Below are positions 1-64,000 of a stretch of 64,000 nt of DNA, piece after piece (positions within the stretch are counted from its first letter, which is position 1; each line of letters opens with the position of its first letter). This stretch comes from Hymenobacter sp. YIM 151500-1 (lineage in GTDB: Bacteria > Bacteroidota > Bacteroidia > Cytophagales > Hymenobacteraceae): contig NZ_CP110139.1 in the NCBI RefSeq assembly GCF_025979885.1, forward strand, positions 2,046,001 to 2,110,000. The letters run 5' to 3'. The notes below the pieces were generated by a model, which was not told the origin of the DNA, did not search any database, and was given only the letters and a program-made list of their open reading frames with translations. The translations under genes were made by a program, and so were the position numbers.

Positions 1-2
1 TC

Positions 3-1877
3 GTGTACGCCACCATTATTGTGGTGCTGGTGTTCGTGCCGCTGTTTGCCTTGTCGGGCATGGAAGGGCGGATTTTCGCGCCCCTGGGCGTGGCCTACAT
101 CACCAGCATCGTGGCCTCGCTGTTCGTGTCGCTCACGGTGACGCCGGTGCTGTGCTACTACCTGCTACCCAACATGAAGCTGCACGCCGAGCACGACAGC
201 CGGCTGGTGCGCTGGCTGAAGGCCAAGGATACGCGGCTGCTGCATTTCGGCTTCCGGCACCCCCGACTGATACTGGGCACCACGGGGCTGCTGTTTGTGC
301 TGGCGGCGGCCACGGTGCCGTTTTTCGGGACGGAATTTCTGCCGCCCTTCAACGAAGGCTCTCTGACGGTGAACTTTTCGGCCCCGGCCGGCACCTCGCT
401 CACCGAGTCGAACCGGCTGGGTACGCTGGCCGAGCAACAGATGCTGCAACTGCCGGAAGTGGCCTACACCGCCCGCCGCACCGGCCGGGCCGAACTGGAC
501 GAGCACGCGGAGTCGGTGAACAACTCGGAAATCGAAGTAGCTTTCAAGACCGACGAGGAGCTGGAGAAAGCCGGTATCGAGCGGCGCAGCAAAGATGAAA
601 TCCTGGCCGATTTGCGCCAGCGCCTGGCCGTGCTGCGGGGCGTGACGGTGAACATCGGGCAACCCATTTCGCACCGGCTCGACCACCTCTTGTCAGGCGT
701 GCGGGCGCAGGTGGCTATCAAGCTGTTCGGCAACGACTTACTGGAGCTGCGCCGCTATGCCGCCCAGGTGCGTGACGCGGCGGCCACCGTGCCGGGCGTG
801 GTGGACTTGCAGGTGGAAAAGCAGGTGCAGGTGCCGCAACTGCTCATTAAGCCGCGCGAAGACGCCATTCGGGCCCTGGGGCTGGAGCGGGGCAACGTGG
901 TGCAGGATTTGGAAACCTTGTTTCAGGGCGCCGTGGTATCGAGCATTCTGCAAGGGCAGCAGCGGTTTGACCTGATTGTGAAGCTGCCCGACTCGCTGCG
1001 CGCCGACATTTCGCGCATTGCCGAAACGCGCATCGAGACGCCGGGCGGGGGCTTTGTGCCGGTGAAGGCCGTGGCCGACGTGAGCTACGAGCCCGGCCCG
1101 AACACCATCAACCACGAAAACACCCAGCGCCGCATCACCATCTCGCTGAACGTGGCCGGCCGCGACCTGGGCTCCACGGTGCGGGAGGTGCAGCAGCGCG
1201 TGCGCGAGCGGGTGCCGCTGCCCACGGGCTACTACCTCACCTACGGCGGGCAGTTCGAGAGCCAACAGGCGGCCAGCAGCCGGATTTTGTGGCTGAGCCT
1301 GTTCTCCTTCCTGGGCATTTTCCTGGTGCTGTATTCGCACTTTCGGTCGGGGCTGATGGTGGCGCAAATCATGCTCAACATCCCCTTGGCCCTGATTGGC
1401 TCGGTGGCGGCGGTGCTGCTCACGGGCGGCACGCTGAGCATTGCCTCGCTGGTGGGCTTTATCACCCTCACCGGCATTGCCTCGCGCAACGGCATCATGA
1501 TGATTTCGCACTACATCCACCTAGTGGAGAAAGAAGGCGAAACCTTCTCCGACCATATGATTGTGCGCGGCTCGCTGGAGCGGCTGGTGCCGGTGCTAAT
1601 GACGGCCCTGGTGGCGGCGCTGGCCTTGATTCCGCTGACGCTGGCCAAGGACGCGCCCGGTAAGGAAATCCTTTACCCGGTGGCTGTGGTGATTCTGGGC
1701 GGGCTGCTGTCGAGCACCCTGCTGGACATCGTGGTGACGCCGGTAGTGTTTCGGCTGCTGGGCCGCCGGGCGCTGGCGCAGTACCGGGCCAGCCACGCCG
1801 CCCCAGCCCTGACGCCCACGTTGGACGCTCAGCCATTTACACCGCCCACCGACCAAAGCGCCGTGTCGCCCACGTAA
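3..1877 (+). CDS. Heavy-metal efflux RND pump, CusA/CzcA type (5' end missing)
   Basis: This is the C-terminal 624 residues of an inner-membrane RND transporter that exports metal ions (probably Cu/Ag or Co/Zn/Cd) by proton exchange, together with a periplasmic adaptor and an outer-membrane channel. The reading frame is already open at the window edge, and the family is usually about 1,030-1,050 residues, so roughly the first 40% is outside. Visible features are the transmembrane run after the central loop, the periplasmic porter domain with the FGTEFLPPFNEGSL stretch typical of heavy-metal RND pumps, and a second membrane block near the end (SIASLVGFITLTGIASRNG). The following metal-related genes on the same strand support a metal-resistance role. 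Family confident; the metal is not determined. Confidence 0.93.
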   Translation: MYATIIVVLVFVPLFALSGMEGRIFAPLGVAYITSIVASLFVSLTVTPVLCYYLLPNMKLHAEHDSRLVRWLKAKDTRLLHFGFRHPRLILGTTGLLFVLAAATVPFFGTEFLPPFNEGSLTVNFSAPAGTSLTESNRLGTLAEQQMLQLPEVAYTARRTGRAELDEHAESVNNSEIEVAFKTDEELEKAGIERRSKDEILADLRQRLAVLRGVTVNIGQPISHRLDHLLSGVRAQVAIKLFGNDLLELRRYAAQVRDAAATVPGVVDLQVEKQVQVPQLLIKPREDAIRALGLERGNVVQDLETLFQGAVVSSILQGQQRFDLIVKLPDSLRADISRIAETRIETPGGGFVPVKAVADVSYEPGPNTINHENTQRRITISLNVAGRDLGSTVREVQQRVRERVPLPTGYYLTYGGQFESQQAASSRILWLSLFSFLGIFLVLYSHFRSGLMVAQIMLNIPLALIGSVAAVLLTGGTLSIASLVGFITLTGIASRNGIMMISHYIHLVEKEGETFSDHMIVRGSLERLVPVLMTALVAALALIPLTLAKDAPGKEILYPVAVVILGGLLSSTLLDIVVTPVVFRLLGRRALAQYRASHAAPALTPTLDAQPFTPPTDQSAVSPT

Positions 1878-1889
1878 CCGCCGCGCCGC

Positions 1890-2513
1890 ATGACGAGCCC
1901 CGCTACAACGGTTTTCTACGTGAAGCACATGGTATGTCCGCGCTGCCTGCTGGTGATGCGGGAGCTGCTGGCGGCCCTGGGCCTGCCGGCCGTGCGCGTA
2001 GAGCTGGGCGAAGTGGAAGTAGGCCGGCCGCTGGACACCGCCGAGCAGGCCGCTCTGCGGGCCGGGCTGGTGGCAGAAGGATTCGAGCTGCTGGAGCTGC
2101 GGGCCCCGCGGGAGCGGCTGGTGGCGGCCGTAAAGCAGGCGGTGGCGGAGCTGCTGTGCACCGCGCCGCGGCAGCTGGGCAGCGGGCGGTGCTCCGGGGA
2201 GCTGACCCGGCGGCTGGGCCGGCCGTTTGCGTACCTGAGCGACGCTTTTTCGGCGGTGGAGGGCGTGGGGCTGGAGCAGTACGTGATTGGGCAGCGGGTG
2301 GCGGCGGCCGAGGAGCTGCTGAAGGCCGGCACGCTCCCCGTGGGCCGCATTGCCCAGCAGCTGGGCTACAGCAGTCTGGGGCATTTGTCAAGGCAGTTTC
2401 GGCGGGTTACGGGCGTGTCGCCGACGGAGTACCGGCGGGCCCGCGCGGCTGGGGTGGTGCATTCGTCGGCCCGGCTGGAAGCAGGGTCGGAACCTTGGCC
2501 ACAAATCTTGTAG
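1890..2513 (+). CDS. AraC-family regulator with HMA-like N-terminus
   Basis: This 207-residue protein joins a small N-terminal region resembling a heavy-metal-associated domain (KHMVCPRC with a CxxC pair at about residues 16-19) to a C-terminal AraC/XylS double helix-turn-helix (about residues 105-195, including VGRIAQQLGYSSLGHLSRQF and the closing GVSPTEYRR). It starts 12 bases after the metal-pump stop, so the two are probably co-transcribed. The likely role is metal-responsive control of the pump and the small copper proteins downstream; this is inferred from context and the CxxC. It is much shorter than AraC proteins with a sugar-binding cupin domain. Confidence 0.85.
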   Translation: MTSPATTVFYVKHMVCPRCLLVMRELLAALGLPAVRVELGEVEVGRPLDTAEQAALRAGLVAEGFELLELRAPRERLVAAVKQAVAELLCTAPRQLGSGRCSGELTRRLGRPFAYLSDAFSAVEGVGLEQYVIGQRVAAAEELLKAGTLPVGRIAQQLGYSSLGHLSRQFRRVTGVSPTEYRRARAAGVVHSSARLEAGSEPWPQIL

Positions 2514-2595
2514 CTGGCGGGCGGGAATCGTGCATAACAACCGGGCAGGGCGGCAGTACAATAAGTATAGTTTTCACCCTCAATCTGTTTCACTC

Positions 2596-2940
2596 ATGCA
2601 CCAACAACACCAACAGCTCCTGCAAGCACTGAACGAATGTATTGCCGCCTGTGAGCATTGCGCCACCGCCTGCCTACAGGAAGACGACGTGAAGATGATG
2701 GTCCGCTGCATCAGCCTGGACCGGGACTGCGCCGACATCTGCGCCCTGACGGCCCGCTTCCTGGCCCGCGGCTCGGAGCACGCCCAGCACCTGCTGCGCG
2801 AATGTGCCGAAATCTGCCGGGCCTGCGGCCAGGAGTGCGAGCAGCACGCGGCCCATGCGGAACACTGCCGTATGTGTGCTGAGGCGTGCCGTCGCTGTGA
2901 AGAAGCCTGTATGCAGGCCGCTGGCGCGTCGGCGCGCTAA
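2596..2940 (+). CDS. Cys-rich four-helix-bundle copper-binding protein
   Basis: The 114-residue product has regularly spaced cysteines in a helical background (CIAACEHCATAC, CADICALTA, CAEICRACGQEC, CRMCAEACRRCEEAC), the pattern of the DUF326/Csp-like four-helix bundle proteins that store Cu(I) in the bundle core. I took the ATG at 2596 because it begins the family-like MHQQHQQLLQALNEC segment; a longer upstream reading has no support. It sits between an AraC regulator and an HMA protein, followed by a clear terminator. Its role is probably cytosolic copper buffering. Confidence 0.88.
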   Translation: MHQQHQQLLQALNECIAACEHCATACLQEDDVKMMVRCISLDRDCADICALTARFLARGSEHAQHLLRECAEICRACGQECEQHAAHAEHCRMCAEACRRCEEACMQAAGASAR

Positions 2941-2960
2941 GCGACTTCCTTACCAATAAA

Positions 2961-2992
2961 GCCCGGCTGACGGACGTTAGCCGGGTTTTTTG
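2961..2992 (+). terminator. Rho-independent terminator
   Basis: The sequence reads CCCGGCT, a short loop, AGCCGGG, then a run of six T. It lies 20 bases after the copper-binding protein stop and closes the metal operon. Confidence 0.8.
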
Positions 2993-3063
2993 CGGCCTGC
3001 TCGGCTACGAATCTTGCAAGCCGAGAGGGTAAATCCTGTACGTGTAGGGCGGCACGGCGGGGC

Positions 3064-3071
3064 TAGGTTTG
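3064..3071 (+). promoter_or_regulatory. Candidate Bacteroidota -7 promoter element
   Basis: TAGGTTTG matches the Bacteroidota -7 consensus TAnnTTTG and lies about 49 bases upstream of the HMA gene start, after a terminator. I see no convincing -33 TTTG partner. Confidence 0.4.
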
Positions 3072-3119
3072 CGTGTTGTACGATTGGCTGGCGTGCCCAG
3101 CCCTAACCCGTTGAAACCC

Positions 3120-3329
3120 ATGCAAACGTTAAAATTCAAAACCAACATCAACTGCGGTGGCTGCATCAAGGCCGTGACGCCCACGCTGAACCAGGAACTG
3201 GGCGCTGGCAACTGGCAAGTAGATACGGCCGACCCGGACAAGATTCTGACCGTGAGCTGTGCCCTGCCCCAGCAGCAGGTAGTAGCCCTGGTGGAAGAGG
3301 CGGGCTTCAAGGCCGAGCCAGTAGGCTAA
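3120..3329 (+). CDS. Small heavy-metal-associated (HMA) protein, CopZ-like
   Basis: The 69-residue protein is a single HMA fold. The metal-binding loop is NINCGGC (CxxC at about residues 11-14), and the C-terminal half ends in the usual VVALVEEAGFKAEP strand. It probably carries Cu(I) to pumps or regulators. The start at 3120 gives MQTLKFKTNINCGG, the normal HMA beginning; an in-frame ATG at 3069 would add 17 unsupported residues. It is a separate transcription unit between two terminators. Confidence 0.9.
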   Translation: MQTLKFKTNINCGGCIKAVTPTLNQELGAGNWQVDTADPDKILTVSCALPQQQVVALVEEAGFKAEPVG

Positions 3330-3431
3330 GCTACCTCCCGTGTCGTAGTTTTGGGCCGGCGGCCTGTAAAGTGTGTGCGGGTCGCCAGAGCAGGTAACTT
3401 GGTTACTGGCTAGACGACACCTATTGCAACG

Positions 3432-3463
3432 AAGAAGCCCAGCCTCATGGCTGGGCTTCTTGA
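3432..3463. terminator. Hairpin terminator
   Basis: A near-perfect hairpin (AAGAAGCCCAGCC, loop TCAT, GGCTGGGCTTCTT) lies about 100 bases after the HMA gene and before the injection-system cassette. Confidence 0.65.
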
Positions 3464-3603
3464 GTTTAAGCCAGACACCCCAGTTAGTATCGGGAAAGGC
3501 GCACCTGATTGCTCAAGGCATTTTACCTTACCTTCGTCGCTCGCTCTGCTCCCTACACACCTGTTGCTCCAACGCGTTTTTTCGTCTCTTCAGTTGGCAG
3601 CAC

Positions 3604-4476
3604 ATGACTTTTTCTACTACGGCGTTACCCGATAAGCCGCTGACGTTGGCCCCGGAAGCGGCCAGTTATACGTACCGCGTAGCCACTGTCTCCACGGTGC
3701 AGGTGCGTCAGCAAGTGGCTTTGAGCGAAAACACCGTCACCTTGCGCCACGCCCTGCTTGGCCAGAACGAGGCGGGCGGGTACGTGTTCCGCACCCAGCA
3801 ATTGCACACACAGCTCAAAAACGCCGACCCCGGCAGCCAGCTGCTGGCCGAGTTCAACGCGCTGAACGAAGACCTGCTGCTGGCCACCGACGCCCACGGC
3901 CATTTGCTGGAGCTGCTCAACCTGCCCGACGTGGTGGCCCGGTGGCGGGAGCTACGCCAGTACCTGAGCCAGACCTACCGTCGCCTGCCGTCCTTGCCGC
4001 AGCTGCTGGCCCTGATGGACCAGCAGCTGGCCGACCCAGCCGGATTGCTGGCCGGTATGCAGCATAAAGGGGCATTCGGGGTGCTGTACGCCGGCGTGCT
4101 GGGCTACCCGGTGCAAGCGGATGCCCTGGTGGACACGCGGCAGGTCATCCAAAACTACTTGGGCAAGCTGGACCTGCCACTGCGACTGCTCACCACTGTA
4201 GCGCCGCACCCCATGGCGCCCGAAGAAGTGCTGGTCACGCGCACCGGAACGCTGGACGACGCAGCCTTTGACCGGCTGGCGTTTACGCGGATGATGGAGG
4301 TCATCACCGACGATTTCACGTTCCAGGAAGAGCTGCGGCTGACCTGCCGCCAGGAATACCGCCTGGACGCCCGCACCGGCTGGCTGCTAGGCGCCACGCA
4401 GCACCTGCGCGCCGAGGTGCCGGGGGCCTACGTGAACGACGTGCGGCACGAACTGACTGAAACCGACACCCGCTGA
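3604..4476 (+). CDS. T6SS-associated adaptor-like protein, upstream of DUF4280
   Basis: The 290-residue protein has no catalytic motif that I recognise. It is built like the protein at 48579-49580: an N-terminal beta region, a long helical middle, and a C-terminal region ending in a description of residue pairs such as YRLDARTGW (compare YDLDLATGW in the other copy). Both are immediately upstream of a DUF4280 PAAR-like gene, so a role as adaptor or chaperone loading the DUF4280 protein on the spike is inferred. I chose ATG 3604 because upstream codons run through the terminator hairpin. Confidence 0.7.
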   Translation: MTFSTTALPDKPLTLAPEAASYTYRVATVSTVQVRQQVALSENTVTLRHALLGQNEAGGYVFRTQQLHTQLKNADPGSQLLAEFNALNEDLLLATDAHGHLLELLNLPDVVARWRELRQYLSQTYRRLPSLPQLLALMDQQLADPAGLLAGMQHKGAFGVLYAGVLGYPVQADALVDTRQVIQNYLGKLDLPLRLLTTVAPHPMAPEEVLVTRTGTLDDAAFDRLAFTRMMEVITDDFTFQEELRLTCRQEYRLDARTGWLLGATQHLRAEVPGAYVNDVRHELTETDTR

Positions 4477-4480
4477 CCCG

Positions 4481-5842
4481 ATGGCCGACATTCAATACGT
4501 GCCAGGCGGAGCGTACCTGCTCTGCGACAAAGGCAGCAAGCCCGGCCAGCTCACGGCCCGCGAAAAAGGCGTGTCACTAAAGGGCAAGCCCTGGGCCACG
4601 GAGTTCGACGCGCTGCCGGTGCTAAACGTGCCGGACTTCGCCACCTGCCTAATTTTGAAAAAGTGCGTGCCTGCTACCATGCAGTGGCAGCAGACTTTAG
4701 CGGGCGCGGTGACTGTGGATGGGGAAAAACCGTTGCTGGAGCATTCGGTTCTTCCTTGCACTGTGGGCGGCACCATCCGCATCTTCATGAGCCTGAGCGC
4801 CGCCACCGCCGCGGCCACGCAAGCCGCCACCAACCACAAAATGGCGGAGGAGGCCAAGCAGGAAGCCCGAGAAGCCAAGGAAAATGCCAACCTGCTGTTT
4901 TGGGCGGGCGTGGGCGTGGCAGCAGTGGTCGGCGTGGCGGCCATTGCGTTAACGGGCGGCGCGGCAGCCCCGCTGGTGGCCCTGGCCGCGGAGGTGGCGC
5001 TCGAAGCGGCCGTGGTGGGCGCGGTGGCCGGCGGCGCAGCCGGGGCCGTGGCCGGCGGCATAGAAGGCTACAACCGCGATGGGCTGGACGGCGCCGCGGA
5101 AGGCATTGTGCCGGGCGCTGCGATGGGCGCACTCATGGGCAGCGTCGGCGGGGTGGTGTCGGCCCTCGGGGGCGGCATCTTCCTGCTGCCGTCTCTGTTT
5201 GAGTTCGGGCACGGCGTGTACGCGGACGTGAAGGTGATGCACTACGAGCCGTCGGTGGGCAATGGGCTGGTGGTGTTTTCGGACATAGCCACTATAGCAG
5301 CCGGTGCCCTCGCCGCAAAGGGGGCCGACCTGACCAAGCCGGCGCCGGGCCGTTACTTGTACCGCGAGGACAGTTTTCCGTACTCGCAAGAAGGCAAGCT
5401 GCCCGGTCGCTTGAAATCATACGTTGACGAAGAAGGCAACCTTAATCCGGCTAACGCTAACGGTGCGGCAACCGTGCAGGACCACGTGCGCGGGTCGGAA
5501 CCACGCAAGAGTGACAGCCCCTACACGTCCACTTCCGCCGAACTGGAGGCCGGTAAATCCTACGGCGACCATGAAATTCGTGTGGATAAGCGCCAATTGG
5601 AGCGTGACATCCAAAAGGGTAAAGTCAAGGATGTTGAAATCCTGGAACACGATAAAGTAGTCGGCGAATTGGAGGCGAAGCGTGTGGAAGCCCAGGAGCG
5701 CTACGACCGAAGTCCCACAGCTAGGAACCTAGGTAAGGTTAGGGATGCTGAACGAGATTTATTTAATGCCAAGCGAGACAAAGAAATTTTAGTAAAGGGT
5801 AAAGTGCCCGCCAAGTATGTTCGCGTTAGAAAAAAGCCTTGA
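4481..5842 (+). CDS. PAAR-like DUF4280 protein with ADP-ribosyltransferase-like toxin tail
   Basis: The 453-residue protein has three parts. Residues 1-105 are the DUF4280 PAAR-like domain, with Cys and Pro spacing as in the spike-tip family. Residues about 140-260 are an Ala/Gly-rich hydrophobic stretch typical of pre-toxin membrane segments. Residues about 285-453 are a polymorphic toxin tail. In that tail an Arg (RYLYRED), a YTSTSAEL motif and a late Glu (KEILVKGKVP) follow the R-S-E order of ADP-ribosyltransferase toxins. The enzyme call is an inference from these motifs. The gene is 4 bases after the adaptor-like gene, and an immunity-like gene follows 1 base later, which is classic effector cassette order. 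Confidence 0.72.
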   Translation: MADIQYVPGGAYLLCDKGSKPGQLTAREKGVSLKGKPWATEFDALPVLNVPDFATCLILKKCVPATMQWQQTLAGAVTVDGEKPLLEHSVLPCTVGGTIRIFMSLSAATAAATQAATNHKMAEEAKQEAREAKENANLLFWAGVGVAAVVGVAAIALTGGAAAPLVALAAEVALEAAVVGAVAGGAAGAVAGGIEGYNRDGLDGAAEGIVPGAAMGALMGSVGGVVSALGGGIFLLPSLFEFGHGVYADVKVMHYEPSVGNGLVVFSDIATIAAGALAAKGADLTKPAPGRYLYREDSFPYSQEGKLPGRLKSYVDEEGNLNPANANGAATVQDHVRGSEPRKSDSPYTSTSAELEAGKSYGDHEIRVDKRQLERDIQKGKVKDVEILEHDKVVGELEAKRVEAQERYDRSPTARNLGKVRDAERDLFNAKRDKEILVKGKVPAKYVRVRKKP

Positions 5843-5843
5843 T

Positions 5844-6503
5844 ATGAATCCGTCTCAATATCCCAAAGAGGTTTACAACCTGCTGTACGCCGATGAAAAC
5901 GGCGAAATTGTGGGCTTGGATGAGGTTCAATACATGGACCCCGTTCCGGCCGAACGCATACCGGCGCTGGTAGCCTTGTTGCAGAGCGACGATATTTACG
6001 TAGCTTACCAATGCGGCCTTATTTTAGCTGCTTGGGGGGTGAAGGAAGGCATTGAACACCTTCGCATGCTGGTGGAAACCCGCATCGACAAAACCGCCGA
6101 TTTTGAGCCGCACCGACTGTGGGGAGAAGATAATGTGTATGACGTTATTGCGCGGGCGCTGTCGATGGCGATGCAATACACGGATTATAACAAAGCTGAA
6201 ATCACAGCTTTGTTAGCAAGAATCCTCGAATTGTACGGCGAATGCTACTTTGAAAGCAAGCTGAAATATGCGTTGCTCGATGTTAGGGTGCCCGAGCTGA
6301 TGCCCAACATCAAACAGGCCCTGCAAGTGGCGCTGGACCACGGACGCTACTACCAAGCCAGTCAGCTGCTACCCGTGTTGGCCGTGTACGACCGAGCCTT
6401 TGCGCAAGCACAGATTCCCGTGTTTGAAAGGTTGACGAGCCAAGACCAACGCATCAAATACAACCTGGAGGAAATGCAGCAATACTTAATAGGTGGTCAT
6501 TAG
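5844..6503 (+). CDS. Candidate immunity protein, helical-repeat type
   Basis: The 219-residue protein is helical and resembles HEAT-like repeat immunity proteins, with a segment of paired helices around VALLQSDDIYVAYQCGLILA. It begins one base after the toxin stop, which supports an immunity role against the DUF4280 toxin. I preferred ATG 5844 over an in-frame ATG at 5817 inside the toxin gene. Part of its C-terminal coding sequence (HGRYYQASQLLPVLAVYD) is repeated in a gene scrap at 7291. Function is inferred from position. Confidence 0.6.
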   Translation: MNPSQYPKEVYNLLYADENGEIVGLDEVQYMDPVPAERIPALVALLQSDDIYVAYQCGLILAAWGVKEGIEHLRMLVETRIDKTADFEPHRLWGEDNVYDVIARALSMAMQYTDYNKAEITALLARILELYGECYFESKLKYALLDVRVPELMPNIKQALQVALDHGRYYQASQLLPVLAVYDRAFAQAQIPVFERLTSQDQRIKYNLEEMQQYLIGGH

Positions 6504-6560
6504 CTTTCTACAGTTAATCCTTGCGGAATTAGTAAACAGAACAGAGAATGGCGGTTTACA

Positions 6561-7193
6561 TTGAAGATTCAACGCAATGCCAGCGGTTTGAAGTTAATGT
6601 TCCCTAACATGCGTGAGGCCGTAACACAGGAGAATAAAATCATTGCCAAGACGCTGGCTACGGCATTCGGGGTAAAGCCAACCGTTCGTAAGTATTGGGA
6701 CGACAACCGCGAATTGAGCGTGGATGTGTTGACTTGCGCTAATCCGGTTGACCCAGCCTGGGTCAACTACGGTACCATCGGTTTGTCGGACCACCCCCTG
6801 ATGCAAGATGGCAAGGAGTTCCCCGTGCGCGTTGAAATCACCGGCGCTGCATATGAGCAATTTGTGGATTTTCCTAACATCTTGTCTACTGCCGCCTTCT
6901 ATACCATGCGCAACAACTGGTTTTGCTCGCCGGGCGCCGTGTTGCGCAACGGCGTGGAAATGTACCTGTCCAACAGCGACATGAAGCACCTGCTGTTTAC
7001 AGCGCCTTCGTTGTGGGAAGACAATTTGACAACCCTCCCGTTGGACACCAAAAAGGTAGCTTGGCTGATGGCGGTGCCCATATCAGAAGCCGAGCGAGTT
7101 TACAAAGAAGCCAACGGCACCGAGGCATTGGAAGACTTACTGGAAAAGCATCAGGTAGATGTGTTAGACCTGAAAAGAAAGTCGGTTGTGTAG
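6561..7193 (+). CDS. Suppressor-of-fused (SUFU) domain protein, probable immunity protein
   Basis: The 210-residue protein shows the SUFU-family pattern: YGTIGLSDHPL, FPNILSTAAFYTMRN, PGAVLRNGVEMY, DMKHLLFTAPSLW and VAWLMAVPISEAE. Bacterial SUFU proteins are often immunity proteins for polymorphic toxins, which fits its place after a toxin/immunity pair. The start is uncertain: TTG at 6561 gives the longest sensible frame, and the next in-frame ATG (about 6600) would cut 13 residues. Confidence 0.75.
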   Translation: MKIQRNASGLKLMFPNMREAVTQENKIIAKTLATAFGVKPTVRKYWDDNRELSVDVLTCANPVDPAWVNYGTIGLSDHPLMQDGKEFPVRVEITGAAYEQFVDFPNILSTAAFYTMRNNWFCSPGAVLRNGVEMYLSNSDMKHLLFTAPSLWEDNLTTLPLDTKKVAWLMAVPISEAERVYKEANGTEALEDLLEKHQVDVLDLKRKSVV

Positions 7194-7290
7194 TTGTTAC
7201 TCTGGGCTACGGCCACTGTAGCAAAGCCGGGTCGCCAAGCACGCTGTTACGCCTCGAAACCCCTTCCCATTATCTGCCATTAAAGAGGGT

Positions 7291-7401
7291 ATGTCAGCGA
7301 CGCTGGCCCACGGCCGCTACTATCAAGCCAGCCAACTATTGCCCGTGTTGGCCGTGTACGACCAAGCACTTGCGCAAGCACAGATTCCCGTGTTACGCTG
7401 G
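7291..7401 (+). pseudogene. Fragment of a second immunity gene
   Basis: This stretch encodes AHGRYYQASQLLPVLAVYD followed by QALAQAQIPV, nearly identical to the C-terminal part of the immunity-like protein at 5844-6503. The similarity stops on both sides, so it is a remnant of a duplicated immunity gene. Confidence 0.8.
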
Positions 7402-7460
7402 CGCTGGTTAGTCTGAAGCAAGCCAAAACGAATGCTGCTAGCTTGTAGGCTGTGGTAATT

Positions 7461-7913
7461 TTATGCGGCTTGCAGTTCAGCTTCGTAGTAGCAGTCCCAG
7501 TAGCCATTGTCGAGGCGGTAGACGTTGACACGGTGCACTAGGCCCGTGCGAGGGTGGCGGGCTTTAAGCTGACCGCGCCAGATGATGGGACAGGCCAAAG
7601 CATCGGGAGTGGGTTGGACGGGCTGGCCGAGGGCATAGGCAAAGGGAGTGGGTGCTAGGTTAGGGGCCGCATCGGGCAGTGGGGCGGGCCCCTCGCCTAC
7701 TGTTTCGGGCTTAGCCTGTGATGGTGTACAGTCTTGGTCGTGCCAAGCCAGCAACTCGCCACAGTTAGGGCACAAGAAAGCACCTGTGTCGCCAAAGTGG
7801 TCGAGGGTAATAAGGTCCTCGGCGACTTCCGGCAAGTTAGAGTCGAGTACGAGGGTTTGCGGGGCTCTTTTACGAGTAGGCATACGGTCTTCGATTAGTT
7901 CGATGCTGGCCAT
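7461..7913 (-). CDS. Zinc-ribbon-containing hypothetical protein
   Basis: The 150-residue protein is not recognised. It has a CxxC pair (FLCPNCGELLAWHDQDC) in the middle, a Pro/Ala-rich linker and a C-terminal basic segment ending near NVYRLDNGYWDCYYEAEL. Start candidates are ATG 7913 and ATG 7883; 7913 is used here. It stands alone, convergent with the effector cassette. Confidence 0.5.
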   Translation of the reverse strand: MASIELIEDRMPTRKRAPQTLVLDSNLPEVAEDLITLDHFGDTGAFLCPNCGELLAWHDQDCTPSQAKPETVGEGPAPLPDAAPNLAPTPFAYALGQPVQPTPDALACPIIWRGQLKARHPRTGLVHRVNVYRLDNGYWDCYYEAELQAA

Positions 7914-8131
7914 AAGGCGTGCGCAAGGCATCGGGCAAGACAAGTATACTAAATTAATTAGTAAATTGTTTGTATAATAGCGTATTCTTGCAATCTGAAG
8001 CACGCGCCCATTGGTGGCTACCGTCTCTGAAAAACCACGCCTGTGAGCTGTTTTCACACATATCTTACCTAATACTTGTATAGACCAGGTAGGCACACAC
8101 CATTTTCACTAAAATAAATAGCAAAAACAGT

Positions 8132-8392
8132 ATGAAGTATTTTCTTCCAGATGAGGAGTCCTTGCGGGAGATATTTGGGGCCTACATGGACAAGGGCTTG
8201 CGGTTTGAAATGAAACCGGATTCCTACTTCGGGTGCTACGCGCTGAAGGTGCGGTTTGCCGAGGGTAGCAACGCCTCGCCGGTGCTGCCGCTGTACCCGG
8301 ACAAGATGCAGACGCCGGAGGCGGCCCAGCAGTGGTTGGAGCACCTGCGGGATGAGCAGCTAGCGATGATAACGCGAGGGCTGGTGGGGTAA
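8132..8392 (+). CDS. Small hypothetical protein
   Basis: The 86-residue acidic protein (MKYFLPDEESLREIFGAYMD) has no motif that I can name. A clean ATG, codon use like its neighbours and a terminator hairpin 25 bases after the stop support it as a real gene. Confidence 0.6.
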   Translation: MKYFLPDEESLREIFGAYMDKGLRFEMKPDSYFGCYALKVRFAEGSNASPVLPLYPDKMQTPEAAQQWLEHLRDEQLAMITRGLVG

Positions 8393-8416
8393 GTCGCGTT
8401 GCTCACCAAAAATGGA

Positions 8417-8443
8417 ACAGCCCCGACCAATGGCCGGGGCTGT
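8417..8443. terminator. Hairpin terminator
   Basis: ACAGCCCCG, a nine-base loop, CGGGGCTGT. It lies just after the small gene and ahead of the convergent Pycsar genes; T-runs are weak. Confidence 0.6.
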
Positions 8444-8551
8444 ATACTGGCAGTAGTAGGTTAGCTACTTCTGTTGAATCCTCGGTTGCACAAATGCTAT
8501 TCTGCTGCGGTATGCATAGCATAATGACATTTGTATTTGAAATAATTTATA

Positions 8552-9229
8552 TCACAATGACCACCAATATGCAGATTTGTATATTGTCCTTCCTTTCCAT
8601 GTTTCACTAATCCACATATTGTTACTTCCACTAAATTTTACTTCGTCATTCATATTATCGTAAACCTCTTTCGATATACGAGTAGGATATACCGGTGTCA
8701 ATGCAGCCATTTTTGCAGCATGGTTAGCCGCCCTCCCTACCCATACTAAATCATTAGATCCTCTAATGCCAGTTCCCGAAACTAATAGTTTGCAAGTGTC
8801 TATTCCTACTACTTGCTTGACTACATATTGAGAACTGGTATATACTTTTTTTAGGCCGGGATTTACAATGTTTTCAACCGCATAATTTATCTTAAGCCCA
8901 GTCCTCACCGCGTTTGTATTCTTGCTTTCTCCTATAAAAACGGCCATTATTCTATCACCATCATATGCGGTGATTGTTCCACCTTCTGCACGTATGATTT
9001 TAGCTGCGCAATATAGATAGGATTTGTAAATCTCTGCTGCGAACGTTGCTGTATTGGTGTCAACCAAGTCAGTCGAGCCATCCAAATCGGCATAAAGAAC
9101 TGTTCCCTCTACTTCTACTCCAACATTCCCCAATCCCACTGTTTCAGGTACAACTAGTCCATTTCTTACGTCCCAACGTGAAACAAAAATTTTATTAACT
9201 TCCGCTACGAGGTCATCTTTCAGTGCCAT
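8552..9229 (-). CDS. Nucleotide cyclase of Pycsar type (PycC-like)
   Basis: The 225-residue stand-alone class III nucleotide cyclase domain shows both metal-binding aspartates: VLYADLDGSTDLV (about residues 42-54) and YDGDRIMAVF (about 90-99). There is no sensor or membrane domain. It lies 29 bases after a gene encoding a cyclic-nucleotide-binding/TIR effector on the same strand, the defining pair of Pycsar anti-phage systems, in which the cyclase makes cCMP or cUMP on infection. The pyrimidine specificity is inferred from context, since the base-selecting residues were not checked by alignment. Local base composition is AT-richer than the flanks, as expected for a transferred cassette. Confidence 0.82.
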   Translation of the reverse strand: MALKDDLVAEVNKIFVSRWDVRNGLVVPETVGLGNVGVEVEGTVLYADLDGSTDLVDTNTATFAAEIYKSYLYCAAKIIRAEGGTITAYDGDRIMAVFIGESKNTNAVRTGLKINYAVENIVNPGLKKVYTSSQYVVKQVVGIDTCKLLVSGTGIRGSNDLVWVGRAANHAAKMAALTPVYPTRISKEVYDNMNDEVKFSGSNNMWISETWKGRTIYKSAYWWSL

Positions 9230-9258
9230 ATTAAAAGCATGTGGTTGTGTTTTATTTA

Positions 9259-10170
9259 TTATTTAGTCCCAAGCTTTCTTACAATCTTTCTTATATCCTC
9301 ACACATAGGAGCTACTAAAGTGGGTAGATCATCTGGCTCACCGACCGTATACTGTAAAGGAGTTATTCCCAGAAGGTCACTTGGTATCTTCAAATCTTTC
9401 TTTCCACGTGGCACAGCCAAAAATGTACGATGTCGAGTCAAAGCCCCCATGAACAGTCCCAGCTCAAATATCACGTTGTCCCTCGGAGCATCGGCCTCTT
9501 CTTTTCTGCTTACCACTTTGTCATCAGGGCTTATGATTAGGATAGCAAAATCTGATGTTTTAAGCTGGTGTTCTAAATCCTCTATTGTAGCATTACCGGC
9601 ACCAAATATCTTGTCTACCCATACTCTAACTAGATAATCGTCATGCTGAAAGTTTGCTTGTACTGCACGTGCAATAGATAAAGCCTCAGAGGATGAGCCT
9701 ATAAAAATGGTAGGGTTAGCATTTGGAGTCTCAACCAATTCGTTGCGCTGTATAAGCCTCTCTGCTAGTCCCTCTGCTATTCTGCGCCACAGTTCTGGAT
9801 GTTGCTCAGCTATGGGAGTAAACTGCTTTTCAGAAACCTTTACCACGACAGTGTTTTCTTCAGCAATGACTGATGCGGATCGTCTCAATGACGGGTCTAT
9901 CAATGCCATTTCACCAACATGTTGCCCTGGATTTCTATAAGCAACTTCTCTTCCGTTCACCGTTATTACTACTCTGCCTGTCAATATGAATATTACGTCA
10001 TCATCAGTATTATCCTGAACAATAATAGTATCTCCCTTATCAAATTCAATTAGCTCGCCCTGTTGTGCAATTGCCAGGGCAACATCTTTATCTCCGTTAA
10101 TTATAGCCTGCTTTTTGAGTGAATTAATGAGTTTTGGCAGGTTGTCATCACCTGCGAATTTCTGTTTCAT
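9259..10170 (-). CDS. Pycsar effector: cNMP-binding domain plus TIR-like NADase domain
   Basis: The 303-residue protein has a CRP-like cyclic-nucleotide-binding domain (about residues 20-135), with the phosphate-binding cassette GEMALIDPSLRRSASV. A TIR-like domain follows (about 150-290): NPTIFIGSSSEALSIAR opening strand, and VIFELGLFMGAL containing the probable catalytic Glu. In Pycsar such proteins bind the pyrimidine cyclic nucleotide and deplete NAD+, stopping phage growth. I chose ATG 10170 because effectors of this kind begin near MKQKFAGDD; in-frame ATGs at 10212, 10179 and 10176 are possible. It follows the restriction gene by about 55 bases and precedes the cyclase. Confidence 0.85.
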   Translation of the reverse strand: MKQKFAGDDNLPKLINSLKKQAIINGDKDVALAIAQQGELIEFDKGDTIIVQDNTDDDVIFILTGRVVITVNGREVAYRNPGQHVGEMALIDPSLRRSASVIAEENTVVVKVSEKQFTPIAEQHPELWRRIAEGLAERLIQRNELVETPNANPTIFIGSSSEALSIARAVQANFQHDDYLVRVWVDKIFGAGNATIEDLEHQLKTSDFAILIISPDDKVVSRKEEADAPRDNVIFELGLFMGALTRHRTFLAVPRGKKDLKIPSDLLGITPLQYTVGEPDDLPTLVAPMCEDIRKIVRKLGTK

Positions 10171-10225
10171 ATACATCATTTTTTTGCCTGTGCGTATGTG
10201 CCTGTCGTACAAACGACTTTGTATT

Positions 10226-12796
10226 CTATTGTGCTGCTCCTTCTTCTGGTTTGTAAGGACCTAGAAATCTTTTGCCATTGAAATGCAGCATGTGCGTAGG
10301 CGCGTCAGCAAACCAGACTTCGGTTTCCCATGAAATATCGACGCGGTACTTGCTCATGGATTTGCGGTCAGGGAAGGCGCTAACGAAAACCAGCTTGTCT
10401 TTCACGGTGGCGAAAAGGTGGCTTAGTTCCTCGTGGCGTTTGTTGTCGACGGGACCGTGGCTGGTGACGGATTCGATGAGCAGCAGCCAATCTTTTTCGC
10501 CGTAGTACAGTACCACGTCGGGCATCTTGCCGTGCTTGTCGACGGTTACGCCCAACTCAGCCAGCCGGTCCCGGTCAAAGAATTCGTTTTGGGGCTTCGT
10601 ATCACCGATATAAATGATTTCGGCACCTGGCGCGTAATAGGGACCGAACACTTCGATGATGTCCCGGATGAGTTGGCTGTGTTTGCCGGCACTCAGCTTG
10701 ACTTCCTTTCCGCTGGCCGTGACGAGTGGAATACGCATCATGTCACGCGCTTTCTCGTTTTTCTGAATCAGGGTGGGCCGGTTCTGCAAGTAGGCTTCGA
10801 GGGCTGCCTTCCACTCCGGGGTGCCGAACGTGGCTAGTAAGTTGGTCACCTCGTCGTAAACCTGGTAACACGCCTTTGGGGAATTGACGGCGCGGGAACG
10901 GTCGTCGGGGTTGTAGTCAGCAATACCAGCGCTGACGAATTGGTGTAGGGTCTGGCGACGGAACGTTTCGCGGGAGTTGGGTGCGTAGGTCGTCTGGTAG
11001 TGCTCCTTGCACCAATCCATAATCGGTGTTACACCAATAACGGGCTGCTTTAACTGCTGCCAGGAGCCCTCAGGCTTGAGGTCGAGCAGGGCCAATAAGG
11101 TGAGGGCGGAGCGGTCGTTGAGTTGGGCGCGGGGCATGCCCAGGGCTTTCAGAATCTGGGTGCTTTCTAGAATTTTCTGCTGCTTCGGGGTGAGCGTGGG
11201 CTCTAGGGTAAACTCGGCGGCCGTCATTCGATATTGTTTGATGATTTGTTGTACTATGTCGTCGGCCTCATCGAGGGTCTTGCCCTGGGTCTGTCGGCCA
11301 ATTTCCTCAATAGTTGCCAGGGAGGGCATAGGCAAGGCGCGGGCCTCGGTGGCGCTTACCTGTGTATTACCGTTGAAGACGCGAAAAAAAGCGTCGTAGG
11401 GGGCGCTGTTGAGCAACGCCGTGAGGCCGGCTACCTGCTCTCGGGTCAGCTCGCCTTTGAGGGCATAGAAGTAGTTCAGCTTATTCTCGATGCCTACGCC
11501 GTCGTACTGTGCCCAGTCTTCGCGGTAGTAGGGCGCGGCAATAAGGCGGTGCTTGTCGTCTTTAGCGCTGAATCGGCGCAGCAGCACGTAGTTGCGGTTG
11601 GGCAGCAGCCCGGCCCGCTTGCCACCGACCAGGGCTATGTACTGCTGCCGGCCGCGGTTGTTGGGCCAGTGGATGGCGCCACGGCGCACGTGGTCAATCC
11701 AGAGCAGGGGCACGTAGCCGGGTGCGGGCTGCTCGGCCAAGTGCTCGGTGACTCGGAAGGCAACGACGGGACCGGTGGATACTTCGATGCCGAAATCACG
11801 CAGGCGGTGGCGCCACAGTTTGAAGTCGGCAATGAGGGCCCGCTCAGCGTCGTTGGTGGGCAGAAACAGTACTTTTTCCTGGCTGCCTAGGTCCACCAGC
11901 TCGTCGAGGGTGCAAACCTGCACGGTGGTTTCGTGCATGTCGTGGCCGGCTTCGGAGGCCAGCACTTGCACAGGATAATCTTCTTCGCCGGCGTGGTCGA
12001 GGCGAGTGGCCTGGAAAATCATGTTTTCCTGCAGCACGGCGTCTTTCTCAAATGCCTTGCTGCGGGAATGAAACAGGTGGAATACGTCGAGCCGGAGGTG
12101 TTGGTAAAGAAAGGCGCGGAACCGCTCGAAGTAGGGCCCAGAGCAGAAGCTGCGCGGGATGATGAAAATGAGCTGGCCGCCCTGCTTGGTGAGCAGCGCC
12201 GCTTGCACGATGAACAGGGCGTAGATGTTGGGCTGTTCCTGCTCGTGCTGACGGGCCAGCGTGTTGCGGTCGTCGTCGCGGCCTAGCTTGAAGTAGGGCG
12301 GGTTGGAAATTACCACGTCGTACAGCGGGCAGGCCTCGGCAGGCGGGGCATTCCAGAGCTGGCGGTGTTCGAGGATAAAATCCTGCATCACCAGCCGGGG
12401 GCGTAGCGCAATGCCTTGGTTTGTCAGCCAGTTGGCCAGATATGACAGTGAGGCTTGGGCGTAGGGCTCCACGCCAGGGTCTACATCGTAAGCGTCGAGG
12501 TATACTGTGGTGAGCTGGGGGCTGGTTTCGACCAACCTTTCCACCAAGGCACAGGCTAGAACGCCGGTACCAAATCCAGGGTCAAGCAGATGAACTTCGG
12601 AGCTGCTGACGGTGCAGAGGCTGGCTAAGTAGGCGCCTATTTCTTGGGGCGTGAAGAACTGGCCCAACTCCTTTTTGTGGGCATCGGTGGCGGTTGAGGC
12701 GTACCCAGAGGCAAGATTGGAAGCGTGTTTACTCGGTAAGACTTTGCAGTCGGAAGAGCCAAATAAGACTAATTGTTGAGAAGATTCTTCGAGCAT
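10226..12796 (-). CDS. Fused adenine methylase and BsuBI/PstI-like endonuclease
   Basis: The 856-residue protein joins an N6-adenine DNA methyltransferase to a restriction nuclease. Near the N-terminus are ELGQFFTPQEIGAYL (motif X), LLDPGFGTGVLA (motif I) and DVVISNPPYFKLG (motif IV, about residue 165). The last third resembles BsuBI/PstI endonucleases, with IIYIGDTKPQNEFFDRDRL, then MPDVVLYY and LLIESVTSHGPVD supplying probable PD-(D/E)XK acid residues. In classical BsuBI/PstI systems the two are separate genes, so this is a fusion that may modify and cut the same site. The adjoining Pycsar genes read the same way and may be co-transcribed. Confidence 0.85.
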   Translation of the reverse strand: MLEESSQQLVLFGSSDCKVLPSKHASNLASGYASTATDAHKKELGQFFTPQEIGAYLASLCTVSSSEVHLLDPGFGTGVLACALVERLVETSPQLTTVYLDAYDVDPGVEPYAQASLSYLANWLTNQGIALRPRLVMQDFILEHRQLWNAPPAEACPLYDVVISNPPYFKLGRDDDRNTLARQHEQEQPNIYALFIVQAALLTKQGGQLIFIIPRSFCSGPYFERFRAFLYQHLRLDVFHLFHSRSKAFEKDAVLQENMIFQATRLDHAGEEDYPVQVLASEAGHDMHETTVQVCTLDELVDLGSQEKVLFLPTNDAERALIADFKLWRHRLRDFGIEVSTGPVVAFRVTEHLAEQPAPGYVPLLWIDHVRRGAIHWPNNRGRQQYIALVGGKRAGLLPNRNYVLLRRFSAKDDKHRLIAAPYYREDWAQYDGVGIENKLNYFYALKGELTREQVAGLTALLNSAPYDAFFRVFNGNTQVSATEARALPMPSLATIEEIGRQTQGKTLDEADDIVQQIIKQYRMTAAEFTLEPTLTPKQQKILESTQILKALGMPRAQLNDRSALTLLALLDLKPEGSWQQLKQPVIGVTPIMDWCKEHYQTTYAPNSRETFRRQTLHQFVSAGIADYNPDDRSRAVNSPKACYQVYDEVTNLLATFGTPEWKAALEAYLQNRPTLIQKNEKARDMMRIPLVTASGKEVKLSAGKHSQLIRDIIEVFGPYYAPGAEIIYIGDTKPQNEFFDRDRLAELGVTVDKHGKMPDVVLYYGEKDWLLLIESVTSHGPVDNKRHEELSHLFATVKDKLVFVSAFPDRKSMSKYRVDISWETEVWFADAPTHMLHFNGKRFLGPYKPEEGAAQ

Positions 12797-12829
12797 ACTT
12801 ACAAAGCTATAGCGTCTGTTGGCAAAAGC

Positions 12830-12860
12830 AACGGCCCCAACCTAGGAGGCTGGGGCCGTT
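12830..12860 (-). terminator. Hairpin between divergent units
   Basis: AACGGCCCCA and TGGGGCCGTT form a 10-bp stem with an 11-base loop. It lies downstream of the zinc-ribbon gene and upstream of the restriction gene start. Confidence 0.6.
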
Positions 12861-12886
12861 GTCTGGTGCTATTTCGCTGCACTCTT

Positions 12887-13120
12887 TTATCCGTTAGTCT
12901 GCGCACAGACTACCATTTTCCATCGAACAGGAGTGCTGTTTGGATGTTGGTGGTGGTTCTGAGGCGGTAGAGCTACATTAGCGTTGTGCGAAATCTCCTT
13001 GCCACAACCTGTGCAACGATAGATACCTGAGTCAGCTGGTCTGTCGCCTGGCGAATGCTCGGTATCGAAATTTGCGTGCGAAATCTGTGTGAGGTTGTTT
13101 GTGTACTTGTACCAGGCCAT
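12887..13120 (-). CDS. Small zinc-ribbon protein
   Basis: The 77-residue protein has YRCTGCGKEISHNANVALPP, a CxxC followed by a His-rich stretch (NHHQHP) and a late Cys, suggesting a single zinc site. Function is unknown. It reads towards the hairpin at 12830-12860 and is a separate unit. Confidence 0.6.
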   Translation of the reverse strand: MAWYKYTNNLTQISHANFDTEHSPGDRPADSGIYRCTGCGKEISHNANVALPPQNHHQHPNSTPVRWKMVVCAQTNG

Positions 13121-13225
13121 AATGCGGGTTTAGGTTTAGTTTCCGAGATACTTCGGTTTTCCTCCAACCTCATCTGTAATCCCAATAGTTTCTTGTATCG
13201 TTCTTTTTACTGGTACATGCCGGTG

Positions 13226-13399
13226 TTACTGCATCAGGAACGTTAGGTAGTTGTTAGCAGACCTGACGCCAACCACGAGGTACCGCCCATTGAATGCGGT
13301 GCTGTCGTAGCTTAGGCGGCTGTCGTGGTCGATGTAGAAATTACTCATGCTCTGCAGAAACGTTATGGGCTGCGGTAGGTAGTGGCCACCATCGGTAGA
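13226..13399 (-). pseudogene. C-terminal fragment of an unrecognised protein
   Basis: The minus strand is open from within the end of the methylase gene to a stop at 13226-13228, encoding a stretch that includes FLQSMSNFYIDHDSRLSYD and FNGRYLVVGVRSANNY. There is no good start at its head, so it is probably the remains of a longer protein truncated when the neighbouring phage-like genes arrived. A short gene starting at the internal ATG is possible. Confidence 0.35.
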
Positions 13400-13400
13400 G

Positions 13401-14156
13401 TTAACGGTGTTCGATCTGCGGCGTGGTTGGCGGTAGTAGCTGCTGCAACAGGCTGAGCGGGGTTTGATCGAGGAGTTGGCGTAGGATGGTTTGCTGCTCG
13501 TGCGGGAGCATCCTGTTGAAGTTGCGGACCCAGCGGCTGGCTTTGCGCTTAATGTACTCTCGCTGGCGGTACCCCTGGCCGCTAAAACTGTCGTCGTGGA
13601 GTACTTGGGGCGTGGGGTAGTTATAGAACAGCCACTCGGTGGCGGGGCCTTGGCGGGTCTGGCCCTGGAATTCGGTGCGGTTCCAGTGGCTCAGTTGGTC
13701 AGCGTAGAGGTCGTTGGGGTAGGTGCTGATGAGGCAGTCCACGCGGAGCCAGCGGATGGTGTCCAGAAATTGGCGGTGCTGCAGGTCGCTCATCTCGTGG
13801 CGGTACACCTGGCGGCGGCTTCGGCGGCTGCCGAGCGGATAGGGCGGGTCGCAGTACACGACGATGCGGCCCAACTCGGGGCGCTGCAAGGCGGCGCGGA
13901 GAAAGGCCAGGGCGTCGTTGTTGCTGATTTCAACCTGGGGCCCCAGCTGCGCCGCCTGCCATGCCTGGACTATCTGCGGGTCAAGGTCGTTGAGCAGCAC
14001 GCGGCCAGGCCAGCGGATAGCGCGGGTTACGGCGCAATTGCCCAGATACGGAATCATGAGCGTGTTGTGGGGGCGGATGTGGTTGATGATGCGCTGGTAG
14101 GTGCCGCTGCTGCCCTTGCCGCCGAAGTATGTAGCTAGGCCCGGTATCTTTAGCAT
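13401..14156 (-). CDS. Phage-type DNA adenine methylase (D12 class)
   Basis: The 251-residue protein resembles Dam-family N6-adenine methyltransferases. The FGGKGSSGTY motif (S-adenosylmethionine binding) lies near the N-terminus, and VVYCDPPYPLGSRRSRR carries the DPPY catalytic motif at about residue 125. The start at 14156 gives MLKIPGLATYFGGKG; longer readings overlap the next gene out of frame. It overlaps the upstream gene by 7 bases, so it belongs to the phage-like operon read leftwards from 18129. It may protect element DNA from host restriction. Confidence 0.85.
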   Translation of the reverse strand: MLKIPGLATYFGGKGSSGTYQRIINHIRPHNTLMIPYLGNCAVTRAIRWPGRVLLNDLDPQIVQAWQAAQLGPQVEISNNDALAFLRAALQRPELGRIVVYCDPPYPLGSRRSRRQVYRHEMSDLQHRQFLDTIRWLRVDCLISTYPNDLYADQLSHWNRTEFQGQTRQGPATEWLFYNYPTPQVLHDDSFSGQGYRQREYIKRKASRWVRNFNRMLPHEQQTILRQLLDQTPLSLLQQLLPPTTPQIEHR

Positions 14157-14473
14157 GGCTCGGCGGTGTAGTCCGTGAGCGTGAAGCGGGCATAGAGCAG
14201 GGTGAGCTGGCCGGCCTCGGCGTGGGCTTCGATGTGAAAGCCACCCGTACCGATGAAGCCGCGGCCGGATTGGTAGCCGGTCCCGGTGGTGGCCTGGCGG
14301 ATGGCTTGGCGGGCGTAGTTGCGCACGGTGGCGCGGATACAGGCTTCGTCGGGCACGGCGAAGCCTTCGGCAGACACCCAGTGCCATTTCAGCAGACGCA
14401 TGGTACGGGCCACGCGGTGAAAGTCGAAGTTGTCCATCAGGTTGTCGAGCTGCTGCTGTTCGTGCGGGGTCAT
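14150..14473 (-). CDS. Phage-like hypothetical protein
   Basis: The 107-residue protein (MTPHEQQQLDNLMDNFDFHR) is not recognised. Its start overlaps the stop of the VRR-NUC gene by 4 bases and its end overlaps the adenine methylase start by 7 bases, which is strong support for a translated gene in a tightly packed phage-type operon. Confidence 0.65.
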   Translation of the reverse strand: MTPHEQQQLDNLMDNFDFHRVARTMRLLKWHWVSAEGFAVPDEACIRATVRNYARQAIRQATTGTGYQSGRGFIGTGGFHIEAHAEAGQLTLLYARFTLTDYTAEPC

Positions 14474-14970
14474 GGTCGGCAGGCGTAAGCTGGTTGGGGG
14501 TCATCTGTGGCGGCGGGAGTTGGTGGGCTCGTCGGGTAGGGCGGTGCTGGAGCTGCGTCGTGGGTGGCGGTGGTGGCCACCACGTGCAGGCCGCGCCGCT
14601 CGAACGACTGCACGAAACCGGCAAAGTCGTAGGCCACGAAAGCCAGGCCCCCCGCGGCCTTCAGTTCGCGGAGAAACGTCATCTGCTCAGGGCGCAGCCG
14701 GTCGGTGCCGGCCTTGACTTCGATGCCCAGGAAACGCCCGTCTGCACGCCGGAAACCCAGGATGTCGGGCACGCCCCTACGGCTGTTCGGGTGTGGCCGC
14801 CAGCGGCCGGTTTTGGGGTCGTACTCGCCCCGGTTGGGCTGGGCCCAGGCGGTGAAGCCGTGGGCTTCCAGGTAGCCCAGGATGGCGGCGGTTATCTGCT
14901 CGGCGGTAAGGGTGCCGAAGTCGAGCGGGGTTTGGGCCTGGGGTTTAGCTGGTGCTTTCCTTCGGTTCAT
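14470..14970 (-). CDS. VRR-NUC domain endonuclease
   Basis: The 166-residue protein matches phage VRR-NUC proteins: a GVPDILGF strand carrying the PD of the PD-(D/E)XK core, then FLGIEVKAGTDRLRPEQ with the E-x-K, and a final LAFVAYDFAGF strand. Such nucleases act on branched DNA during replication or recombination. The start at 14970 gives MNRRKAPAKPQ; the upstream 71-residue gene ends at 14967 with an ATGA overlap. A low-complexity Pro/Ala tail follows the domain. Confidence 0.85.
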   Translation of the reverse strand: MNRRKAPAKPQAQTPLDFGTLTAEQITAAILGYLEAHGFTAWAQPNRGEYDPKTGRWRPHPNSRRGVPDILGFRRADGRFLGIEVKAGTDRLRPEQMTFLRELKAAGGLAFVAYDFAGFVQSFERRGLHVVATTATHDAAPAPPYPTSPPTPAATDDPQPAYACRP

Positions 14971-15182
14971 GGAGCGGGCACTTCGAGGAAGAGGCCCAGG
15001 TCGACGAGACGGGCCACTTCGGCGGGCGTGGTGGGGTACTCGGGGCTGAACCCGGCCTCGGGGCAACGGACGGAGCGACGGGCCTGCCAAGTGCCGGCCG
15101 GTTGGGCGCGGGTGGCCGGGCTGGTGCGGACGCGGTAGAGGCTGCCGCAGGTGATGGAGCGGTAGTAGCGGGTCTGGCTCAT
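14967..15182 (-). CDS. Small phage-like protein
   Basis: The 71-residue protein (MSQTRYYRSITCGSLYRVR) is not recognised. It has two cysteines and an acidic helical end (PAEVARLVDLGLFLEV). It overlaps both neighbours by 4 bases, which supports translation. Confidence 0.55.
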   Translation of the reverse strand: MSQTRYYRSITCGSLYRVRTSPATRAQPAGTWQARRSVRCPEAGFSPEYPTTPAEVARLVDLGLFLEVPAP

Positions 15183-15934
15183 GCGCCCAGGTGCTTGGGG
15201 TTTTCAATGCCCAGCTTCTCGGCAAAGCGGCGGGTGGCTTGCTGATGACGGCGCAGGATGGCGTGCTGGGCGGCCTCGTCGGGCTGCCAGTCGGGGCGGG
15301 GGTGGCGCTGGATGGCCTGCTGCACCTGGTGGCGCTGCTCGTGGGCCTGCTCGTCGGTGAGCAGGCCGCGGCGGTGCTTCTGGTTGATGAGCGTGAGCTT
15401 CTGCCGCAGGTGCTGGGCGTTAGGGTGGTCGGCGGGAATCATCAAGGCCACCGCCTGTACGGCGGCTGGGGCCAGCTGCTGGAGCTGGCGGAGGGCGGCG
15501 GCCTCTTGGCCCACGGCCTGGGCTTTGTGGTCGAGGTGGCGATTTTCGAGGAAGCGGGCCTTGCGGTCGAAGTAGGCCTTCAGCAGCTCGTAAATTTTGG
15601 CCGGGTCGAGGGCGTTGAAGAAGCGCGTGCCCTGGGTGCGGGCCTCTTTCAGGGCCAGGATAATGTCTTTGAGGCTGTCGTGGGTGTAGGTGTGAGCCAG
15701 CGTATCGGCCAGCTCCAGGATGTCGGCCGCGTCGGGCTTGTCGGCCACCCGGACGCTATCCACGAAGGCGCGCAGGATGACGATGAGCAGCTTGATAAGG
15801 GCCTCCTCCCCTACTTTGATTTTGAGCTGGAACAGCTTGGGAGCCTGCGCGGCCTGCGCTATGGTCAGGCCCACTGACAGCTCGGCCAGCAGGGCGCGAG
15901 CCTCGGGGCTGGGGGTGCTGGCCAGCTCACGCAT
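15179..15934 (-). CDS. Phage-like helical protein, paralogue of 25434-26204
   Basis: The 251-residue, mostly helical protein is clearly homologous to the product of 25434-26204: both contain AQ..PKLF.L, VILRAFVDSVRV.DKP, THDSLKDI.LALK and RPRPDWQP. The function is unknown; its constant place right after the replication protein gene suggests a replication partner, perhaps a helicase loader. ATG 15934 was chosen to match the paralogue; the gene overlaps the replication gene end by 8 bases. Confidence 0.75.
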   Translation of the reverse strand: MRELASTPSPEARALLAELSVGLTIAQAAQAPKLFQLKIKVGEEALIKLLIVILRAFVDSVRVADKPDAADILELADTLAHTYTHDSLKDIILALKEARTQGTRFFNALDPAKIYELLKAYFDRKARFLENRHLDHKAQAVGQEAAALRQLQQLAPAAVQAVALMIPADHPNAQHLRQKLTLINQKHRRGLLTDEQAHEQRHQVQQAIQRHPRPDWQPDEAAQHAILRRHQQATRRFAEKLGIENPKHLGA

Positions 15935-16940
15935 CGTACTTGGAGCGGTAGCCAGTGCGAGCAAAGAGTGTTCCGGCGTCGGGGGCCGTAGCGCCGGGCT
16001 GGTGGTGCTGCACGCCGGGGGCGAGCTTGAGGCGGTTATCGTGCGCATCGTTGAGGAAGAATTGAATGGCGGTGGCGCGCCAGTCGCGGCGGCGGGGTGG
16101 TTCGCCTTTCTGGCGCCAGGCGCTGATTTTGGCGTGGTAGAACCGCAGATCAGCCAGGGCGTAATCGGTGCCCTCGAAGGCCGCGGCGAAATCCTCGTAG
16201 CGGGCTAGCTCGGATTGGTCGAAAGGCACCTCGGGGAGTCGCGGCTGGCTTCGGCGTGGGGTGGCGGCAGCTGCGCGGATGGCAGCTTGCTCTACCCCCT
16301 TTTTCTTTGGCGCAACTTTCTTTTTGGGGGCCTCGCCTGGGGTCAGCTGCTTACCGTCGTGGGTGGCGGTGTCGTCGAACAACTCCACCCCTGAATGCCC
16401 TTCGTCCGAAAGCCCCTCTCCTATTTTTTTTTCGGTGCCGCCGCTGTTTACCATCAGGTGGTTTACACTACCTTCTGTTTTACCTAATAAGGAGTGTTGT
16501 TGCACTTCTGCACCTGGTAAGGCCGGTTTACCTGTTGCAGAAGTGGTACCGGTAGCGCCATTTACCGGGTGCACTTCTGCAACAGGTAACGCGGTTTCAC
16601 TTGGTGCAGAACTGCACCTGGTAGCCTCGTTTACTTGTTGCATTTCTGCACCTGGTAAGACTGTGAGGAAACAGCGGCTGGGCTGGTGTTTGGAGTGGCT
16701 GGGCTGGTAGCGCAACAGGCCCCAGACGGCGAGGTCGTAAAGCTTCTCGGTGTAGGTGCTCTTGTTGCCGATGCGGGCGGCCTGCATCGTGGCCTGGGGG
16801 TCGAGGTCGAGGGCAGCAGGAAACCGCTCGGCGTTCCACTGGTAAAACAGCGCCCAGTACAAGCTGACGTGGTGGGGCGTGGCGGCCGGCTGGCGCGTCA
16901 GCAGCTCGTGGGCAGCGCGGGTGTGGAGGATGTAATTCAC
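15927..16940 (-). CDS. Phage-type replication initiator with internal origin
   Basis: The 337-residue protein has an N-terminal DNA-binding-type domain (PHHVSLYWALFYQWNAERFP, then TYTEKLYDLAVWGLLRYQPS, like winged-helix replisome organisers). A low-complexity middle follows, then a conserved C-terminal domain (FEGTDYALADLRFYHAKISAW, FLNDAHDNRLKLAP). The paralogue at 24410-25474 shares both ends but not the middle. In both, the middle of the gene carries iterons and an AT-rich block (16425-16660 here), as in lambda O. It overlaps the next gene by 8 bases. Confidence 0.8.
   Translation of the reverse strand: MNYILHTRAAHELLTRQPAATPHHVSLYWALFYQWNAERFPAALDLDPQATMQAARIGNKSTYTEKLYDLAVWGLLRYQPSHSKHQPSRCFLTVLPGAEMQQVNEATRCSSAPSETALPVAEVHPVNGATGTTSATGKPALPGAEVQQHSLLGKTEGSVNHLMVNSGGTEKKIGEGLSDEGHSGVELFDDTATHDGKQLTPGEAPKKKVAPKKKGVEQAAIRAAAATPRRSQPRLPEVPFDQSELARYEDFAAAFEGTDYALADLRFYHAKISAWRQKGEPPRRRDWRATAIQFFLNDAHDNRLKLAPGVQHHQPGATAPDAGTLFARTGYRSKYDA
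16425..16660. repeat. Iteron array and AT-rich block: candidate replication origin inside the initiator gene
   Basis: Read in the gene direction there are five degenerate repeats, each with a core like CCAGGTGCAGAAGTGCA flanked by TTAC/CTAC and GTAAAC, spaced alternately about 33 and 36 bases. The half-palindromic centre is GCAGAAGTGC or its reverse. After them comes an AT-rich block ending in a run of nine A (TATTTTTTTTT on the plus strand). The paralogous gene has the same plan with diverged repeats. Confidence 0.65.
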
Positions 16941-16952
16941 GCGGCCGGGTCA

Positions 16953-17573
16953 TCAGGAAACGGGGTGGTGAGTGTGGAATACCGCGGCGGCGAAGCCGCG
17001 GGGCGTGAGGCTGCGCAGGTTGGCGCGGTTCTTCGAGCCGGGCACTTTGTCTACCATCGAGCCCATGACGGGAAAGACGGGGCGCTTTTCGGGCATCTGG
17101 AAGCCGTGGCCGGTCCAGAGGCAGGTGCGCTTGGTGTAGGCCTCGGGCTCGGGGTCAGTGAGCCAACCGGCGTACTCACAGGGGTCAAACTGGTGGTCAG
17201 GCTCGCGCCAATAGTGGCGGAGCTGACCGCGGGGGTTCTCGATGAAGTAGGGCGCCCCTACCCGCTCGCAGAAGTCGGCGGCGGCCCCTACCAGGTCGAG
17301 GGCGGCGGCTAGTCGGCGCAGGCCCTTGACGCGGAACAGGTGGGCCCCCGCGTTGCTCAGGTCGGTACAGGGCGGGAAGGCGGCTACGAAGGCCAACGGG
17401 CCGGGCGGGGGCACGAAGCGGCGCATGTCGCCGCCGACCAGGCACACGTTGCCCTGCCACGTTTCGCCGGGCGGGTGCTGCTCGTCCACGCAGTAGCAGG
17501 TGTAGCCAGCGGCGGCCCAGGGTGCGGTGAAGCGGCCGGAGTGGTCGAACAGGGAAACAACGGTCCGGCTCAT
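16953..17573 (-). CDS. DNA cytosine methylase-like protein (phage type)
   Basis: The 206-residue protein begins MSRTVVSLFDHSGRFTAPW (SAM-binding motif I) and carries FPPCTDLSNAGA, with the catalytic Pro-Cys of C5 methylases, then PYFIENPRGQL in place of the usual ENV motif. It is short and lacks the usual target recognition domain and motif X, as is common for phage 'DNA methylase' genes. It overlaps the HTH gene by 4 bases. Whether it is active is unclear. Confidence 0.7.
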   Translation of the reverse strand: MSRTVVSLFDHSGRFTAPWAAAGYTCYCVDEQHPPGETWQGNVCLVGGDMRRFVPPPGPLAFVAAFPPCTDLSNAGAHLFRVKGLRRLAAALDLVGAAADFCERVGAPYFIENPRGQLRHYWREPDHQFDPCEYAGWLTDPEPEAYTKRTCLWTGHGFQMPEKRPVFPVMGSMVDKVPGSKNRANLRSLTPRGFAAAVFHTHHPVS

Positions 17574-17869
17574 GCGGCGTGGGCTTGCATAGTGGGCCGA
17601 TGGAAGCGGCGAGGGTAGGCGTCGAGGGCGGAGCGGCGAAAACCCCAGTCCCGCTCGTTGAGTCGCACGCCAGGCAGACGCCCTTTCCGTCGGGCGCGTA
17701 GCAGGGCATCTACGGACAAGCCGATGTAGGCCGCGGCCTGGGCCGTGGTCATCACCTGATCGGGCGGGGGTTGCGGGGTCCGGCGGGCAGCTTCGGCCTG
17801 CTCCAGCTTGTCGAGGCGCGCGGTGAGGCTCTGGTACTCGGCCGCGCTGAGAATCACGGCAGCTTGCAT
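17570..17869 (-). CDS. Excisionase-like helix-turn-helix protein
   Basis: The 99-residue protein has an N-terminal helix, a MerR/excisionase-like HTH (TTAQAAAYIGLSVDALLRARR) and a beta-wing region (GVRLNERDWGF). It is paralogous to the products of 23113-23421 and 23491-23817. It shares one base with the upstream gene stop. The likely role is control of excision or early transcription. Confidence 0.75.
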   Translation of the reverse strand: MQAAVILSAAEYQSLTARLDKLEQAEAARRTPQPPPDQVMTTAQAAAYIGLSVDALLRARRKGRLPGVRLNERDWGFRRSALDAYPRRFHRPTMQAHAA

Positions 17870-18129
17870 CAGGCGTCGGCAAGAAGTTGGCGGGCCCGGT
17901 CTTCGAGCTGGCGGCGGCGGTTTAGTTCCTGCTCGGCCACTTCGATGAAGGTTTCAGCCACATCGTGGCGCAGCACCTCGCCGTTTATCGTTTTGTACAC
18001 CAGCGACATGCTAGCCTTGATGCCGCGCTCGTGGAGACGGGCTAGGGTGGCCTGCACCACGGAGCTTCGTTGCCCCAACTTTTCCAGTAATTGCCGGAGT
18101 GGTGTAATTTCTTTCTCCTTTTCTTTCAT
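17869..18129 (-). CDS. Small regulator-like protein, first gene of the left module
   Basis: The 86-residue helical, charged protein (PLRQLLEKLGQRSSVVQATL) is paralogous to 22853-23113. In both modules it is the first gene transcribed away from the S24 repressor, the position of Cro or CII type regulators. DNA binding is inferred. Confidence 0.7.
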   Translation of the reverse strand: MKEKEKEITPLRQLLEKLGQRSSVVQATLARLHERGIKASMSLVYKTINGEVLRHDVAETFIEVAEQELNRRRQLEDRARQLLADA

Positions 18130-18232
18130 GTTTGTTGTAAGTTTGCTGTATATTAGTGGAGCAAAGGCGCGCCTACCTACACCAAACTTACAAACATATT
18201 TCTGTAATTTTTACTGAGATATGTAAACAAAC
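18130..18232. promoter_or_regulatory. Divergent control region with repressor-operator-like repeats
   Basis: Between the divergent repressor and early operon lie an 11-bp inverted repeat (TTGTAAGTTTG at 18135-18145 and CAAACTTACAA at 18183-18193) and related half-sites such as TGTAAACAAACAT near 18222. The spacing and place suit operators bound by the 18233 repressor. Confidence 0.55.
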
Positions 18233-19093
18233 ATGAAAGAAACTGAGAAACAGACCATAAAAGTGCCAGCGGTGGTTTCCAGACTACAGGAAATGATGGC
18301 GTACTACGGGCTTAATGCCAACAGCATGACCAAGCAACTCGGGTACGCCGCTACCAGCAAGCTCTATGGCATTCTGCAAGGCTCGGCCCCGTCGTTCGGT
18401 ACGCTCACGGACATTCTGGAGCAATGGCCGGAGGTGTCGGCGGATTGGCTGGTGCTGGGCAAAGGCCCGATGCTGCGGGGCGGCGCGACGGACGCGGCTT
18501 CGCCGGTGTTGGTGCAGCAAGTGCGCGGTGATAAGGTGGTTGTGGTGACGGTAGACGACAAAGGCAAGGAAAACACGGTGTTCGTGCCGATTCCGGCCCA
18601 GGCAGGCTACATCATTCAGCACAACGAGGCCGTGTACTTCCAGCACCTCGACAATTACCGGCTGCCAGGCTTCGAGCGGGGCGAGTACCGGGCGTTTGAG
18701 GTGGCCGGCGACTCGATGGAACCGACCATCAATCACCGCGACGTGGTGGTGTGCAGCCGGGTAGATGAGCTTCGGTTCGTGGAACCGGGCGAGGTGTACG
18801 TGGTGGTCACGCCGGAGTCGGTGATGCTCAAGCGCATCAAAGCGCGGGTGCGGAGCACTGACCCGGAGGTAACACTGTACTCGGACAATCCGCACCGACA
18901 GCCCTACGCGATGGAAACGCGGGACATCGTGGAGCTGTGGCGGGTACGGGGCTACGTATCGAGCTACATTCCAAGCGCGCCCGACGTGACGGTAGAACGG
19001 CTGTGGGAAGTGATTGAGGCGCTGGGCTTCGACAAAGGCGAGGTACGGCGGCACCTGCTGGAAAATGGCCCCAATTCTGCCCCCACTCTCTGA
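18233..19093 (+). CDS. Phage-type repressor with S24/LexA-like peptidase domain
   Basis: The 286-residue protein has an N-terminal HTH (RLQEMMAYYGLNANSMTKQL, then LGYAATSKLYGIL) and a C-terminal LexA/S24 domain. The domain contains the catalytic Ser in GDSMEPTINHRD and a Lys in SVMLKRIKAR, the serine-lysine dyad used for self-cleavage during induction. It is homologous to the repressor at 21821-22750. It is divergent from the early operon and probably holds the element silent until DNA damage. Confidence 0.88.
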   Translation: MKETEKQTIKVPAVVSRLQEMMAYYGLNANSMTKQLGYAATSKLYGILQGSAPSFGTLTDILEQWPEVSADWLVLGKGPMLRGGATDAASPVLVQQVRGDKVVVVTVDDKGKENTVFVPIPAQAGYIIQHNEAVYFQHLDNYRLPGFERGEYRAFEVAGDSMEPTINHRDVVVCSRVDELRFVEPGEVYVVVTPESVMLKRIKARVRSTDPEVTLYSDNPHRQPYAMETRDIVELWRVRGYVSSYIPSAPDVTVERLWEVIEALGFDKGEVRRHLLENGPNSAPTL

Positions 19094-19145
19094 CATCAAT
19101 CTTTTAACCTACTGAAATAAAGGACATTATCACGACTGGATTTAT

Positions 19146-19236
19146 CCCGGCTCTGGGTACTAGAATGCAATTCCAAAAAGCCTGAAAAGCTGCAGTTCTG
19201 GCCCCAGAAGCAGTTTTACAGGCTTTTTGCATTCTA
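19146..19236. repeat. Structured repeat, copy 1 (hairpin next to integrase)
   Basis: A 15-base block CCCGGCTCTGGGTAC is followed by a strong hairpin: TAGAATGCAA (19161-19170) pairs with TTGCATTCTA (19227-19236), and AAAAAGCCTG pairs with CAGGCTTTTT inside it. A gap-free related copy lies at 54048-54138. It may end repressor transcription and may also mark an attachment site. Confidence 0.6.
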
Positions 19237-19296
19237 GCCCAATCGGGATTAATTCCTATATGTGGCCGGATTTGCGCTACCAAATCCGCTACCAAA

Positions 19297-20595
19297 ATGA
19301 AGGTCACCTTCACCCTCCGGGAAGACAAGACGGACCGCGCCGGCCTGGCCCCCGTCTTCGTGTGCGCCAGCTTCGACGGGCTGCGCCTGCAAACCACCAC
19401 CAAAGAAAAATGCCGGCCTGCCGACTGGAACCGCGACAAGCAGCAGTTCCGCCGCTCCCTGCCCGGCTACCAGGACGCCAACGCCTACCTGGACAACCTC
19501 ACCCTGCGCCTGCAGGCCCGCTACCGGGAGCTGCGCGCCGCTGGCACCGCCCCTACCCCGGCCCTCATGCGCGAAGCCGTGCACCCCGTGGCCCAGGTAG
19601 CGCCGCCGGCCGAACCCACTTTGCTGGAGCTGTTCGATCAGTACCGAGAGGTGCTGCGCGGCCGGGGCTTCGCCTTCAACACCCTGCGCCACTACGGTAC
19701 GGCCCGCAACTGGCTGCAAAAGTTTGAGCAGGACCGTAACAAGAAAATCGTCTATCTGGCCGACTATACCTTGGCTTACCACGACGCATTCATCCACTTC
19801 CTCCGCCTCAAACACGGCCTTGGCCCCAACGGCATTTTCACCATCCTCAAGGACGTGAAAACCTTCCTCCGCCACCTCCAGCGCGAGCGAGGCCTCCCGC
19901 TCGGCTTAGACCTCGACCGGATGCAGGTGCGTTGGACGGAAGCCCCCAAACACTTCCTCTCCGCCGCCGACCTCACCGCCCTGGCAGCCGCGGCCATCCC
20001 CGATACGTTGGTGCCCGTGCGCGACGTGTTCCTGTTCTGCTGCTACACCGGCCTGCGCTACTCCGACGTGCAGCAGCTCCAACCGGCCAACCTGCACACT
20101 TGGAACGGCCACCGCATCCTCAAGCTAGTCCAGATCAAAACCCGCCGCCCGGTAAGCATCTACCTCACGGCCGCCGCTGAAGCCATCCTCGACAAGTACG
20201 CCAACACCGAGCGGCTACGGCTGCTCCCCGTTTACGTCAACCAAGTCATGAACCGCGGCCTCAAGCGGCTTGGGCAGTTGGCGGGGCTTACCACACCAGT
20301 TGAAACGATGGACGTTGTAAACGGACAGGTACTTAAAAAGTCGGTGTCGGCCTACGAGCTGCTGACCATGCACACCGCGCGCCACACGTTCGCCACGCAA
20401 AGCCTGCTGCGCGGCGTGTCGCCGGCCGTACTGCAACGGGTGATGGGCCACAGCAAGCTGCAGACTACCATGCACTACGCTAAAATGGTTGAAGACTTCC
20501 AGCACCAAGCCCTACAACTGGCGTGGGACGGCCCAAGCACCACAGCTGCGCCTTTGGTATCGGGCGAAGTCTGCGTAGCAGCAACAGCTGCTTAG
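19297..20595 (+). CDS. Tyrosine recombinase/integrase
   Basis: The 432-residue protein has the N-terminal Arm-binding region typical of Bacteroidota integrases, a core-binding domain and a catalytic domain. That domain contains CYTGLRYSDVQQL (first Arg), MHTARHTFATQSL (HxxR), VMGHSKLQTTMHYAKM (His and the nucleophilic Tyr). It is probably the integrase of the left phage-like module, and the structured repeat directly upstream may be its attachment site. A hairpin terminator follows. Confidence 0.9.
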   Translation: MKVTFTLREDKTDRAGLAPVFVCASFDGLRLQTTTKEKCRPADWNRDKQQFRRSLPGYQDANAYLDNLTLRLQARYRELRAAGTAPTPALMREAVHPVAQVAPPAEPTLLELFDQYREVLRGRGFAFNTLRHYGTARNWLQKFEQDRNKKIVYLADYTLAYHDAFIHFLRLKHGLGPNGIFTILKDVKTFLRHLQRERGLPLGLDLDRMQVRWTEAPKHFLSAADLTALAAAAIPDTLVPVRDVFLFCCYTGLRYSDVQQLQPANLHTWNGHRILKLVQIKTRRPVSIYLTAAAEAILDKYANTERLRLLPVYVNQVMNRGLKRLGQLAGLTTPVETMDVVNGQVLKKSVSAYELLTMHTARHTFATQSLLRGVSPAVLQRVMGHSKLQTTMHYAKMVEDFQHQALQLAWDGPSTTAAPLVSGEVCVAATAA

Positions 20596-20612
20596 CAGTT
20601 CAACACCTCGGT

Positions 20613-20644
20613 AAAGGCCAGTCAACTGCAGTTGGATGGCCTTT
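20613..20644. terminator. Hairpin terminator between integrase and nuclease genes
   Basis: AAAGGCCAGTCAACT pairs imperfectly with AGTTGGATGGCCTTT. It can serve both convergent genes. Confidence 0.65.
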
Positions 20645-20647
20645 GCT

Positions 20648-21775
20648 CTAAGATTCGACCGTTGTAGTGCCCAAGTCTGGGTGCTCACGGAAAGCAAGCA
20701 ATTCCACCATTTGAGCCAACTGCTGCTCTACCGTTTGAGCAATTGTCTCATCTTGGTCTTCTAGGTCGAATTCCTTTGCTATGATCTGATGCTCGCTGAA
20801 AATCTGCTCGTAATGCTGATTCTGGCGGCCGTCCACCCAGTAGTGAGCATATAATTTATGTTTCCAATTCACTCCCAACTGATAGAATACAGATACGCCA
20901 TTTAGCTGAAGGTTATATTTCACCAGCGCATCACCCTGCCAAGTAAAGCGGCCAGAACGCTTGTTCGCTGCCTGCCCTTGTAACCGACCACCGAGACCGG
21001 CCAAGCGCTGCGCCAGCGTGCTATTGTCGAACAAACATTCAACAAGAAGCCTATCAATGTTCTCGAGCTTCAGCACCATTTCCTTCTGCAAACCATTGTA
21101 GTAGGACATTAAGCGGCCCACCTCCTCTGCATTATTGCGTAGGAAATTGACCACGTCCATATTATCGGTCATGTACGAGCTTTTGTAACTGTTCTCTATC
21201 GTTTTGAGGAAGTCCAGGAAGAAGACTAAGTATTTCGAGTCGGCATAATCCGTGTATCCTCCGAGGTTTCGGCGCAATGTCTGCATCAAGTTGGTGTACA
21301 ACAGATTTTCAAAACCATTGCTGACCAGCGCTGGATGCTTCGATAGCACTACTTTATACACTGGCACCTTGCCCGCCGCACAACCAGTTAGGGCTCGGGA
21401 GTAGTCTGCCAAATCGTTGTATAAGCCAGCGTCAACCTTGTTTTCTATTCCTAGCACGAACGTGTCTGCCGTAATCACCAGATCAATACGGTTTCCTACG
21501 GCAGTCATGTACTCTGTTTCGACGCTAACGGACCGCAAATTGGGCGAAGGCACTTCTTTGCCTAAAGCTTCAAAAAGAGACTTGAGCAACAAGTCATACA
21601 ACCCGTGCTCAAGGTTCGGATTCAGGTAGAAGGCCAGAATATTACTCCAAACGGTTTCCCTGCCTGGGCACCGCGCAATTTCCAATAACGTCGGCCCTTT
21701 GCGCTCCTTGATATTTAGATTTTTAAAACCACTAAGCAGTTTGTGTAACTGCATTAGCTCTTCATCCATAACCAT
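20648..21775 (-). CDS. PD-(D/E)XK nuclease-superfamily protein
   Basis: The 375-residue protein has an N-terminal helical part and a nuclease core: NRIDLVITADTFVLGIENKV supplies the Asp and the E-x-K of the PD-(D/E)XK fold at about residues 97-116, followed by a helix with YNDLADYSRAL. The rest is helical with a C-terminal acidic region. It sits as an extra gene between two phage-like modules, a usual place for anti-phage cargo. Defence is an inference; a repair or transposon role is also possible. Confidence 0.7.
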   Translation of the reverse strand: MVMDEELMQLHKLLSGFKNLNIKERKGPTLLEIARCPGRETVWSNILAFYLNPNLEHGLYDLLLKSLFEALGKEVPSPNLRSVSVETEYMTAVGNRIDLVITADTFVLGIENKVDAGLYNDLADYSRALTGCAAGKVPVYKVVLSKHPALVSNGFENLLYTNLMQTLRRNLGGYTDYADSKYLVFFLDFLKTIENSYKSSYMTDNMDVVNFLRNNAEEVGRLMSYYNGLQKEMVLKLENIDRLLVECLFDNSTLAQRLAGLGGRLQGQAANKRSGRFTWQGDALVKYNLQLNGVSVFYQLGVNWKHKLYAHYWVDGRQNQHYEQIFSEHQIIAKEFDLEDQDETIAQTVEQQLAQMVELLAFREHPDLGTTTVES

Positions 21776-21820
21776 AGCATGATCGAGTTAGGCCTCTAGT
21801 CTTAGCATCGGTCTTCCTAT

Positions 21821-22750
21821 TCAAATATTCAGCGGCCGGGCCTCATTTTTATCGTACGAGCTAGCCCCCACACCCGCGGCGTTTTCCTGCAAGTACCGCT
21901 TCACCTCGCCCCGGTCGTGGCCTAGCAGCTCAATCACCTCCCACAGCCGTTCCACCGTCACGTTAGGTCGGCTTGGGATATAAGTTGAAATGTAGCCCAG
22001 CACCATCCAGAGTTCTACTATATCCGCCGCTGGCAGGTCATAGGGCTTCACCGTTGTGTTGTCCGACAGCAAATCCACCATCCCTTTGCGGTCCGTTATG
22101 CGGCGCGGAATCCTCTTGAGCAGGATGTTTTCGTGGGTTACCACCACGTAAATCTCCCCCGGTTTGAGCAGGTCCCACCGGTCCACGTAGCTACATACCA
22201 CAATATCCCGGTGATTAATAGTCGGCTCCATGCTGTCCCCGTTCACCTCAAAGGCCCGGTACGAGCCGTGCTCAAACCCCGGAATCTGGTAAGGCCGCAT
22301 TTGCTCCAGATAAGCTGCCTCATTGTACGAACGAGTATAGCCCGCCTGCGCCCGCGCAGGAATCAGGATGGTGTTGTCATTGCCAAGCTTGTCCACCGTC
22401 ACGGCCAGCACCCGCAACCCATTGGCCAATGCCCGCTCACCGGTCTTATTCTCCTCTGCCCCCCGCTTAGTCGACGAAGGCGCCTCATCCGTGGCTTTGC
22501 CCCCAAACATTCCTCCCCGGCCCATCAACAGCCACTCGGCAGATACTTCCGGCCACATAGCCAAAAAGTCTACCAAAGTAGGATAACTAGGCTCAGCCCC
22601 CTTCAGAATTTTGTAGAGCTTACTAGTAGTGCTATAACCCAGTTTCTGAGTTGCTTTATTGACGTTCAGACCATAATAATCCAGCAATTGCTGAATCCGG
22701 TCTGATACGTTGGAAGGTGTGGCGGAGGAGTCAGCAGGCGCGTGTTCCAT
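21821..22750 (-). CDS. Phage-type repressor with S24/LexA-like domain (right module)
   Basis: The 309-residue homologue of the 18233 repressor has an HTH (LLDYYGLNVNKATQKLGYS) and an S24 domain with VNGDSMEPTINHRD (catalytic Ser) and NILLKRIPRR (catalytic Lys). It is divergent from the right module's early genes at 22853. The two repressors differ enough in the HTH that each probably controls its own operators. Confidence 0.88.
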   Translation of the reverse strand: MEHAPADSSATPSNVSDRIQQLLDYYGLNVNKATQKLGYSTTSKLYKILKGAEPSYPTLVDFLAMWPEVSAEWLLMGRGGMFGGKATDEAPSSTKRGAEENKTGERALANGLRVLAVTVDKLGNDNTILIPARAQAGYTRSYNEAAYLEQMRPYQIPGFEHGSYRAFEVNGDSMEPTINHRDIVVCSYVDRWDLLKPGEIYVVVTHENILLKRIPRRITDRKGMVDLLSDNTTVKPYDLPAADIVELWMVLGYISTYIPSRPNVTVERLWEVIELLGHDRGEVKRYLQENAAGVGASSYDKNEARPLNI

Positions 22751-22852
22751 AAATTTTTAGCACTTGAGTGTATTATTAGCACTCAAAGAGTTTTATGTTT
22801 GTGTGCTAAGGTAGTGAATAAACTTCACTTGTACACTTAAATACACAAGTTC
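22751..22852. promoter_or_regulatory. Divergent control region with operator-like repeats (right module)
   Basis: Repeats include TTAGCAC and its reverse GTGCTAA, and short inverted or direct copies of ACTTGAGTGTA and ACTTGTACACTTAAATACACAAG just before the 22853 start. They resemble operators, and their sequence differs from the left module's sites. Confidence 0.45.
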
Positions 22853-23113
22853 ATGGAACAAAATACCAACGAGCCCACCGAGTTCCAGCAAATCCTGCAG
22901 CGGTTGGGCACCGGCAACACAGTCGTCCGCGACACCATCGCGCTTTTGGCCGAGCGCGGGCTTAAGGTCAGCCGCTCCGCCATGTACCAGGCCCTCGACG
23001 GCCGTAGCAACCGCCGCGAGCTAATAGAGGCCTTCCTCGAAACAGCCGAAGCCGAGTTTGAACGCCGCCGGCAAGTTCGGCAGCGAGCCGCCCGCCTAAT
23101 CAACAATGCCTGA
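22853..23113 (+). CDS. Small regulator-like protein, first gene of the right module
   Basis: The 86-residue helical protein (FQQILQRLGTGNTVVRDTIA) is paralogous to 17869-18129 with the same position opposite a repressor. It shares one base with the next gene. Confidence 0.7.
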   Translation: MEQNTNEPTEFQQILQRLGTGNTVVRDTIALLAERGLKVSRSAMYQALDGRSNRRELIEAFLETAEAEFERRRQVRQRAARLINNA

Positions 23114-23421
23114 TGCAAACCGTCGTCCTCATCCCCGAACCCGAGTGGCGCCAGATTCTTGGCCGCCTCGAAAAGCTCGAATCGGCCGAGCAGCAACGTA
23201 CTACAGCCGCTCCCGAGCCCGATGCAGTACTCTGCGTCCGCGAGGCCGCTGCTTTTCTCGGCATGAAGCCCGAGAACATCCGCAAGGCCCGCCGCCAAGG
23301 CCGCCTCAAAGGCGTGCGCATCAACGAAAAAGAGTGGGGCTTTTACCGCTCTGAGCTGAAGCGCTACCAAAACCGCTACGTGCGCTACCTCAACGCAGAG
23401 GGTTCTTCCCAAGCCGCCTAA
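23113..23421 (+). CDS. Excisionase-like HTH protein
   Basis: The 102-residue protein has VREAAAFLGMKPENIRKARR as an HTH and GVRINEKEWGFYRS as a wing, like 17570-17869 and 23491-23817. It is the first of two tandem paralogues in this module, whereas the left module has only one. Confidence 0.75.
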   Translation: MQTVVLIPEPEWRQILGRLEKLESAEQQRTTAAPEPDAVLCVREAAAFLGMKPENIRKARRQGRLKGVRINEKEWGFYRSELKRYQNRYVRYLNAEGSSQAA

Positions 23422-23490
23422 AGCAGAGAGAGCTGCCACCACTACCTGCATTGTCTACTGGATATGGTTCAACCCTTAACGTCCAGTCCT

Positions 23491-23817
23491 ATGCAGCTTG
23501 TAGTGCTTGTTTCCGAGCAAGAATGGCTCGCGCTTCAGGTTGAGGTTGATCGGTTAGGCAAGGCTCTTGCCCAGCTCATTTCCCCACCTGCCCCTCCTGA
23601 CGAAGTATTGACCACGCGCCAAGCTGCAGCCTACATCGGCCTGAGCATTGGTGCTCTGCTGCGCGCCCGCCGTGCCGGCCGAGTTAAGGGTGTCCGCCTC
23701 AACGAAAAGGATTGGGGCTTCTACCGCTCCGTCCTCGACAAATACCCGCGCCGCTACTTCCGCGCCAACCTCTTACCTCCATCTTCTCCCAACTCACCCG
23801 ACTCCATTCCCCAATGA
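23491..23817 (+). CDS. Excisionase-like HTH protein, second copy
   Basis: The 108-residue protein has TTRQAAAYIGLSIGALLRARR and GVRLNEKDWGFYRS, closest to the left-module copy at 17570-17869. ATG 23491 (MQLVVLV) is preferred over ATG 23464 because both paralogues begin with MQ followed by the same strand. It overlaps the next gene by 4 bases. Confidence 0.75.
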   Translation: MQLVVLVSEQEWLALQVEVDRLGKALAQLISPPAPPDEVLTTRQAAAYIGLSIGALLRARRAGRVKGVRLNEKDWGFYRSVLDKYPRRYFRANLLPPSSPNSPDSIPQ

Positions 23818-24413
23818 CCACGCCCCTCCTACCCATCGTCGGCCCCGACGCGCCCGCCCCGCGCTCCATCATCCGCATCCAGAAGGCCCGCGTTAAAAAC
23901 CAGCAGCTCACCTGCGAATTCACCGAACAGCGCACCGACGACGCCCCACCCCGCGCTTTCACCCTGGCAGCCCAGGAGCAAGTTCACCCCGACCTCCTCC
24001 ACTGGCTAGCCCAGCTCGTGCCTCACCTCTGCCTGCTCACCGAGCAGCTGACCGAAACTCCCACGTACTGGCCCGACGACGACACCGGTACCCTCCCGCC
24101 CCACTTCGAGGCCTTCACCCTCACCGGCTTCAGCGTCGGCAACGGTGGCCGCGGCGTTACCCTCATCGGCCAACGGCAACTCGCCGGCGGCAAGGTCCTT
24201 AACCTCACCAGCCCCTACGTCTCCTTCGACGACGAGCAGCCCGCCTACGCTTACGCCGGCCTCCTGGAGGCAGCTCTCGACGCCGCCCTTGCCGAAGTCG
24301 AAGCCGCCCTACGCGGCAAGTGCACCGAGTACCGCCAGCTCGACCTGTTCGAGCCGACCACCGAGCCCAGCGCCGCTCTCATCCCCCTGATTCCCGTGCC
24401 GGCCCATGCATGA
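23814..24413 (+). CDS. Phage-like hypothetical protein
   Basis: The 199-residue protein is not recognised. It is mostly beta, with FTLTGFSVGNGGRGVTLIGQ in the middle and an acidic C-terminal helix containing YAYAGLLEAALDAAL. It overlaps both neighbours by 4 bases (ATGA), so it is expressed with the replication gene. The left module has no equivalent. Confidence 0.65.
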   Translation: MTTPLLPIVGPDAPAPRSIIRIQKARVKNQQLTCEFTEQRTDDAPPRAFTLAAQEQVHPDLLHWLAQLVPHLCLLTEQLTETPTYWPDDDTGTLPPHFEAFTLTGFSVGNGGRGVTLIGQRQLAGGKVLNLTSPYVSFDDEQPAYAYAGLLEAALDAALAEVEAALRGKCTEYRQLDLFEPTTEPSAALIPLIPVPAHA

Positions 24414-25474
24414 ATTACGTCCAGCACACCCGCGCAGCCCACCAGCAGCTGGTCATGCAGCCCGCGGCTACTCCGCACCACGTCAGCTTGTATTGGGCCC
24501 TCTTCTTCGAGTGGAACGCCGCCCGTTTCCCCGCCGAGCTACCCCTCGACCACGCCGCCTTGATGCGGGCCGCCCACATCGGCAACGAGAAAACCTACCG
24601 CGCCGCCCTGCGCGACCTCACCGCCTGGAAGCTGCTCACCTACCAGCCCAGCCACACCCGCTACCAACCCAGCACCTGCCGGCTGGCCGACCTCTCTTCC
24701 TTCCTAAGCATCGGGAGCAAACCTGCCCCTAGTGCGCCCTTGTCATCGGGGGCAGAAGTGCCCGCACTGCCAGGCACCGGGGGCACTTCTGCCCCCGTAA
24801 CGCCTGCCGCATCGGAGGCACAAGTGCCCGAACCAGCACGGGTAGAACTGCCCCCCATGCCACCGACATCGGGGTCAGAAGTGCCCCAACACTCCTTGTA
24901 TAGTAAAACAGGAGATAGTGGTAAACGCTCTACTACAAAACCTACTCCCTTCGGTCGTAGTGATGCGCCGCACCCCGAAAAAAAAATAGGTCAGCCTGCG
25001 GCGCCCGAGGACGACGAGCTTTCAGCGGTGGAAATTCTGCCAGCCGATAACCAGCCCGCCAACTCTCCCCGGCCACGCGGCCGGGGCACCCACGCCGCCA
25101 CTATCCGCCAGGCCGCGGCGGCACCTCGGCCCAGCCGACCACCACGCCCGGAAATCACCTTTGCCGAGTCCGAGTACGCCGACGTGAAGAAATTCATCCA
25201 GGCTTTTGAGGGCACCGATTACGCCCTGGCCGATTTACGCCTCTACCACGAGAAAGTACGCCTGTGGCGCGACCGAAAAACCGGAGAGCCGCCCCGCCGC
25301 CGCGACTGGCTGGCTACCGCCCAGCGCTTCATGCTCAACGACGCCCATGACAACCGCCTCAAACTCGCTCCCCCAACCCCGCCCCACGGGGCACCTGCCG
25401 GCCCCGGCGGGCCACAGCCCGGCAGCACAATTGATGCGCTTTACGAGCAGTTCTACCCTCGGCGCCCTGGTTAG
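24410..25474 (+). CDS. Phage-type replication initiator with internal origin (right module)
   Basis: The 354-residue paralogue of 15927-16940 has a conserved N-terminal domain (PHHVSLYWALFFEWNAARFP), a variable middle rich in Pro/Ser and GSEVP-like motifs, and a conserved C-terminal domain (FEGTDYALADLRLYHEKVRLW). The variable middle coincides with the iteron array at 24745-24985. It overlaps the next gene, which starts in another frame at 25434. Confidence 0.8.
   Translation: MNYVQHTRAAHQQLVMQPAATPHHVSLYWALFFEWNAARFPAELPLDHAALMRAAHIGNEKTYRAALRDLTAWKLLTYQPSHTRYQPSTCRLADLSSFLSIGSKPAPSAPLSSGAEVPALPGTGGTSAPVTPAASEAQVPEPARVELPPMPPTSGSEVPQHSLYSKTGDSGKRSTTKPTPFGRSDAPHPEKKIGQPAAPEDDELSAVEILPADNQPANSPRPRGRGTHAATIRQAAAAPRPSRPPRPEITFAESEYADVKKFIQAFEGTDYALADLRLYHEKVRLWRDRKTGEPPRRRDWLATAQRFMLNDAHDNRLKLAPPTPPHGAPAGPGGPQPGSTIDALYEQFYPRRPG
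24745..24985. repeat. Iteron array and AT-rich block in the second initiator gene
   Basis: Five degenerate repeats with cores such as GGCAGAAGTGCCC (24752), GGCACTTCTGCC (24782), GGCACAAGTGCC (24817), GTAGAACTGCCC (24842) and GTCAGAAGTGCCC (24874) are followed by CAACACTCCTTGTATAGTA and an A-run near 24979. The left-module array is followed by the same CAACACTCCTT and A-run context. Confidence 0.65.
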
Positions 25475-26204
25475 CCAACCCACCTCCGAGGCCACGGCCA
25501 TCCTCGTTGCCCAACTGAGCGCAGGCCTCACCATGGAGCAGGCTGCCGCTGCCCCTAAGCTATTCAAGCTGGTGCGCGACTACGGCGAGGACGAAATCCG
25601 CAAGCTGCTGGCCGTCATCCTCCGCGCCTTCGTCGACTCCGTGCGCGTGCCCGACAAGCCCACTCCCGCCGACGTCCTGGACCTGGCCGACACCCTGCTG
25701 CAAACATACTCCCACGATTCCCTGCGCGACATCGTGCTAGCCCTCAAACAAGCCCGCACCGGCGGCACGATCTTCTACCAAGCCCTCGACCCCGCCACCA
25801 TCTACGGCCTGGTCCGCGCCTACTTCGAGCGTAAAGCCGCATTCCTCGAACAACGCCACCTCGACCAGAAAGCCCGCAGCACCAGCGCCGAGCAGAGCGC
25901 CGTCGCCCACCTGCAGCAAGCCGCCCCTCACCTATTGGCCGGCATCGGCCGCCAGCTCCCGCCCGACCACCCCAATGTCGAGCACCTGCGCCAGCGCCTC
26001 ACCGTCATCAACCTCAAGGAAAAGCGCGGCCTCCTCACGCCTGACCAGGCCCAGCAGCTACGCGAAGAAACCCACGCCGCCGCCCAGCGCCGCCCCCGCC
26101 CCGACTGGCAACCCAGTCCCGAAGCCCAAAAGCTCATCGACGCCCGCCACCGCGCCGAAGACCGCCGCCTGGCAGAGAAATACCGCCCCAACCCCGCCGC
26201 CTAA
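25434..26204 (+). CDS. Phage-like helical protein, paralogue of 15179-15934
   Basis: The 256-residue helical protein shares VILRAFVDSVRVPDKP, YSHDSLRDIVLALKQARTG and RPRPDWQPS with the left-module protein. The ATG at 25434 lies inside the end of the replication gene in another frame, as in the left module. Function is unknown; a replication partner is inferred. Confidence 0.75.
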   Translation: MRFTSSSTLGALVSQPTSEATAILVAQLSAGLTMEQAAAAPKLFKLVRDYGEDEIRKLLAVILRAFVDSVRVPDKPTPADVLDLADTLLQTYSHDSLRDIVLALKQARTGGTIFYQALDPATIYGLVRAYFERKAAFLEQRHLDQKARSTSAEQSAVAHLQQAAPHLLAGIGRQLPPDHPNVEHLRQRLTVINLKEKRGLLTPDQAQQLREETHAAAQRRPRPDWQPSPEAQKLIDARHRAEDRRLAEKYRPNPAA

Positions 26205-26206
26205 CC

Positions 26207-26998
26207 ATGCCGCGCCCGCTCACCCACGCCTCCCTCTTCACCGGCCTTGGCGCCTTCGACCTAGCCGCCGAGTGGCTAGGCTGGCCCACCGTCTTCCAGG
26301 TCGAACAAAACCCATTCTGCCTCAATGTCCTCACCCGCCATTTCCCCCATGCCCACCGCCACTCCGACATCCGCACCTTCGACGCTACCCCCTACGCCGG
26401 CACAGTTGACGTGCTTACCGGCGGCTTCCCCTGCCAATCCTTCTCCCTTGCTGGAAAAGGCCAAATGGACCTCACGCTCTGGCGCCAAATGCTTCGCTGC
26501 GTGGTCGCGTGTCGTCCCGCTTGGGTCGTGGCAGAGAATGTTCGGGGCCTGCTTGCTCGTAGCCACGGGCTGGTACTCGAAGAAATCTGCGCTGACCTGG
26601 AAAATGCGGGCTATTCCGTCTTCCCGCCGCTGCTACTTCCAGCTGCTGCCGCAGACGCCGACCACCGCCGCGAACGGCTTTGGCTGGTTGCCCACACCCG
26701 TAGCCAACGACAGCCGCAACAGCACCCTGCCCCCGTCCCAGAAGAACCGGAGCCGGGGCCAATTCTGCTCCATTCCCTCGTTCCTGCTCAACCACAGCTA
26801 CGCCCCCGGTACGCCTCTCTCCGTGACGTTCTACGAGAAGCTAATGGGCTTTCCGAAGGGCTGGATTCTGCCACCCGCAACGCCGCCCTCTACGCCCTAG
26901 GCAACAGCATCCACCCCGTCATTGCCTTCAACATTCTCCGCAGTATTGCCTATATACAATGCCGAACTTTGCCAAAAACAGCGTTGAATTACCCATAA
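26207..26998 (+). CDS. DNA cytosine-5 methyltransferase (phage type)
   Basis: The 263-residue protein carries ASLFTGLGAFDLAAEWLGW (motif I), LTGGFPCQSFSLAGKG (motif IV with catalytic Cys), VVAENVRGLL (motif VI), a DHRRERLWLVAH segment (motif VIII) and ALGNSIHPVIAFNILRSI (motif X). It is the last gene of the right module. A second frame over 26325-26900 also looks conserved (see findings). It may modify element DNA against restriction. Confidence 0.85.
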   Translation: MPRPLTHASLFTGLGAFDLAAEWLGWPTVFQVEQNPFCLNVLTRHFPHAHRHSDIRTFDATPYAGTVDVLTGGFPCQSFSLAGKGQMDLTLWRQMLRCVVACRPAWVVAENVRGLLARSHGLVLEEICADLENAGYSVFPPLLLPAAAADADHRRERLWLVAHTRSQRQPQQHPAPVPEEPEPGPILLHSLVPAQPQLRPRYASLRDVLREANGLSEGLDSATRNAALYALGNSIHPVIAFNILRSIAYIQCRTLPKTALNYP

Positions 26999-27006
26999 AC
27001 TAAAAG

Positions 27007-27028
27007 AGAGCAACCTGTTGGCTGCTCT
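27007..27028. terminator. Hairpin terminator
   Basis: AGAGCAACC, loop TGTT, GGCTGCTCT, just after the cytosine methylase gene and before the convergent GmrSD-like gene. Confidence 0.5.
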
Positions 27029-27062
27029 TCTTCGGTAGGGTTAGGTTTAAATGCAAGATTAC

Positions 27063-28928
27063 TCAGCCTTTCGGCCATACCTGCGCCGCTATTTTAGCCA
27101 GTTCTTTTCCTCTTTGCTGAATGTCGTCAACGCCCCATTCATAGTCGTTGTCGAAGTCCTGGAAATAGCTGTTCAACCGCAGTTTACTCTGCTTAGCAAT
27201 AGCTGGCCGTTTTTTTGAAAAAGGCCCATTGCTTACGGAAGAATTCAACTGCGTGGTCAGCAAGGTTAAGTTACCAAGCTGGTGGCGTACCTCCTCTGCT
27301 TCCTCATCATCAATGTGGTCCCAATGCCCTTGTGCTGGCTTTTGCGGAAATACATGCTCTATGGTAAGGTCCGTTGGGAGGTGCAGACGTTCCTGGCGGT
27401 TGGTTTCCATCTGCAAATCCAGAGCTTGCAGGAACATTTGTAGCCGTGGATTATTGAGCAGCGCATATAAAGGGGCCGTCCGGCAGGCTTCTTTAAATTC
27501 TGCGTTTTCAGGCCAGCGCCCACTATCACCCGTCAGGCTGTTCAGAAACGTCTGAACAGTGCTTCTGTTAATCGCCGCTGCTGCTTCCAAAGCCTGGAGC
27601 AGATCCAAGGCAATGCGGTTGTAGTTCTTTGGCGTTAGCTCGCACACCAGCCGGCGCACGATGTACGATTCGAGGTCCGTGAAAATGCCAGCCAACGCTT
27701 TTGCATCCGTTTTATCTTTCCAACGGGTGAGCAAGCCCAACAGCACTGGGTAAAAAACGCTGGTATCCAGTACCTGCAGTCTATGTACCAGTAAGCGCAG
27801 GCGGGTAGTCTTAGGCCCCTCGAACAGCTCACGATAAGTGTCGCTGTACACACGGAGCTTCTGCAGTTCGGCCGCCACGTCTTCTCCCGCCTCGTCCAGC
27901 CACCAACGCCGAAATTCCGTGTAAAGCTGCGTAATGGGAATCTGTTCTTGGCGGCTGAGCGTCAGAAAATGGAAGAAGAACAGGTCCAGACGAGGGCGCC
28001 GTAGACGACCTTGGCGAACTTCTGCCTGCCAAAAGTCACTATGATCCGAATCATCAAACTCCCGCCAGTATTTCTTGTGCAGCCCTTCAAGAGGTAGCTG
28101 CTGCTTGCTGGCCTCTAGAAAGACGAAGTTTCTGATTAAATCTGACGGCAACAGCGGTTCACCTCGGCCGTTCAGCGACTCAAATATTACTTGCGGGTCA
28201 TCGTCGGCTTCCAGCTCCACCATCACCACCTCCAGGCGTTTGGTGATGCTTTCCAGCAACGCATCAACGCGCATGGCTATCAGTTCCTCGCTAGGCTCCG
28301 TCGGCTCATCGGCTTCCGGATCATCGGCTAGCATGTACTCTTGAAATTTGCGCGCGAAGAACAAGTAAGCTTCTACCAGATTGGCCCGCGGGTCAAATTT
28401 TCGTTTGCGGTAGCCGCGCACCAACGGGAACAGGGCATTCACCTGCGCCGCCGAGCCGGCCGTCATTACCTTCTCGAAGTCTTCCTGGTCGCCCGACGTC
28501 GGCCATACCTTGAATTGCTCGAATGTTTGGTCAGTCCGGTAGTTATTGCGCGTAAGCCGCTCAAACGTTTTTTCCACTCCCTCTACTCCCTGCCCCGCAG
28601 CTTCATCCCGCAGTGCTGTCAGTACTACCTGTAGCGTAGTGAGCCGCTGCTGGCCGTCGATAACGCTACGCGCCGGCACAGCGCGGCCCCACGTGTCCAG
28701 TGGCGCCAACACCACTGCCCCGATGAAATGATTTGGCATTTTCTTCCGCGCCCGTGCCGCTCCGCCCATAGCTCGCGCCAATTCTTCATCGGCCAGCTGC
28801 ACGATATCGTCCCATAACGGCCGCCACTGTTTGCTCTCAGTCCATACATACCGGCGCTGAAACAAGGGTACTACATGGCGGCGTTCTTGTTCAAAGATTT
28901 CCGCGACGGTTAACTTACTGGGACGCAT
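27063..28928 (-). CDS. GmrSD-like DUF262/DUF1524 protein (type IV restriction-like)
   Basis: The 621-residue protein has an N-terminal DUF262 domain with the VPLFQRRYVW and IDGQQRLTTLQ motifs (NTP binding/hydrolysis in the GmrS part). A helical middle follows, then a C-terminal DUF1524 His-Me finger nuclease, shown by TIEHVFPQKP and LGNLTLLTTQLNSSVSN. GmrSD enzymes cut modified DNA such as glucosylated hydroxymethylcytosine; related proteins (SspE, BrxU) restrict other modified phage DNA. The start at 28928 gives MRPSKLTVAEIFEQ. It is last in an operon behind a histone-like, a TIR-like and a small gene. Confidence 0.88.
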   Translation of the reverse strand: MRPSKLTVAEIFEQERRHVVPLFQRRYVWTESKQWRPLWDDIVQLADEELARAMGGAARARKKMPNHFIGAVVLAPLDTWGRAVPARSVIDGQQRLTTLQVVLTALRDEAAGQGVEGVEKTFERLTRNNYRTDQTFEQFKVWPTSGDQEDFEKVMTAGSAAQVNALFPLVRGYRKRKFDPRANLVEAYLFFARKFQEYMLADDPEADEPTEPSEELIAMRVDALLESITKRLEVVMVELEADDDPQVIFESLNGRGEPLLPSDLIRNFVFLEASKQQLPLEGLHKKYWREFDDSDHSDFWQAEVRQGRLRRPRLDLFFFHFLTLSRQEQIPITQLYTEFRRWWLDEAGEDVAAELQKLRVYSDTYRELFEGPKTTRLRLLVHRLQVLDTSVFYPVLLGLLTRWKDKTDAKALAGIFTDLESYIVRRLVCELTPKNYNRIALDLLQALEAAAAINRSTVQTFLNSLTGDSGRWPENAEFKEACRTAPLYALLNNPRLQMFLQALDLQMETNRQERLHLPTDLTIEHVFPQKPAQGHWDHIDDEEAEEVRHQLGNLTLLTTQLNSSVSNGPFSKKRPAIAKQSKLRLNSYFQDFDNDYEWGVDDIQQRGKELAKIAAQVWPKG

Positions 28929-28978
28929 AAAAGGGAAGGAAGGAGGAGGCAGTAAAAAATCAGTTGGTGCAGAAAAAT

Positions 28979-29278
28979 CTAAATCTGTTCGGGCGCACTG
29001 GGTCCGAAGCATTTGGCAAAGCATGCGCGGCACTCAGCAGCAATATGCTCAGGTAGTTCAGGCTCAATACTTATGCTGCTGCTATGCGCATTGTATTGAT
29101 GAATATAGAACTCGCCCAGCGTGGCTGGCTGGTCGTCTCCATCAGGGGCATACTTAGATTGCGTAGTGCGGAAGAAGGCCTCATGTCGTGCTTCCACGGC
29201 GGCCATACATTCTTCGAAAGCTGCCAGTTGGCGGGCTACTTCAGGGCCATAAACCAGCTCTGCAAAGGTCTTATCCAT
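28979..29278 (-). CDS. Small protein between TIR-like and GmrSD-like genes
   Basis: The 99-residue acidic protein (MDKTFAELVYGPEVARQLAA) is not recognised. It has two cysteines near the end (ECRACFAKC). It begins 7 bases after the TIR-like gene and precedes GmrSD by 50 bases, so it is part of the operon; regulator or antitoxin are possible roles. Confidence 0.6.
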   Translation of the reverse strand: MDKTFAELVYGPEVARQLAAFEECMAAVEARHEAFFRTTQSKYAPDGDDQPATLGEFYIHQYNAHSSSISIEPELPEHIAAECRACFAKCFGPSAPEQI

Positions 29279-29285
29279 ACTAGAG

Positions 29286-29999
29286 TTACGCGGCTTTTTC
29301 GGCTTCTGCTTGCTCTACTACTTGTTTGTATACACCCTCTACTATATCCATGTCCCGGTGTCCTTCTTCCAGGAAATCAGTCATCACCTTCACATACTCC
29401 GGAAAAGTCAGCTTCTCAAACCGCAGTTTGTAGCGGCCGCAGAACTCTTCCTTCCGATTTAGGAAAATCTGGTAGAGCATATGCACATAATCGGCACCCG
29501 GTAGCGGCTCTTCGTCAGCAGGAATACGCACGCTCAGCCAGTCTCGCACGCAGCTAATAATTCCTTCCACCGTGTCGCCGTGGGCACTTGGGTCTTCCCC
29601 GCCCAGGTCGGTCAGATACTTCTTGTATTCGTGTGCTTTCGTGTCGAGCACCAAGTATTCCTTTTCCAGGTCGTAGGGTTTGCCAAAATACTGGCAGCCG
29701 ATAAACACCCCTAGCTCCAACGGCATGTTATTGCGCGGCTCCTGTCCCGATACGCTGCGCGATACATCGTGAATGCCGTAGCGGCACTCCCCTATGATGT
29801 CCAGGATGCGCGGAAATCGGTAGTTCTGGGTACTGGCTTCTAAAGCGCAGCGGGCAATAAATCCGGCATGGTGAATGGTAAACACCATGGCATAAAACAG
29901 AGGCTTGTACTTGTCGTCGAAGGGACAGTTGATGAATACGTTGTAATCGTATTGCTCATGCTTCTGACGTCTGGGCGGAGCGGGACGGTGCGTTTTCAT
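29286..29999 (-). CDS. TIR-like/Rossmann-fold protein of defence-type family
   Basis: The 237-residue protein has an N-terminal strand-helix-strand unit, YDYNVFINCPFDDKYKPLFY, the RCALE motif, CRYGIHDVSRS and a NMPLELGVFIGCQYF helix. This order is like TIR domains, whose catalytic Glu lies in a similar FELG motif (here LELG). The rest (about 150-237) is helical and lacks an obvious second domain. Start ATG 29999 lies one base past the histone-like gene stop. NAD-hydrolase activity is inferred, not shown. Confidence 0.6.
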   Translation of the reverse strand: MKTHRPAPPRRQKHEQYDYNVFINCPFDDKYKPLFYAMVFTIHHAGFIARCALEASTQNYRFPRILDIIGECRYGIHDVSRSVSGQEPRNNMPLELGVFIGCQYFGKPYDLEKEYLVLDTKAHEYKKYLTDLGGEDPSAHGDTVEGIISCVRDWLSVRIPADEEPLPGADYVHMLYQIFLNRKEEFCGRYKLRFEKLTFPEYVKVMTDFLEEGHRDMDIVEGVYKQVVEQAEAEKAA

Positions 30000-30000
30000 C

Positions 30001-30447
30001 CTACTTCTTCTGGCTAGTAGCCCCTGTTGATTTCTTCGCAGGTTTGGCAGCCGCTGGCTTGGAGGCAGCTTTCTTAGGAGCAGCACTCTTTTTCACTGCC
30101 GTACTGGCCGTAGCTTTCTTAGCGGGGGTAGCCGGTTTAGAAATTGCACCGGTCGCTTTCTTTTTGCTAGCTGTGCTCCCAGTAGCAGCCGACGCTGCCG
30201 CTTTCTTGACGGCGGGCTTTTTGGTGCCTGCTGCCCCAGAAGCCGACGTAGTAGCCGCCGCGATGATGGTGGCATTTTTCCGCACGGGCCGACTGCCATA
30301 CAGCGCCCGATACTCTTCCCGCAGGGTGCCCAGCTTTTTGTCGCTGCGTGCATCCGTCCCATCCGGGTTGCGGATGGCGCCTTTGGCAAGGCCTAGCTTT
30401 TTCTCCAGGTTTCCGATTTTAATATCGGAACGGTCTTTACGTGGCAT
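30001..30447 (-). CDS. Histone H1-like Lys/Ala-rich DNA-binding protein
   Basis: The 148-residue protein has a short folded-looking N-terminus (MPRKDRSDIKIGNLEKKLGL, and a DARSDKKLGTLREEYRALYG segment) followed by a long tail of AAKK, KKPA and KKAAA repeats like bacterial H1-like proteins. The tail makes it very basic. Such proteins bind DNA non-specifically; placed first in a defence-like operon it could bind phage DNA or regulate the operon, which is an inference. Confidence 0.65.
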   Translation of the reverse strand: MPRKDRSDIKIGNLEKKLGLAKGAIRNPDGTDARSDKKLGTLREEYRALYGSRPVRKNATIIAAATTSASGAAGTKKPAVKKAAASAATGSTASKKKATGAISKPATPAKKATASTAVKKSAAPKKAASKPAAAKPAKKSTGATSQKK

Positions 30448-30779
30448 ATATCGAACGGATCAGCTGATAGCACAGGGGAATAAATGTAGTGAATAAAGCA
30501 GTTCATGTTAGCTGCTTTGTAGTACTCGGACAGATATGGCGTGCTCGGTATGCGCGACTATTTGCACTTGTATAGCTATACACCGAATAAGAAACGTGTG
30601 CTCCTGATGAGCCTGCAGGCTGTGTACCCCAAGCTGCGCCTGTCAGTGCCAAGCCAGCACACGCTACCCCTCCTTCAGCCTGAACAAATTTGCTTAACGA
30701 ACACTGTCTAAGCTGTCCAGTTTTTGGGGAGTCTTCCATGTAGCCCATGTAGATAATGCCGACGATAACCTATCCAGTG
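30448..30779. other. Intergenic, no gene seen (apart from a hairpin)
   Basis: About 330 bases between the histone-like gene and the PIN gene. Only a hairpin AAAGCAG...CTGCTTT at 30495-30518 stands out. Confidence 0.5.
30495..30518. terminator. Candidate terminator hairpin
   Basis: AAAGCAG, loop TTCATGTTAG, CTGCTTT. It lies about 260 bases after the PIN gene, possibly ending that operon. Confidence 0.4.
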
Positions 30780-31415
30780 CTACCGCTGACGGCGCTTCAT
30801 TTCTTCGTATTTGGCTAAAGACTCTTCATTCGCAGTTACGACATTGAGACCACCCACATAGAAGTCACCATCGTGGCTTACCAACCAGAGTCCATGCGCT
30901 TTGCAAAACTCAGCGTAGTACTTGTCATTGAAATCAGATTGCTTTCCATAGTTCAGCAGCATAGCAGGAACAATGGAGCTTTCTACTTCGGCCTGTAGGT
31001 AAGTAACGAAGTAGGACACTTCGTCCCAGGCAGCCAGAAACTGATTTAAAGCATCCTTATAAGGCTCAGAACCGCGGAAATGCCTTTTGAAATCAATTCG
31101 CTGGTTGCCAGTTAAGTCACCTGACGCTTGTAAGGCGGTGAGCGTACCCGGTGCTTCTCGCCATACATCGAAGCGAAGACGAAGAAAACGGTTCATGATT
31201 TCGGATACCAGCACAGCGTTTGCCACAATACAAGGCTGACCTGCTTCCTGCAACCTACGCCACAGGGCCATATAAGGTCGCATGAACGTGCGACGACTGA
31301 GCGGAGGACTAATTACCTCCAGCCATACGTTGGCATCAAAAAAATACAGCCGGCTGGGAGCCGGCTGCACAGTGTCAGGATGATAAATCCTGGGGAGATT
31401 CGCCTCATCAGCCAT
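30780..31415 (-). CDS. PIN-domain ribonuclease-like protein
   Basis: The 211-residue protein opens with LYFFDANVWLEVISPPLSR (first PIN Asp, about residues 23-41) and ends with LWLVSHDGDFYVGGLNVV, a HDGDF acid pair as in PIN toxins. Middle acid residues (SEIMNRF, DFNDKYYAEFC) fit the remaining active-site positions. The start overlaps the STAS-like stop by one base. PIN proteins usually cut RNA; here there is no AbrB/Phd antitoxin partner, and the STAS and ATPase genes upstream may control it instead. Confidence 0.75.
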   Translation of the reverse strand: MADEANLPRIYHPDTVQPAPSRLYFFDANVWLEVISPPLSRRTFMRPYMALWRRLQEAGQPCIVANAVLVSEIMNRFLRLRFDVWREAPGTLTALQASGDLTGNQRIDFKRHFRGSEPYKDALNQFLAAWDEVSYFVTYLQAEVESSIVPAMLLNYGKQSDFNDKYYAEFCKAHGLWLVSHDGDFYVGGLNVVTANEESLAKYEEMKRRQR

Positions 31416-31765
31416 TAGTATCCAGCTAATTCAGCGTCCCATGCTTCAGCAGTCCGCTGACGATAGTCAGCATCCAATGCCAATTTTTTAACCTCTGCCA
31501 ACTTGATGTTGGCATAAGGAATGTGCTCCAGGCCTTCGATGGTGAGCAACGAATCGAATTCGGGATGTACCGACAACACCACGCCTACGGTGGCGTGCAG
31601 AAAGTCCGACATCACATGACGCATCCCTGCAAACGATAGTATGAGCGGTTGACGTTTTTCCGCTGCTTGGCGCAGCACGTCTAACACCGGCTGGCCCTCG
31701 AAATCGAAAGCCGCTACTTCTTTATTAAGAAGCTCCTTCACGGAAACTACGGCCATCATGTTCAT
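31415..31765 (-). CDS. STAS-like DUF4325 protein
   Basis: The 116-residue protein resembles the STAS-like DUF4325 family: an N-terminal strand/helix, PLILSFAGMRHVMSDFLHAT, and an acidic C-terminal end. STAS-like folds act as phospho-switch partners of anti-sigma-type kinases. It sits between an HATPase-type protein and a PIN nuclease, so a partner-switch controlling the nuclease is plausible (inference). Start could also be ATG 31759 or 31756. Confidence 0.65.
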   Translation of the reverse strand: MNMMAVVSVKELLNKEVAAFDFEGQPVLDVLRQAAEKRQPLILSFAGMRHVMSDFLHATVGVVLSVHPEFDSLLTIEGLEHIPYANIKLAEVKKLALDADYRQRTAEAWDAELAGY

Positions 31766-31864
31766 AGAATGAGATTGTTAAGAAAAGCCTTGGGAAACGA
31801 AATCATGCAACCGACGTGCCATAATACAGGCGGCAGTGCATGCACGGTAAGGGTTCTTATAGCG

Positions 31865-31872
31865 CAAAGGTA
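31865..31872 (-). promoter_or_regulatory. Candidate -7 element for the STAS-PIN genes
   Basis: TACCTTTG on the minus strand matches TAnnTTTG, just after the ATPase stop and about 100 bases before the STAS-like start. It may give the STAS-PIN pair its own promoter. Confidence 0.3.
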
Positions 31873-31887
31873 ACCGAATTTGTTACT

Positions 31888-32775
31888 TCAGCAAGAGGCC
31901 TGACCGCAATTGAAAATGGCGTGAACTACACTACCTTGGAACGGGGGAACCGCTACTGCTGAGTACGTTACCCGTCCCGCAGCATCGCGTTTTCCGGTCA
32001 AATAATAACCGTCACTACATAGGTGAAGTTCCCCGCCGCGGCCGATACAGTAGTTGCGCAACATCTTCAGGCCAAAGCCTCCGTTACGACGTGGCAGGCT
32101 ACTGTTGTGGCCAGTTAGAGCCCACCGAAGAGCGTTTTCAGGCAGAACCACCGGACTCGGAGTCTGGCGGGTAAACTCCTGTATCGGCTTCAGATACCCT
32201 TGACCCAGATCTACCAGCGTGAACTTGAGTTGCTGGGTTTTGGGGTAGTACTGGCCGCACACAAATACCGGCTGGTCGGTATTGGCATGGCGCTTCACGT
32301 TGGTAAAAATTTCGAGTAGGTGCGCCACGATCTTACCTTGCTCGTCCTCGGTGCAAGCAGTACCTAAATCCGGCTGTTGTAGCAAATAGTTCGCGACGTA
32401 AGACTCAAAACCAGCCACATCCATCGGGTCGAAATGCTGCATCCGCACAGAGGTAGTGCTGCCAGTGCACACATCAGTCTCGCCTTGTATAAAGCCATTC
32501 CGTAGCAATACGCCAAACCGCTGCTGGACTACCTCACCCGCTACGCAGAATGATAACCCGCGCTGCTGCTCCAGGTCATGCAGCATAGCACCCAGCAAAG
32601 CGCATTGGTTAGCGTCCAACCAGTTTAGGCTAGCCAGATCCAGCAACACCAGCTGATCTTGCAGTAGTAGGCCGCGGCTATGCCACTGTACGAGCTGAGC
32701 AAATCCCGCTGGGTCGGTACGGATGGCCCCCTGCAAAGGGAGCGGTTGCGAAGATTCAAGCGTTAGGACGGACAC
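31888..32775 (-). CDS. STAS-like plus histidine-kinase-type ATPase protein
   Basis: The 295-residue protein has an N-terminal STAS-like half (LVLLDLASLNWLDANQCALL, about residues 42-61) and a C-terminal GHKL ATPase half. The ATPase half shows N-box EIFTNVKRHAN, G1-type LVDLGQGYLKP and G2-type NGGFGLKMLRNYC. It lacks a phospho-acceptor His domain, so it is an anti-sigma-like ATPase rather than a sensor kinase. It lies upstream of DUF4325 and PIN genes, forming a three-gene module. Confidence 0.75.
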   Translation of the reverse strand: MSVLTLESSQPLPLQGAIRTDPAGFAQLVQWHSRGLLLQDQLVLLDLASLNWLDANQCALLGAMLHDLEQQRGLSFCVAGEVVQQRFGVLLRNGFIQGETDVCTGSTTSVRMQHFDPMDVAGFESYVANYLLQQPDLGTACTEDEQGKIVAHLLEIFTNVKRHANTDQPVFVCGQYYPKTQQLKFTLVDLGQGYLKPIQEFTRQTPSPVVLPENALRWALTGHNSSLPRRNGGFGLKMLRNYCIGRGGELHLCSDGYYLTGKRDAAGRVTYSAVAVPPFQGSVVHAIFNCGQASC

Positions 32776-32805
32776 AGGCGGTAGCAGCTATTACATCGAG
32801 GTTAA

Positions 32806-32813
32806 CAAAGATA
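32806..32813 (-). promoter_or_regulatory. Candidate -7 element for the ATPase gene
   Basis: TATCTTTG on the minus strand matches TAnnTTTG, about 31 bases upstream of the ATPase start. No strong -33 element. Confidence 0.4.
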
Positions 32814-32882
32814 AGTAAACCCACTTGGTAGGATTGGTGGAATACAGGATTTTTTTAATCCTTGTTTTCGAACATAATACAC

Positions 32883-33521
32883 TCAGCAGGAGCACTCAGC
32901 CAACTCCTTCACTTGAACTGGGCTGATCAGATTCATGCGTTTGATATAGCTGCTAACTGTCAAACGATGAACTTTCAAGCGTCGCCCAATCTCGCTAACG
33001 GAAACTTGTTGTTGTAACAGGGTCTGAATCTTTGCTTCTTTTCCGGAGAGCTTTAGTTTTTCAGACTTTCTACCCCTTGGCCTTCCCAGCACCACGCCTT
33101 CTGCCTTCTTGCGGGCCAAGGCTTCTTTCGTGCGCTGTGATATAAGGGTTCGTTCAATTTCTGCCGCCAACCCGAAGGCGAAGGCTAGCACTTTAGAGTT
33201 GATGTTGTTGCCCAACTCGTACCGCTCTTTCACGGTGAAGACCTGAATATCGTTCTCCATACAGTCATGCAGGAAGCTCATGATTTGCATCAGGTTACGG
33301 CCGATGCGCGATAGTTCCGATACGATAAGCACATCCCCTCGCTTCAGGCGCTTAACCAGCAACCCAAACTTTCTGTCGTTCATCTTGCCGCCTCCGGTGG
33401 CGGTTTCCTCCAGCCACTTATCAATGGTAAGGCGGTGGTGCTGGGCGTACTGCTGAATCTCGTAGCGCTGGTTTTCTACTGTTTGGCGGTCCGTGCTTAC
33501 TCGAACGTAGGCTATAATCAT
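32883..33521 (-). CDS. Serine recombinase/DNA invertase
   Basis: The 212-residue protein is of the resolvase/invertase family (Hin, Gin, Bacteroides Mpi). MIIAYVRVSTDRQTVENQRY contains the catalytic Ser (residue 9); DVLIVSELSRIGRNLMQIM and the long E-helix (NINSKVLAFAFGLAAEIERT) are typical. A C-terminal HTH (SVSEIGRRLKVHRLTVSSYI) follows. ATG 33521 is the canonical start; an upstream ATG would add 11 hydrophobic residues. It is 53 bases from the first inverted repeat arm (33574) of the methylase switch, so it is the probable invertase for that locus. Confidence 0.85.
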   Translation of the reverse strand: MIIAYVRVSTDRQTVENQRYEIQQYAQHHRLTIDKWLEETATGGGKMNDRKFGLLVKRLKRGDVLIVSELSRIGRNLMQIMSFLHDCMENDIQVFTVKERYELGNNINSKVLAFAFGLAAEIERTLISQRTKEALARKKAEGVVLGRPRGRKSEKLKLSGKEAKIQTLLQQQVSVSEIGRRLKVHRLTVSSYIKRMNLISPVQVKELAECSC

Positions 33522-33573
33522 GAGAAGAAGGGCGAAAATGAGCCGGCAAAGCAACCGTCATTTTCTGTATAAT

Positions 33574-33640
33574 TTATACGACCCCTTCTTCGCGGCAGGG
33601 ACATCGACCCCTACCACATCCGCTTCGCCGACCAATGGCT
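33574..33640. repeat. Inverted repeat IR1, left arm (67 bp)
   Basis: Identical to the reverse complement of 34878-34944. It encodes the conserved RPLLRGRDIDPYHIRFADQW segment in both the silent cassette and the active methylase. Confidence 0.9.
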
Positions 33641-33854
33641 AATAGATACTTACAATGGCAAGCTGGTCGATGTAATAAATCCAACAACCAAGCAAATTCG
33701 CAAAGTACGTGTTGGTCGGATTGATGTTGTTAAGGACTACCCTGCTATTTACCAGCATCTTTCGTCGTTCGGTGACGAAATTAGAAACAGACAGGATCAG
33801 GGGGAGCATTGGACTAATCTGCGGAACTGCGCCTATGCAGAAGAGTTTGCCTCA

Positions 33855-34075
33855 CCGAAGATCATCTACCCGAACATGACGTCGGTGCTGCCCTTCGTCT
33901 ACGACAAAGGAGCGTTTTATACTAACCAGAAATGCTTCATCATCACTGGTGAGCGTTTAGGCTACCTAACGGCGTTTTTCAATTCAAAGCTTTTCCGCTA
34001 CTGCTTCAAAAGCAACTTCCCAGAGTTACCAGGAGTTACACGCGAACTGAGCAAGGTGTTCTTTGATCAGATACC
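33855..34075. repeat. Inverted repeat IR2, left arm (221 bp)
   Basis: Nearly identical to the reverse complement of 34434-34654, with at least one mismatch near the start. It encodes KIIYPNMTSVLPFVYDKGAF through FFDQIPV. Confidence 0.88.
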
Positions 34076-34204
34076 GGTAAAACCGGTATCTGATGAACAG
34101 GAAGCAGTATTCATGAGCAGGGTTGAATGGGTGCAAACGGCGAAACAGAAAGGTGTAGACACCACCCACATCGAAGAAGAAATTGAACTACTCTTAGCTG
34201 ACCT

Positions 34205-37200
34205 CTACGGATTGGAAGCTCCTGAAAGGGATGCGGTAACAGCCTCTACAGATTGATCATCAGCATTGATAACCTCCAATAGCTCGTTGGCGTCAAGTTC
34301 GTACAGGGCGCATAATTGCTCTTCAACTGTTGCTTCCAGCTGAGAGCTATCCAGTCCTTTCCGCTTGGCCAATTGAATTTGCTCTACAGCTTGTTCAAAC
34401 CAAGCGGCCTGTTCACTTGTGGGCTGCTTGACGGGTATCTGATCAAAGAACACCTTGCTCAGTTCGCGTGTAACTCCTGGTAACTCTGGGAAGTTGCTTT
34501 TGAAGCAGTAGCGGAAAAGCTTTGAATTGAAAAACGCCGTTAGGTAGCCTAAACGCTCACCAGTGATGATGAAGCATTTCTGGTTAGTATAAAACGCTCC
34601 TTTGTCGTAGACGAAGGGCAGCACCGACGTCATGTTCGGGTAGATAATCTTCGGCTTCTCGAACTCTTCGTAGTAGTTAGATCCAAAACGTTGTAGAGCA
34701 TACCATTCATAGCGAATGCCTGTTTCAGCAGCATTTCTTGCACTCAGCTGTTGCTTAAACGAAGCTAAGTGTTCATACACAGCGGGGTACTGTGCAGCGA
34801 ATGCCTCTTCAGCAGCAGTAGAACTGCCTTTAATGCTCGCATCTCGATGCAAGGGAAAGTGCCAAGGGATGAACAGCAGCCATTGGTCGGCGAAGCGGAT
34901 GTGGTAGGGGTCGATGTCCCTGCCGCGAAGAAGGGGTCGTATAATTTCGGCTGATTTGGGGTCAGACGCGATAAGTTCGTCCTTCTTCTGGCTGGTTACT
35001 ACAAATGCCGGGTTTAAACCTGTCAAAATCCCCCTAAAGATTTTGATAGACCAGTTCTTCAGTGGTACGCCCTGTGCTTCTACTTTCTGCTTTATTTTAA
35101 CCTTCGAGCCATCCATCACAACCCAGCTTGTGGAAGAAAAGCCGCTTTCTATTACCGTGCGAGTTTCCAAGTACGGCCGCAGGGCGCGTAGTTGCCCGAA
35201 GTCCCGGTTGATTTTGCAAACGGCTGTTTGACGTTGGTTTGCATCCTTGGTCAGCACGATGATGTTGGCCAACAGAACAGCGTTGTCGAACAGCTGATAG
35301 TCGTTGAAGTCGAGCAGCGTAAGCGGGTTCGTTTTCTCCACAAAGAAAGTGCGCAGCTTCTCGCCGTAGTTGGCCCGAAGCCACTTGTTCGAGGTGATGT
35401 ACGCCAAGCAGCCACCAGGCTTCAGCATCTGGTAGCCTTTCTCGTAGAAGAGGGCATAGATGTCACCCGTCCGGGTGAATGTTTCGTAGCCGGCTTGCTG
35501 CAACAGGTCGCAATCAGCGCCCATTTTCTGCAGCTGGATGTAGGGCGGATTACCGATGACAATATCAAACCCGCCCTGCTCAAAGACATTACGGAAGTAC
35601 AGATGCCACAAGAAATAGGGCCGTTCGGTGCTATCCTGGAGCTTATCCAGCCGCTGCATAATGCCCTCTAAGCGTTCAACGATCTGCTGACATGAGTCTA
35701 CCACCCGTTGCTGTTTTGCGCGGGCCCGTTCCTTCTGCTGGCGCTTTGCGGCCGTATCCTTCGGGTCCAAGCGAACAGTCTGCAGCACCTTTTCGGCTTC
35801 TGCTAGCCTGATATGTGCTTGGTTCAGCTCCAGCTCTACGTTGTAATGCAAGTGCTGGTGAATACGCTCCGAAATCATCCGCCTCAACTCGGCTTTCGGT
35901 GGTGAATTCTTTTGGGGGCCATCACCCACGTTGAAGTAGCTGTCAAGCAACTCTTCCATTTCCTCGCTTTGCTTCTGCTGAGCCTCCTGGCGCACCAAGT
36001 CTAACTTGGTTTGCTGAGCCACCGAAGTCTGAAAAAAGCCCAACTGTTGTCCACCTTCCACCAAGGTTTTGGGCTCGTAGATGGCTCGTACTTGGTGCGT
36101 GGGCTTCACGTGGTGCAGCGGAATACCCTCGAACGATTCCAATAATGAGTTACCCTGCATGATTTTGTAATCCAGGTTGGGCAACGGGTGAGGCCGGTCC
36201 TCATCCACCACCAGCGCCAGCCAAAAGCGCAGCCGGGCTATATCCACCGCACCACGCTCCAGGTCCACGCCGTGGATGGTATGCTGGATGATGTGCTTTT
36301 TTACCTGTACCGGGTCGAAGGTGAGGCCGTGAGCCAGGTAGGGAAACAAATGGCGCCGCGCCGAGAAAATTTCCTGCAGCATCCCCATGGGGAAGGCCCC
36401 CGAGCCGATGGCCGGGTCGCATACCGTAATGTCGCGCAGCAGTTCGTCGGCGTATTGGGCATGAGGCCGCAGCGGCACCGTCACGTTCTGGTGCTGCACC
36501 AGTTCCACTACATCAGCCCTCGAAACACCATGAGGCACCAAACGCCGAGTTAGATGCTCCACCAGCGCTTCTTGGCACATGTACTGCACGATTTCGCGCG
36601 GCGTGTAGAAGGCCCCTTTCTCGCGGTTTTCCTCCAGTAGGTTCTCAAAAATATGGCCCAACATTTCCGGGTCAATACCTACCTCGTGGTCATCTGGCCG
36701 GTTTTCGTCAATGGTGAAGTTGTATTGCGCAAAAAACTCCAACAGGTCTTTGAAGAACTCAGCCGGGAAGTCTAGCGCCGCTGCTTGCGCATCGTCGTTA
36801 TCAAACAAGCCACCATTCAAGTAAGGCACCCGGCAAGCTTGGGTCATGCCCCCAACCTGAAAGCTGTGGTTAGGGCGGTCAGGGTTATTGAGTGTGCGGA
36901 AAAACAGCTCGGCTAATGCTTGGCTATGAAAATGTTCTTTTTCGGGAAAACGCTCGTAGAGGTCGAGCAAGAAGCTTTGGTTACCTCCCTTCCAATCTGC
37001 TGTGGTAGTAGGGCAACCTAGCCAGCCTTTGCGTTGCAGGAAATGCAGAAATACCAACCTGCCAAGCAGCTTTTTAGCGAAGTCACGGATGGGCTTCTCC
37101 TGCTTTTCTTTCTCCGCAGCCTTCTCGGGTACCGGTAGGCCTGGCAAAAACACTTCGCGGTGATGCAGCGCGAGGTACTTCCAGAACCGTTCGTAGTGCG

Positions 37201-37834
37201 CTTTGTAGCGGTTGAAGAACTCTTTGTTGAGTTTATCGACCGAGAAAGCATCTTGCACGTGCTTTAGCTCCGCTACTGGCTGTTGCGCTGCCAGCATCTG
37301 CAGCCGCTCCGTGGCTGTGCTGCAAGCCTCTTGCTGGCCCAGCACGTATGTGTAGCGCTTGCTGTTGGTAGACGTGGTAACGACTTCTCCCGTTTCCTCA
37401 TCCAAGCTGCTTTGCTGGGTAAGAAAGCTAAAGCGGTAAGCGTGGGGCTGAGTAGGATCGTGGAAAAAGGCCAAAAGCCCGTCAGCGCGCTGGTCGTCCG
37501 TTAGATTGAACACCATGTTGCGCAGCCCCACGCGGTTGCGGGCAATATCTACGGTGCCAGGTGCCAGCTCCACTTCCACTACGGCCAGCTGAGATTTAGC
37601 TCCAAATAAATCAGCGGCTCCCAGCTGCACCACGCCAAGCTGGCGTTTACCGGTCACCTTTGCTGTGTAACGCTCTTCTATCTCCAGCGGCACCGGCATA
37701 GGAAACCACTTTATCTGCTCGCGTCCGAACATGTGAGGCAAGAGCGTTTCATGCCATGTGTTGGAACTGAAAGGTTGACGCAGATACTCTTTTAACTGGT
37801 TGTTGGGTAGGCCGGAAGTAGCGTGAGTGGGCAT
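34205..37834 (-). CDS. Large Eco57I-like N6-adenine methylase with invertible C-terminus
   Basis: The 1,209-residue protein has an N-terminal region of unknown role with LAVVEVELAPGTVDIARNRV, a possible degenerate PD-(D/E)XK. A methylase core follows: motif X EKGAFYTPREIVQYM (about 400), motif I ITVCDPAIGSGAF, motif IV DIVIGNPPYIQLQKMG, and a helical charged insert between I and IV. The C-terminal target-recognition region (about 960-1,209) is split by IR1 (residues 964-985) and IR2 (1,060-1,133) into two exchangeable parts: the segment between them and the tail. The start is ATG 37834. It follows the PLD-helicase gene by about 20 bases, so the two form one system. Confidence 0.85.
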   Translation of the reverse strand: MPTHATSGLPNNQLKEYLRQPFSSNTWHETLLPHMFGREQIKWFPMPVPLEIEERYTAKVTGKRQLGVVQLGAADLFGAKSQLAVVEVELAPGTVDIARNRVGLRNMVFNLTDDQRADGLLAFFHDPTQPHAYRFSFLTQQSSLDEETGEVVTTSTNSKRYTYVLGQQEACSTATERLQMLAAQQPVAELKHVQDAFSVDKLNKEFFNRYKAHYERFWKYLALHHREVFLPGLPVPEKAAEKEKQEKPIRDFAKKLLGRLVFLHFLQRKGWLGCPTTTADWKGGNQSFLLDLYERFPEKEHFHSQALAELFFRTLNNPDRPNHSFQVGGMTQACRVPYLNGGLFDNDDAQAAALDFPAEFFKDLLEFFAQYNFTIDENRPDDHEVGIDPEMLGHIFENLLEENREKGAFYTPREIVQYMCQEALVEHLTRRLVPHGVSRADVVELVQHQNVTVPLRPHAQYADELLRDITVCDPAIGSGAFPMGMLQEIFSARRHLFPYLAHGLTFDPVQVKKHIIQHTIHGVDLERGAVDIARLRFWLALVVDEDRPHPLPNLDYKIMQGNSLLESFEGIPLHHVKPTHQVRAIYEPKTLVEGGQQLGFFQTSVAQQTKLDLVRQEAQQKQSEEMEELLDSYFNVGDGPQKNSPPKAELRRMISERIHQHLHYNVELELNQAHIRLAEAEKVLQTVRLDPKDTAAKRQQKERARAKQQRVVDSCQQIVERLEGIMQRLDKLQDSTERPYFLWHLYFRNVFEQGGFDIVIGNPPYIQLQKMGADCDLLQQAGYETFTRTGDIYALFYEKGYQMLKPGGCLAYITSNKWLRANYGEKLRTFFVEKTNPLTLLDFNDYQLFDNAVLLANIIVLTKDANQRQTAVCKINRDFGQLRALRPYLETRTVIESGFSSTSWVVMDGSKVKIKQKVEAQGVPLKNWSIKIFRGILTGLNPAFVVTSQKKDELIASDPKSAEIIRPLLRGRDIDPYHIRFADQWLLFIPWHFPLHRDASIKGSSTAAEEAFAAQYPAVYEHLASFKQQLSARNAAETGIRYEWYALQRFGSNYYEEFEKPKIIYPNMTSVLPFVYDKGAFYTNQKCFIITGERLGYLTAFFNSKLFRYCFKSNFPELPGVTRELSKVFFDQIPVKQPTSEQAAWFEQAVEQIQLAKRKGLDSSQLEATVEEQLCALYELDANELLEVINADDQSVEAVTASLSGASNP
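34434..34654. repeat. Inverted repeat IR2, right arm (221 bp)
   Basis: The partner of 33855-34075. Recombination here swaps only the last part of the methylase (34205-34433). Confidence 0.88.
34878..34944. repeat. Inverted repeat IR1, right arm (67 bp)
   Basis: The partner of 33574-33640, identical over 67 bp. Recombination here swaps the target-recognition segment and tail together. Confidence 0.9.
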
Positions 37835-37853
37835 GTAAGTAGTAGTTAGCTGA

Positions 37854-40800
37854 CTACACAAAGGATTCAGAAATGATGATGCGCGGCAAGATTACGGCCG
37901 TTGCGGGGACGGCCTCAGCCGGTGAAGGTTCCGCAACAATCGAAACAGGAGGTGAAGTTGGTTCCGCTTCCAACGGGTAGCCCTGCAGGATGTGCATTAG
38001 TTGGCTTAGCAACACTGGTATTTTGAACTTGGCTTTTTTGTGAGCCGCCTGCAGTTTGTTTACATCGCGCTGCAGCTGTTGAAACTGTCCCTTGGATATA
38101 GCTTGCTTGGCTGCTCTGATGCGTTGCGTTTCCTCCGGGTCTAGGTGTACTACTTTGAGACAGGCATCTAGAAAGTCCAACGCCTTTTTCTCGTTGGGGG
38201 GGAGCTTGGTTGGGGTCAGCGCCATAGGCCGGGCTGCCTCTAGTTGTATTTGTCGTGCAAAGGCTTCGGTAGCGGCACGTACTTGCTGGTGATGACTCTC
38301 CGGTAGTGAGTGAGGAGCTTCGTCGGGTGTTGCCTCAAATAGCTTTACTGCTTCCAGAAACGACTTTTCCTCTAATTGCCCATCCGGCTTGCAGGCGTAA
38401 AAAACGTCGCGCAATGGGTTCCGCAAATACAACAGTGTCGAGCCGACAACAGGCTCTTTACGGTCCGTCCGAGCAGTGCGGGCCCGAAGTGGTAACTGCT
38501 TGATGCGGCGGAATTCGGCGTTATTTTCCTCGCGGAACTTGCGTAGCCAAAGCAAGTAGTTCAAGCGTAAGTCCCGTTCTTCTTCAGGGTTCTTGTCAAA
38601 CAGCCCGAAAGAGTTGGTTTCTTCCTCCGGTGAATACACTTCGCTGTCTTCGCCCAGTGCTTCGTGAAAAGCCTGCAGCTTCATGAACGCTTTCCGTTCC
38701 AACTCGATGTTTGAGTTGACTTGCGCGGTCGGGAAAAAGTTATGTACGAATATTTCGTCGGCTTCAGTACCAATTCGGTTTACACGTCCAATGCGTTGCA
38801 TCAAGCGCGTTGAATTCCAAGGGGTATCATAATTGACAATAACATTAGCGCGGTGCAGGTTGATGCCTTCAGCCAAAACCTCCGTGGCGATGATAATATC
38901 GTAGTCGTTAGCGCGTTGTTCTTTGGGTAAGTTCGCATCAAAATTTGCTCGAACAACCGGCATAAGTGCAGCCCGGTTGCTGCCATCTACCACCAGTACC
39001 CGACGCGTAGAGTGCTCTTGCAGCCTATTAGCGAGGTAAGACGTGGTATCCTTTGCTTCCGAGAAAATAACCAGCTGTTGATTTCGGTTGCGTTGCTTAT
39101 CGAAAAGCTCCGGCTCCAGCTGCGTCAGAAACTCATCTAGTTTAGGATCAAACCCCTTGACTTCTTCCCAGGCCGAAGTCAGTTCGCGCAACAAGCTTAG
39201 GTCGCGCTGTAGCCCTCCTAAGAAACCAGGGACAAAATCTTCAGGTGTGCAAATCTCAATACTGGGGTCACTCAGCTGTTGGCTCAGCAGCAGGGCTTCT
39301 AGCTCCTCTTCTCTGCCTTCCAGTACGTATTCGGTAACCGACAAACTAGGAGCAATATAGATTTTGCCCTGTTCGAACATGGTAACCATGGCCTGCGTGG
39401 CATCACAAAACTTGCCTAGCGAGTTACGAAACGCATGGAAGCTGCTGTCAATGCGTTTGACTAGCAGCGTCCGCATGATGTGCGCTAGTGACTGCGAAAT
39501 GCGGTCTGCGTAGCGGTACTTGCTCTTTTTAGGCTCGGTAAGGTGTTGAATGGCCCGGTAACGGTTGTATGTCAGCTCATGGGCCAGAACGAAAATAGTA
39601 CGATCAAACAGTGCTTCCAGCTTGGGCGGTAGCTGGTAAAGAATCTTATGCGGTTTGCCTACGTGCGGGAATTTTATTCCCTGCTCCTTCAGGTCTTCCT
39701 TGTATTCAGGGTGCGCCCGTAAGTCAGTGCGAGTGCGCCGCACAATAATGGGTTCCAAAACTTTGTCGCGTATAGCGGCATACACTTGCTTGATGCCCGC
39801 TCTAACCAAAGCGGTGTTTTCTTGTCTACGCAGCTTATCGTAAGCATCGATCTGCTGGCGGAAAAAGTGCTGCAGGTTGCCTACTTCCAGCGTCGAGTCT
39901 TTCGCGTCTTGGAACAGGTAAACAAGGTTGGCTATATCCTGCGGCCGATTGTTGAGAGGGGTAGCCGAAATAAGAATTACGCGCTTGCGGTCAAGCTGGC
40001 CAGCTAAAGCACCTGAGGTAACGCGACGACGCGTTGGTGTCTTGCAAAGCTTTTGCAACTCGCCATACATGCCGGCAGTGTCGTTACGAAACTTATGAGC
40101 TTCGTCCACGATGATAAGGTCGTAGTCTTCGGCCGGATGTGGAAGCTTGTGCAAGCTTCCATTGGTGAGCACATCGTAGTGCCCGATGTTGGTAAAGCTG
40201 AACTTGCGGATTGCCTCTCGCCAGTTGGATTCGAGAGCGGGAGGGGTAATGATGAGTGCCCGACCGATGTATTCAGTCGTGTGCAAGTGAATGAGGTATT
40301 GCCGGGCAATCAGTGTGCCCACAATAGTTTTGCCTAGACCCACTACATCAGCCAAGAAGAAGCCAAAATGGTCTTTCATCTTGCGGTAGCCGTCGTTTAC
40401 GGCATCAATCTGGTACTTCAGGCGCTTGAAGCCCTGTGGCAAATCAGCGGCTGCACTCGGGTCATACTCTACCGCTTTTCCGAAGTATTCCACCAAGAGC
40501 TTAACGTACAACTCAAACGGCGTAATGGGCGCGTTAGGGTCACCCAGATAGGTCTTCTCCCGCACAGTGCGCGTCAAGTCAGCTGGCAATACATCAACTG
40601 ACTGGCGCCATAGGGTTTCGAAGGTTTCCGTGGCAAAAGCCACATCAGCGTAATCCTTCAGTTCGACGTTGAACTCAAAATTATGTGCTAGCCCCGACGC
40701 GCTCAGGTTACTGGAGCCAGTGATAACGGAACCAGAGTTATGTGAATTGAAAGGCGCTGGGCGGAAAATGTAGATTTTTGAGTGTAAGCGTTGGCTAGGA

Positions 40801-41177
40801 TGTGCCTTAATCTTGATTTGCCCCGACGCAACACGGTCTACCAGCCAGAAAATGCCGTCTTCAACCTCCTTTCTATATTCTGCTTGCTGAATGTCGCGGG
40901 CGAAGTCCTTCAAGGCTTCTTCGCGTGCTTCCCCAGACTTACCCATAAAATGTAGACCTTGGTGATGCGCTTGCTGTATAAGCGGGTCCACGTTGATACC
41001 AACCAGTATACGTACTTCTGGTACAGTCTCCAGCCACTTTTGTATTTGGAAGTAACCCGAAGCACGGAAGTAGCCTACTAATGCATCGAAAGCCTGAACA
41101 GTAGTGTTTTCAAGTACGCCTGCAAACTTGGCTAGAAGAGTGTTTCCTTCCGAGTTGGTAAAGAACTTTGTATTCAT
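37854..41177 (-). CDS. PLD-domain SNF2-type helicase (restriction/defence effector)
   Basis: The 1,107-residue protein opens with a PLD-like domain whose HSKIYIF (H-x-K) lies at about residue 130, within ITGSSNLSASGLAHNFEFN context. A superfamily 2 SNF2-like helicase follows: FFLADVVGLGKT (Walker A), YDLIIVDEAHKFRN (Walker B), VILISATPLNNRP (motif III), and RLMQRIGRVNRIG (motif VI). A helical C-terminal region ends it. PLD-helicases next to methylases occur in restriction and DISARM-like defence; no other DISARM or BREX gene is seen here. It is transcribed just before the methylase. Confidence 0.88.
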   Translation of the reverse strand: MNTKFFTNSEGNTLLAKFAGVLENTTVQAFDALVGYFRASGYFQIQKWLETVPEVRILVGINVDPLIQQAHHQGLHFMGKSGEAREEALKDFARDIQQAEYRKEVEDGIFWLVDRVASGQIKIKAHPSQRLHSKIYIFRPAPFNSHNSGSVITGSSNLSASGLAHNFEFNVELKDYADVAFATETFETLWRQSVDVLPADLTRTVREKTYLGDPNAPITPFELYVKLLVEYFGKAVEYDPSAAADLPQGFKRLKYQIDAVNDGYRKMKDHFGFFLADVVGLGKTIVGTLIARQYLIHLHTTEYIGRALIITPPALESNWREAIRKFSFTNIGHYDVLTNGSLHKLPHPAEDYDLIIVDEAHKFRNDTAGMYGELQKLCKTPTRRRVTSGALAGQLDRKRVILISATPLNNRPQDIANLVYLFQDAKDSTLEVGNLQHFFRQQIDAYDKLRRQENTALVRAGIKQVYAAIRDKVLEPIIVRRTRTDLRAHPEYKEDLKEQGIKFPHVGKPHKILYQLPPKLEALFDRTIFVLAHELTYNRYRAIQHLTEPKKSKYRYADRISQSLAHIMRTLLVKRIDSSFHAFRNSLGKFCDATQAMVTMFEQGKIYIAPSLSVTEYVLEGREEELEALLLSQQLSDPSIEICTPEDFVPGFLGGLQRDLSLLRELTSAWEEVKGFDPKLDEFLTQLEPELFDKQRNRNQQLVIFSEAKDTTSYLANRLQEHSTRRVLVVDGSNRAALMPVVRANFDANLPKEQRANDYDIIIATEVLAEGINLHRANVIVNYDTPWNSTRLMQRIGRVNRIGTEADEIFVHNFFPTAQVNSNIELERKAFMKLQAFHEALGEDSEVYSPEEETNSFGLFDKNPEEERDLRLNYLLWLRKFREENNAEFRRIKQLPLRARTARTDRKEPVVGSTLLYLRNPLRDVFYACKPDGQLEEKSFLEAVKLFEATPDEAPHSLPESHHQQVRAATEAFARQIQLEAARPMALTPTKLPPNEKKALDFLDACLKVVHLDPEETQRIRAAKQAISKGQFQQLQRDVNKLQAAHKKAKFKIPVLLSQLMHILQGYPLEAEPTSPPVSIVAEPSPAEAVPATAVILPRIIISESFV

Positions 41178-41804
41178 CTAATTCTAGGGTGCACTCTTGC
41201 TCGGTTTACTTCGGCAAGCTGCGCAAGATAGAATAAAGGGGTGTTTTCTTTAATCTATAGTAAACCTTATTAGGGTTGAAGCTTTATCGCGTGCATAGGC
41301 GCGCTCGGCGCTGTGCACGCGCAAATTATGTAGGGCTTAAGCGCCCACCAAGACCGTATCACGCCCCCACTCGCCGCACAGACGCAACGTGTCTTGGATA
41401 CCGACGGATGTTTGGTACTCCTTGCGCCTACTCGATGGCCACGCGCAAGGGGCTCAGCGAGTGATTATAGAGCTTACTCACGGTGGGCGGGCCATATCCA
41501 CTTGCGCCTCTCCAGCGTGTGCCAGCGCTGATACTGCTCCCATACTGGGGCAAAGTCGTAAGCAAGCCATCAAACTCGGCTACAGCAGGCTGATCAAAGC
41601 CAGAAACTGCCGTGGACGGGCCCGCAAAGCTGTGTAATCCACCCAGCAGAATTACGCCCTCTGCTTGCGGAGTGATATAATCCTCCTGTGCGAGTTAGCT
41701 TTAATGCACTGTTCACTACCGTTGGCGGAAAAAATAAAGTCGCTAGATTGCTAATAAATTTAGTTAGCAAATCTTTTCCGCTCCTGGCATGCCCACCGAA
41801 ACTC
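41178..41804. other. Intergenic, about 630 bases, no gene identified
   Basis: No coding region with support. A nested inverted repeat is at 41725-41781: outer arms GCGGAAAA/TTTTCCGC, inner arms GATTGCTAA/TTAGCAAATC. The structure could be a terminator or a mobile-element end. The surrounding sequence looks like decayed DNA. Confidence 0.4.
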
Positions 41805-42275
41805 CTACCCGCCTAAGGCGTGCTCACGGCCGGCGGCAGTCAGCAGTTGCTGGCCTAGCTGGGTCAGCAGCCCGTCCTGCAGGCGAAACCGGTCGTGCAG
41901 GGCGAAGTAGCTTAGGTCCAGCCCCTGGCGGGCCTGGGTTTCCAAGTGCTGGGCATCGAGGTGCACGTGGATGACGTCCGCCGGGCCGTCCCAGGCCAGC
42001 GCCCCGTATTCGCCGCCGGGGTACAGGCCCGCGTCGCCAAAGTGAAACCGGTCTTGCTCGGTTCGGGGGCCGCTCCGGCGGCTGGAGCCCACGGGCTGGC
42101 GGCCCTGGTGGATGATGAGCAGGTGCTGGGCGTGGAAGTGCGCCGGCAAGGCCATGGCCTCCAGTTGGAAGCGTTCCACCCGCAAGCCGGGCCAGGCCTG
42201 CGTGGCACTGGTTTGCAGCGCTGGCCGGCCATACGTCTCGGAGTGGTAGGTGTAGTTCGGGGCATCGGGCATCAA
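41805..42275 (-). pseudogene. AraC-family regulator, truncated (N-terminal part only)
   Basis: The 156 residues match the sensory, cupin-like N-terminal part of an AraC regulator, with LRVERFQLEAMALPAHFHAQ and DAGLYPGGEYGALAW. The protein ends before the DNA-binding HTH pair, at a stop beside the intergenic repeat. It cannot bind DNA as usual, so it is probably a relic broken at an insertion boundary. Confidence 0.65.
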
Positions 42276-42604
42276 AGGGTAACCCGAGGGCCCTCGAAAA
42301 GTTTAGCTCCAGAATAACAATTCAGCACGCCGAGGTTTCCCCACCAAGCGAGTCAGCCGCTCTGCTTGCCGCTGCTGGGTCGCCTACGCCAAAGAATGTT
42401 AGCCGGTTTGAAACTGATGCCCTTAAGCCAGTACCAATCCACTACTGACGCTGAGCTTTGCTGCATAGGTATTCGCCTGCCGGCTGACTGTGGTCGCGCA
42501 ACAGATGACGCAGCATTATTTGTTCCAGCCCGTTTAGGCGGTACTACCCAAACGAAAAGCCCACTCCTGATTGTAGGAGCGGGCTCACCTTTTGCTGACA
42601 GGGG
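42276..42604. other. Intergenic, no gene seen
   Basis: About 330 bases. Besides the terminator at 42558-42585, nothing is recognised. Confidence 0.4.
42558..42585 (-). terminator. Terminator for the small gene at 42605
   Basis: AGCCCACTCCT, loop GATTGT, AGGAGCGGGCT with one wobble pair. On the minus strand a TTTT follows, so it serves the leftward gene. Confidence 0.6.
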
Positions 42605-42733
42605 CTACTTGCGCACCCGCTCCTTCTCCGTGGTTTTTGGATTTTCTTCGGCGTACTCCTTAGTGGTGATGCGGCCGGATTCGGAGTCGCGGTAGATGGT
42701 CTTTTTGCGCTGGGGTTTGGGTTTGTTGCTCAT
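42605..42733 (-). CDS. Very small basic protein (42 aa)
   Basis: MSNKPKPQRKKTIYRDSESG begins the protein, which continues RITTKEYAEENP and ends in ERVRK. A good ATG, a terminator and charged composition support it; small proteins of this kind are frequent in Bacteroidota. Function unknown. Confidence 0.55.
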   Translation of the reverse strand: MSNKPKPQRKKTIYRDSESGRITTKEYAEENPKTTEKERVRK

Positions 42734-42769
42734 GAGAGTGGGTTGGCTAAAGTGAAAAAAGAAACTGCT

Positions 42770-43377
42770 CTAAGCTGCTAAGCGGGCAGTGGCTGGTGTG
42801 AAGCTGCCGTTGGTCAGGGCCCCGGCGTGGGCGCGCAGCAGGCGCTGGTACTTTTTGCGGCCTTGCCCCACCAAGCCCAGCATGTTCGTCAACTCCACGC
42901 GCCAGACCTCGTGCGGGGCCTTTTTCCGCACGCCGATGATGAGCAAGCGGGTAGCGCCCAGGGCATCCAGGTACAAGGCGGCTTGGCGGTCGTAGTCGTA
43001 CTTCTCGATGGTGGCAAGGAAGTGGGGCAGGTCGGGGGAGCTGGTGGTTTTGAAGTCGATGAGCGTAAGCTGGCGGCCGGCGCGGCCGCGGTAGAGCACG
43101 TCGCGGCAGTAGCGCTGGCGGCGCACCTGGCGGGCCAGGGTTTCGAGGTCGGCCCAGCGGATGCTGCGCTCCTGGGTGCGGGCGTACTGGGTTGGTTCCA
43201 GCACGGCGGCACGGCGGCGTGAAAGTGGGTGCCGAAGGCCGGGGCCGCGGGGTTGGGCTGGCGGGTTAGACCCAGCAGTTCGTGCTTCAGTTGGCTCAGG
43301 TCGGTATTGCTGATGCCGGGCAGGTCGCGGTACTGGGCCTGGGTAAGGCCGGGGTGATGGGTGAGGCTGTGAAACAT
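42770..43377 (-). pseudogene. Phage exonuclease (RecE/DUF3799-like), frameshifted
   Basis: The N-terminal part (MFHSLTHHPGLTQAQYRDLP, SNTDLSQLKHELLGLTR, GTHFHA) and the C-terminal part (LTLIDFKTTSSPDLPHFLAT, YDYDRQAALYLDAL) are in different frames. At 43202-43217 the 8-bp unit CACGGCGG is tandemly duplicated. Removing one unit restores a single frame (HAAVLEPTQY), so the gene was broken by an 8-bp duplication. The protein resembles phage exonuclease 8/PD-(D/E)XK nuclease-like domains. Translation of the downstream half from its own start is possible. Confidence 0.75.
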
Positions 43378-43390
43378 GGTTGTTAGGGTG

Positions 43391-43711
43391 TTAGGGACTT
43401 GGGGGCTTAGGGTCTTGGGCTCGTTCAGGCGGGTTGAATTCGCAGATGATAGCTAGGCGGTGCGGGTCAGTGGTGCGGTGCAGCCAGATGTGGGCCCCGC
43501 CGCAGCCCACCAGGTAGGCGGGTTCAGGGAACAGCCGGCGCACGGCCGGGGCCAGGTTGCGCAGGTCGAACAAGGGGGCGGTGGTGGCCACCAGCTCGGC
43601 TAGCTTGGCTAACTCGGCAGCCTCGGTGTCGTCGCGGGGCGGCTGCTGCACGGTGAGTTGGGGCTGGACAAGTGGGTCGGGGCGGTGGGCGTGGAGGATG
43701 GGCCTACACAT
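43391..43711 (-). CDS. Phage-like hypothetical protein
   Basis: The 106-residue protein (MCRPILHAHRPDPLVQPQLT, ending LAIICEFNPPERAQD) is not recognised. It sits between the exonuclease relic and a phage-like gene, so it is probably part of the same early cluster. Confidence 0.45.
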   Translation of the reverse strand: MCRPILHAHRPDPLVQPQLTVQQPPRDDTEAAELAKLAELVATTAPLFDLRNLAPAVRRLFPEPAYLVGCGGAHIWLHRTTDPHRLAIICEFNPPERAQDPKPPSP

Positions 43712-43730
43712 GGGCGTAGAATAGCCTAGT

Positions 43731-43758
43731 GGCCCCCGCGCAGCGTGGCGCGGGGGCC
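43731..43758. terminator. GC-rich hairpin terminator
   Basis: GGCCCCCGCGC, loop AGCGTG, GCGCGGGGGCC: a perfect 11-bp stem next to the stop of the 43765 gene. Confidence 0.6.
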
Positions 43759-43764
43759 GGGATG

Positions 43765-44325
43765 TTAGGCCGCTTGTTGAGCCAGCTCGGTTTCTTCGAC
43801 TTCTTCCGGGGCCGCTTCTTCCGCCGGGGACGTGTAGCCGTGGCTGAGGCGCACGTCGGCCGTGGCCGAGTAGGTTTCCTGGCGCCAGATGGGGAAGTCG
43901 CGGGTGAAGTCGTGGCGGGCGGCTACCTCCTGCGGGTCGGCCGCCTCGTAGCTGAAGCTGGCAATGAAGTAGGTGGCCTTTTTGCCGTCCTTGGTCGTCT
44001 CCTTCTTCTCAGCCTGCACCTTTACCACGATGTCGGCTAGGGTCAATTCGTCGTATAACAGGGGCTCAATCAGGTGGTAGAGGTTTTCGACCGAGTAGCC
44101 GTGGAAGAGCACGGCGCAGATGGCGCCCTGGGTGTCGGCGAAGAACAACTCAGCCCAGAGCTTGCGGCCCATGTTCAGAATATTGTCCTGGAAGACGCGC
44201 CAGGCCAGCGGAATGAAACTGAGCGTGTTGCCCAGCGGTACGGTGCCGCCGATGTTGAACTGGCCGGCTTTGGCGTCGAAGCGGATTTGGCGCGGATGGC
44301 CGGGCAGGTACGTCACCAGCCACAC
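43765..44325 (-). CDS. Phage-like hypothetical protein, possibly 5'-truncated
   Basis: The 186-residue protein starts at GTG 44325 with MWLVTYLPGHPRQIRFDAKA and later AWRVFQDNILNMGRKLWAEL; an acidic tail follows. An in-frame stop lies just upstream, and immediately beyond it a T6SS lipase relic begins, so the real start may have been lost at this junction. Function is unknown. Confidence 0.5.
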   Translation of the reverse strand: MWLVTYLPGHPRQIRFDAKAGQFNIGGTVPLGNTLSFIPLAWRVFQDNILNMGRKLWAELFFADTQGAICAVLFHGYSVENLYHLIEPLLYDELTLADIVVKVQAEKKETTKDGKKATYFIASFSYEAADPQEVAARHDFTRDFPIWRQETYSATADVRLSHGYTSPAEEAAPEEVEETELAQQAA

Positions 44326-44335
44326 TTATTTCCAT

Positions 44336-44578
44336 CTAATTAAGCGGGCGCCGGCGGCCCTCGAACTCGTGGTGCAGCTCCAGCAGGCCGCTGTTGTATG
44401 AGGAAACGGTACCGAAGAGGCCCACGAAGCGGAATTTGACCACGGCCGGGTCGCGCAGCCCCAGGGCCTGACAGATGGTGCTGGCTCCGCCCTGGTAGAG
44501 ACTCTCGCGGGCCACGAAATGCCGCGCCGCCGCCGCGCCCCGACTGAAACCAAATGCATCAGCGGTCAGGGCGGGTAG
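44336..44578 (-). pseudogene. Fragment of a DUF2235 (Tle1-like) lipase gene
   Basis: It encodes ALTADAFGFSRGAAAARHFV with the GFSRGA nucleophile motif, then FRFVGLFGTVSSYNSGLLEL, like 46757-48145 (FGFSRGAAAARHFVSR and INFVGLYDTVSSYGGQA). It lacks the start and the rest of the enzyme, and a stop lies before it in frame. A second lipase gene once followed the DUF2931 genes. Confidence 0.85.
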
Positions 44579-45646
44579 TTACTTGAGGGCGGTGATGCGC
44601 ACCGGACTTTTGGTGAGCGGGATGCGCTGGCCGTCGCTTTCGAGCACGAGCGTGGCGGCTTTGACGTACTTGTCCGTCTCGACATGCAGCGTAATGGGTC
44701 CGGCAAGGTGGGCTTGGTGCAGCTGCTGGAACGCGCCCTGGGTTTCAGCTTCATCGAAGTCCGTCTTGAGCAAGTGCTTGTGGCCGGCCTCATCGGTGAC
44801 ATAAAGCGAGAACTTTGCTGGCACAGGGCGGGGCTGGGGAATGAGCAAGGCTTGCAAGTAGGGCGCCATGTCGCGCGTTTCGGGCTCGGCAATATATTCG
44901 CCCGAGAGGAAGTTAGCCCGATGGTAGGTCAGTGTTAGCGGCGGAGAGAAGGCCACCTGCCAGGAGTAAGTTTTCAGGTAGTCGTCCCATTGCTTCGCGC
45001 TGAGCGTGCCGGCCTGCGCCTGCGCCCGGATTGCGGGCGGGGCGGCGGCCAGCTTCTGGCGTAGCATCTCGGCCCGGTCACTCTTGGCATAGAAGCGGCG
45101 GAAGTCCACGGCAGACTCCGTGCCCTGATAGCGCCCCACTAGCACCTGTCGGCCTGCCCCGACGAGCCACACCACCACCGCGCCCTTGGGCAGCACACAC
45201 ACCGTCAACTCGTTATACGTCAGTTGTTGCTGTTTACGGTGGTCGAAGAAGCCAGTGCGCAGCAGCTGGCGCAGGCGCTCATGGGGCAGGGGGAACTGGC
45301 CCTCGTAGAATTTATCTTCTAGGTAGGAGAAGTAGAGAATCTCCAAACTCTCGGGCACGGGCTGGAACTCGTCGCCCACCACCTGCGCGTAGTTGGACCG
45401 GCCCCAACTGCCCTCCAGCGTGTGGCCCGCGGGCACGGGCAGGGTCTTGCCGTCGGGGCGCACGAAGGCCCCGAACTGAATCGTCATCGGGTAGCCTTTG
45501 GCCGCGCAGGGGCCGGTCGAAAGGCGGAACTTGTTGGTCTGGTAAGCGGGCAGGCGGGCTTTGCGCTGGGCGCGGGCCCCGGCGGGCCAGAGGCCGGCCA
45601 GCAGCAGGGCCAAGCGCGTGAGCAGAGCGAGACGGGCAGAAAGCAC
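44579..45646 (-). CDS. DUF2931-like lipoprotein/periplasmic protein, copy 2 (candidate lipase immunity)
   Basis: The 355-residue product resembles 45651-46757 over its length: KFRLSTGPCAAKGYPMTIQF and GAFVRPDGKTLPVPAGHTLE opening, VVGDEFQPVP, YFSYLEDKFYEG and a final VETDKYVKAATLVLESDGQ. GTG 45646 is used because it precedes a hydrophobic signal (LALLTRLALLLAGLWPAGA). The family is found near T6SS lipases; immunity is inferred. It starts 4 bases past the first copy. Confidence 0.7.
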   Translation of the reverse strand: MLSARLALLTRLALLLAGLWPAGARAQRKARLPAYQTNKFRLSTGPCAAKGYPMTIQFGAFVRPDGKTLPVPAGHTLEGSWGRSNYAQVVGDEFQPVPESLEILYFSYLEDKFYEGQFPLPHERLRQLLRTGFFDHRKQQQLTYNELTVCVLPKGAVVVWLVGAGRQVLVGRYQGTESAVDFRRFYAKSDRAEMLRQKLAAAPPAIRAQAQAGTLSAKQWDDYLKTYSWQVAFSPPLTLTYHRANFLSGEYIAEPETRDMAPYLQALLIPQPRPVPAKFSLYVTDEAGHKHLLKTDFDEAETQGAFQQLHQAHLAGPITLHVETDKYVKAATLVLESDGQRIPLTKSPVRITALK

Positions 45647-45650
45647 GACG

Positions 45651-46757
45651 TCAGTTGAGGGCGGTGATGCGCACTGGACTTTTGGTGAGCGGGATGCGCT
45701 GGCCGCCGCTTTCGAGCACGAGCGTGGCGGCCTTGACGTACTTGTCCGTCTCGACATGCAGCGTAATCGACGCGGCGGGGTGGGCTTTGTGCAGCTGTTG
45801 GAACGCGGCCTGCGTTTCGGACTCGTCCATAGGGTCAACCTTCAGTGAATACTTATGCCCGGCCTCGTCGGTAACATACAGCCAGAGCTTCTGGGGCACG
45901 GGCCGGGCCTGGGGCGTGAGCAGCTCCCGCAGGTAGGGGGCCAGGTCCTGCGTTTCGGGCTCGCCAACGTACTCGCCCGACAGGAAGTTGACCTGGTAGG
46001 TAGTCAGCCGCAGCGGCTGGGAGAAGGCCACTTGCCAGGAATAAGTTTTCAGGTACTCGTCCCACTGCTTCGTGCTCAGCGTACCGCCCCGCACCTGCGC
46101 CTGCACGGCGGGCGGGGCCTCAGCTAATGTATAGCGAAACATCTCAGCCCGGTCGGCCTTGGCGTAGAAGCGGCGGAAGTCCACGGCAGACGCCATACCC
46201 TGGTAGCGTCCCACCAGTACCCTCCGCCCCGGCCCGCTAAGCCACACCACCACCATCCCCTTGGGCAGTACACACACCATTAATTGGTTGTAGGTGAGCT
46301 GCTGCCGCTCACGCTGGCCCCAGAAGCCGGTGCGCAGCAGCTGGCGCAGCCGCTCATGGGGCAAGGCAAACGTGCCCTCGTAGAACGTGTCCTCCAGATA
46401 CGAGAAGTACAGGATTTCCAGGCTCAACGGCACGGGCTGAAACTCGTCGCCCACCACCTGCGCGTAGTTGGACCGGCCCCAGCTACCCTCCAACGTGTGT
46501 CCTGCGGGCACGGGCAGGGTTTTGCCGTCGGGCCGCACGAAGGCCCCGAACTGGATGGTCATCGGGTAGCCCTTGGCCGCGCACGGGCCGGTGTAGAGGC
46601 GGAATTTTTCTTCGGCAGCATCAGCGGGCATAGCGGGGGTGGTTGGAGTGGTTGGGGGGCTGGCTGCCGGCCCGCAGGCCAGCGGGGCCAGCAGCGCCAG
46701 GCGCAACAGCCAGGTGGGCAGCAAAAGCATAGGGCAGGGTTGCGTAAAAGTAGGCAT
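45651..46757 (-). CDS. DUF2931-like lipoprotein/periplasmic protein, copy 1 (candidate lipase immunity)
   Basis: The 368-residue protein has a hydrophobic N-terminus (LLRLALLAPLACGPAASP) with a Cys for lipidation, then the same body as the next gene. It overlaps the lipase stop by one base (ATGA), the usual coupling of effector and immunity. The name DUF2931 is from memory of the family; the T6SS role is inferred from context. Confidence 0.72.
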   Translation of the reverse strand: MPTFTQPCPMLLLPTWLLRLALLAPLACGPAASPPTTPTTPAMPADAAEEKFRLYTGPCAAKGYPMTIQFGAFVRPDGKTLPVPAGHTLEGSWGRSNYAQVVGDEFQPVPLSLEILYFSYLEDTFYEGTFALPHERLRQLLRTGFWGQRERQQLTYNQLMVCVLPKGMVVVWLSGPGRRVLVGRYQGMASAVDFRRFYAKADRAEMFRYTLAEAPPAVQAQVRGGTLSTKQWDEYLKTYSWQVAFSQPLRLTTYQVNFLSGEYVGEPETQDLAPYLRELLTPQARPVPQKLWLYVTDEAGHKYSLKVDPMDESETQAAFQQLHKAHPAASITLHVETDKYVKAATLVLESGGQRIPLTKSPVRITALN

Positions 46758-48145
46758 CAGGGCCGGCGGCCGTCGTCATATATGATTTCCCGGTCCGGGA
46801 GACCATTTTTCTCCCGGCCGGCAAAGGCGATGCCGTCTGTCGTCAGGCCCTTGTGGGCGGAGCGGTGCAGGTACTCGTTGCGCACCCAATGGTAGGGCTC
46901 CGTCAGCTCCAGCCGGACTTCCTGGCCCAGCTTCGTGTCATGGCAGCGCAACACCTCTTGATGCATGTAAGTGCTCAAATAATTTAGCTTTTCCGGCACC
47001 CGGTAGTCCGCAAATTTTGGGTCTTCAAATGACTTGAATGTTACCTCAAACTTCTGGGCTAGCTGCATCATGATCGAGAGCGGGATAAACTGGTAGTCGT
47101 GCTTGACTGTGCGGGTGCCCGTCATGCGCGTGCGGATGCCCATCCGGGCCCCAAGCCCAGTGAGCAGCGGCACCTGCGCGGGTAGGTACCAGCCCTCGTC
47201 AATCAGGCGCTGCCGCTCGTAGGCGTCCACTGCCCGCACTTCCACCTCTTCTTTCAGGTAGCTGCCGCCAATGTCGGAGTGCACGCCGGGCAGCAGGCAC
47301 TCGAAACCCACGCCGGCCTCGCGGGAGGTGGTGATGCTGGTACGGGCGAAGCTTTTGCGGTATTCCTCGGCCGCGCCCAGCTGCACCACGCGCTTGGGCA
47401 CGCCGCGCAAGGCTAGGCGCAGCTCGTCCACGTCATCACTAAACGAGTCGAGCACAACGTTGTTCCAGACCTGGCCCACCGTGCCCAGCCGGGCCTGCCC
47501 CCCATAGGAGGACACCGTGTCGTACAAACCCACGAAGTTGATGGTGATAGCCTCTACCGGCAGGGCCAGCGTGGCACTTAGGTTGGTCAGGTCGGCAAAG
47601 AACTCGCCCGAGCGGCGCGAGACGAAGTGCCGCGCCGCCGCCGCGCCCCGGCTGAAACCAAACGCATCCACGGTCAGTGCCTCTAGCCGCTTTTTGCTAT
47701 CCTGTAAAATCTCGTTGATTTGCTCAGCCAGCAAGGTAATACCTCTAGTCACCTTGGCGGGCACCCCCGTTGGGCCGGCCCCCCAGCGCAGACCGTCGTT
47801 GTCATCGTTGTCGTTGTCAATCGTGCCAATGCCCTCCACATAGATTGATACCTCTAACGTCTTGTCCTCAATCTTGTGCATGTACTGCATGATGGCTACG
47901 TTGGAGTAGAACGACATAAAGCTGCCCGTCCTCTCCAACTGCCGGCCATTAACGGTGATTACCGTGGCCGTCGCGTTAGCCAGCCGGGTCTCGATGTTGG
48001 TGCGGTTGTTCTGCGTGCCGTCGAAGAACACGGCCGCCCGCATCCTGACTGGCTCCCGGTCGTCGGTTTCGGGCTCTTCGCCCACTACCACTTTGCCAAT
48101 GCCCGAAGGCGGCCCGTCCAGCAGGCTGTTGAAAACGGTTCCCAT
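46757..48145 (-). CDS. T6SS phospholipase effector, DUF2235/Tle1-like
   Basis: The 462-residue alpha/beta hydrolase has VDAFGFSRGAAAARHFV with the nucleophilic Ser at about residue 167, FVGLYDTVSSYG (probable acid Asp) and LLPGVHSDIGGSYL (probable catalytic His). These match Tle1-type lipases delivered by T6SS to attack membranes. No signal peptide is seen. It lies 2 bases after the DUF4280 gene and before candidate immunity genes. Confidence 0.88.
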   Translation of the reverse strand: MGTVFNSLLDGPPSGIGKVVVGEEPETDDREPVRMRAAVFFDGTQNNRTNIETRLANATATVITVNGRQLERTGSFMSFYSNVAIMQYMHKIEDKTLEVSIYVEGIGTIDNDNDDNDGLRWGAGPTGVPAKVTRGITLLAEQINEILQDSKKRLEALTVDAFGFSRGAAAARHFVSRRSGEFFADLTNLSATLALPVEAITINFVGLYDTVSSYGGQARLGTVGQVWNNVVLDSFSDDVDELRLALRGVPKRVVQLGAAEEYRKSFARTSITTSREAGVGFECLLPGVHSDIGGSYLKEEVEVRAVDAYERQRLIDEGWYLPAQVPLLTGLGARMGIRTRMTGTRTVKHDYQFIPLSIMMQLAQKFEVTFKSFEDPKFADYRVPEKLNYLSTYMHQEVLRCHDTKLGQEVRLELTEPYHWVRNEYLHRSAHKGLTTDGIAFAGREKNGLPDREIIYDDGRRP

Positions 48146-48147
48146 GC

Positions 48148-48582
48148 TTAGGAAGGATTAGGCGTAGGTTGTTCGTTGAGCAGCAGCGGGCACAGGCTCA
48201 TGCTGGCCGTGCGCACGCCCTCCACCTGAGCGGGCGGCGGCAAACCTGGCACCTTGATTTGCAGCGTGCTCATCACACTCACCTGCCCGCCGATGGCGCA
48301 GCGGATGGTGCTCTTCTCCAGCAGCGGGTGCTGAGCCGGAGTCATCAGACTCACCTTGTCGAAATACTTTTCCCACATGAGCAGCATCGGCACGCAGGGC
48401 GTGTTGTTCTTGACGATGCAGGTGCCGAAAGGCATAAATACCTTGTCGAGCGTAGTGGCCATGAGTTTGCCCTGCACATACACCGTAGGGTTGGTAAGTA
48501 CTTTCAACTGGCTGGGCAGTGAGCCTTTGTCGCAGCGGCACAGGGCCCCGTTGCACACGTATTCTTGTCCGGTCTGGCTCAT
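48148..48582 (-). CDS. DUF4280 PAAR-like spike-tip protein
   Basis: The 144-residue protein has EYVCNGALCRCDKGSLPSQL, KVFMPFGTCIVKNNTPC and CAIGGQVSVMS, matching DUF4280. It lacks a toxin tail, unlike 4481-5842. ATG 48582 gives MSQTGQEYVCNG; it overlaps the adaptor-like gene stop by 4 bases. It probably caps VgrG and carries the lipase. Confidence 0.88.
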   Translation of the reverse strand: MSQTGQEYVCNGALCRCDKGSLPSQLKVLTNPTVYVQGKLMATTLDKVFMPFGTCIVKNNTPCVPMLLMWEKYFDKVSLMTPAQHPLLEKSTIRCAIGGQVSVMSTLQIKVPGLPPPAQVEGVRTASMSLCPLLLNEQPTPNPS

Positions 48583-49580
48583 AGCTGCTGCACGGTTAAG
48601 TCGTATTCTTTGGTATAGCCTGTCGGGCTCTGGCACGTCACGGTGGCCGCCACAGCTACCGGCCAGCCGGTGGCCAGGTCCAGGTCGTAGGTAGCGTGGT
48701 AGGCGAACGTAAGCGTGGCCGGGTCGGGCGGGCCAGCAGGCGCCGGGTTGGGCGACAAGGCCAGCAGCGCCGCCACCTGCCGGGCCACGGCCGCCCGGTC
48801 GGTGCGGTCTTCATCGAGTCGGCCGCGCAGGTGCAGCGTGGCCCGGCCCGGCACCGTGGGCTCGCCCAACGTTACCTGCTCATGGAAACATACGGCAGTA
48901 TCAGCCAGAAAATGCGGGAAGGCTCGGGCCTGCGTGTAGCCAAATCCGCTTTCAAACCGCCGCTGATACAGGTTGGCTACCAGCAGCGAATAGCTGTAGT
49001 CATGGTGCAAGGAGTCCAGCAGCCGGGCGGGGTCCTGCACCTGCGCCTCCACCGCAGCCCGCAAGGAGGCTGTCAGCGCGTCGGCTTCGCCGTAGCGGGC
49101 AAGCAGCTCTTGCTTGATGTCGGCCCAAGTTGCTATAATTTCGGCATGGTTGGCTACCGCCAGGCGCTGGCCTGCCGACGACGTTTCGATAACCAGCTGG
49201 CGGTAGATGCCTGCCAGCAGCAGCATTACTTCCTCTAGCGGCAGCAGGTCGGGTTTGCGCAGCGTGGGCGGGGCTGTGGTCCAAGACAGCAGCAACCGGG
49301 CGCCGTGGTAAGTCCCTGTCAGCGTGAGGCGTTTGCTGATGACGGAACGTGTTACCTCCCCATACCGACGTTCTTCCCACCGGGTCGTCACTTCGTAGGC
49401 CAGCGGATGCGGCGGCGGACACAACTCCAACCGGACCGGCAAGTGGAACAGTCCGTGGTTTGCCAGCCGCTCCACCGTGCGGCTGCTCCCGGCTTGCTGA
49501 GCTACTCCAATGCCAACCGGCAGCGCCGAACTTGCTGCCGACGACCCCAAAGGTGGACCTGCGAGACGAAAGTCGCTCAT
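48579..49580 (-). CDS. T6SS-associated adaptor-like protein
   Basis: The 333-residue protein resembles 3604-4476 in layout and local motifs: a beta N-terminus (HLPVRLELCPPPHPLAYEVT), a helical middle with ADALTASLRAAVEAQ and SLHHDYSYSLLVANLY, and a YDLDLATGWPVAVAAT end. In both loci it directly precedes a DUF4280 gene. A loading or chaperone role is inferred. Confidence 0.7.
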   Translation of the reverse strand: MSDFRLAGPPLGSSAASSALPVGIGVAQQAGSSRTVERLANHGLFHLPVRLELCPPPHPLAYEVTTRWEERRYGEVTRSVISKRLTLTGTYHGARLLLSWTTAPPTLRKPDLLPLEEVMLLLAGIYRQLVIETSSAGQRLAVANHAEIIATWADIKQELLARYGEADALTASLRAAVEAQVQDPARLLDSLHHDYSYSLLVANLYQRRFESGFGYTQARAFPHFLADTAVCFHEQVTLGEPTVPGRATLHLRGRLDEDRTDRAAVARQVAALLALSPNPAPAGPPDPATLTFAYHATYDLDLATGWPVAVAATVTCQSPTGYTKEYDLTVQQL

Positions 49581-49633
49581 TGGAAAAGAGGAAATCAGGC
49601 TGATAACTCTATGGCAAAGTGGGACTACCGCGT

Positions 49634-51493
49634 TTAGCCGTTAAGCTTTACGTCCGAGCCGTTGAGCTTTACCAAGCCGGTTGCGGTTACCTCCACATTA
49701 TTCGCGGCTTTCACCATCGTCTTCTTTGCTGCGGCTTCCAGGGTTAAGTCGCCACTTACCGCCGTAAGTAGCATTTCCTTCTGTGCCCGCAAGGCAACGT
49801 CTTCCTCCAAGGCCTGTACGCTGACCTTCTTCTTGGCTATCAGGCTGATGCTTTCATCGGCCTGCAGCGTAATGTTTTTCGCCGACTGCAGCGTAATGTC
49901 TTTTCCCGCCGTCAGATTGATCGGCCCGTTGGTTTTGATGTCAATGCTGCCGTCACCTTGGAAGCTTATCAGTATAGCCGTATCCTTCTTATTGGAGTTG
50001 GAAATCAGGATGGACTGGGCGCCGGCTGTATCCAGCATGACGAACTTGTTGCCGCCGGCGGTCTGAATGCCTTTCAACCCATTATTAGTCGGAGAGTAGC
50101 TGGCTCCTTGCGGGTTCTGAGCGTGGAAGAGGTTGCCCAGCACCACGGGCTGCTCGGCCAGGTTCTGGTGGTAGCCGATGAGCACCTGCGAGCCCACCTC
50201 CGGCTTCATCAGGTGGCCCTTACCATTGCCAGAGTACGGCGTGAGCACGCGCAGCCAGTCGGTTTCGGCGGCTTTTTTGTTCTCGACGGGCCAGTGGTAG
50301 CGCACCTTTAGGCGGCCCAGCTTCTGCGGGTCGTTGTCGTCGATGACTTCGGCCAGCTCCGGCGTACCGTGCGGCGGCAGCTGATGGGGGTTGACCGGCG
50401 GTATATCGACCACGTGTGGGATGGCCGTGAACGAGTTGCGGTAGTTACCCTGCGCGTCCACGTGGTGCGTGATGTCGATGATGCGGTAGGTACCAAAGCT
50501 TTCCCCGGCCTGCTGGTGGGTGCCGAAGCCCTTTCCCCGGATACTAAGCACGCCGCCCAGCTGCAGGGCGGGCTGGTCGCTATAGCCCTGCACGCGTACC
50601 AGGTCGGCGGCGCGGTTGGCTTTGAAGGCTTTGGCTTCGTCGTTGAGCTGCGCGGACGTCGCGCCGGGCACTTCAGCCGAAGCGTGCATGGGCTGCTGAA
50701 ACAGCTGCGTGGCTTTGTCCAGCACGACCTGGCCGTAGCGGTGCTGCTGCAGGCCGGGCACCTGCTGACTGGCCGTGTTGCCGGTGTGGTGCTGGTGCTG
50801 CTGGTAGTCATAGTCGTAGAGCACGGCGCGGGTGGGGCGCAGGGCCAGGCCGAAGTGGAAGCCGTTCCACTCGCCGTCGGCCTCGAAGTCGTGGGCTTCA
50901 CTGCTGGCCGGGGCCCCCAGGCGTAGCGTGGTGCCATCGTAGTAGAACCATTCGCCGTACTCGGCGGCCAGGCGGCTGAGGAAGGCGTAGTTGGTTTCCT
51001 CGTACTGCACTACGTAGGGCAGCGGGGCCTGGTGCGTGGGCTTGATGCTGCGGGCCAGCAGGTTGCCGGGGTACGGCTGCAGCACGGCAGTGAAGATGGC
51101 CGTGAGCGTCTGGTTGACGAAGGTGCGCTTCTGCAAGCCGTCGCTAAGCAGAAAGCAGGGGCTGTAGGCCTGTATCCGCACGCTGCTACTGTAGTCGGAA
51201 TCCTGGCCCGTGCTCAGTTCGGCTACCAAACCCTTGAAGCGCAGGGTCTGGCGCTGGTTGAAGTAAAACGCCTCGTCGGCCTCGATAACCACCTCGACGG
51301 GCTGACTCAGCAGCTGCTCAGGGGCCTTGATCAGAAAGCTAGTCAGCGGCCCCTCCACATGGTCGAAGGGCACGTGCAGCGTCAGCGCATGGGGCGCAAA
51401 CAGGCTTTGGTGGAGGGTGAACGAGTAGAAGTCGGTGCCGGGAGCCAGTAAGCGGCCGGCGCACCGCACGTCGAGGGTAATTTGTCGGGCCAT
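49634..51493 (-). CDS. VgrG-family spike protein
   Basis: The 619-residue protein has a gp27-like part (residues about 1-370), with YEETNYAFLSRLAAEYGEWF and FGTYRIIDITHHVDAQGNYR. The gp5 OB region follows (EVIDDNDPQKLGRLKVRYHW), then a C-terminal beta-helix with repeats (LQSAKNITLQADESISLIAK). No extra toxin domain. It is the first gene of the leftward cargo operon. Confidence 0.93.
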   Translation of the reverse strand: MARQITLDVRCAGRLLAPGTDFYSFTLHQSLFAPHALTLHVPFDHVEGPLTSFLIKAPEQLLSQPVEVVIEADEAFYFNQRQTLRFKGLVAELSTGQDSDYSSSVRIQAYSPCFLLSDGLQKRTFVNQTLTAIFTAVLQPYPGNLLARSIKPTHQAPLPYVVQYEETNYAFLSRLAAEYGEWFYYDGTTLRLGAPASSEAHDFEADGEWNGFHFGLALRPTRAVLYDYDYQQHQHHTGNTASQQVPGLQQHRYGQVVLDKATQLFQQPMHASAEVPGATSAQLNDEAKAFKANRAADLVRVQGYSDQPALQLGGVLSIRGKGFGTHQQAGESFGTYRIIDITHHVDAQGNYRNSFTAIPHVVDIPPVNPHQLPPHGTPELAEVIDDNDPQKLGRLKVRYHWPVENKKAAETDWLRVLTPYSGNGKGHLMKPEVGSQVLIGYHQNLAEQPVVLGNLFHAQNPQGASYSPTNNGLKGIQTAGGNKFVMLDTAGAQSILISNSNKKDTAILISFQGDGSIDIKTNGPINLTAGKDITLQSAKNITLQADESISLIAKKKVSVQALEEDVALRAQKEMLLTAVSGDLTLEAAAKKTMVKAANNVEVTATGLVKLNGSDVKLNG

Positions 51494-51646
51494 CTATAGA
51501 AGGTAAAACACGAAAGAACGCAGGGAATCCGCCACTGCAAGGGTAATAGATAGTAGGGCGGCGGGCCGGTTAGTCCGCTAAGGTAATGGGATTTAGGAAA
51601 GAAGCCAGTCCGAAACGAGAGGTAGGCGGGGCTGCGTAATTTTTGC

Positions 51647-51654
51647 TACGTTTG
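51647..51654 (+). promoter_or_regulatory. Candidate -7 element
   Basis: TACGTTTG matches TAnnTTTG, 28 bases upstream of the 51683 start. It lies between divergent genes. Confidence 0.4.
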
Positions 51655-51682
51655 CCGGTCTACACGTTTTATCCGGTGCACT

Positions 51683-52666
51683 ATGAGCTTATTTGATTCG
51701 CCGGCCGGCCGGCCGCACGGACGGGCCGCCGCCCTGCACCAGGGCCGCGACCAGCAGCCTACCCGCAAACCCACAGGGCGAGCCGCCGCCCTGCACCAGG
51801 GCCGGCCCGCGCCGCCCCCGGCGCCGAGTGGGCGCGCGGCGGCGCTGCATAGTGGAGCGCAAGCCACGGGGCCTGACTGGGGAGACTTCCGCATCAAAAT
51901 CTATGTGCGCAGCTTTGCGCCCCCGCAGTATTTTGCGCTGCATAACTGGCTAGGAGACAATAGAGGATTTAGCACGTCCACTTCCGGAGAAACAACATCC
52001 CGGCTGGCTGCTAACACCATATACCATGTTGCTACACAACGCTATTCCACTATACCAAGAGGCAGTAGGTCCGTAGCACTTTATGGAGGCTATATTTTAG
52101 AAGCCGCCTCTGATGCCTATGTCAGTGGTGGCTCTGCGGGTGACGGGTCAGGACGTGGCTCTATCTTGGATATTCACCTGTATGGCAACGACAAAGCCGT
52201 GCTGCCTTACGTTGCTGAAACTCCGGCCGGCCGGTATCAGAGTCCGGATATTGATGTACACGTCTCGCTGAATATTACCACTAAGAACCTACGGAACGGA
52301 ACACATCTACTGACCATTGCCGGGCAGATGAAAGGTGACCAATTTCCGGCCGCTGAATGTTTCGTGGATGTACGCGGGGTAAAAATATTTTTGGGTGTTT
52401 CGCCTGCCCGCTACAATCCGGAGTTCAATGGCCCCTTCCTCGCTTTGTTTGGTGACCGGAAAGCCAATATGGCTACGCTGTCCGCCCAAATTATTGTTAA
52501 TGGGTACGGGGACGTAATGGGGATGCTCAAACACGGGCGCGTTGTTGACGTTGAGCAGCATAATCGGCCTTTCTTCGATAAAAACCCGGTTGATAAAGGT
52601 GCCAATGCACGAGAAATGAAGGAGATGATGCAATCGTCTCCGTGGTCACCCGCAATTCACTGGTAG
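51683..52666 (+). CDS. Repeat-containing protein of unknown function near VgrG
   Basis: The 327-residue protein begins with three tandem copies of GRAAALHQGR or GRAAALHSG (residues about 12-60) spaced by Pro-rich linkers. The rest is mostly beta, with YVRSFAPPQYFALHNWLGDN, ILDIHLYGNDKAVLPYV and a closing KHGRVVDVEQHNRPFFD. No enzyme motif is recognised. It is divergent from VgrG and followed by two lipoproteins, so an effector or toxin is possible but unproven. Confidence 0.6.
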   Translation: MSLFDSPAGRPHGRAAALHQGRDQQPTRKPTGRAAALHQGRPAPPPAPSGRAAALHSGAQATGPDWGDFRIKIYVRSFAPPQYFALHNWLGDNRGFSTSTSGETTSRLAANTIYHVATQRYSTIPRGSRSVALYGGYILEAASDAYVSGGSAGDGSGRGSILDIHLYGNDKAVLPYVAETPAGRYQSPDIDVHVSLNITTKNLRNGTHLLTIAGQMKGDQFPAAECFVDVRGVKIFLGVSPARYNPEFNGPFLALFGDRKANMATLSAQIIVNGYGDVMGMLKHGRVVDVEQHNRPFFDKNPVDKGANAREMKEMMQSSPWSPAIHW

Positions 52667-52718
52667 TCTCATCTCGCTCTGAAATAATATTAATCCTACC
52701 TGTTACCTTTCTTGCCGA

Positions 52719-53228
52719 ATGAATTCTGTTCTGTATAGGCATATGTTTCTATTTTTCTTGTGCTCTTTATCGTGCGCTTGTGCCAAGAAGACGGAAAACA
52801 CGTTGTACTTACTACCAGATAATTTTCAAGGCAATGCAGTTATTATGTTTGACCAGCCTGATGGATCAGGTCCTGAGTACATGAATAACTTCCGTGTTTA
52901 CCGCATTCCACCCAGCGGCGTTCTAAAAACTCAATTTAAGTCAAACAATGGTGGGTACGCAATTGTCAAGTATTGCTATGCATCTCAATTCAAAAGCACT
53001 GAAGAGAACAAGGGATGTATCTTGAATTATGATGCTTTAAAGTTATTGACGAAGGAAGACAGCATCATTACAAAAGATGCATCTACAACCGTTTTTTGCT
53101 TTACTCATCCTCCATTCAGCCTGGGTAAGATGAGAGGCGAGTTGCTTACCGTGAGCACTGTTGCAAAATCTGATTCTCTTTATCAGCTAGGAGAGAATTT
53201 ACTAGAGCAAATTTATTCGCCGAAGTAG
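52719..53228 (+). CDS. Probable lipoprotein, DUF6843-like
   Basis: The 169-residue protein has a short signal (FLFFLCSLSCACAKK) and a beta body with YLLPDNFQGNAVIMFDQPDG, like the DUF6843 family. It lies 52 bases after the repeat protein. Immunity to that protein is a guess. A second start at 52743 is possible. Confidence 0.6.
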   Translation: MNSVLYRHMFLFFLCSLSCACAKKTENTLYLLPDNFQGNAVIMFDQPDGSGPEYMNNFRVYRIPPSGVLKTQFKSNNGGYAIVKYCYASQFKSTEENKGCILNYDALKLLTKEDSIITKDASTTVFCFTHPPFSLGKMRGELLTVSTVAKSDSLYQLGENLLEQIYSPK

Positions 53229-53278
53229 TGTTGGCCGTGGCACAGCCATTCCTCGTCCTATTAAATAGCCTGCCTCTT

Positions 53279-53749
53279 ATGCGCTACCTAATTGCTTGCA
53301 GCGTACTGGCCTGCTGCTTATTAGGAAGTTGTGAGCGGACACAACCACGTATACGAGTGGCGTTTGACGTACGCAATTTAAGCCGGGACAATGGGCGACC
53401 GGCAAGCACAGGTGTGCAGGTATTCTGTGATAATGTGCAAATCATGGATACCACGCTGGGAAATGTGTTCAGTGAAACGGCCCCGGCACCGGATGTAGCA
53501 AACTGGCATTGGGTGCAGGTAGTGCCCGGTAGCCACCGCTTAAAAGTGGTAGTCCCTGCTCTGCATCTCGTAAAAGACACCACATTAGTACTGGATACCC
53601 TCTCGTTCACAAGAATATACATTCACCATTCTGATTTGCCGGATGATACAGTAGTCTACGAGAGTCAGGGCAGAGTGAAACAACTAATTATGCCGGGAGA
53701 TAAGTCAAAGAAACCATCTGGGAAATCTGGGAAGTGCGGGGCGTGCTGA
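53279..53749 (+). CDS. Probable lipoprotein of unknown function
   Basis: The 156-residue protein starts MRYLIACSVLACCLLGSC (lipobox LLGSC), followed by a beta-rich body (VAFDVRNLSRDNGRPASTGV) and a Lys/Gly/Cys-rich tail. It begins about 50 bases after the preceding gene. The role is unknown. Confidence 0.6.
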   Translation: MRYLIACSVLACCLLGSCERTQPRIRVAFDVRNLSRDNGRPASTGVQVFCDNVQIMDTTLGNVFSETAPAPDVANWHWVQVVPGSHRLKVVVPALHLVKDTTLVLDTLSFTRIYIHHSDLPDDTVVYESQGRVKQLIMPGDKSKKPSGKSGKCGAC

Positions 53750-53904
53750 CCAAGCGGGTGCCCGCTAACCGGGAAGAAGCCATTGAGCGGGTAGCCGGGC
53801 TTCTGGAAGTTATGGCCCGTGACTCTACCGACGTGCGCGGCCGTTTGCAGGAAATGATGGAGCGGATCAGCCGCCGCGCCAGTGAGCAACTGCGGCTGCT
53901 GTAG
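53704..53904 (+). pseudogene. C-terminal scrap of an S24-type repressor
   Basis: The frame reads VKETIWEIWEVRGVLTKRVP and continues REEAIERVAGLLEVMARD to a stop at 53902-53904. It resembles the repressor ends in this window (VELWRVRGYVSSYIPSAPDV and VELWMVLGYISTYIPS). No start or S24 domain remains, so it marks a vanished prophage. It overlaps the lipoprotein's last 46 bases in another frame. Confidence 0.55.
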
Positions 53905-54662
53905 ATGTCGCCCGGAAACAGGAAAAATGGCAAGCCTGAACCCTACGCGCCCTGCTACGCCACCTGTTGATTCATACACCAAATTTAATTGAACAGTACC
54001 CACAGACAATCAAACGGTTAGCATCTCAATTTTGAGGCTGGATGCTACCCCGGCTCTGGGTACATTTTAGCACCTGCTGAACCCCTGAAAAGGCGCACAT
54101 CTGGCAACAGAGGCGCTTCTTCAGGGTTCTGCGTTTCGGTCTCGGGGGTGAGCGATACGATCTTGAGCGGGAGCTTTGCCCCCATTTCCGCCCCCAAACA
54201 TGCCCTAGTATTTTCTGGTTTATCACCTGATCTACAGGTGCCGTGAACATTCGCTTTTGACGCCGTATTGCTTGACCAAGTTTGCAGAACCGGTGCGTAA
54301 GTTGTTTGCAAGAAACTTCCGGCAACCCGCTTTTGCGTGCCGTCACCGGGAAGTGGGGTATGGCGCCCGACTGTTATCAAGACAACGAACAGTTCTGCAA
54401 ATCGTCTTCGACCTGAACGATGCCACGGGCCGGCTCAATAATCTGTGGAACCGCAGCCAGAACCAATATAGCGCCCTGCAAGCTCGCCTCCTGTTGCTAC
54501 CCAACTGACAGCGTCACCAACAACTGCTGGTAAGCCAGCAGCGCCGGGCCCAGGAGAGCTGATGCATGAGCACCAGGCGGTGCTGCGGCAGGGCGGGTTT
54601 TGAACCGACACGCTGAAGCGAATATCATGGCTTGCACGCAAGCCGCCGATAAATTCGGCGCC
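53905..54662. other. Degraded region without intact genes
   Basis: Contains structured repeat copy 2 (54048-54138). On the minus strand, 54045-54380 reads ...RLFRGSAGAKMYPEPG to a stop, which resembles a recombinase tail. On the plus strand, 54257-54508 reads LNDATGRLNNLWNRSQNQYS; this second piece is not recognised. No intact gene is supported. Confidence 0.4.
54048..54138. repeat. Structured repeat, copy 2
   Basis: The CCCGGCTCTGGGTAC block and, after exactly 20 bases, CCTGAAAAG and later TCTGG and TTCAGG match 19146-19236 without gaps. The hairpin is weaker here (AACCCCTGAA with TTCAGGGTT). Confidence 0.6.
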
Positions 54663-56786
54663 CTACTTAAGAACCACTACGCGCTGCACCAAGCGCTCGG
54701 GGCCACGCTCCACATGCAGGAAGTACACGCCTGCGGCCAGTGAACTCAGGTTGAGGGTAAGTGAGGAGTCACGGAGCTTCAGCGTGCGCGCTAGTTGCGT
54801 TACCGGCTGGCCGTGGGCGGTTAGCACCGTTATGCGTGCGGGCTCAGTTGCAGCGGCAATCCACGCAAGGGTTACCTGTTCGGTGGCAGGGTTGGGATAA
54901 ACGGCCACTGCACTGGCTAGCGCGGCCGGTTGCGCGGCGGTGGGCTGACTTACGCAAGCCGCTCCGCCTTGAAACGCGCCGACCCACACCGGGGCGGTGG
55001 CCAACAGCCCCAGGGCCGTGCGCACGGCTATCGGTACATTTTGCCGGGCCGGGGGTAACTGGCAGGCCGACAAGCGAAACTGGAAATTTCCGCTGTTCCA
55101 ATCCTCGAACAGGTTGCTCAGCGACTGACCATCGAGCTGGCGGCCGTTACGCTCAAAATTGGTTTGACCCGTGAAGCTGGCCAAACTCGTGAAACTGGCG
55201 TCCGAGTCGCAGCTCGAGCCTCGCTGGTTCCACTGCACCAGGGTGGGTACTGCTGGTGTCTGGGTGCTGGAACGCACATACAGGTTGTGGTCGAGGGTGC
55301 GTACCATCGGCTTGGTTCGGCAGGTGGTCCACCCGTTCAGAACGGACGCATTCACGGCGCGGCCGTCCGCCAGCACGTTGTTCCAGGCGTCTATGTCGTA
55401 GGTGTTGTAGTCGAGGCCGCGGGCTACTTGCGCGGCGCGCACCGCCGCATCTTTTTCGTCGTTTTCGCGGCTGGTGTCCTTGATGCGCAGGTTACGGAGG
55501 TTGCCCACCAGCGTATTGTTGTAGATCTGCACGTTGGAAGAGCCGGATATGTAAACGCCGTCGGAATTACCATAGGCCACGTTGCCTGCCAGCAACGCCC
55601 CGCGCGACACTTCAAAGAAAATGCCGACGGCACTATTGTGGTGGGCCACGTTGGCCAGCACTTGCACCCGTTCCACATCCAGGTCAAGCCACAGGCCCAT
55701 GCAGTTGTTGAACTCAAATAAGTTGTTGCGCACCATCACATCGTCGAGATGATGCAGCTTGAGGCCGGCGGCCGCCCAGTTGCGCCGGAAGTGCTCATTG
55801 TTATTGAAGCGGAACGTGTTACGCTCAATCACAAAGTTGGCCGCCGAAGCGTCGGGCCCGCCGACCGACAGCCCCTGGTGTCCGTTGTCGGTGAAGGTGT
55901 TGCCCCGCACGCGCACGTTGGTGGGCGTGTTGCCAATCACCATCCCGGCCAAGGCATTCCACGCAAACGTGCAGTTCTCGATAGTGTAGCCCGTCGTCCA
56001 TCCCTGCAAGGCGGAGTCGCCGCCGTAGCCCCGGAACCCTAAGCCCCGTATGCGCGTGCCGGCTGCGGCGTCTGACACTACCTTGATGCCGAAGTGGTAA
56101 GCCGCCGCTTCCACCCGGTTGCCGGCGGGGTTAGCTCCGATGTACAGCTGTTTGGTGGCGTAGTCAACGTAAAACGTGGCGGGCGAGGTGGCCGTGGCGA
56201 CGCGCACTTCGGCGCGGGTAAGCACTTGCTTCAGCCCCAGGTTGTTCACGAATACCATGTCTTGCAGGTGGGAAGCCGGGAAGGCCGCGTCCCGGGTCCG
56301 CGGGTCGGCGTCGTTGGGGAACGTTGCAGTCCAGTTATCGGCGCGCCAGTCGCCGTTGTCGGCCACCCAGTTCGTAACCGGAATGCTGCCGGTCAGCCAG
56401 GCTTTGGCACCGGGAGCGGGTTGCAGGGTGAGGCGCCGGCGGATGCCCACCTCGTCGACGGGGTAAGTGCCGGTGGCAAAAACCAGCGTGGCACCCGTAG
56501 GCACGAGGGCCGTGCTGTTCACTTGCGCGTTGGTGAGCGTGCGCCAGGCCGTGGCCGGAGTCAGGCCGTCGTTGTCGTTGCTGCCGGCGGGGCTGTAGTA
56601 GCGCACCGGCCCGCTGGTGGGCAGGGCGTAGGAGGTGTCCTTGATGGTGACGATGCCTGTGCTGGCCGGAATGGTAACAAAATCGTCTACATCGGCTGGT
56701 GCCTGAGCCTGCAAGCCACTGGGTAGCACCCACAGGCTAAGGAAAGCAACTGCCAGAACCGAAACTATACGGTAGCTCACGTTCAT
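54663..56786 (-). CDS. Secreted beta-helix protein with T9SS sorting domain
   Basis: The 707-residue protein has a signal peptide (LAVAFLSLWVLPSGLQAQA) and a right-handed parallel beta-helix with repeated turns such as GNTFTDNGHQGLSV and NNLFEFNNCMGLWLD. It ends in a T9SS type A sorting domain (AVAVYPNPATEQVTLAW to the final LVQRVVVLK). Beta-helix proteins of this kind are often polysaccharide lyases or epimerases, but no active site could be assigned. It is exported and attached to or released from the surface by T9SS. Confidence 0.85.
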   Translation of the reverse strand: MNVSYRIVSVLAVAFLSLWVLPSGLQAQAPADVDDFVTIPASTGIVTIKDTSYALPTSGPVRYYSPAGSNDNDGLTPATAWRTLTNAQVNSTALVPTGATLVFATGTYPVDEVGIRRRLTLQPAPGAKAWLTGSIPVTNWVADNGDWRADNWTATFPNDADPRTRDAAFPASHLQDMVFVNNLGLKQVLTRAEVRVATATSPATFYVDYATKQLYIGANPAGNRVEAAAYHFGIKVVSDAAAGTRIRGLGFRGYGGDSALQGWTTGYTIENCTFAWNALAGMVIGNTPTNVRVRGNTFTDNGHQGLSVGGPDASAANFVIERNTFRFNNNEHFRRNWAAAGLKLHHLDDVMVRNNLFEFNNCMGLWLDLDVERVQVLANVAHHNSAVGIFFEVSRGALLAGNVAYGNSDGVYISGSSNVQIYNNTLVGNLRNLRIKDTSRENDEKDAAVRAAQVARGLDYNTYDIDAWNNVLADGRAVNASVLNGWTTCRTKPMVRTLDHNLYVRSSTQTPAVPTLVQWNQRGSSCDSDASFTSLASFTGQTNFERNGRQLDGQSLSNLFEDWNSGNFQFRLSACQLPPARQNVPIAVRTALGLLATAPVWVGAFQGGAACVSQPTAAQPAALASAVAVYPNPATEQVTLAWIAAATEPARITVLTAHGQPVTQLARTLKLRDSSLTLNLSSLAAGVYFLHVERGPERLVQRVVVLK

Positions 56787-56988
56787 GCTGCGAAAGGAAA
56801 ACGGGTGAACATTGTGATGTTGTGTGGGCGCGGCCGTCCACCAAAGCTAGTGTAGACGACAAGGCTGCGCACCCCGGTGCTGAGCGGTGGAGCACGTCTC
56901 GGGATACGCAGCTTTACGAGCCAGTAGGCCTCTACTACCCTGGTCTGTACAGAAGACTCAAGCCAAATAGCGGGTCCGCGAAGGCCGG

Positions 56989-57909
56989 TTATCGTTTGCC
57001 AAACAACTGCTGCAACACTGCCTTGTCGGTGGCGTTGAGTGCGGCGGGCGCGGTGCCAAAGGCCGGGCCGCAGAGCGAGAATACCGACGTGACATCGGGC
57101 GTGGCCGCGGCGGTGCCGGGCACCAGCAGCGGGTTGCCGTTGAGGTCTTTTTTGGTGTAGCGCAGGTCGTCGCAGAAATAATCGACGCCTATCATCGTCG
57201 TGCCCGGCAGGTAGCTGCCCTTGGGGTCGGTATTTTCGATGCCTATGACGTGGCCTAGCTCCTTGAGCAGCACGTTGGTCAGGGCATTGGGGCTGGCAGC
57301 CAGGCCGTACGCCAGGTTGATATAGATGGAGCGGCCGATTTCCACGGTGCTGCCCCCATTCACACCCGAGGGAAACACGCTGCCGGAAATCAGCCGGGTC
57401 GTGGGGTTGCTGGTGTAGCTGTGCAGCGCCAGGCGCAGCGGCTCGGCCTTGGGCGGCTCAATGTAGTTGTAGACCGTGACGTAGTAGCGCTTGGGCGGAG
57501 CCGGCTGCGGGCTACGGTCGCGCGGGTCGCGCGGGGCCGGCTCGGTGCGGCTGAACTTGATGTTCAGGTTGAGGGCGTTGTACTGGGCCAGGGCCCGGTC
57601 GAGCGCCGCCAGCAACTCGGGGGTGTTGGCGTTGGTGCTCACGTTGCGGCTGTCGGGCCGGACGATGACGAGCGTAGGAACATTGGGCAGAATTCGCTCG
57701 GCCCGATAATGCCCCAGCGGAAGAATGTTGGTGCTGTCGGTGGTAACTACAGTGGCCGCCGTGCGCACGCCAACCGGCGCGGCGCTGGCCGCGGGGCGGA
57801 CGTCACCCTGGCCTTCGCACGCTGCCAAAATAAGGCCGCTCAGCAGCAGTCCGCTCAGCTTCAATAAGCCAGTGTTCCGGCTGGCAGGGTTGTTCAGCTG
57901 TGTTTTCAT
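56989..57909 (-). CDS. Lipoprotein resembling an M57/M10-type metallopeptidase with degenerate zinc site
   Basis: The 306-residue protein starts with a lipoprotein signal (LLLSGLILAACEG). The sequence near residue 215 reads NVLLKELGHVIGIENTDPKG, aligned with the HEXXHXXGXXH zinc motif of the Bacteroidota HEIGH-type proteases; the first His is Lys and the third is Asn. A catalytic zinc site is therefore unlikely. It is probably a binding protein descended from a protease. Start 57909 is preceded by a tetranucleotide repeat. Confidence 0.7.
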   Translation of the reverse strand: MKTQLNNPASRNTGLLKLSGLLLSGLILAACEGQGDVRPAASAAPVGVRTAATVVTTDSTNILPLGHYRAERILPNVPTLVIVRPDSRNVSTNANTPELLAALDRALAQYNALNLNIKFSRTEPAPRDPRDRSPQPAPPKRYYVTVYNYIEPPKAEPLRLALHSYTSNPTTRLISGSVFPSGVNGGSTVEIGRSIYINLAYGLAASPNALTNVLLKELGHVIGIENTDPKGSYLPGTTMIGVDYFCDDLRYTKKDLNGNPLLVPGTAAATPDVTSVFSLCGPAFGTAPAALNATDKAVLQQLFGKR

Positions 57910-57911
57910 AG

Positions 57912-57985
57912 GAAATGAGTGGATGAGTGAATGAGTAAGTGAGTGAATGAGTAAGTGAATGGATGAGTAAGTGAATGAATGACGG
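57912..57985. repeat. Tetranucleotide tandem repeat (TGAG/TGAA)
   Basis: Degenerate repeats of GAGT/GAAT run immediately upstream of the 56989-57909 start codon. Length change could alter the leader spacing of that gene. Confidence 0.6.
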
Positions 57986-58129
57986 ACGGAGCCTTTCTTC
58001 TGACTACTTTTTGAAAAGGCGGGGCGGGCAGCGCCGGACCGGGGATACCGGGTGGCTGGTTCCCGCGGGGCAGGCGCGTTGGGGTGGCCGGCGAGCAGCT
58101 TCAGGGCCGCTCGCCGGCCGCCCCGGCGC

Positions 58130-61100
58130 CTACTCCACCCGCAACACAAACCGCCGGGGCTGGCCGTCGAGCTTGGTTTGCACGAAGTAGGTTCCTTTGG
58201 CTAGCACGCTGGGCAGGCGGAAGTCAGTGCGGCCGGCCTTCACGGGCACGGCCAGCACGCTCACGAGCTGGCCCTGGTCGTTGCGCACATACACCGTGGC
58301 GGTATGGGGCTGCCGGGCCTCCAGGCGCAGGGTGGCCTGCCCATCAACGCTGGGATTGGGGAAGGCTGTCAGGCTGGCTGCGTCGCTCGTGGGGGTGGCG
58401 GAAGCCGCACTGCTGGCCGCCGTGCGGCTGGCGGTGGCGCTTAGCAGGGTAAACTTCCACTTCTGCGCGCCCGACGTGTTGGCGTCCCAGAGCTGCACCT
58501 TGGCGCCGGCGGCCGTGCTGGAGCCGCTCACGTCCACGGCTTTGCCGGGGGCGCACTTGGGCTCGAGCCGGTAGCTGCCGCCGCCCATGTCCGTGAGCGT
58601 GAACTTCTGCGCATCGTTGTTGAGCCACTCCCACAGGTGCATCTGCGTGCCGTTGGCGGTGCCCATGCCGGCCACATCCAGCACCATGTCAGGATCCAGC
58701 TCGGAGCTGAGACGGTAGGAGCCGTCGGGCTGGCGCTCCACCAGCCAGTTCTGGGCGTCGTGGCTGTTGGCCGTCCAGGTTTGCACTTTGGTGCCGCCGG
58801 CCGTGGCGGCGCCGGCCACGTCCAGGCGGTTGGCCGGCGCGCACTCGGGTGTCAGGGTGTACAATCCGTTGGCCAGGCCCGTAGCAGCGGGGGGAGTACC
58901 CGCCCCAAACCGAATCCAGTTCAGGTTTACGCCGCCGCCCACAAATTCGAGGCGCAGCACCTGGCCCGTGCCACCGGGCACGCTCACGCCCGCCAGCGTA
59001 ACCGTCTGCCAGGTTTGCCAGGCCCCGGTGTTGGGCACGGTCACCGTGCCCAAGGTGGTGCTGCCCAGCTTCACCCGAATCTGCCGGCCTGTGTTCACCG
59101 AGGCCACCCGCAGCTGCACGTCCTGGGTGCCGCCGGTCACGTTCACCGTGTATTCCAGCCACTCGCCGTCGTTGGCGTAGCCTACGTTGTGGCCGCCGTT
59201 GGTGTCGGTGGTGGTTTGCACGTCCACGCCTTCACTGGTGCGGTAGGCCCCGCCGCGGTTGTTGGTGTCGTCGTCGTGGTAGGCCACGCCTTCGCCGCCG
59301 GTGTCGTAGTCTTCGGCTTGGATGGTGCCGGGCAGCGCGCGGGCCGTGTTGCCGTAGGGCGCTTGCGTGGCCGGGGGCGAGGTGGGGCCGGCGGCGCCTT
59401 TCAGCTGGTCGAAGTCCCAGAGCGGCCACATGGCCTCGCCGAAGTCGGCAATCTGGTTAAGCAGCGTGCCGTTGATGCCCAGCTCCCGCCCGAAAATAAT
59501 CATGTTGCGCACCCGAATCGGCATTTCGGCGGTGCCGCGCAGGTTATCGGGCTCGTCGAGGGCCGTAAACGGGTAGTTGCTGGGGTTCCAGCTGTAGGAG
59601 TTGAAGTTCTGTACCTGGCCGTTGCTGTAGCCGAACCGGTCGAAGTCGGCAATGGGGTGAGAGGCGGTTTTCTCGTACCACGCGCTGTACACGGCTTCGG
59701 CTAGGTCGCGGCGAAGCGCCGGGGTCAGGCTCGAAAACACTTTGTCGAAGTTATCCGAAGCCAGGGTTTCCGGCCAGATTTCGCGCAGGTTCCAGCCGGT
59801 TTGCGCATTGCTCACGCCCACCTCGTTGTCCCACATCTGCATGTCCTTGATCAGGCTGGACACGTAGCGCAGGCCCTCGCCGGGCGTCTGGGCCGACATG
59901 CCCGACAGGTTTTCGATGTGAGACAGGTGGTATTTCCAGTCCACGGGAATGTGCACGGCGTTGGTGCGGTAGCCGGGGTTGACTACCAGCTGGGTTTGGT
60001 ACCACACCGTGGAGAAGTACTTGCCCACCAGCTTGTTCTGGTAGGCAAAATGCTCCCCGTTGCCGGCCGACAAGTGCGGGGCCAGCTCGAACACGGACCG
60101 CTCACGCCCCAGCCAGCCCCGCTCGCCGTGGGGGTGCACTTGCGGGGCGAAGTCTTCGAGGTAGAAATCGTGGTTCAGCTCCCAGATTTTGGTGATTACC
60201 CAGCGGCGCAGGCCCACTTGCGCCTGCTCAAAGGATACGCCGGCCGGCAGGTTGTCGCCGAGGTTGTCACGGTGCAGGGTCTGGGTGATGCCGTCGCCGG
60301 TGAAAAACTTCATCAGGTCTGCCACCCGCGCCGGCGACACGCTGGCGCGGCCGTTGGGCGCCAGCTCCTGGCGCACGCGCTGGTAGCTTTTCCAGGCCGC
60401 CGAATTGTAGAACTCGTCGCCCCAGATGTCGACCGGGTGCAAGGGCGAGAGCCACTCGTTCCAGTCGAGAAACTGCACGGCGTTGGGCAGCTCGCGCATG
60501 TTCAGCGTGGCCTTGGTTGACGTCACCTTCTTCATTTCCGCCAGCGAAGTGCCGTTCGGAAACAGGTAAGGCAGCATGTCGCTGTCTTTTTCCAGCACGG
60601 CGTTCAGGCCGGCCCCCGCCGACCATTCTTCCACGGGCTTGCTGTCCAGGCCGGGGCCGGGCTGGTAGGGCGGGTCCCAGGGGTAGCCGGGGGCGTTGTA
60701 GGTGCTGCCGTCGCGCTTTTTCAAGGTCAGGCTGCGGATGTAGGAGGCAATCTGCTCGCCCTGCGCCTGGCTCAGGCCATGGAACTTGGTGCGCTCGATA
60801 ATGCTCTTGTTGGAGTAGCGGAAGTACTTCAGGTCGGCCCCGTTTTCGTGGTGGCAGCTCGAGCACTTGGCCCGCAGGGCGGTGCTGGCCAGCGGCGACT
60901 CCACCAGCACGGCTTCTTTCCACAGCCGCTTGCCTTCGGCAATATCGGCCGCGCCGGGGCGCGGGGCGGTCCACTTGGTGGGGTCGTCCTGCGCAAAAGC
61001 CGAGGCCGGCATCAGCTTGGCGCCGCCGGCATCAAGCAGGTTTACTTCCAGCACGCGCAGGCCGCTGCTGTGCCCGTCGGTTTGGTTGAGGCGGATGCTG

Positions 61101-61498
61101 AGCGTGTTGCTGGCCGCAAACGCCGCCCCAAACTTGCTGGCCGCTATTTTGAAGCGCACCGTCTGGAAGCCGCCGCCAATGCCGCCGTAGCTGGCGTCTA
61201 CCGGCCAGGCCTGGCAGTTGGCGTTGGTGACATCCACCCAGGTGCCCCCGTTGATGCGCACACTGGCCCGCGCCGTGGCCGGGTCGGTGCTGGCCCCGCG
61301 GAAACCGGGCCGGTGCACGCGCAGGTACAGCGCGGCCACCTTGCTGGCATCGGCCACGGGCAGCGTCACCTGCACGGTGGTGCCCTGGGGCCCCAGTACC
61401 TCGACCGGTAAGATAATCTGGGCCTGCGCCGCCGGGAGCAGGCCGATGCTGAGCAGCACCCACAAGAGGCCGCGCAGCAACGCGTTGAAGTTTGTCAT
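58130..61498 (-). CDS. Secreted cytochrome c/CBM6/ricin protein with T9SS sorting domain
   Basis: The 1,122-residue protein has a signal peptide (LLWVLLSIGLLPAAQAQ) and a class I heme motif CSSCH (residues 212-216), followed by YSNKSIIERTKFHGLSQAQG. A long region of unknown fold comes next. A CBM6 domain (PGTIQAEDYDTGGEGVAYHD, WLEYTVNVTGGTQDVQLRV) and a ricin beta-trefoil (LDVAGAATAGGTKVQTWTAN, NDAQKFTLTDMGGGSYRL) follow, then a T9SS domain (AFPNPSVDGQATLRLEARQP, end RRFVLRVE). It binds carbohydrate and may bind heme. Start 61498. Confidence 0.82.
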   Translation of the reverse strand: MTNFNALLRGLLWVLLSIGLLPAAQAQIILPVEVLGPQGTTVQVTLPVADASKVAALYLRVHRPGFRGASTDPATARASVRINGGTWVDVTNANCQAWPVDASYGGIGGGFQTVRFKIAASKFGAAFAASNTLSIRLNQTDGHSSGLRVLEVNLLDAGGAKLMPASAFAQDDPTKWTAPRPGAADIAEGKRLWKEAVLVESPLASTALRAKCSSCHHENGADLKYFRYSNKSIIERTKFHGLSQAQGEQIASYIRSLTLKKRDGSTYNAPGYPWDPPYQPGPGLDSKPVEEWSAGAGLNAVLEKDSDMLPYLFPNGTSLAEMKKVTSTKATLNMRELPNAVQFLDWNEWLSPLHPVDIWGDEFYNSAAWKSYQRVRQELAPNGRASVSPARVADLMKFFTGDGITQTLHRDNLGDNLPAGVSFEQAQVGLRRWVITKIWELNHDFYLEDFAPQVHPHGERGWLGRERSVFELAPHLSAGNGEHFAYQNKLVGKYFSTVWYQTQLVVNPGYRTNAVHIPVDWKYHLSHIENLSGMSAQTPGEGLRYVSSLIKDMQMWDNEVGVSNAQTGWNLREIWPETLASDNFDKVFSSLTPALRRDLAEAVYSAWYEKTASHPIADFDRFGYSNGQVQNFNSYSWNPSNYPFTALDEPDNLRGTAEMPIRVRNMIIFGRELGINGTLLNQIADFGEAMWPLWDFDQLKGAAGPTSPPATQAPYGNTARALPGTIQAEDYDTGGEGVAYHDDDTNNRGGAYRTSEGVDVQTTTDTNGGHNVGYANDGEWLEYTVNVTGGTQDVQLRVASVNTGRQIRVKLGSTTLGTVTVPNTGAWQTWQTVTLAGVSVPGGTGQVLRLEFVGGGVNLNWIRFGAGTPPAATGLANGLYTLTPECAPANRLDVAGAATAGGTKVQTWTANSHDAQNWLVERQPDGSYRLSSELDPDMVLDVAGMGTANGTQMHLWEWLNNDAQKFTLTDMGGGSYRLEPKCAPGKAVDVSGSSTAAGAKVQLWDANTSGAQKWKFTLLSATASRTAASSAASATPTSDAASLTAFPNPSVDGQATLRLEARQPHTATVYVRNDQGQLVSVLAVPVKAGRTDFRLPSVLAKGTYFVQTKLDGQPRRFVLRVE

Positions 61499-61621
61499 AA
61501 AGAGTTGGAAAGGAAGGTTGTAGGAAGGCAGCCGGGGCCCCGCTTCTGTAGCAGGGCCGCGCGCGGAAAAAGGTGAATAAGGCCGTGAGCAAGCCGCCCA
61601 CGGCCCCGGCAAAAGCCTGTC

Positions 61622-63736
61622 TTATTCAACCTTGAGCGTGAGGCGCCGGACTTTACCGTCGAGAGTGGTCTGGACGCGGTAGAGGCCGGGCGCCAGCCCG
61701 GCGGGCAGCGCAAAATCAGTCGACCCAGCTGTTACGGGCACGGCAAAGCGGCCCGCTGGCCGGCCCTGGGGCGTGAACACCTGCACGGTGGCGGTCTGGG
61801 CTTTCTGGGCGCTCAGGCGCAGCGTGGCCTGGCCGTCGGGGCTGGGGTTGGGGTAGGCCAGCAGCTCGGTCCCTTTGCTCAGGGTTGCGCTGGCCGTGGC
61901 CTGGCGGGCACTGCTGCTGCTTACCAGGTCCAGCTTCCACTGCTGGTTGGTGCCGCCCACATATTCCCACTGCACCACGTTGTCGTAGTCGGCGGTGGCC
62001 GCCGGGCCGCCGTACACGTCCAGGCATTTGCCCGAGGCCTTGCTGGTGAGCTTGTAGTAGCCGTCGCTGGTGGGCTCAATCTTCCACTTCTGCGGGTCCA
62101 AGCCGTTGGCTTCGTACTGCCACACCTCCACGCCGTTGTCGAGCTTGCCGCCGTCCACGTCCAGGCACTTCGTGGTGCCTTCGTGAGTGAGCGTGTAGTA
62201 GCCGTCGCCCACGCTGCGCACCACCCAGCGCTGGGCCGAGGAGGTGTTGGCCGTGTACTGCCAGACCTGGGCTTTGTCGGCGCTGGAGTTGCCCTGCACG
62301 TCCAGGCGCTTGCCCGAGTGGCGCGCCGTCAGCGTGTAGGTGCCGTCGGCTACGGCCGCGGTTCCGGTGCTTCCGGCCGTAATGGTTACTTCGTGGCCCA
62401 GCTTGTTGTAGCCGGTGCTGCCTTCCCAGGCGTTGGAGTTGGCCAGCCGGATGGCGTACTCGGGCCGGGTGCGCAGGCTGCTCTGCGGGTCGGGCAGGTT
62501 GAGCAGCACCTCGTACTGGCCCGTGGCCGTGCCCGCCGGCACGGTGTAGCTCACGCTGAGCGTGTGCTCTTCGCCGCCCAACCAGAAGCGCGGGTCTTTC
62601 GAGCCGCCCAGGGCGCCGCCGCTGGCCACCAGCTTGGCGCCGGTGCTTTTATTGCGCAAAATCACCTCCACGCCCCGGCTGTTGTAGCAGCTGGCCCAGC
62701 CGTCGTTTTTCACCTTGATGCTGGCCGTGAACGTGGCGCCCGTGGCCACCGAGTTGGCCAGCGTGGCCGTGGTAAGGCGGAAGCGGTAGCCCAGGCTGCG
62801 CTTCACTTCGTCCATGCAGCCCTCGGTCTGCCAGCGGGCCAGCAGCGTGTTATGCCAGTAGGCGTTGAGCTGGCTGTAGCGCATGCGCCGAAGCTCGGCC
62901 ACCGACTTCGAGCAGGAGCTAAACTCGGGCCGGTCCTCGCCGCTCTCGCCGCCCTGCACCACGTAGCGGTTGTCCTGGCTCAGGAAAGCCCGCTCGTTTT
63001 CGCGCGTGGCCGCCTGGTCGTCGCCGTAGGTGAAGGTACCGCCGTCGGCTATGTCGCTGAGGAAGTAGTCGTTGTGGCAGCCCACGCGGGCCCGGTCGGT
63101 TTGGTTGAAGGCTTCGCTGGGCGTGAGGGCATTGTAGTTGTTGAAAATCTGCTTTTTGTGATTGGGGTAGCGCAGGGCCACCATGCGGCTGGCCGGCACG
63201 GCCCCCAGCAGCCGCTTGAGGATGTCGCCCCGGTCGGTGGTGTTGTCCAGGCCGTTGGTGGAGTCGTGCCACTCGCCCCAGCGCCCGATAAAGCCGGCCT
63301 CCACGTAGGCAATAGCGTCGGCATTGGCTTGCAGCACGTTTTTGAGCTGGTCGATGTGGCCCAGGATGCGGCTCTTGGAAGCGTCGGCGCCGGTGTCCCA
63401 GTTGTAGGTGAAGCGCACGATGAGCTTGATACCAGCCGCCCGGGCCGTGCCGAAGTCGGCGGCCACCATGTCCAGATACGCCTGCGAAATAGCGGCGCTG
63501 CGGAAATCCTGGAGGTTGTAGATGCGCCGCACCCAGCTGTAGCCGGCCGTGCGCGTGCTCTGCATGTCGCTCAGGTTCAGCGCCTCGCCGGCGTGGTAGG
63601 CAATGCGGTCCACGGAGAAGCCGCGCTCGGGGTTGATGAAGATGTCGGACGTGCCAGAGTAGGTCTTGGTGGTGGTCTGGGCCGTGGCCGCGCCGCCCAA
63701 GAGCAGCGTCAGCAGCCCACAGAAAACGTGTTTCAT
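61622..63736 (-). CDS. Secreted DUF4874/DUF4832-ricin protein with T9SS sorting domain
   Basis: The 704-residue protein begins MKHVFCGLLTLLLGGAATAQ (signal). The N-terminal domain (DIFINPERGFSVDRIAYHAG, VRRIYNLQDFRSAAISQAYL) is typical of DUF4874, followed by a DUF4832-like beta part (NDGWASCYNSRGVEVIL). A ricin-type beta-trefoil (QGNSSADKAQVWQYTANTSS) and a T9SS domain (AYPNPSPDGQATLRLSAQKA) end it. The fold suggests a glycan-acting or glycan-binding role; no residues were assigned. Start 63736. Confidence 0.83.
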   Translation of the reverse strand: MKHVFCGLLTLLLGGAATAQTTTKTYSGTSDIFINPERGFSVDRIAYHAGEALNLSDMQSTRTAGYSWVRRIYNLQDFRSAAISQAYLDMVAADFGTARAAGIKLIVRFTYNWDTGADASKSRILGHIDQLKNVLQANADAIAYVEAGFIGRWGEWHDSTNGLDNTTDRGDILKRLLGAVPASRMVALRYPNHKKQIFNNYNALTPSEAFNQTDRARVGCHNDYFLSDIADGGTFTYGDDQAATRENERAFLSQDNRYVVQGGESGEDRPEFSSCSKSVAELRRMRYSQLNAYWHNTLLARWQTEGCMDEVKRSLGYRFRLTTATLANSVATGATFTASIKVKNDGWASCYNSRGVEVILRNKSTGAKLVASGGALGGSKDPRFWLGGEEHTLSVSYTVPAGTATGQYEVLLNLPDPQSSLRTRPEYAIRLANSNAWEGSTGYNKLGHEVTITAGSTGTAAVADGTYTLTARHSGKRLDVQGNSSADKAQVWQYTANTSSAQRWVVRSVGDGYYTLTHEGTTKCLDVDGGKLDNGVEVWQYEANGLDPQKWKIEPTSDGYYKLTSKASGKCLDVYGGPAATADYDNVVQWEYVGGTNQQWKLDLVSSSSARQATASATLSKGTELLAYPNPSPDGQATLRLSAQKAQTATVQVFTPQGRPAGRFAVPVTAGSTDFALPAGLAPGLYRVQTTLDGKVRRLTLKVE

Positions 63737-63815
63737 GTGTGGAAAGGAGTAAGGTGAGAAAGTGACAGTGACACCTGCGCAGCGCAGGCCGGTAGGGGTA
63801 GCAGAAGCCGGTACT

Positions 63816-64000
63816 CTACTCGACCCGGAGGTTGACGTGCAGGGACTTGCCGTCGAGGGTAGTTTGCACGTGGTAGAGGCCGGGGCCAAGGCTGGCTGGC
63901 AGGGTAACATCGGCGGAGCTGGCGCCCACCGGCACGTCGAACCGGCCCACGAGCCGGCCGCGCTGGTTGCGCACCTGCACGGTGGCGGTCTGGGCTTTCT
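63816..64000 (-). CDS. T9SS sorting domain of a further secreted protein (partial)
   Basis: The last part of a protein is read: TVQVRNQRGRLVGRFDVPVG, then GLYHVQTTLDGKSLHVNLRV and E before a TAG stop at 63816. It matches the ends of the two preceding genes. The gene continues beyond the window. Confidence 0.8.
   Translation of the reverse strand, partial: KAQTATVQVRNQRGRLVGRFDVPVGASSADVTLPASLGPGLYHVQTTLDGKSLHVNLRVE

What the first reader, a model, noticed from the sequence alone, without database searches (positions are those of the whole stretch)
33574..34944. Invertible specificity cassette of a large methylase
The methylase gene (minus strand) and a promoterless cassette (plus strand) face each other tail to tail. 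They share two pairs of inverted repeats: IR1, 67 bp identical (33574-33640 / 34878-34944), and IR2, 221 bp nearly identical (33855-34075 / 34434-34654). Between IR1 and IR2, and after IR2, the encoded proteins differ completely. Both repeats keep reading frame, and both arm pairs are centred at about 34255-34259. Exchange at IR1 swaps recognition segment plus tail; exchange at IR2 swaps only the tail. Together four enzyme forms are possible. A serine invertase gene lies 53 bases away. BREX PglX and type I HsdS genes elsewhere show inversion of specificity, but this enzyme-helicase pair is not one I recognise.
Basis: partly seen in the sequence, partly recalled or inferred. Interest (0 to 1): 0.92.

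Follow-up and report, generated by a model that had tools for sequence, protein, structure and literature searches.

The report
Invertible target-recognition switch of a methylase
Next to a DNA-marking enzyme gene in a Hymenobacter-type bacterium lies a silent, reversed spare for the part of the enzyme that reads DNA, flanked by matching repeats and a DNA-flipping enzyme gene, so the cell can probably flip between two target sequences; similar layouts occur in related bacteria.

Summary
The repeats are real: IR1 is 67/67 nt identical, IR2 has a 212-nt identical core. The plus-strand cassette is an intact, startless frame for an alternative TaqI_C specificity domain. It faces an Eco57I-type methylase paired with a PLD-nuclease/SNF2 helicase; an Mpi-family serine invertase gene lies about 53 bp from IR1. 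Overlapping samples of 390, 395 and 204 genomes gave 14 further loci with invertase, opposed silent cassette and methylase. Cassettes begin near the same codons: nine at site A (aa ~895), five including the window at site B (aa ~973), one elsewhere. In one relative the only exact runs of 15 nt or more are 23, 33 and 24 nt, at A, B and C. Best reading: a specificity switch inverted at IR1. Inversion is unproven: no reads, and the window lacks the site-A motif. Inversion switching is known for type I HsdS and, as I recall, predicted for type II systems: a new variant of a known kind.

The parts
32883..33521 (-). Mpi-family serine DNA invertase; likely start ATG 33519-33521 (mechanical ORF from TTG 33554)
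   Evidence: NCBIfam NF009949 310.7 bits, cutoff 272; Pfam Resolvase 2.8e-32; start read from sequence
33574..33640 (+). IR1, cassette-side arm (codons for IRPLLRGRDI...ADQWL; position B)
   Evidence: 67/67 identical to 34878-34944 inverted
33573..34256 (+). Silent, startless specificity cassette, 227 codons open, stop TGA 34254-34256; alternative TaqI_C domain
   Evidence: no stop; Pfam TaqI_C 41.4 bits, cutoff 26.5
33641..33863 (+). Alternative first-half recognition segment (TRD1, 'beta' type) and adjoining diverged codons
   Evidence: 13 of 57 aligned residues identical to the expressed segment; same motif class is in the expressed position in H. actinosclerus L036
33864..34075 (+). IR2, cassette-side arm, exact core (TRD2 segment)
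   Evidence: 212 nt exact match to 34434-34645 inverted
34434..34645 (-). IR2, methylase-side arm, exact core (methylase aa ~1073-1143)
34646..34877 (-). Expressed first-half recognition segment (TRD1, 'alpha' type) and adjoining diverged codons
   Evidence: aligned to the CamA segment that holds Arg425, Gln438, Trp439, Arg441
34878..34944 (-). IR1, methylase-side arm (methylase aa 973-995)
34205..37861 (-). Eco57I-type adenine methylase with C-terminal TaqI-like specificity domain, 1218 aa from the mechanical TTG start
   Evidence: Pfam Eco57I 1.3e-38, TaqI_C 6.9e-11; PADLOC REase_MTase_IIG 2e-139
37854..41177 (-). PLD-type nuclease / SNF2 helicase partner, 1107 aa; its end overlaps the mechanical start of the methylase by 8 bp
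   Evidence: Pfam Helicase_C, SNF2-rel_dom, PLDc_2; HxK...N...E, Walker A and DEAH/DESH kept in 22 of 22 rows I chose to align

Best explanation
It is a two-position specificity switch for a methylase that probably works with the adjoining PLD-nuclease/SNF2-translocase as a two-gene restriction-modification (defence) system. The Mpi-family invertase next door inverts 33574-34944 at IR1. This exchanges the expressed 3' end of the methylase gene for the silent one in frame, giving a form of about 1199 aa in place of 1218 aa. The exchange replaces the first half of the target-recognition domain (TRD1), keeps a near-identical second half (TRD2) and swaps a homologous tail, so the two forms should recognise motifs that share some positions and differ in others. 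Shown: repeats, frames, domain content, recurrence of the parts and of the exchange boundaries in relatives. Inferred: that inversion happens, that this invertase does it at IR1, that the motif changes, and that helicase and methylase act together. IR2 is most likely kept identical by gene conversion or homologous exchange and is at most a minor crossover region.
For: Repeats and frame. Both ends encode TaqI_C. Recurrence: of 30 invertase places examined, the window's own included (19 rows, 8 more, 3 more), 15 lie beside an opposed silent TaqI_C cassette and methylase, 2 at contig ends, and at 13 none was found in the stretch fetched. In 14 of the 15 the invertase reads away from the cassette. 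Cassettes start near site A (aa ~895) in 9, site B (aa ~973-977) in 5 including the window, elsewhere in 1. In L107 the only exact runs of 15 nt or more are 23, 33 and 24 nt, at A, B and C, against 52% overall identity; 0 of 5000 shuffles match the longest. L110 has the same B island as IR1 (68 nt at aa 973-995). TRD1 motif classes alpha, beta and gamma each occur with several TRD2 types, and in 10 of 14 loci typed the expressed and silent copies fall in different TRD1 classes. The TRD1 segment aligns to CamA residues that contact bases; CamA and M.BseCI are tied top structural matches (Z 17.1 over 356 residues at 8.3 A; Z 17.0 over 375 at 8.3 A).
Against: No read or second-strain evidence of inversion. 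The site-A motif (held-out sites rank in the top two of their locus in 6 of 7) is absent from the window; the window's IR1 candidate scores only in the top 0.4% of positions with a matrix from sites A and C. In the tree the window's invertase falls outside the clade that holds 12 of the 15 cassette invertases. L138 has no significant island (256 of 5000 shuffles as high), L136 and L139 only weak ones (75 and 59 of 5000). Some islands lie outside A-C: 23 nt in L082 and 25 nt in L135 at aa 1190-1198, 18 nt in L135 at 949-955, 20 nt in L136 at 1088-1094. At 13 of 30 places no such cassette was found, so the family also does other work.
Confidence: 0.72

Rival explanations
1. The exchange is real but made by homologous recombination (RecA) between the long repeats, above all IR2; the neighbouring invertase is incidental.
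For: IR2 has 212 nt identical and IR1 67 nt, long enough for homologous exchange (my judgement); no site-A motif in the window. Long identical blocks in L055, L056, L081, L082, L083 suggest ongoing homogenisation.
Against: Islands of 19-33 nt at fixed codons in L083, L107, L110, L137 look too short for efficient homologous exchange. The five opposed cassettes first met through the methylase alone (G143, G144, G211, G447, G510) each proved to have the invertase beside them. A truncated cassette in L086 has none.
Confidence: 0.15
2. The cassette is a one-way donor for gene conversion, or a decaying duplicate, and does not invert.
For: IR2 identity looks like recent conversion; a relative (L086, G494) holds a truncated cassette without an invertase relative in the 16 kb fetched; the L083 cassette frame is interrupted.
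Against: 227 open codons with a proper end in the window, and long open cassettes in the relatives aligned, L083 and the short L136 apart; two repeat pairs in frame; neighbouring invertase.
Confidence: 0.08
3. The invertase acts on some other nearby or distant site, such as a promoter, as Mpi of Bacteroides fragilis does, and its position next to the cassette is chance.
For: Mpi inverts 13 regions including seven capsule promoters (PMC4747536, passages); at 13 of 30 invertase places no cassette was found.
Against: Same neighbourhood at 15 places in several families of the phylum, beyond the window's own class.
Confidence: 0.05

Closest known systems
Invertible type I specificity genes (hsdS), e.g. 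in pneumococcus, mycoplasma and (as recalled) Bacteroides fragilis
   Same: Silent specificity copies, inverted repeats inside coding sequence, often a linked recombinase, in-frame exchange
   Different: There the exchanged protein is a separate HsdS subunit; here it is the C-terminal TaqI_C domain of the methylase itself, and the nearby recombinase is a serine invertase of the Mpi family
Gene-altering programmed inversions (Milman, Yelin, Kishony 2023, NAR 51:553; only reference-list entries seen; contents recalled, paper not held)
   Same: As I recall, predicts type II restriction-modification genes as a newly targeted family
   Different: I could not check whether this enzyme-helicase class, the three exchange positions or the Mpi-family link are described
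Master invertase Mpi of Bacteroides fragilis
   Same: The invertase passes the NCBIfam Mpi model
   Different: [quoted passage not shown] here one local coding cassette
M.BseCI, CamA, M.TaqI (adenine methylases with TaqI-like recognition domain)
   Same: Catalytic and recognition domains
   Different: These chains are 393-585 aa and lack the long N-terminal region; that they have no cassette, invertase or helicase partner is recalled
TRD movement in Helicobacter pylori type I and IIG S genes (PMC3077401, passages)
   Same: Recognition segments move as modules at flanking repeats
   Different: Recombination between alleles in a separate S subunit; no silent opposed cassette with invertase in the passages seen for H. 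pylori
DISARM (DrmD, DrmMI), BREX (PglX), PADLOC 'HKD+Snf2' candidate
   Same: Related helicase and methylase domains
   Different: Scores far below the curated cut-offs for DrmD and PglX

Membership tests
Mpi-family serine invertase | Reaches NCBIfam NF009949 cut-off | tested here: met
   310.7 bits, cut-off 272
Mpi-family serine invertase | Inverts DNA at its sites | not testable with these tools
   needs experiment
TaqI_C specificity domain (expressed and silent copies) | Pfam PF12950 gathering score | tested here: met
   42.9 and 41.4 bits, cut-off 26.5
Type IIG restriction enzyme-methylase | N6-adenine methylase with fused recognition domain | tested here: met
   Eco57I and TaqI_C; NPPY in 22 of 22 rows aligned
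Type IIG restriction enzyme-methylase | Fused catalytic nuclease domain | tested here: inconclusive
   no nuclease Pfam in the N-terminal region; no invariant D...ExK seen by eye in the stretch printed for 22 rows
BREX PglX | NCBIfam BREX MTaseX cut-offs (400-900 bits) | tested here: not met
   75.5, 68.4, 61.4, 20.7 bits
DISARM | DrmD cut-off (610 or 950 bits) | tested here: not met
   155.3 and 75.8 bits
Type I HsdS inversion system | Exchanged protein is a separate HsdS subunit | tested here: not met
   recognition domain is fused to the methylase; Pfam hits of methylase and cassette hold no type I S family
Invertible coding switch (conservative site-specific inversion) | Inverted repeats in coding sequence, opposed silent copy, in-frame exchange, linked recombinase | tested here: met
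Invertible coding switch (conservative site-specific inversion) | Both orientations found in one population | not testable with these tools
   no reads available

The most novel reading that the evidence does not exclude
A phylum-wide module in which Mpi-type invertases shuffle the recognition domain of a two-gene PLD-helicase/methylase defence system at up to three short sites embedded in the coding sequence (A before the domain, B at its start, C between its halves), so that first and second recognition halves can be exchanged separately and up to eight DNA arrangements, several with different motifs, arise per locus. The window would be a reduced form that keeps B.
Probability: 0.4. Interest if true: 0.75.

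Novelty: new variant of a known kind. Interest (0 to 1): 0.6.

Why it matters
If true, it extends inversion-driven specificity switching from type I HsdS subunits to a fused methylase recognition domain that works beside a helicase-nuclease. It predicts where such proteins can be cut and rejoined (positions reused in many relatives), which bears on engineering new methylase specificities. It also predicts paired motifs that share the part read by TRD2 and differ in the part read by TRD1, which methylome sequencing of one culture could test directly.

Tried and rejected
Four enzyme specificities from four DNA forms: set aside, because TRD2 is shared and the tails are homologous. A common site motif in the window: with a site-A matrix the best positions in the IR1 and IR2 regions rank 55th and 59th in the window; with an A+C matrix 17th and 43rd, the 17th (33582, minus) straddling the outer edge of IR1 where the arms diverge, so not a shared site; the candidate inside IR1 is in the top 0.4%. 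I therefore infer the IR1 crossover from position, not motif. A single clade for cassette invertases: rejected; the label needs 6 changes on the tree (shuffled mean 11.1, 0 of 500 as low); 12 of 15 fall in one 15-row clade (support 83/83) with two others and one contig-end row; the window's does not. L045 (Ignavibacteriota) was labelled 'other' in that tree although it has a different kind of cassette. BREX and DISARM membership: not met. The 13 places without a cassette were judged only in the stretch fetched, several short or cut by contig ends (L119 4.8 kb, L116 9.5 kb, L112 10.8 kb). The structure models are modest (mean pLDDT 67.7 and 61.2), so I use them only as support; the cassette model's best matches are Z 6.9 to M.BseCI and Z 6.7 to CamA, which is middling.

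Literature: searches listed no title or abstract start on an invertible Eco57I/TaqI_C methylase with a helicase partner; I read only passages of eight papers. The library lacks most subscription papers and lacks Milman 2023, so this is no claim that it is not in print.

Full report
Observation. The cassette 33573-34253(+) is open for 227 codons, is preceded in frame by TAA, and has no in-frame ATG before 33876, so it is not expressed as it stands. The cassette and methylase reading frames overlap tail to tail by about 50 bp. G+C of the cassette is 0.47 against 0.58 for the window.

Genes. The methylase (34205-37861, -) has Pfam Eco57I and, at residues 976-1144, TaqI_C; the cassette also has TaqI_C above cut-off. 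The PADLOC best hit is a type IIG model. Upstream is a PLD plus SNF2 helicase (37854-41177, -); its HxK...N...E, Walker A and DEAH/DESH motifs are kept in 22 of 22 rows that I chose to align. That this PLD motif pattern resembles the BfiI nuclease is recalled. The invertase (32883-33521, -) passes the NCBIfam Mpi model. BREX and DISARM models are hit only far below cut-off. The neighbourhood holds a tyrosine integrase, two S24 peptidases, a GmrSD enzyme and a partial cytosine methylase, which suggests a defence island (inference).

Relatives by methylase. In the family 27 of 204 genomes have a match at E 1e-60, the window's own included, and in the order sample 110 of 390 at 1e-20. In named genomes 19 loci were confirmed, 18 of them with the helicase within about 2 kb of the methylase. 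One same-genus genome, G011, has a contig of the same length as a Hymenobacter actinosclerus record, hence my inference that the window is Hymenobacter.

Relatives by invertase. Searches with the invertase gave 19 rows in 16 of 390 order genomes, 9 rows in 8 of 395 phylum genomes and 5 rows in 5 of 204 family genomes; the samples overlap. That is 30 different places, the window's own included. Wider stretches show an opposed silent TaqI_C cassette plus methylase at 15, contig ends at 2 (L108, L109), and no cassette in the stretch fetched at 13. Besides the window, five of the 15 (G143, G144, G211, G447, G510) were first met through the methylase, so the two searches are not independent. In 14 of 15 the invertase reads away from the cassette; L141 is the exception. 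A helicase relative at 37.8% identity or more lies at 10 of 15 (Runella limosa counted through L039), distant ones (23-32%) near two (L138, L139), none was seen at L056, L082 and L135; in L135 the contig begins 328 bases before the methylase frame, so its absence there says little.

Exchange boundaries. Codon-guided comparison of expressed and silent copies (14 loci; Runella limosa compared by BLAST) shows exact DNA islands mostly at three positions of the reference protein: A, aa 894-902; B, aa 967-995; C, aa 1064-1075. At A the island starts within two bases of AGCG in L055, L056, L081, L082, L083, L107, L110 and L141 (8 of the 9 cassettes that begin there; in L135 it starts later), and L083, L107 and L110 narrow it to 19-23 nt. 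L107 has three islands only (23, 33, 24 nt). The window's IR1 (aa 973-995, 67 nt) coincides with the B islands of L110 (68 nt) and R. limosa (64 of 65 nt). Islands that do not fit: 23 nt in L082 and 25 nt in L135 at aa 1190-1198, 18 nt in L135 at 949-955, 20 nt in L136 at 1088-1094, and the window's own IR2, which begins just after C. Shuffling codons reached the longest observed run in 0 of 5000 for 10 of 14 loci, and in 4, 75, 256 and 59 of 5000 for L135, L136, L138 and L139. Held-out site-A matrices rank the real sites in the top two of the locus in 6 of 7 cases and 4th-5th in L110. In the loci then held, homologues without the site score at most 11.9 against 18.9-27.4 with it, a partly circular comparison; the window (7.7) and Runella (9.3) are among those without.

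What the exchange changes. Between IR1 and IR2 the two copies share 13 of 57 aligned residues; the IR2 segment 79 of 81; the tail 27 of 56. Three motif classes of the first segment (alpha, beta, gamma; simple classes of my own) occur with several types of the second in expressed and silent copies, and 10 of 14 loci carry different first-segment classes in the two copies. The window's silent class stands in the expressed position in other species, such as H. actinosclerus (L036). M.BseCI and CamA are the closest solved relatives by sequence (E 2.3e-16 and 5.3e-14) and by fold. Reading the printed alignment, CamA Arg425, Gln438, Trp439 and Arg441, reported to contact bases (PMC8187626, passages), fall in the first segment; Tyr455, Lys456, Ser472 and Ala473 fall in the second; Ser514, Ile517 and Tyr521 lie just past the end of the alignment (CamA 508 = aa 1122) and are placed in the second segment (to aa 1143) by extrapolation; Gln346 and Ile349 lie before IR1, in the part that does not change. 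Hence the prediction that the two forms read partly shared motifs, and that an IR2 exchange changes little.

Mechanism. The most likely course is inversion of 33574-34944 by the adjoining invertase. Steps shown: anatomy, frame, domain content, recurrence. Steps inferred: inversion, its agent, its effect on the motif, joint action with the helicase. Doubts: no reads; site A absent from the window; the window's invertase not in the main cassette clade.

Comparison with what is known. Inversion among hsdS genes is well documented (PMC5903667, PMC11868660, passages). Milman and colleagues 2023 is cited in papers of which I saw passages; that it predicts type II systems is recalled and unchecked. 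Movement of recognition domains in H. pylori type I and IIG genes is described in PMC3077401 (passages). I therefore file this as a new variant of a known kind, with a bolder three-site reading left open.

Noticed in passing
L045:7911-12947 (Ignavibacteria MAG): A more distant version: the silent copy (358 aa, minus strand) begins just before the catalytic NPPY motif, with an 18-nt shared island, so an exchange would replace part of the catalytic domain as well as recognition; an invertase relative (50% identical) adjoins it.
   Followed up: partly
L086:8443-9036 (G494): 71-nt perfect inverted repeat at position B with a truncated cassette and a methylase that ends early; no invertase relative was found in the 16-kb stretch: looks like a decayed switch.
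   Followed up: partly
L061/L111 (G496, contig length equals a Runella limosa record): Methylase tail appears interrupted by a transposase-like frame and the contig ends near there; the B island (64 of 65) and a 24-nt C island remain.
   Followed up: partly
L107:10248-11540 (G491): An open frame of 431 codons in the opposite direction splits the methylase gene, with 27-nt inverted ends at 10202-10228 and 11546-11572: probably an inserted element.
   Followed up: no
window 18233-32775: Probable defence or mobile island: tyrosine integrase 19297-20595, S24 peptidases 18233-19093 and 21821-22750, GmrSD 27063-29033, partial C5 methylase 26207-26998, PIN-like (below cut-off) and STAS-like small genes 30780-31765.
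   Followed up: no
window 44579-51493: Two DUF2931 genes, a Tle1-like phospholipase and, further on, a VgrG-like baseplate protein.
   Followed up: no
L112-L120, L140, L142-L144: Thirteen relatives of the invertase with no methylase cassette found in the stretch fetched; what they invert was not studied.
   Followed up: no
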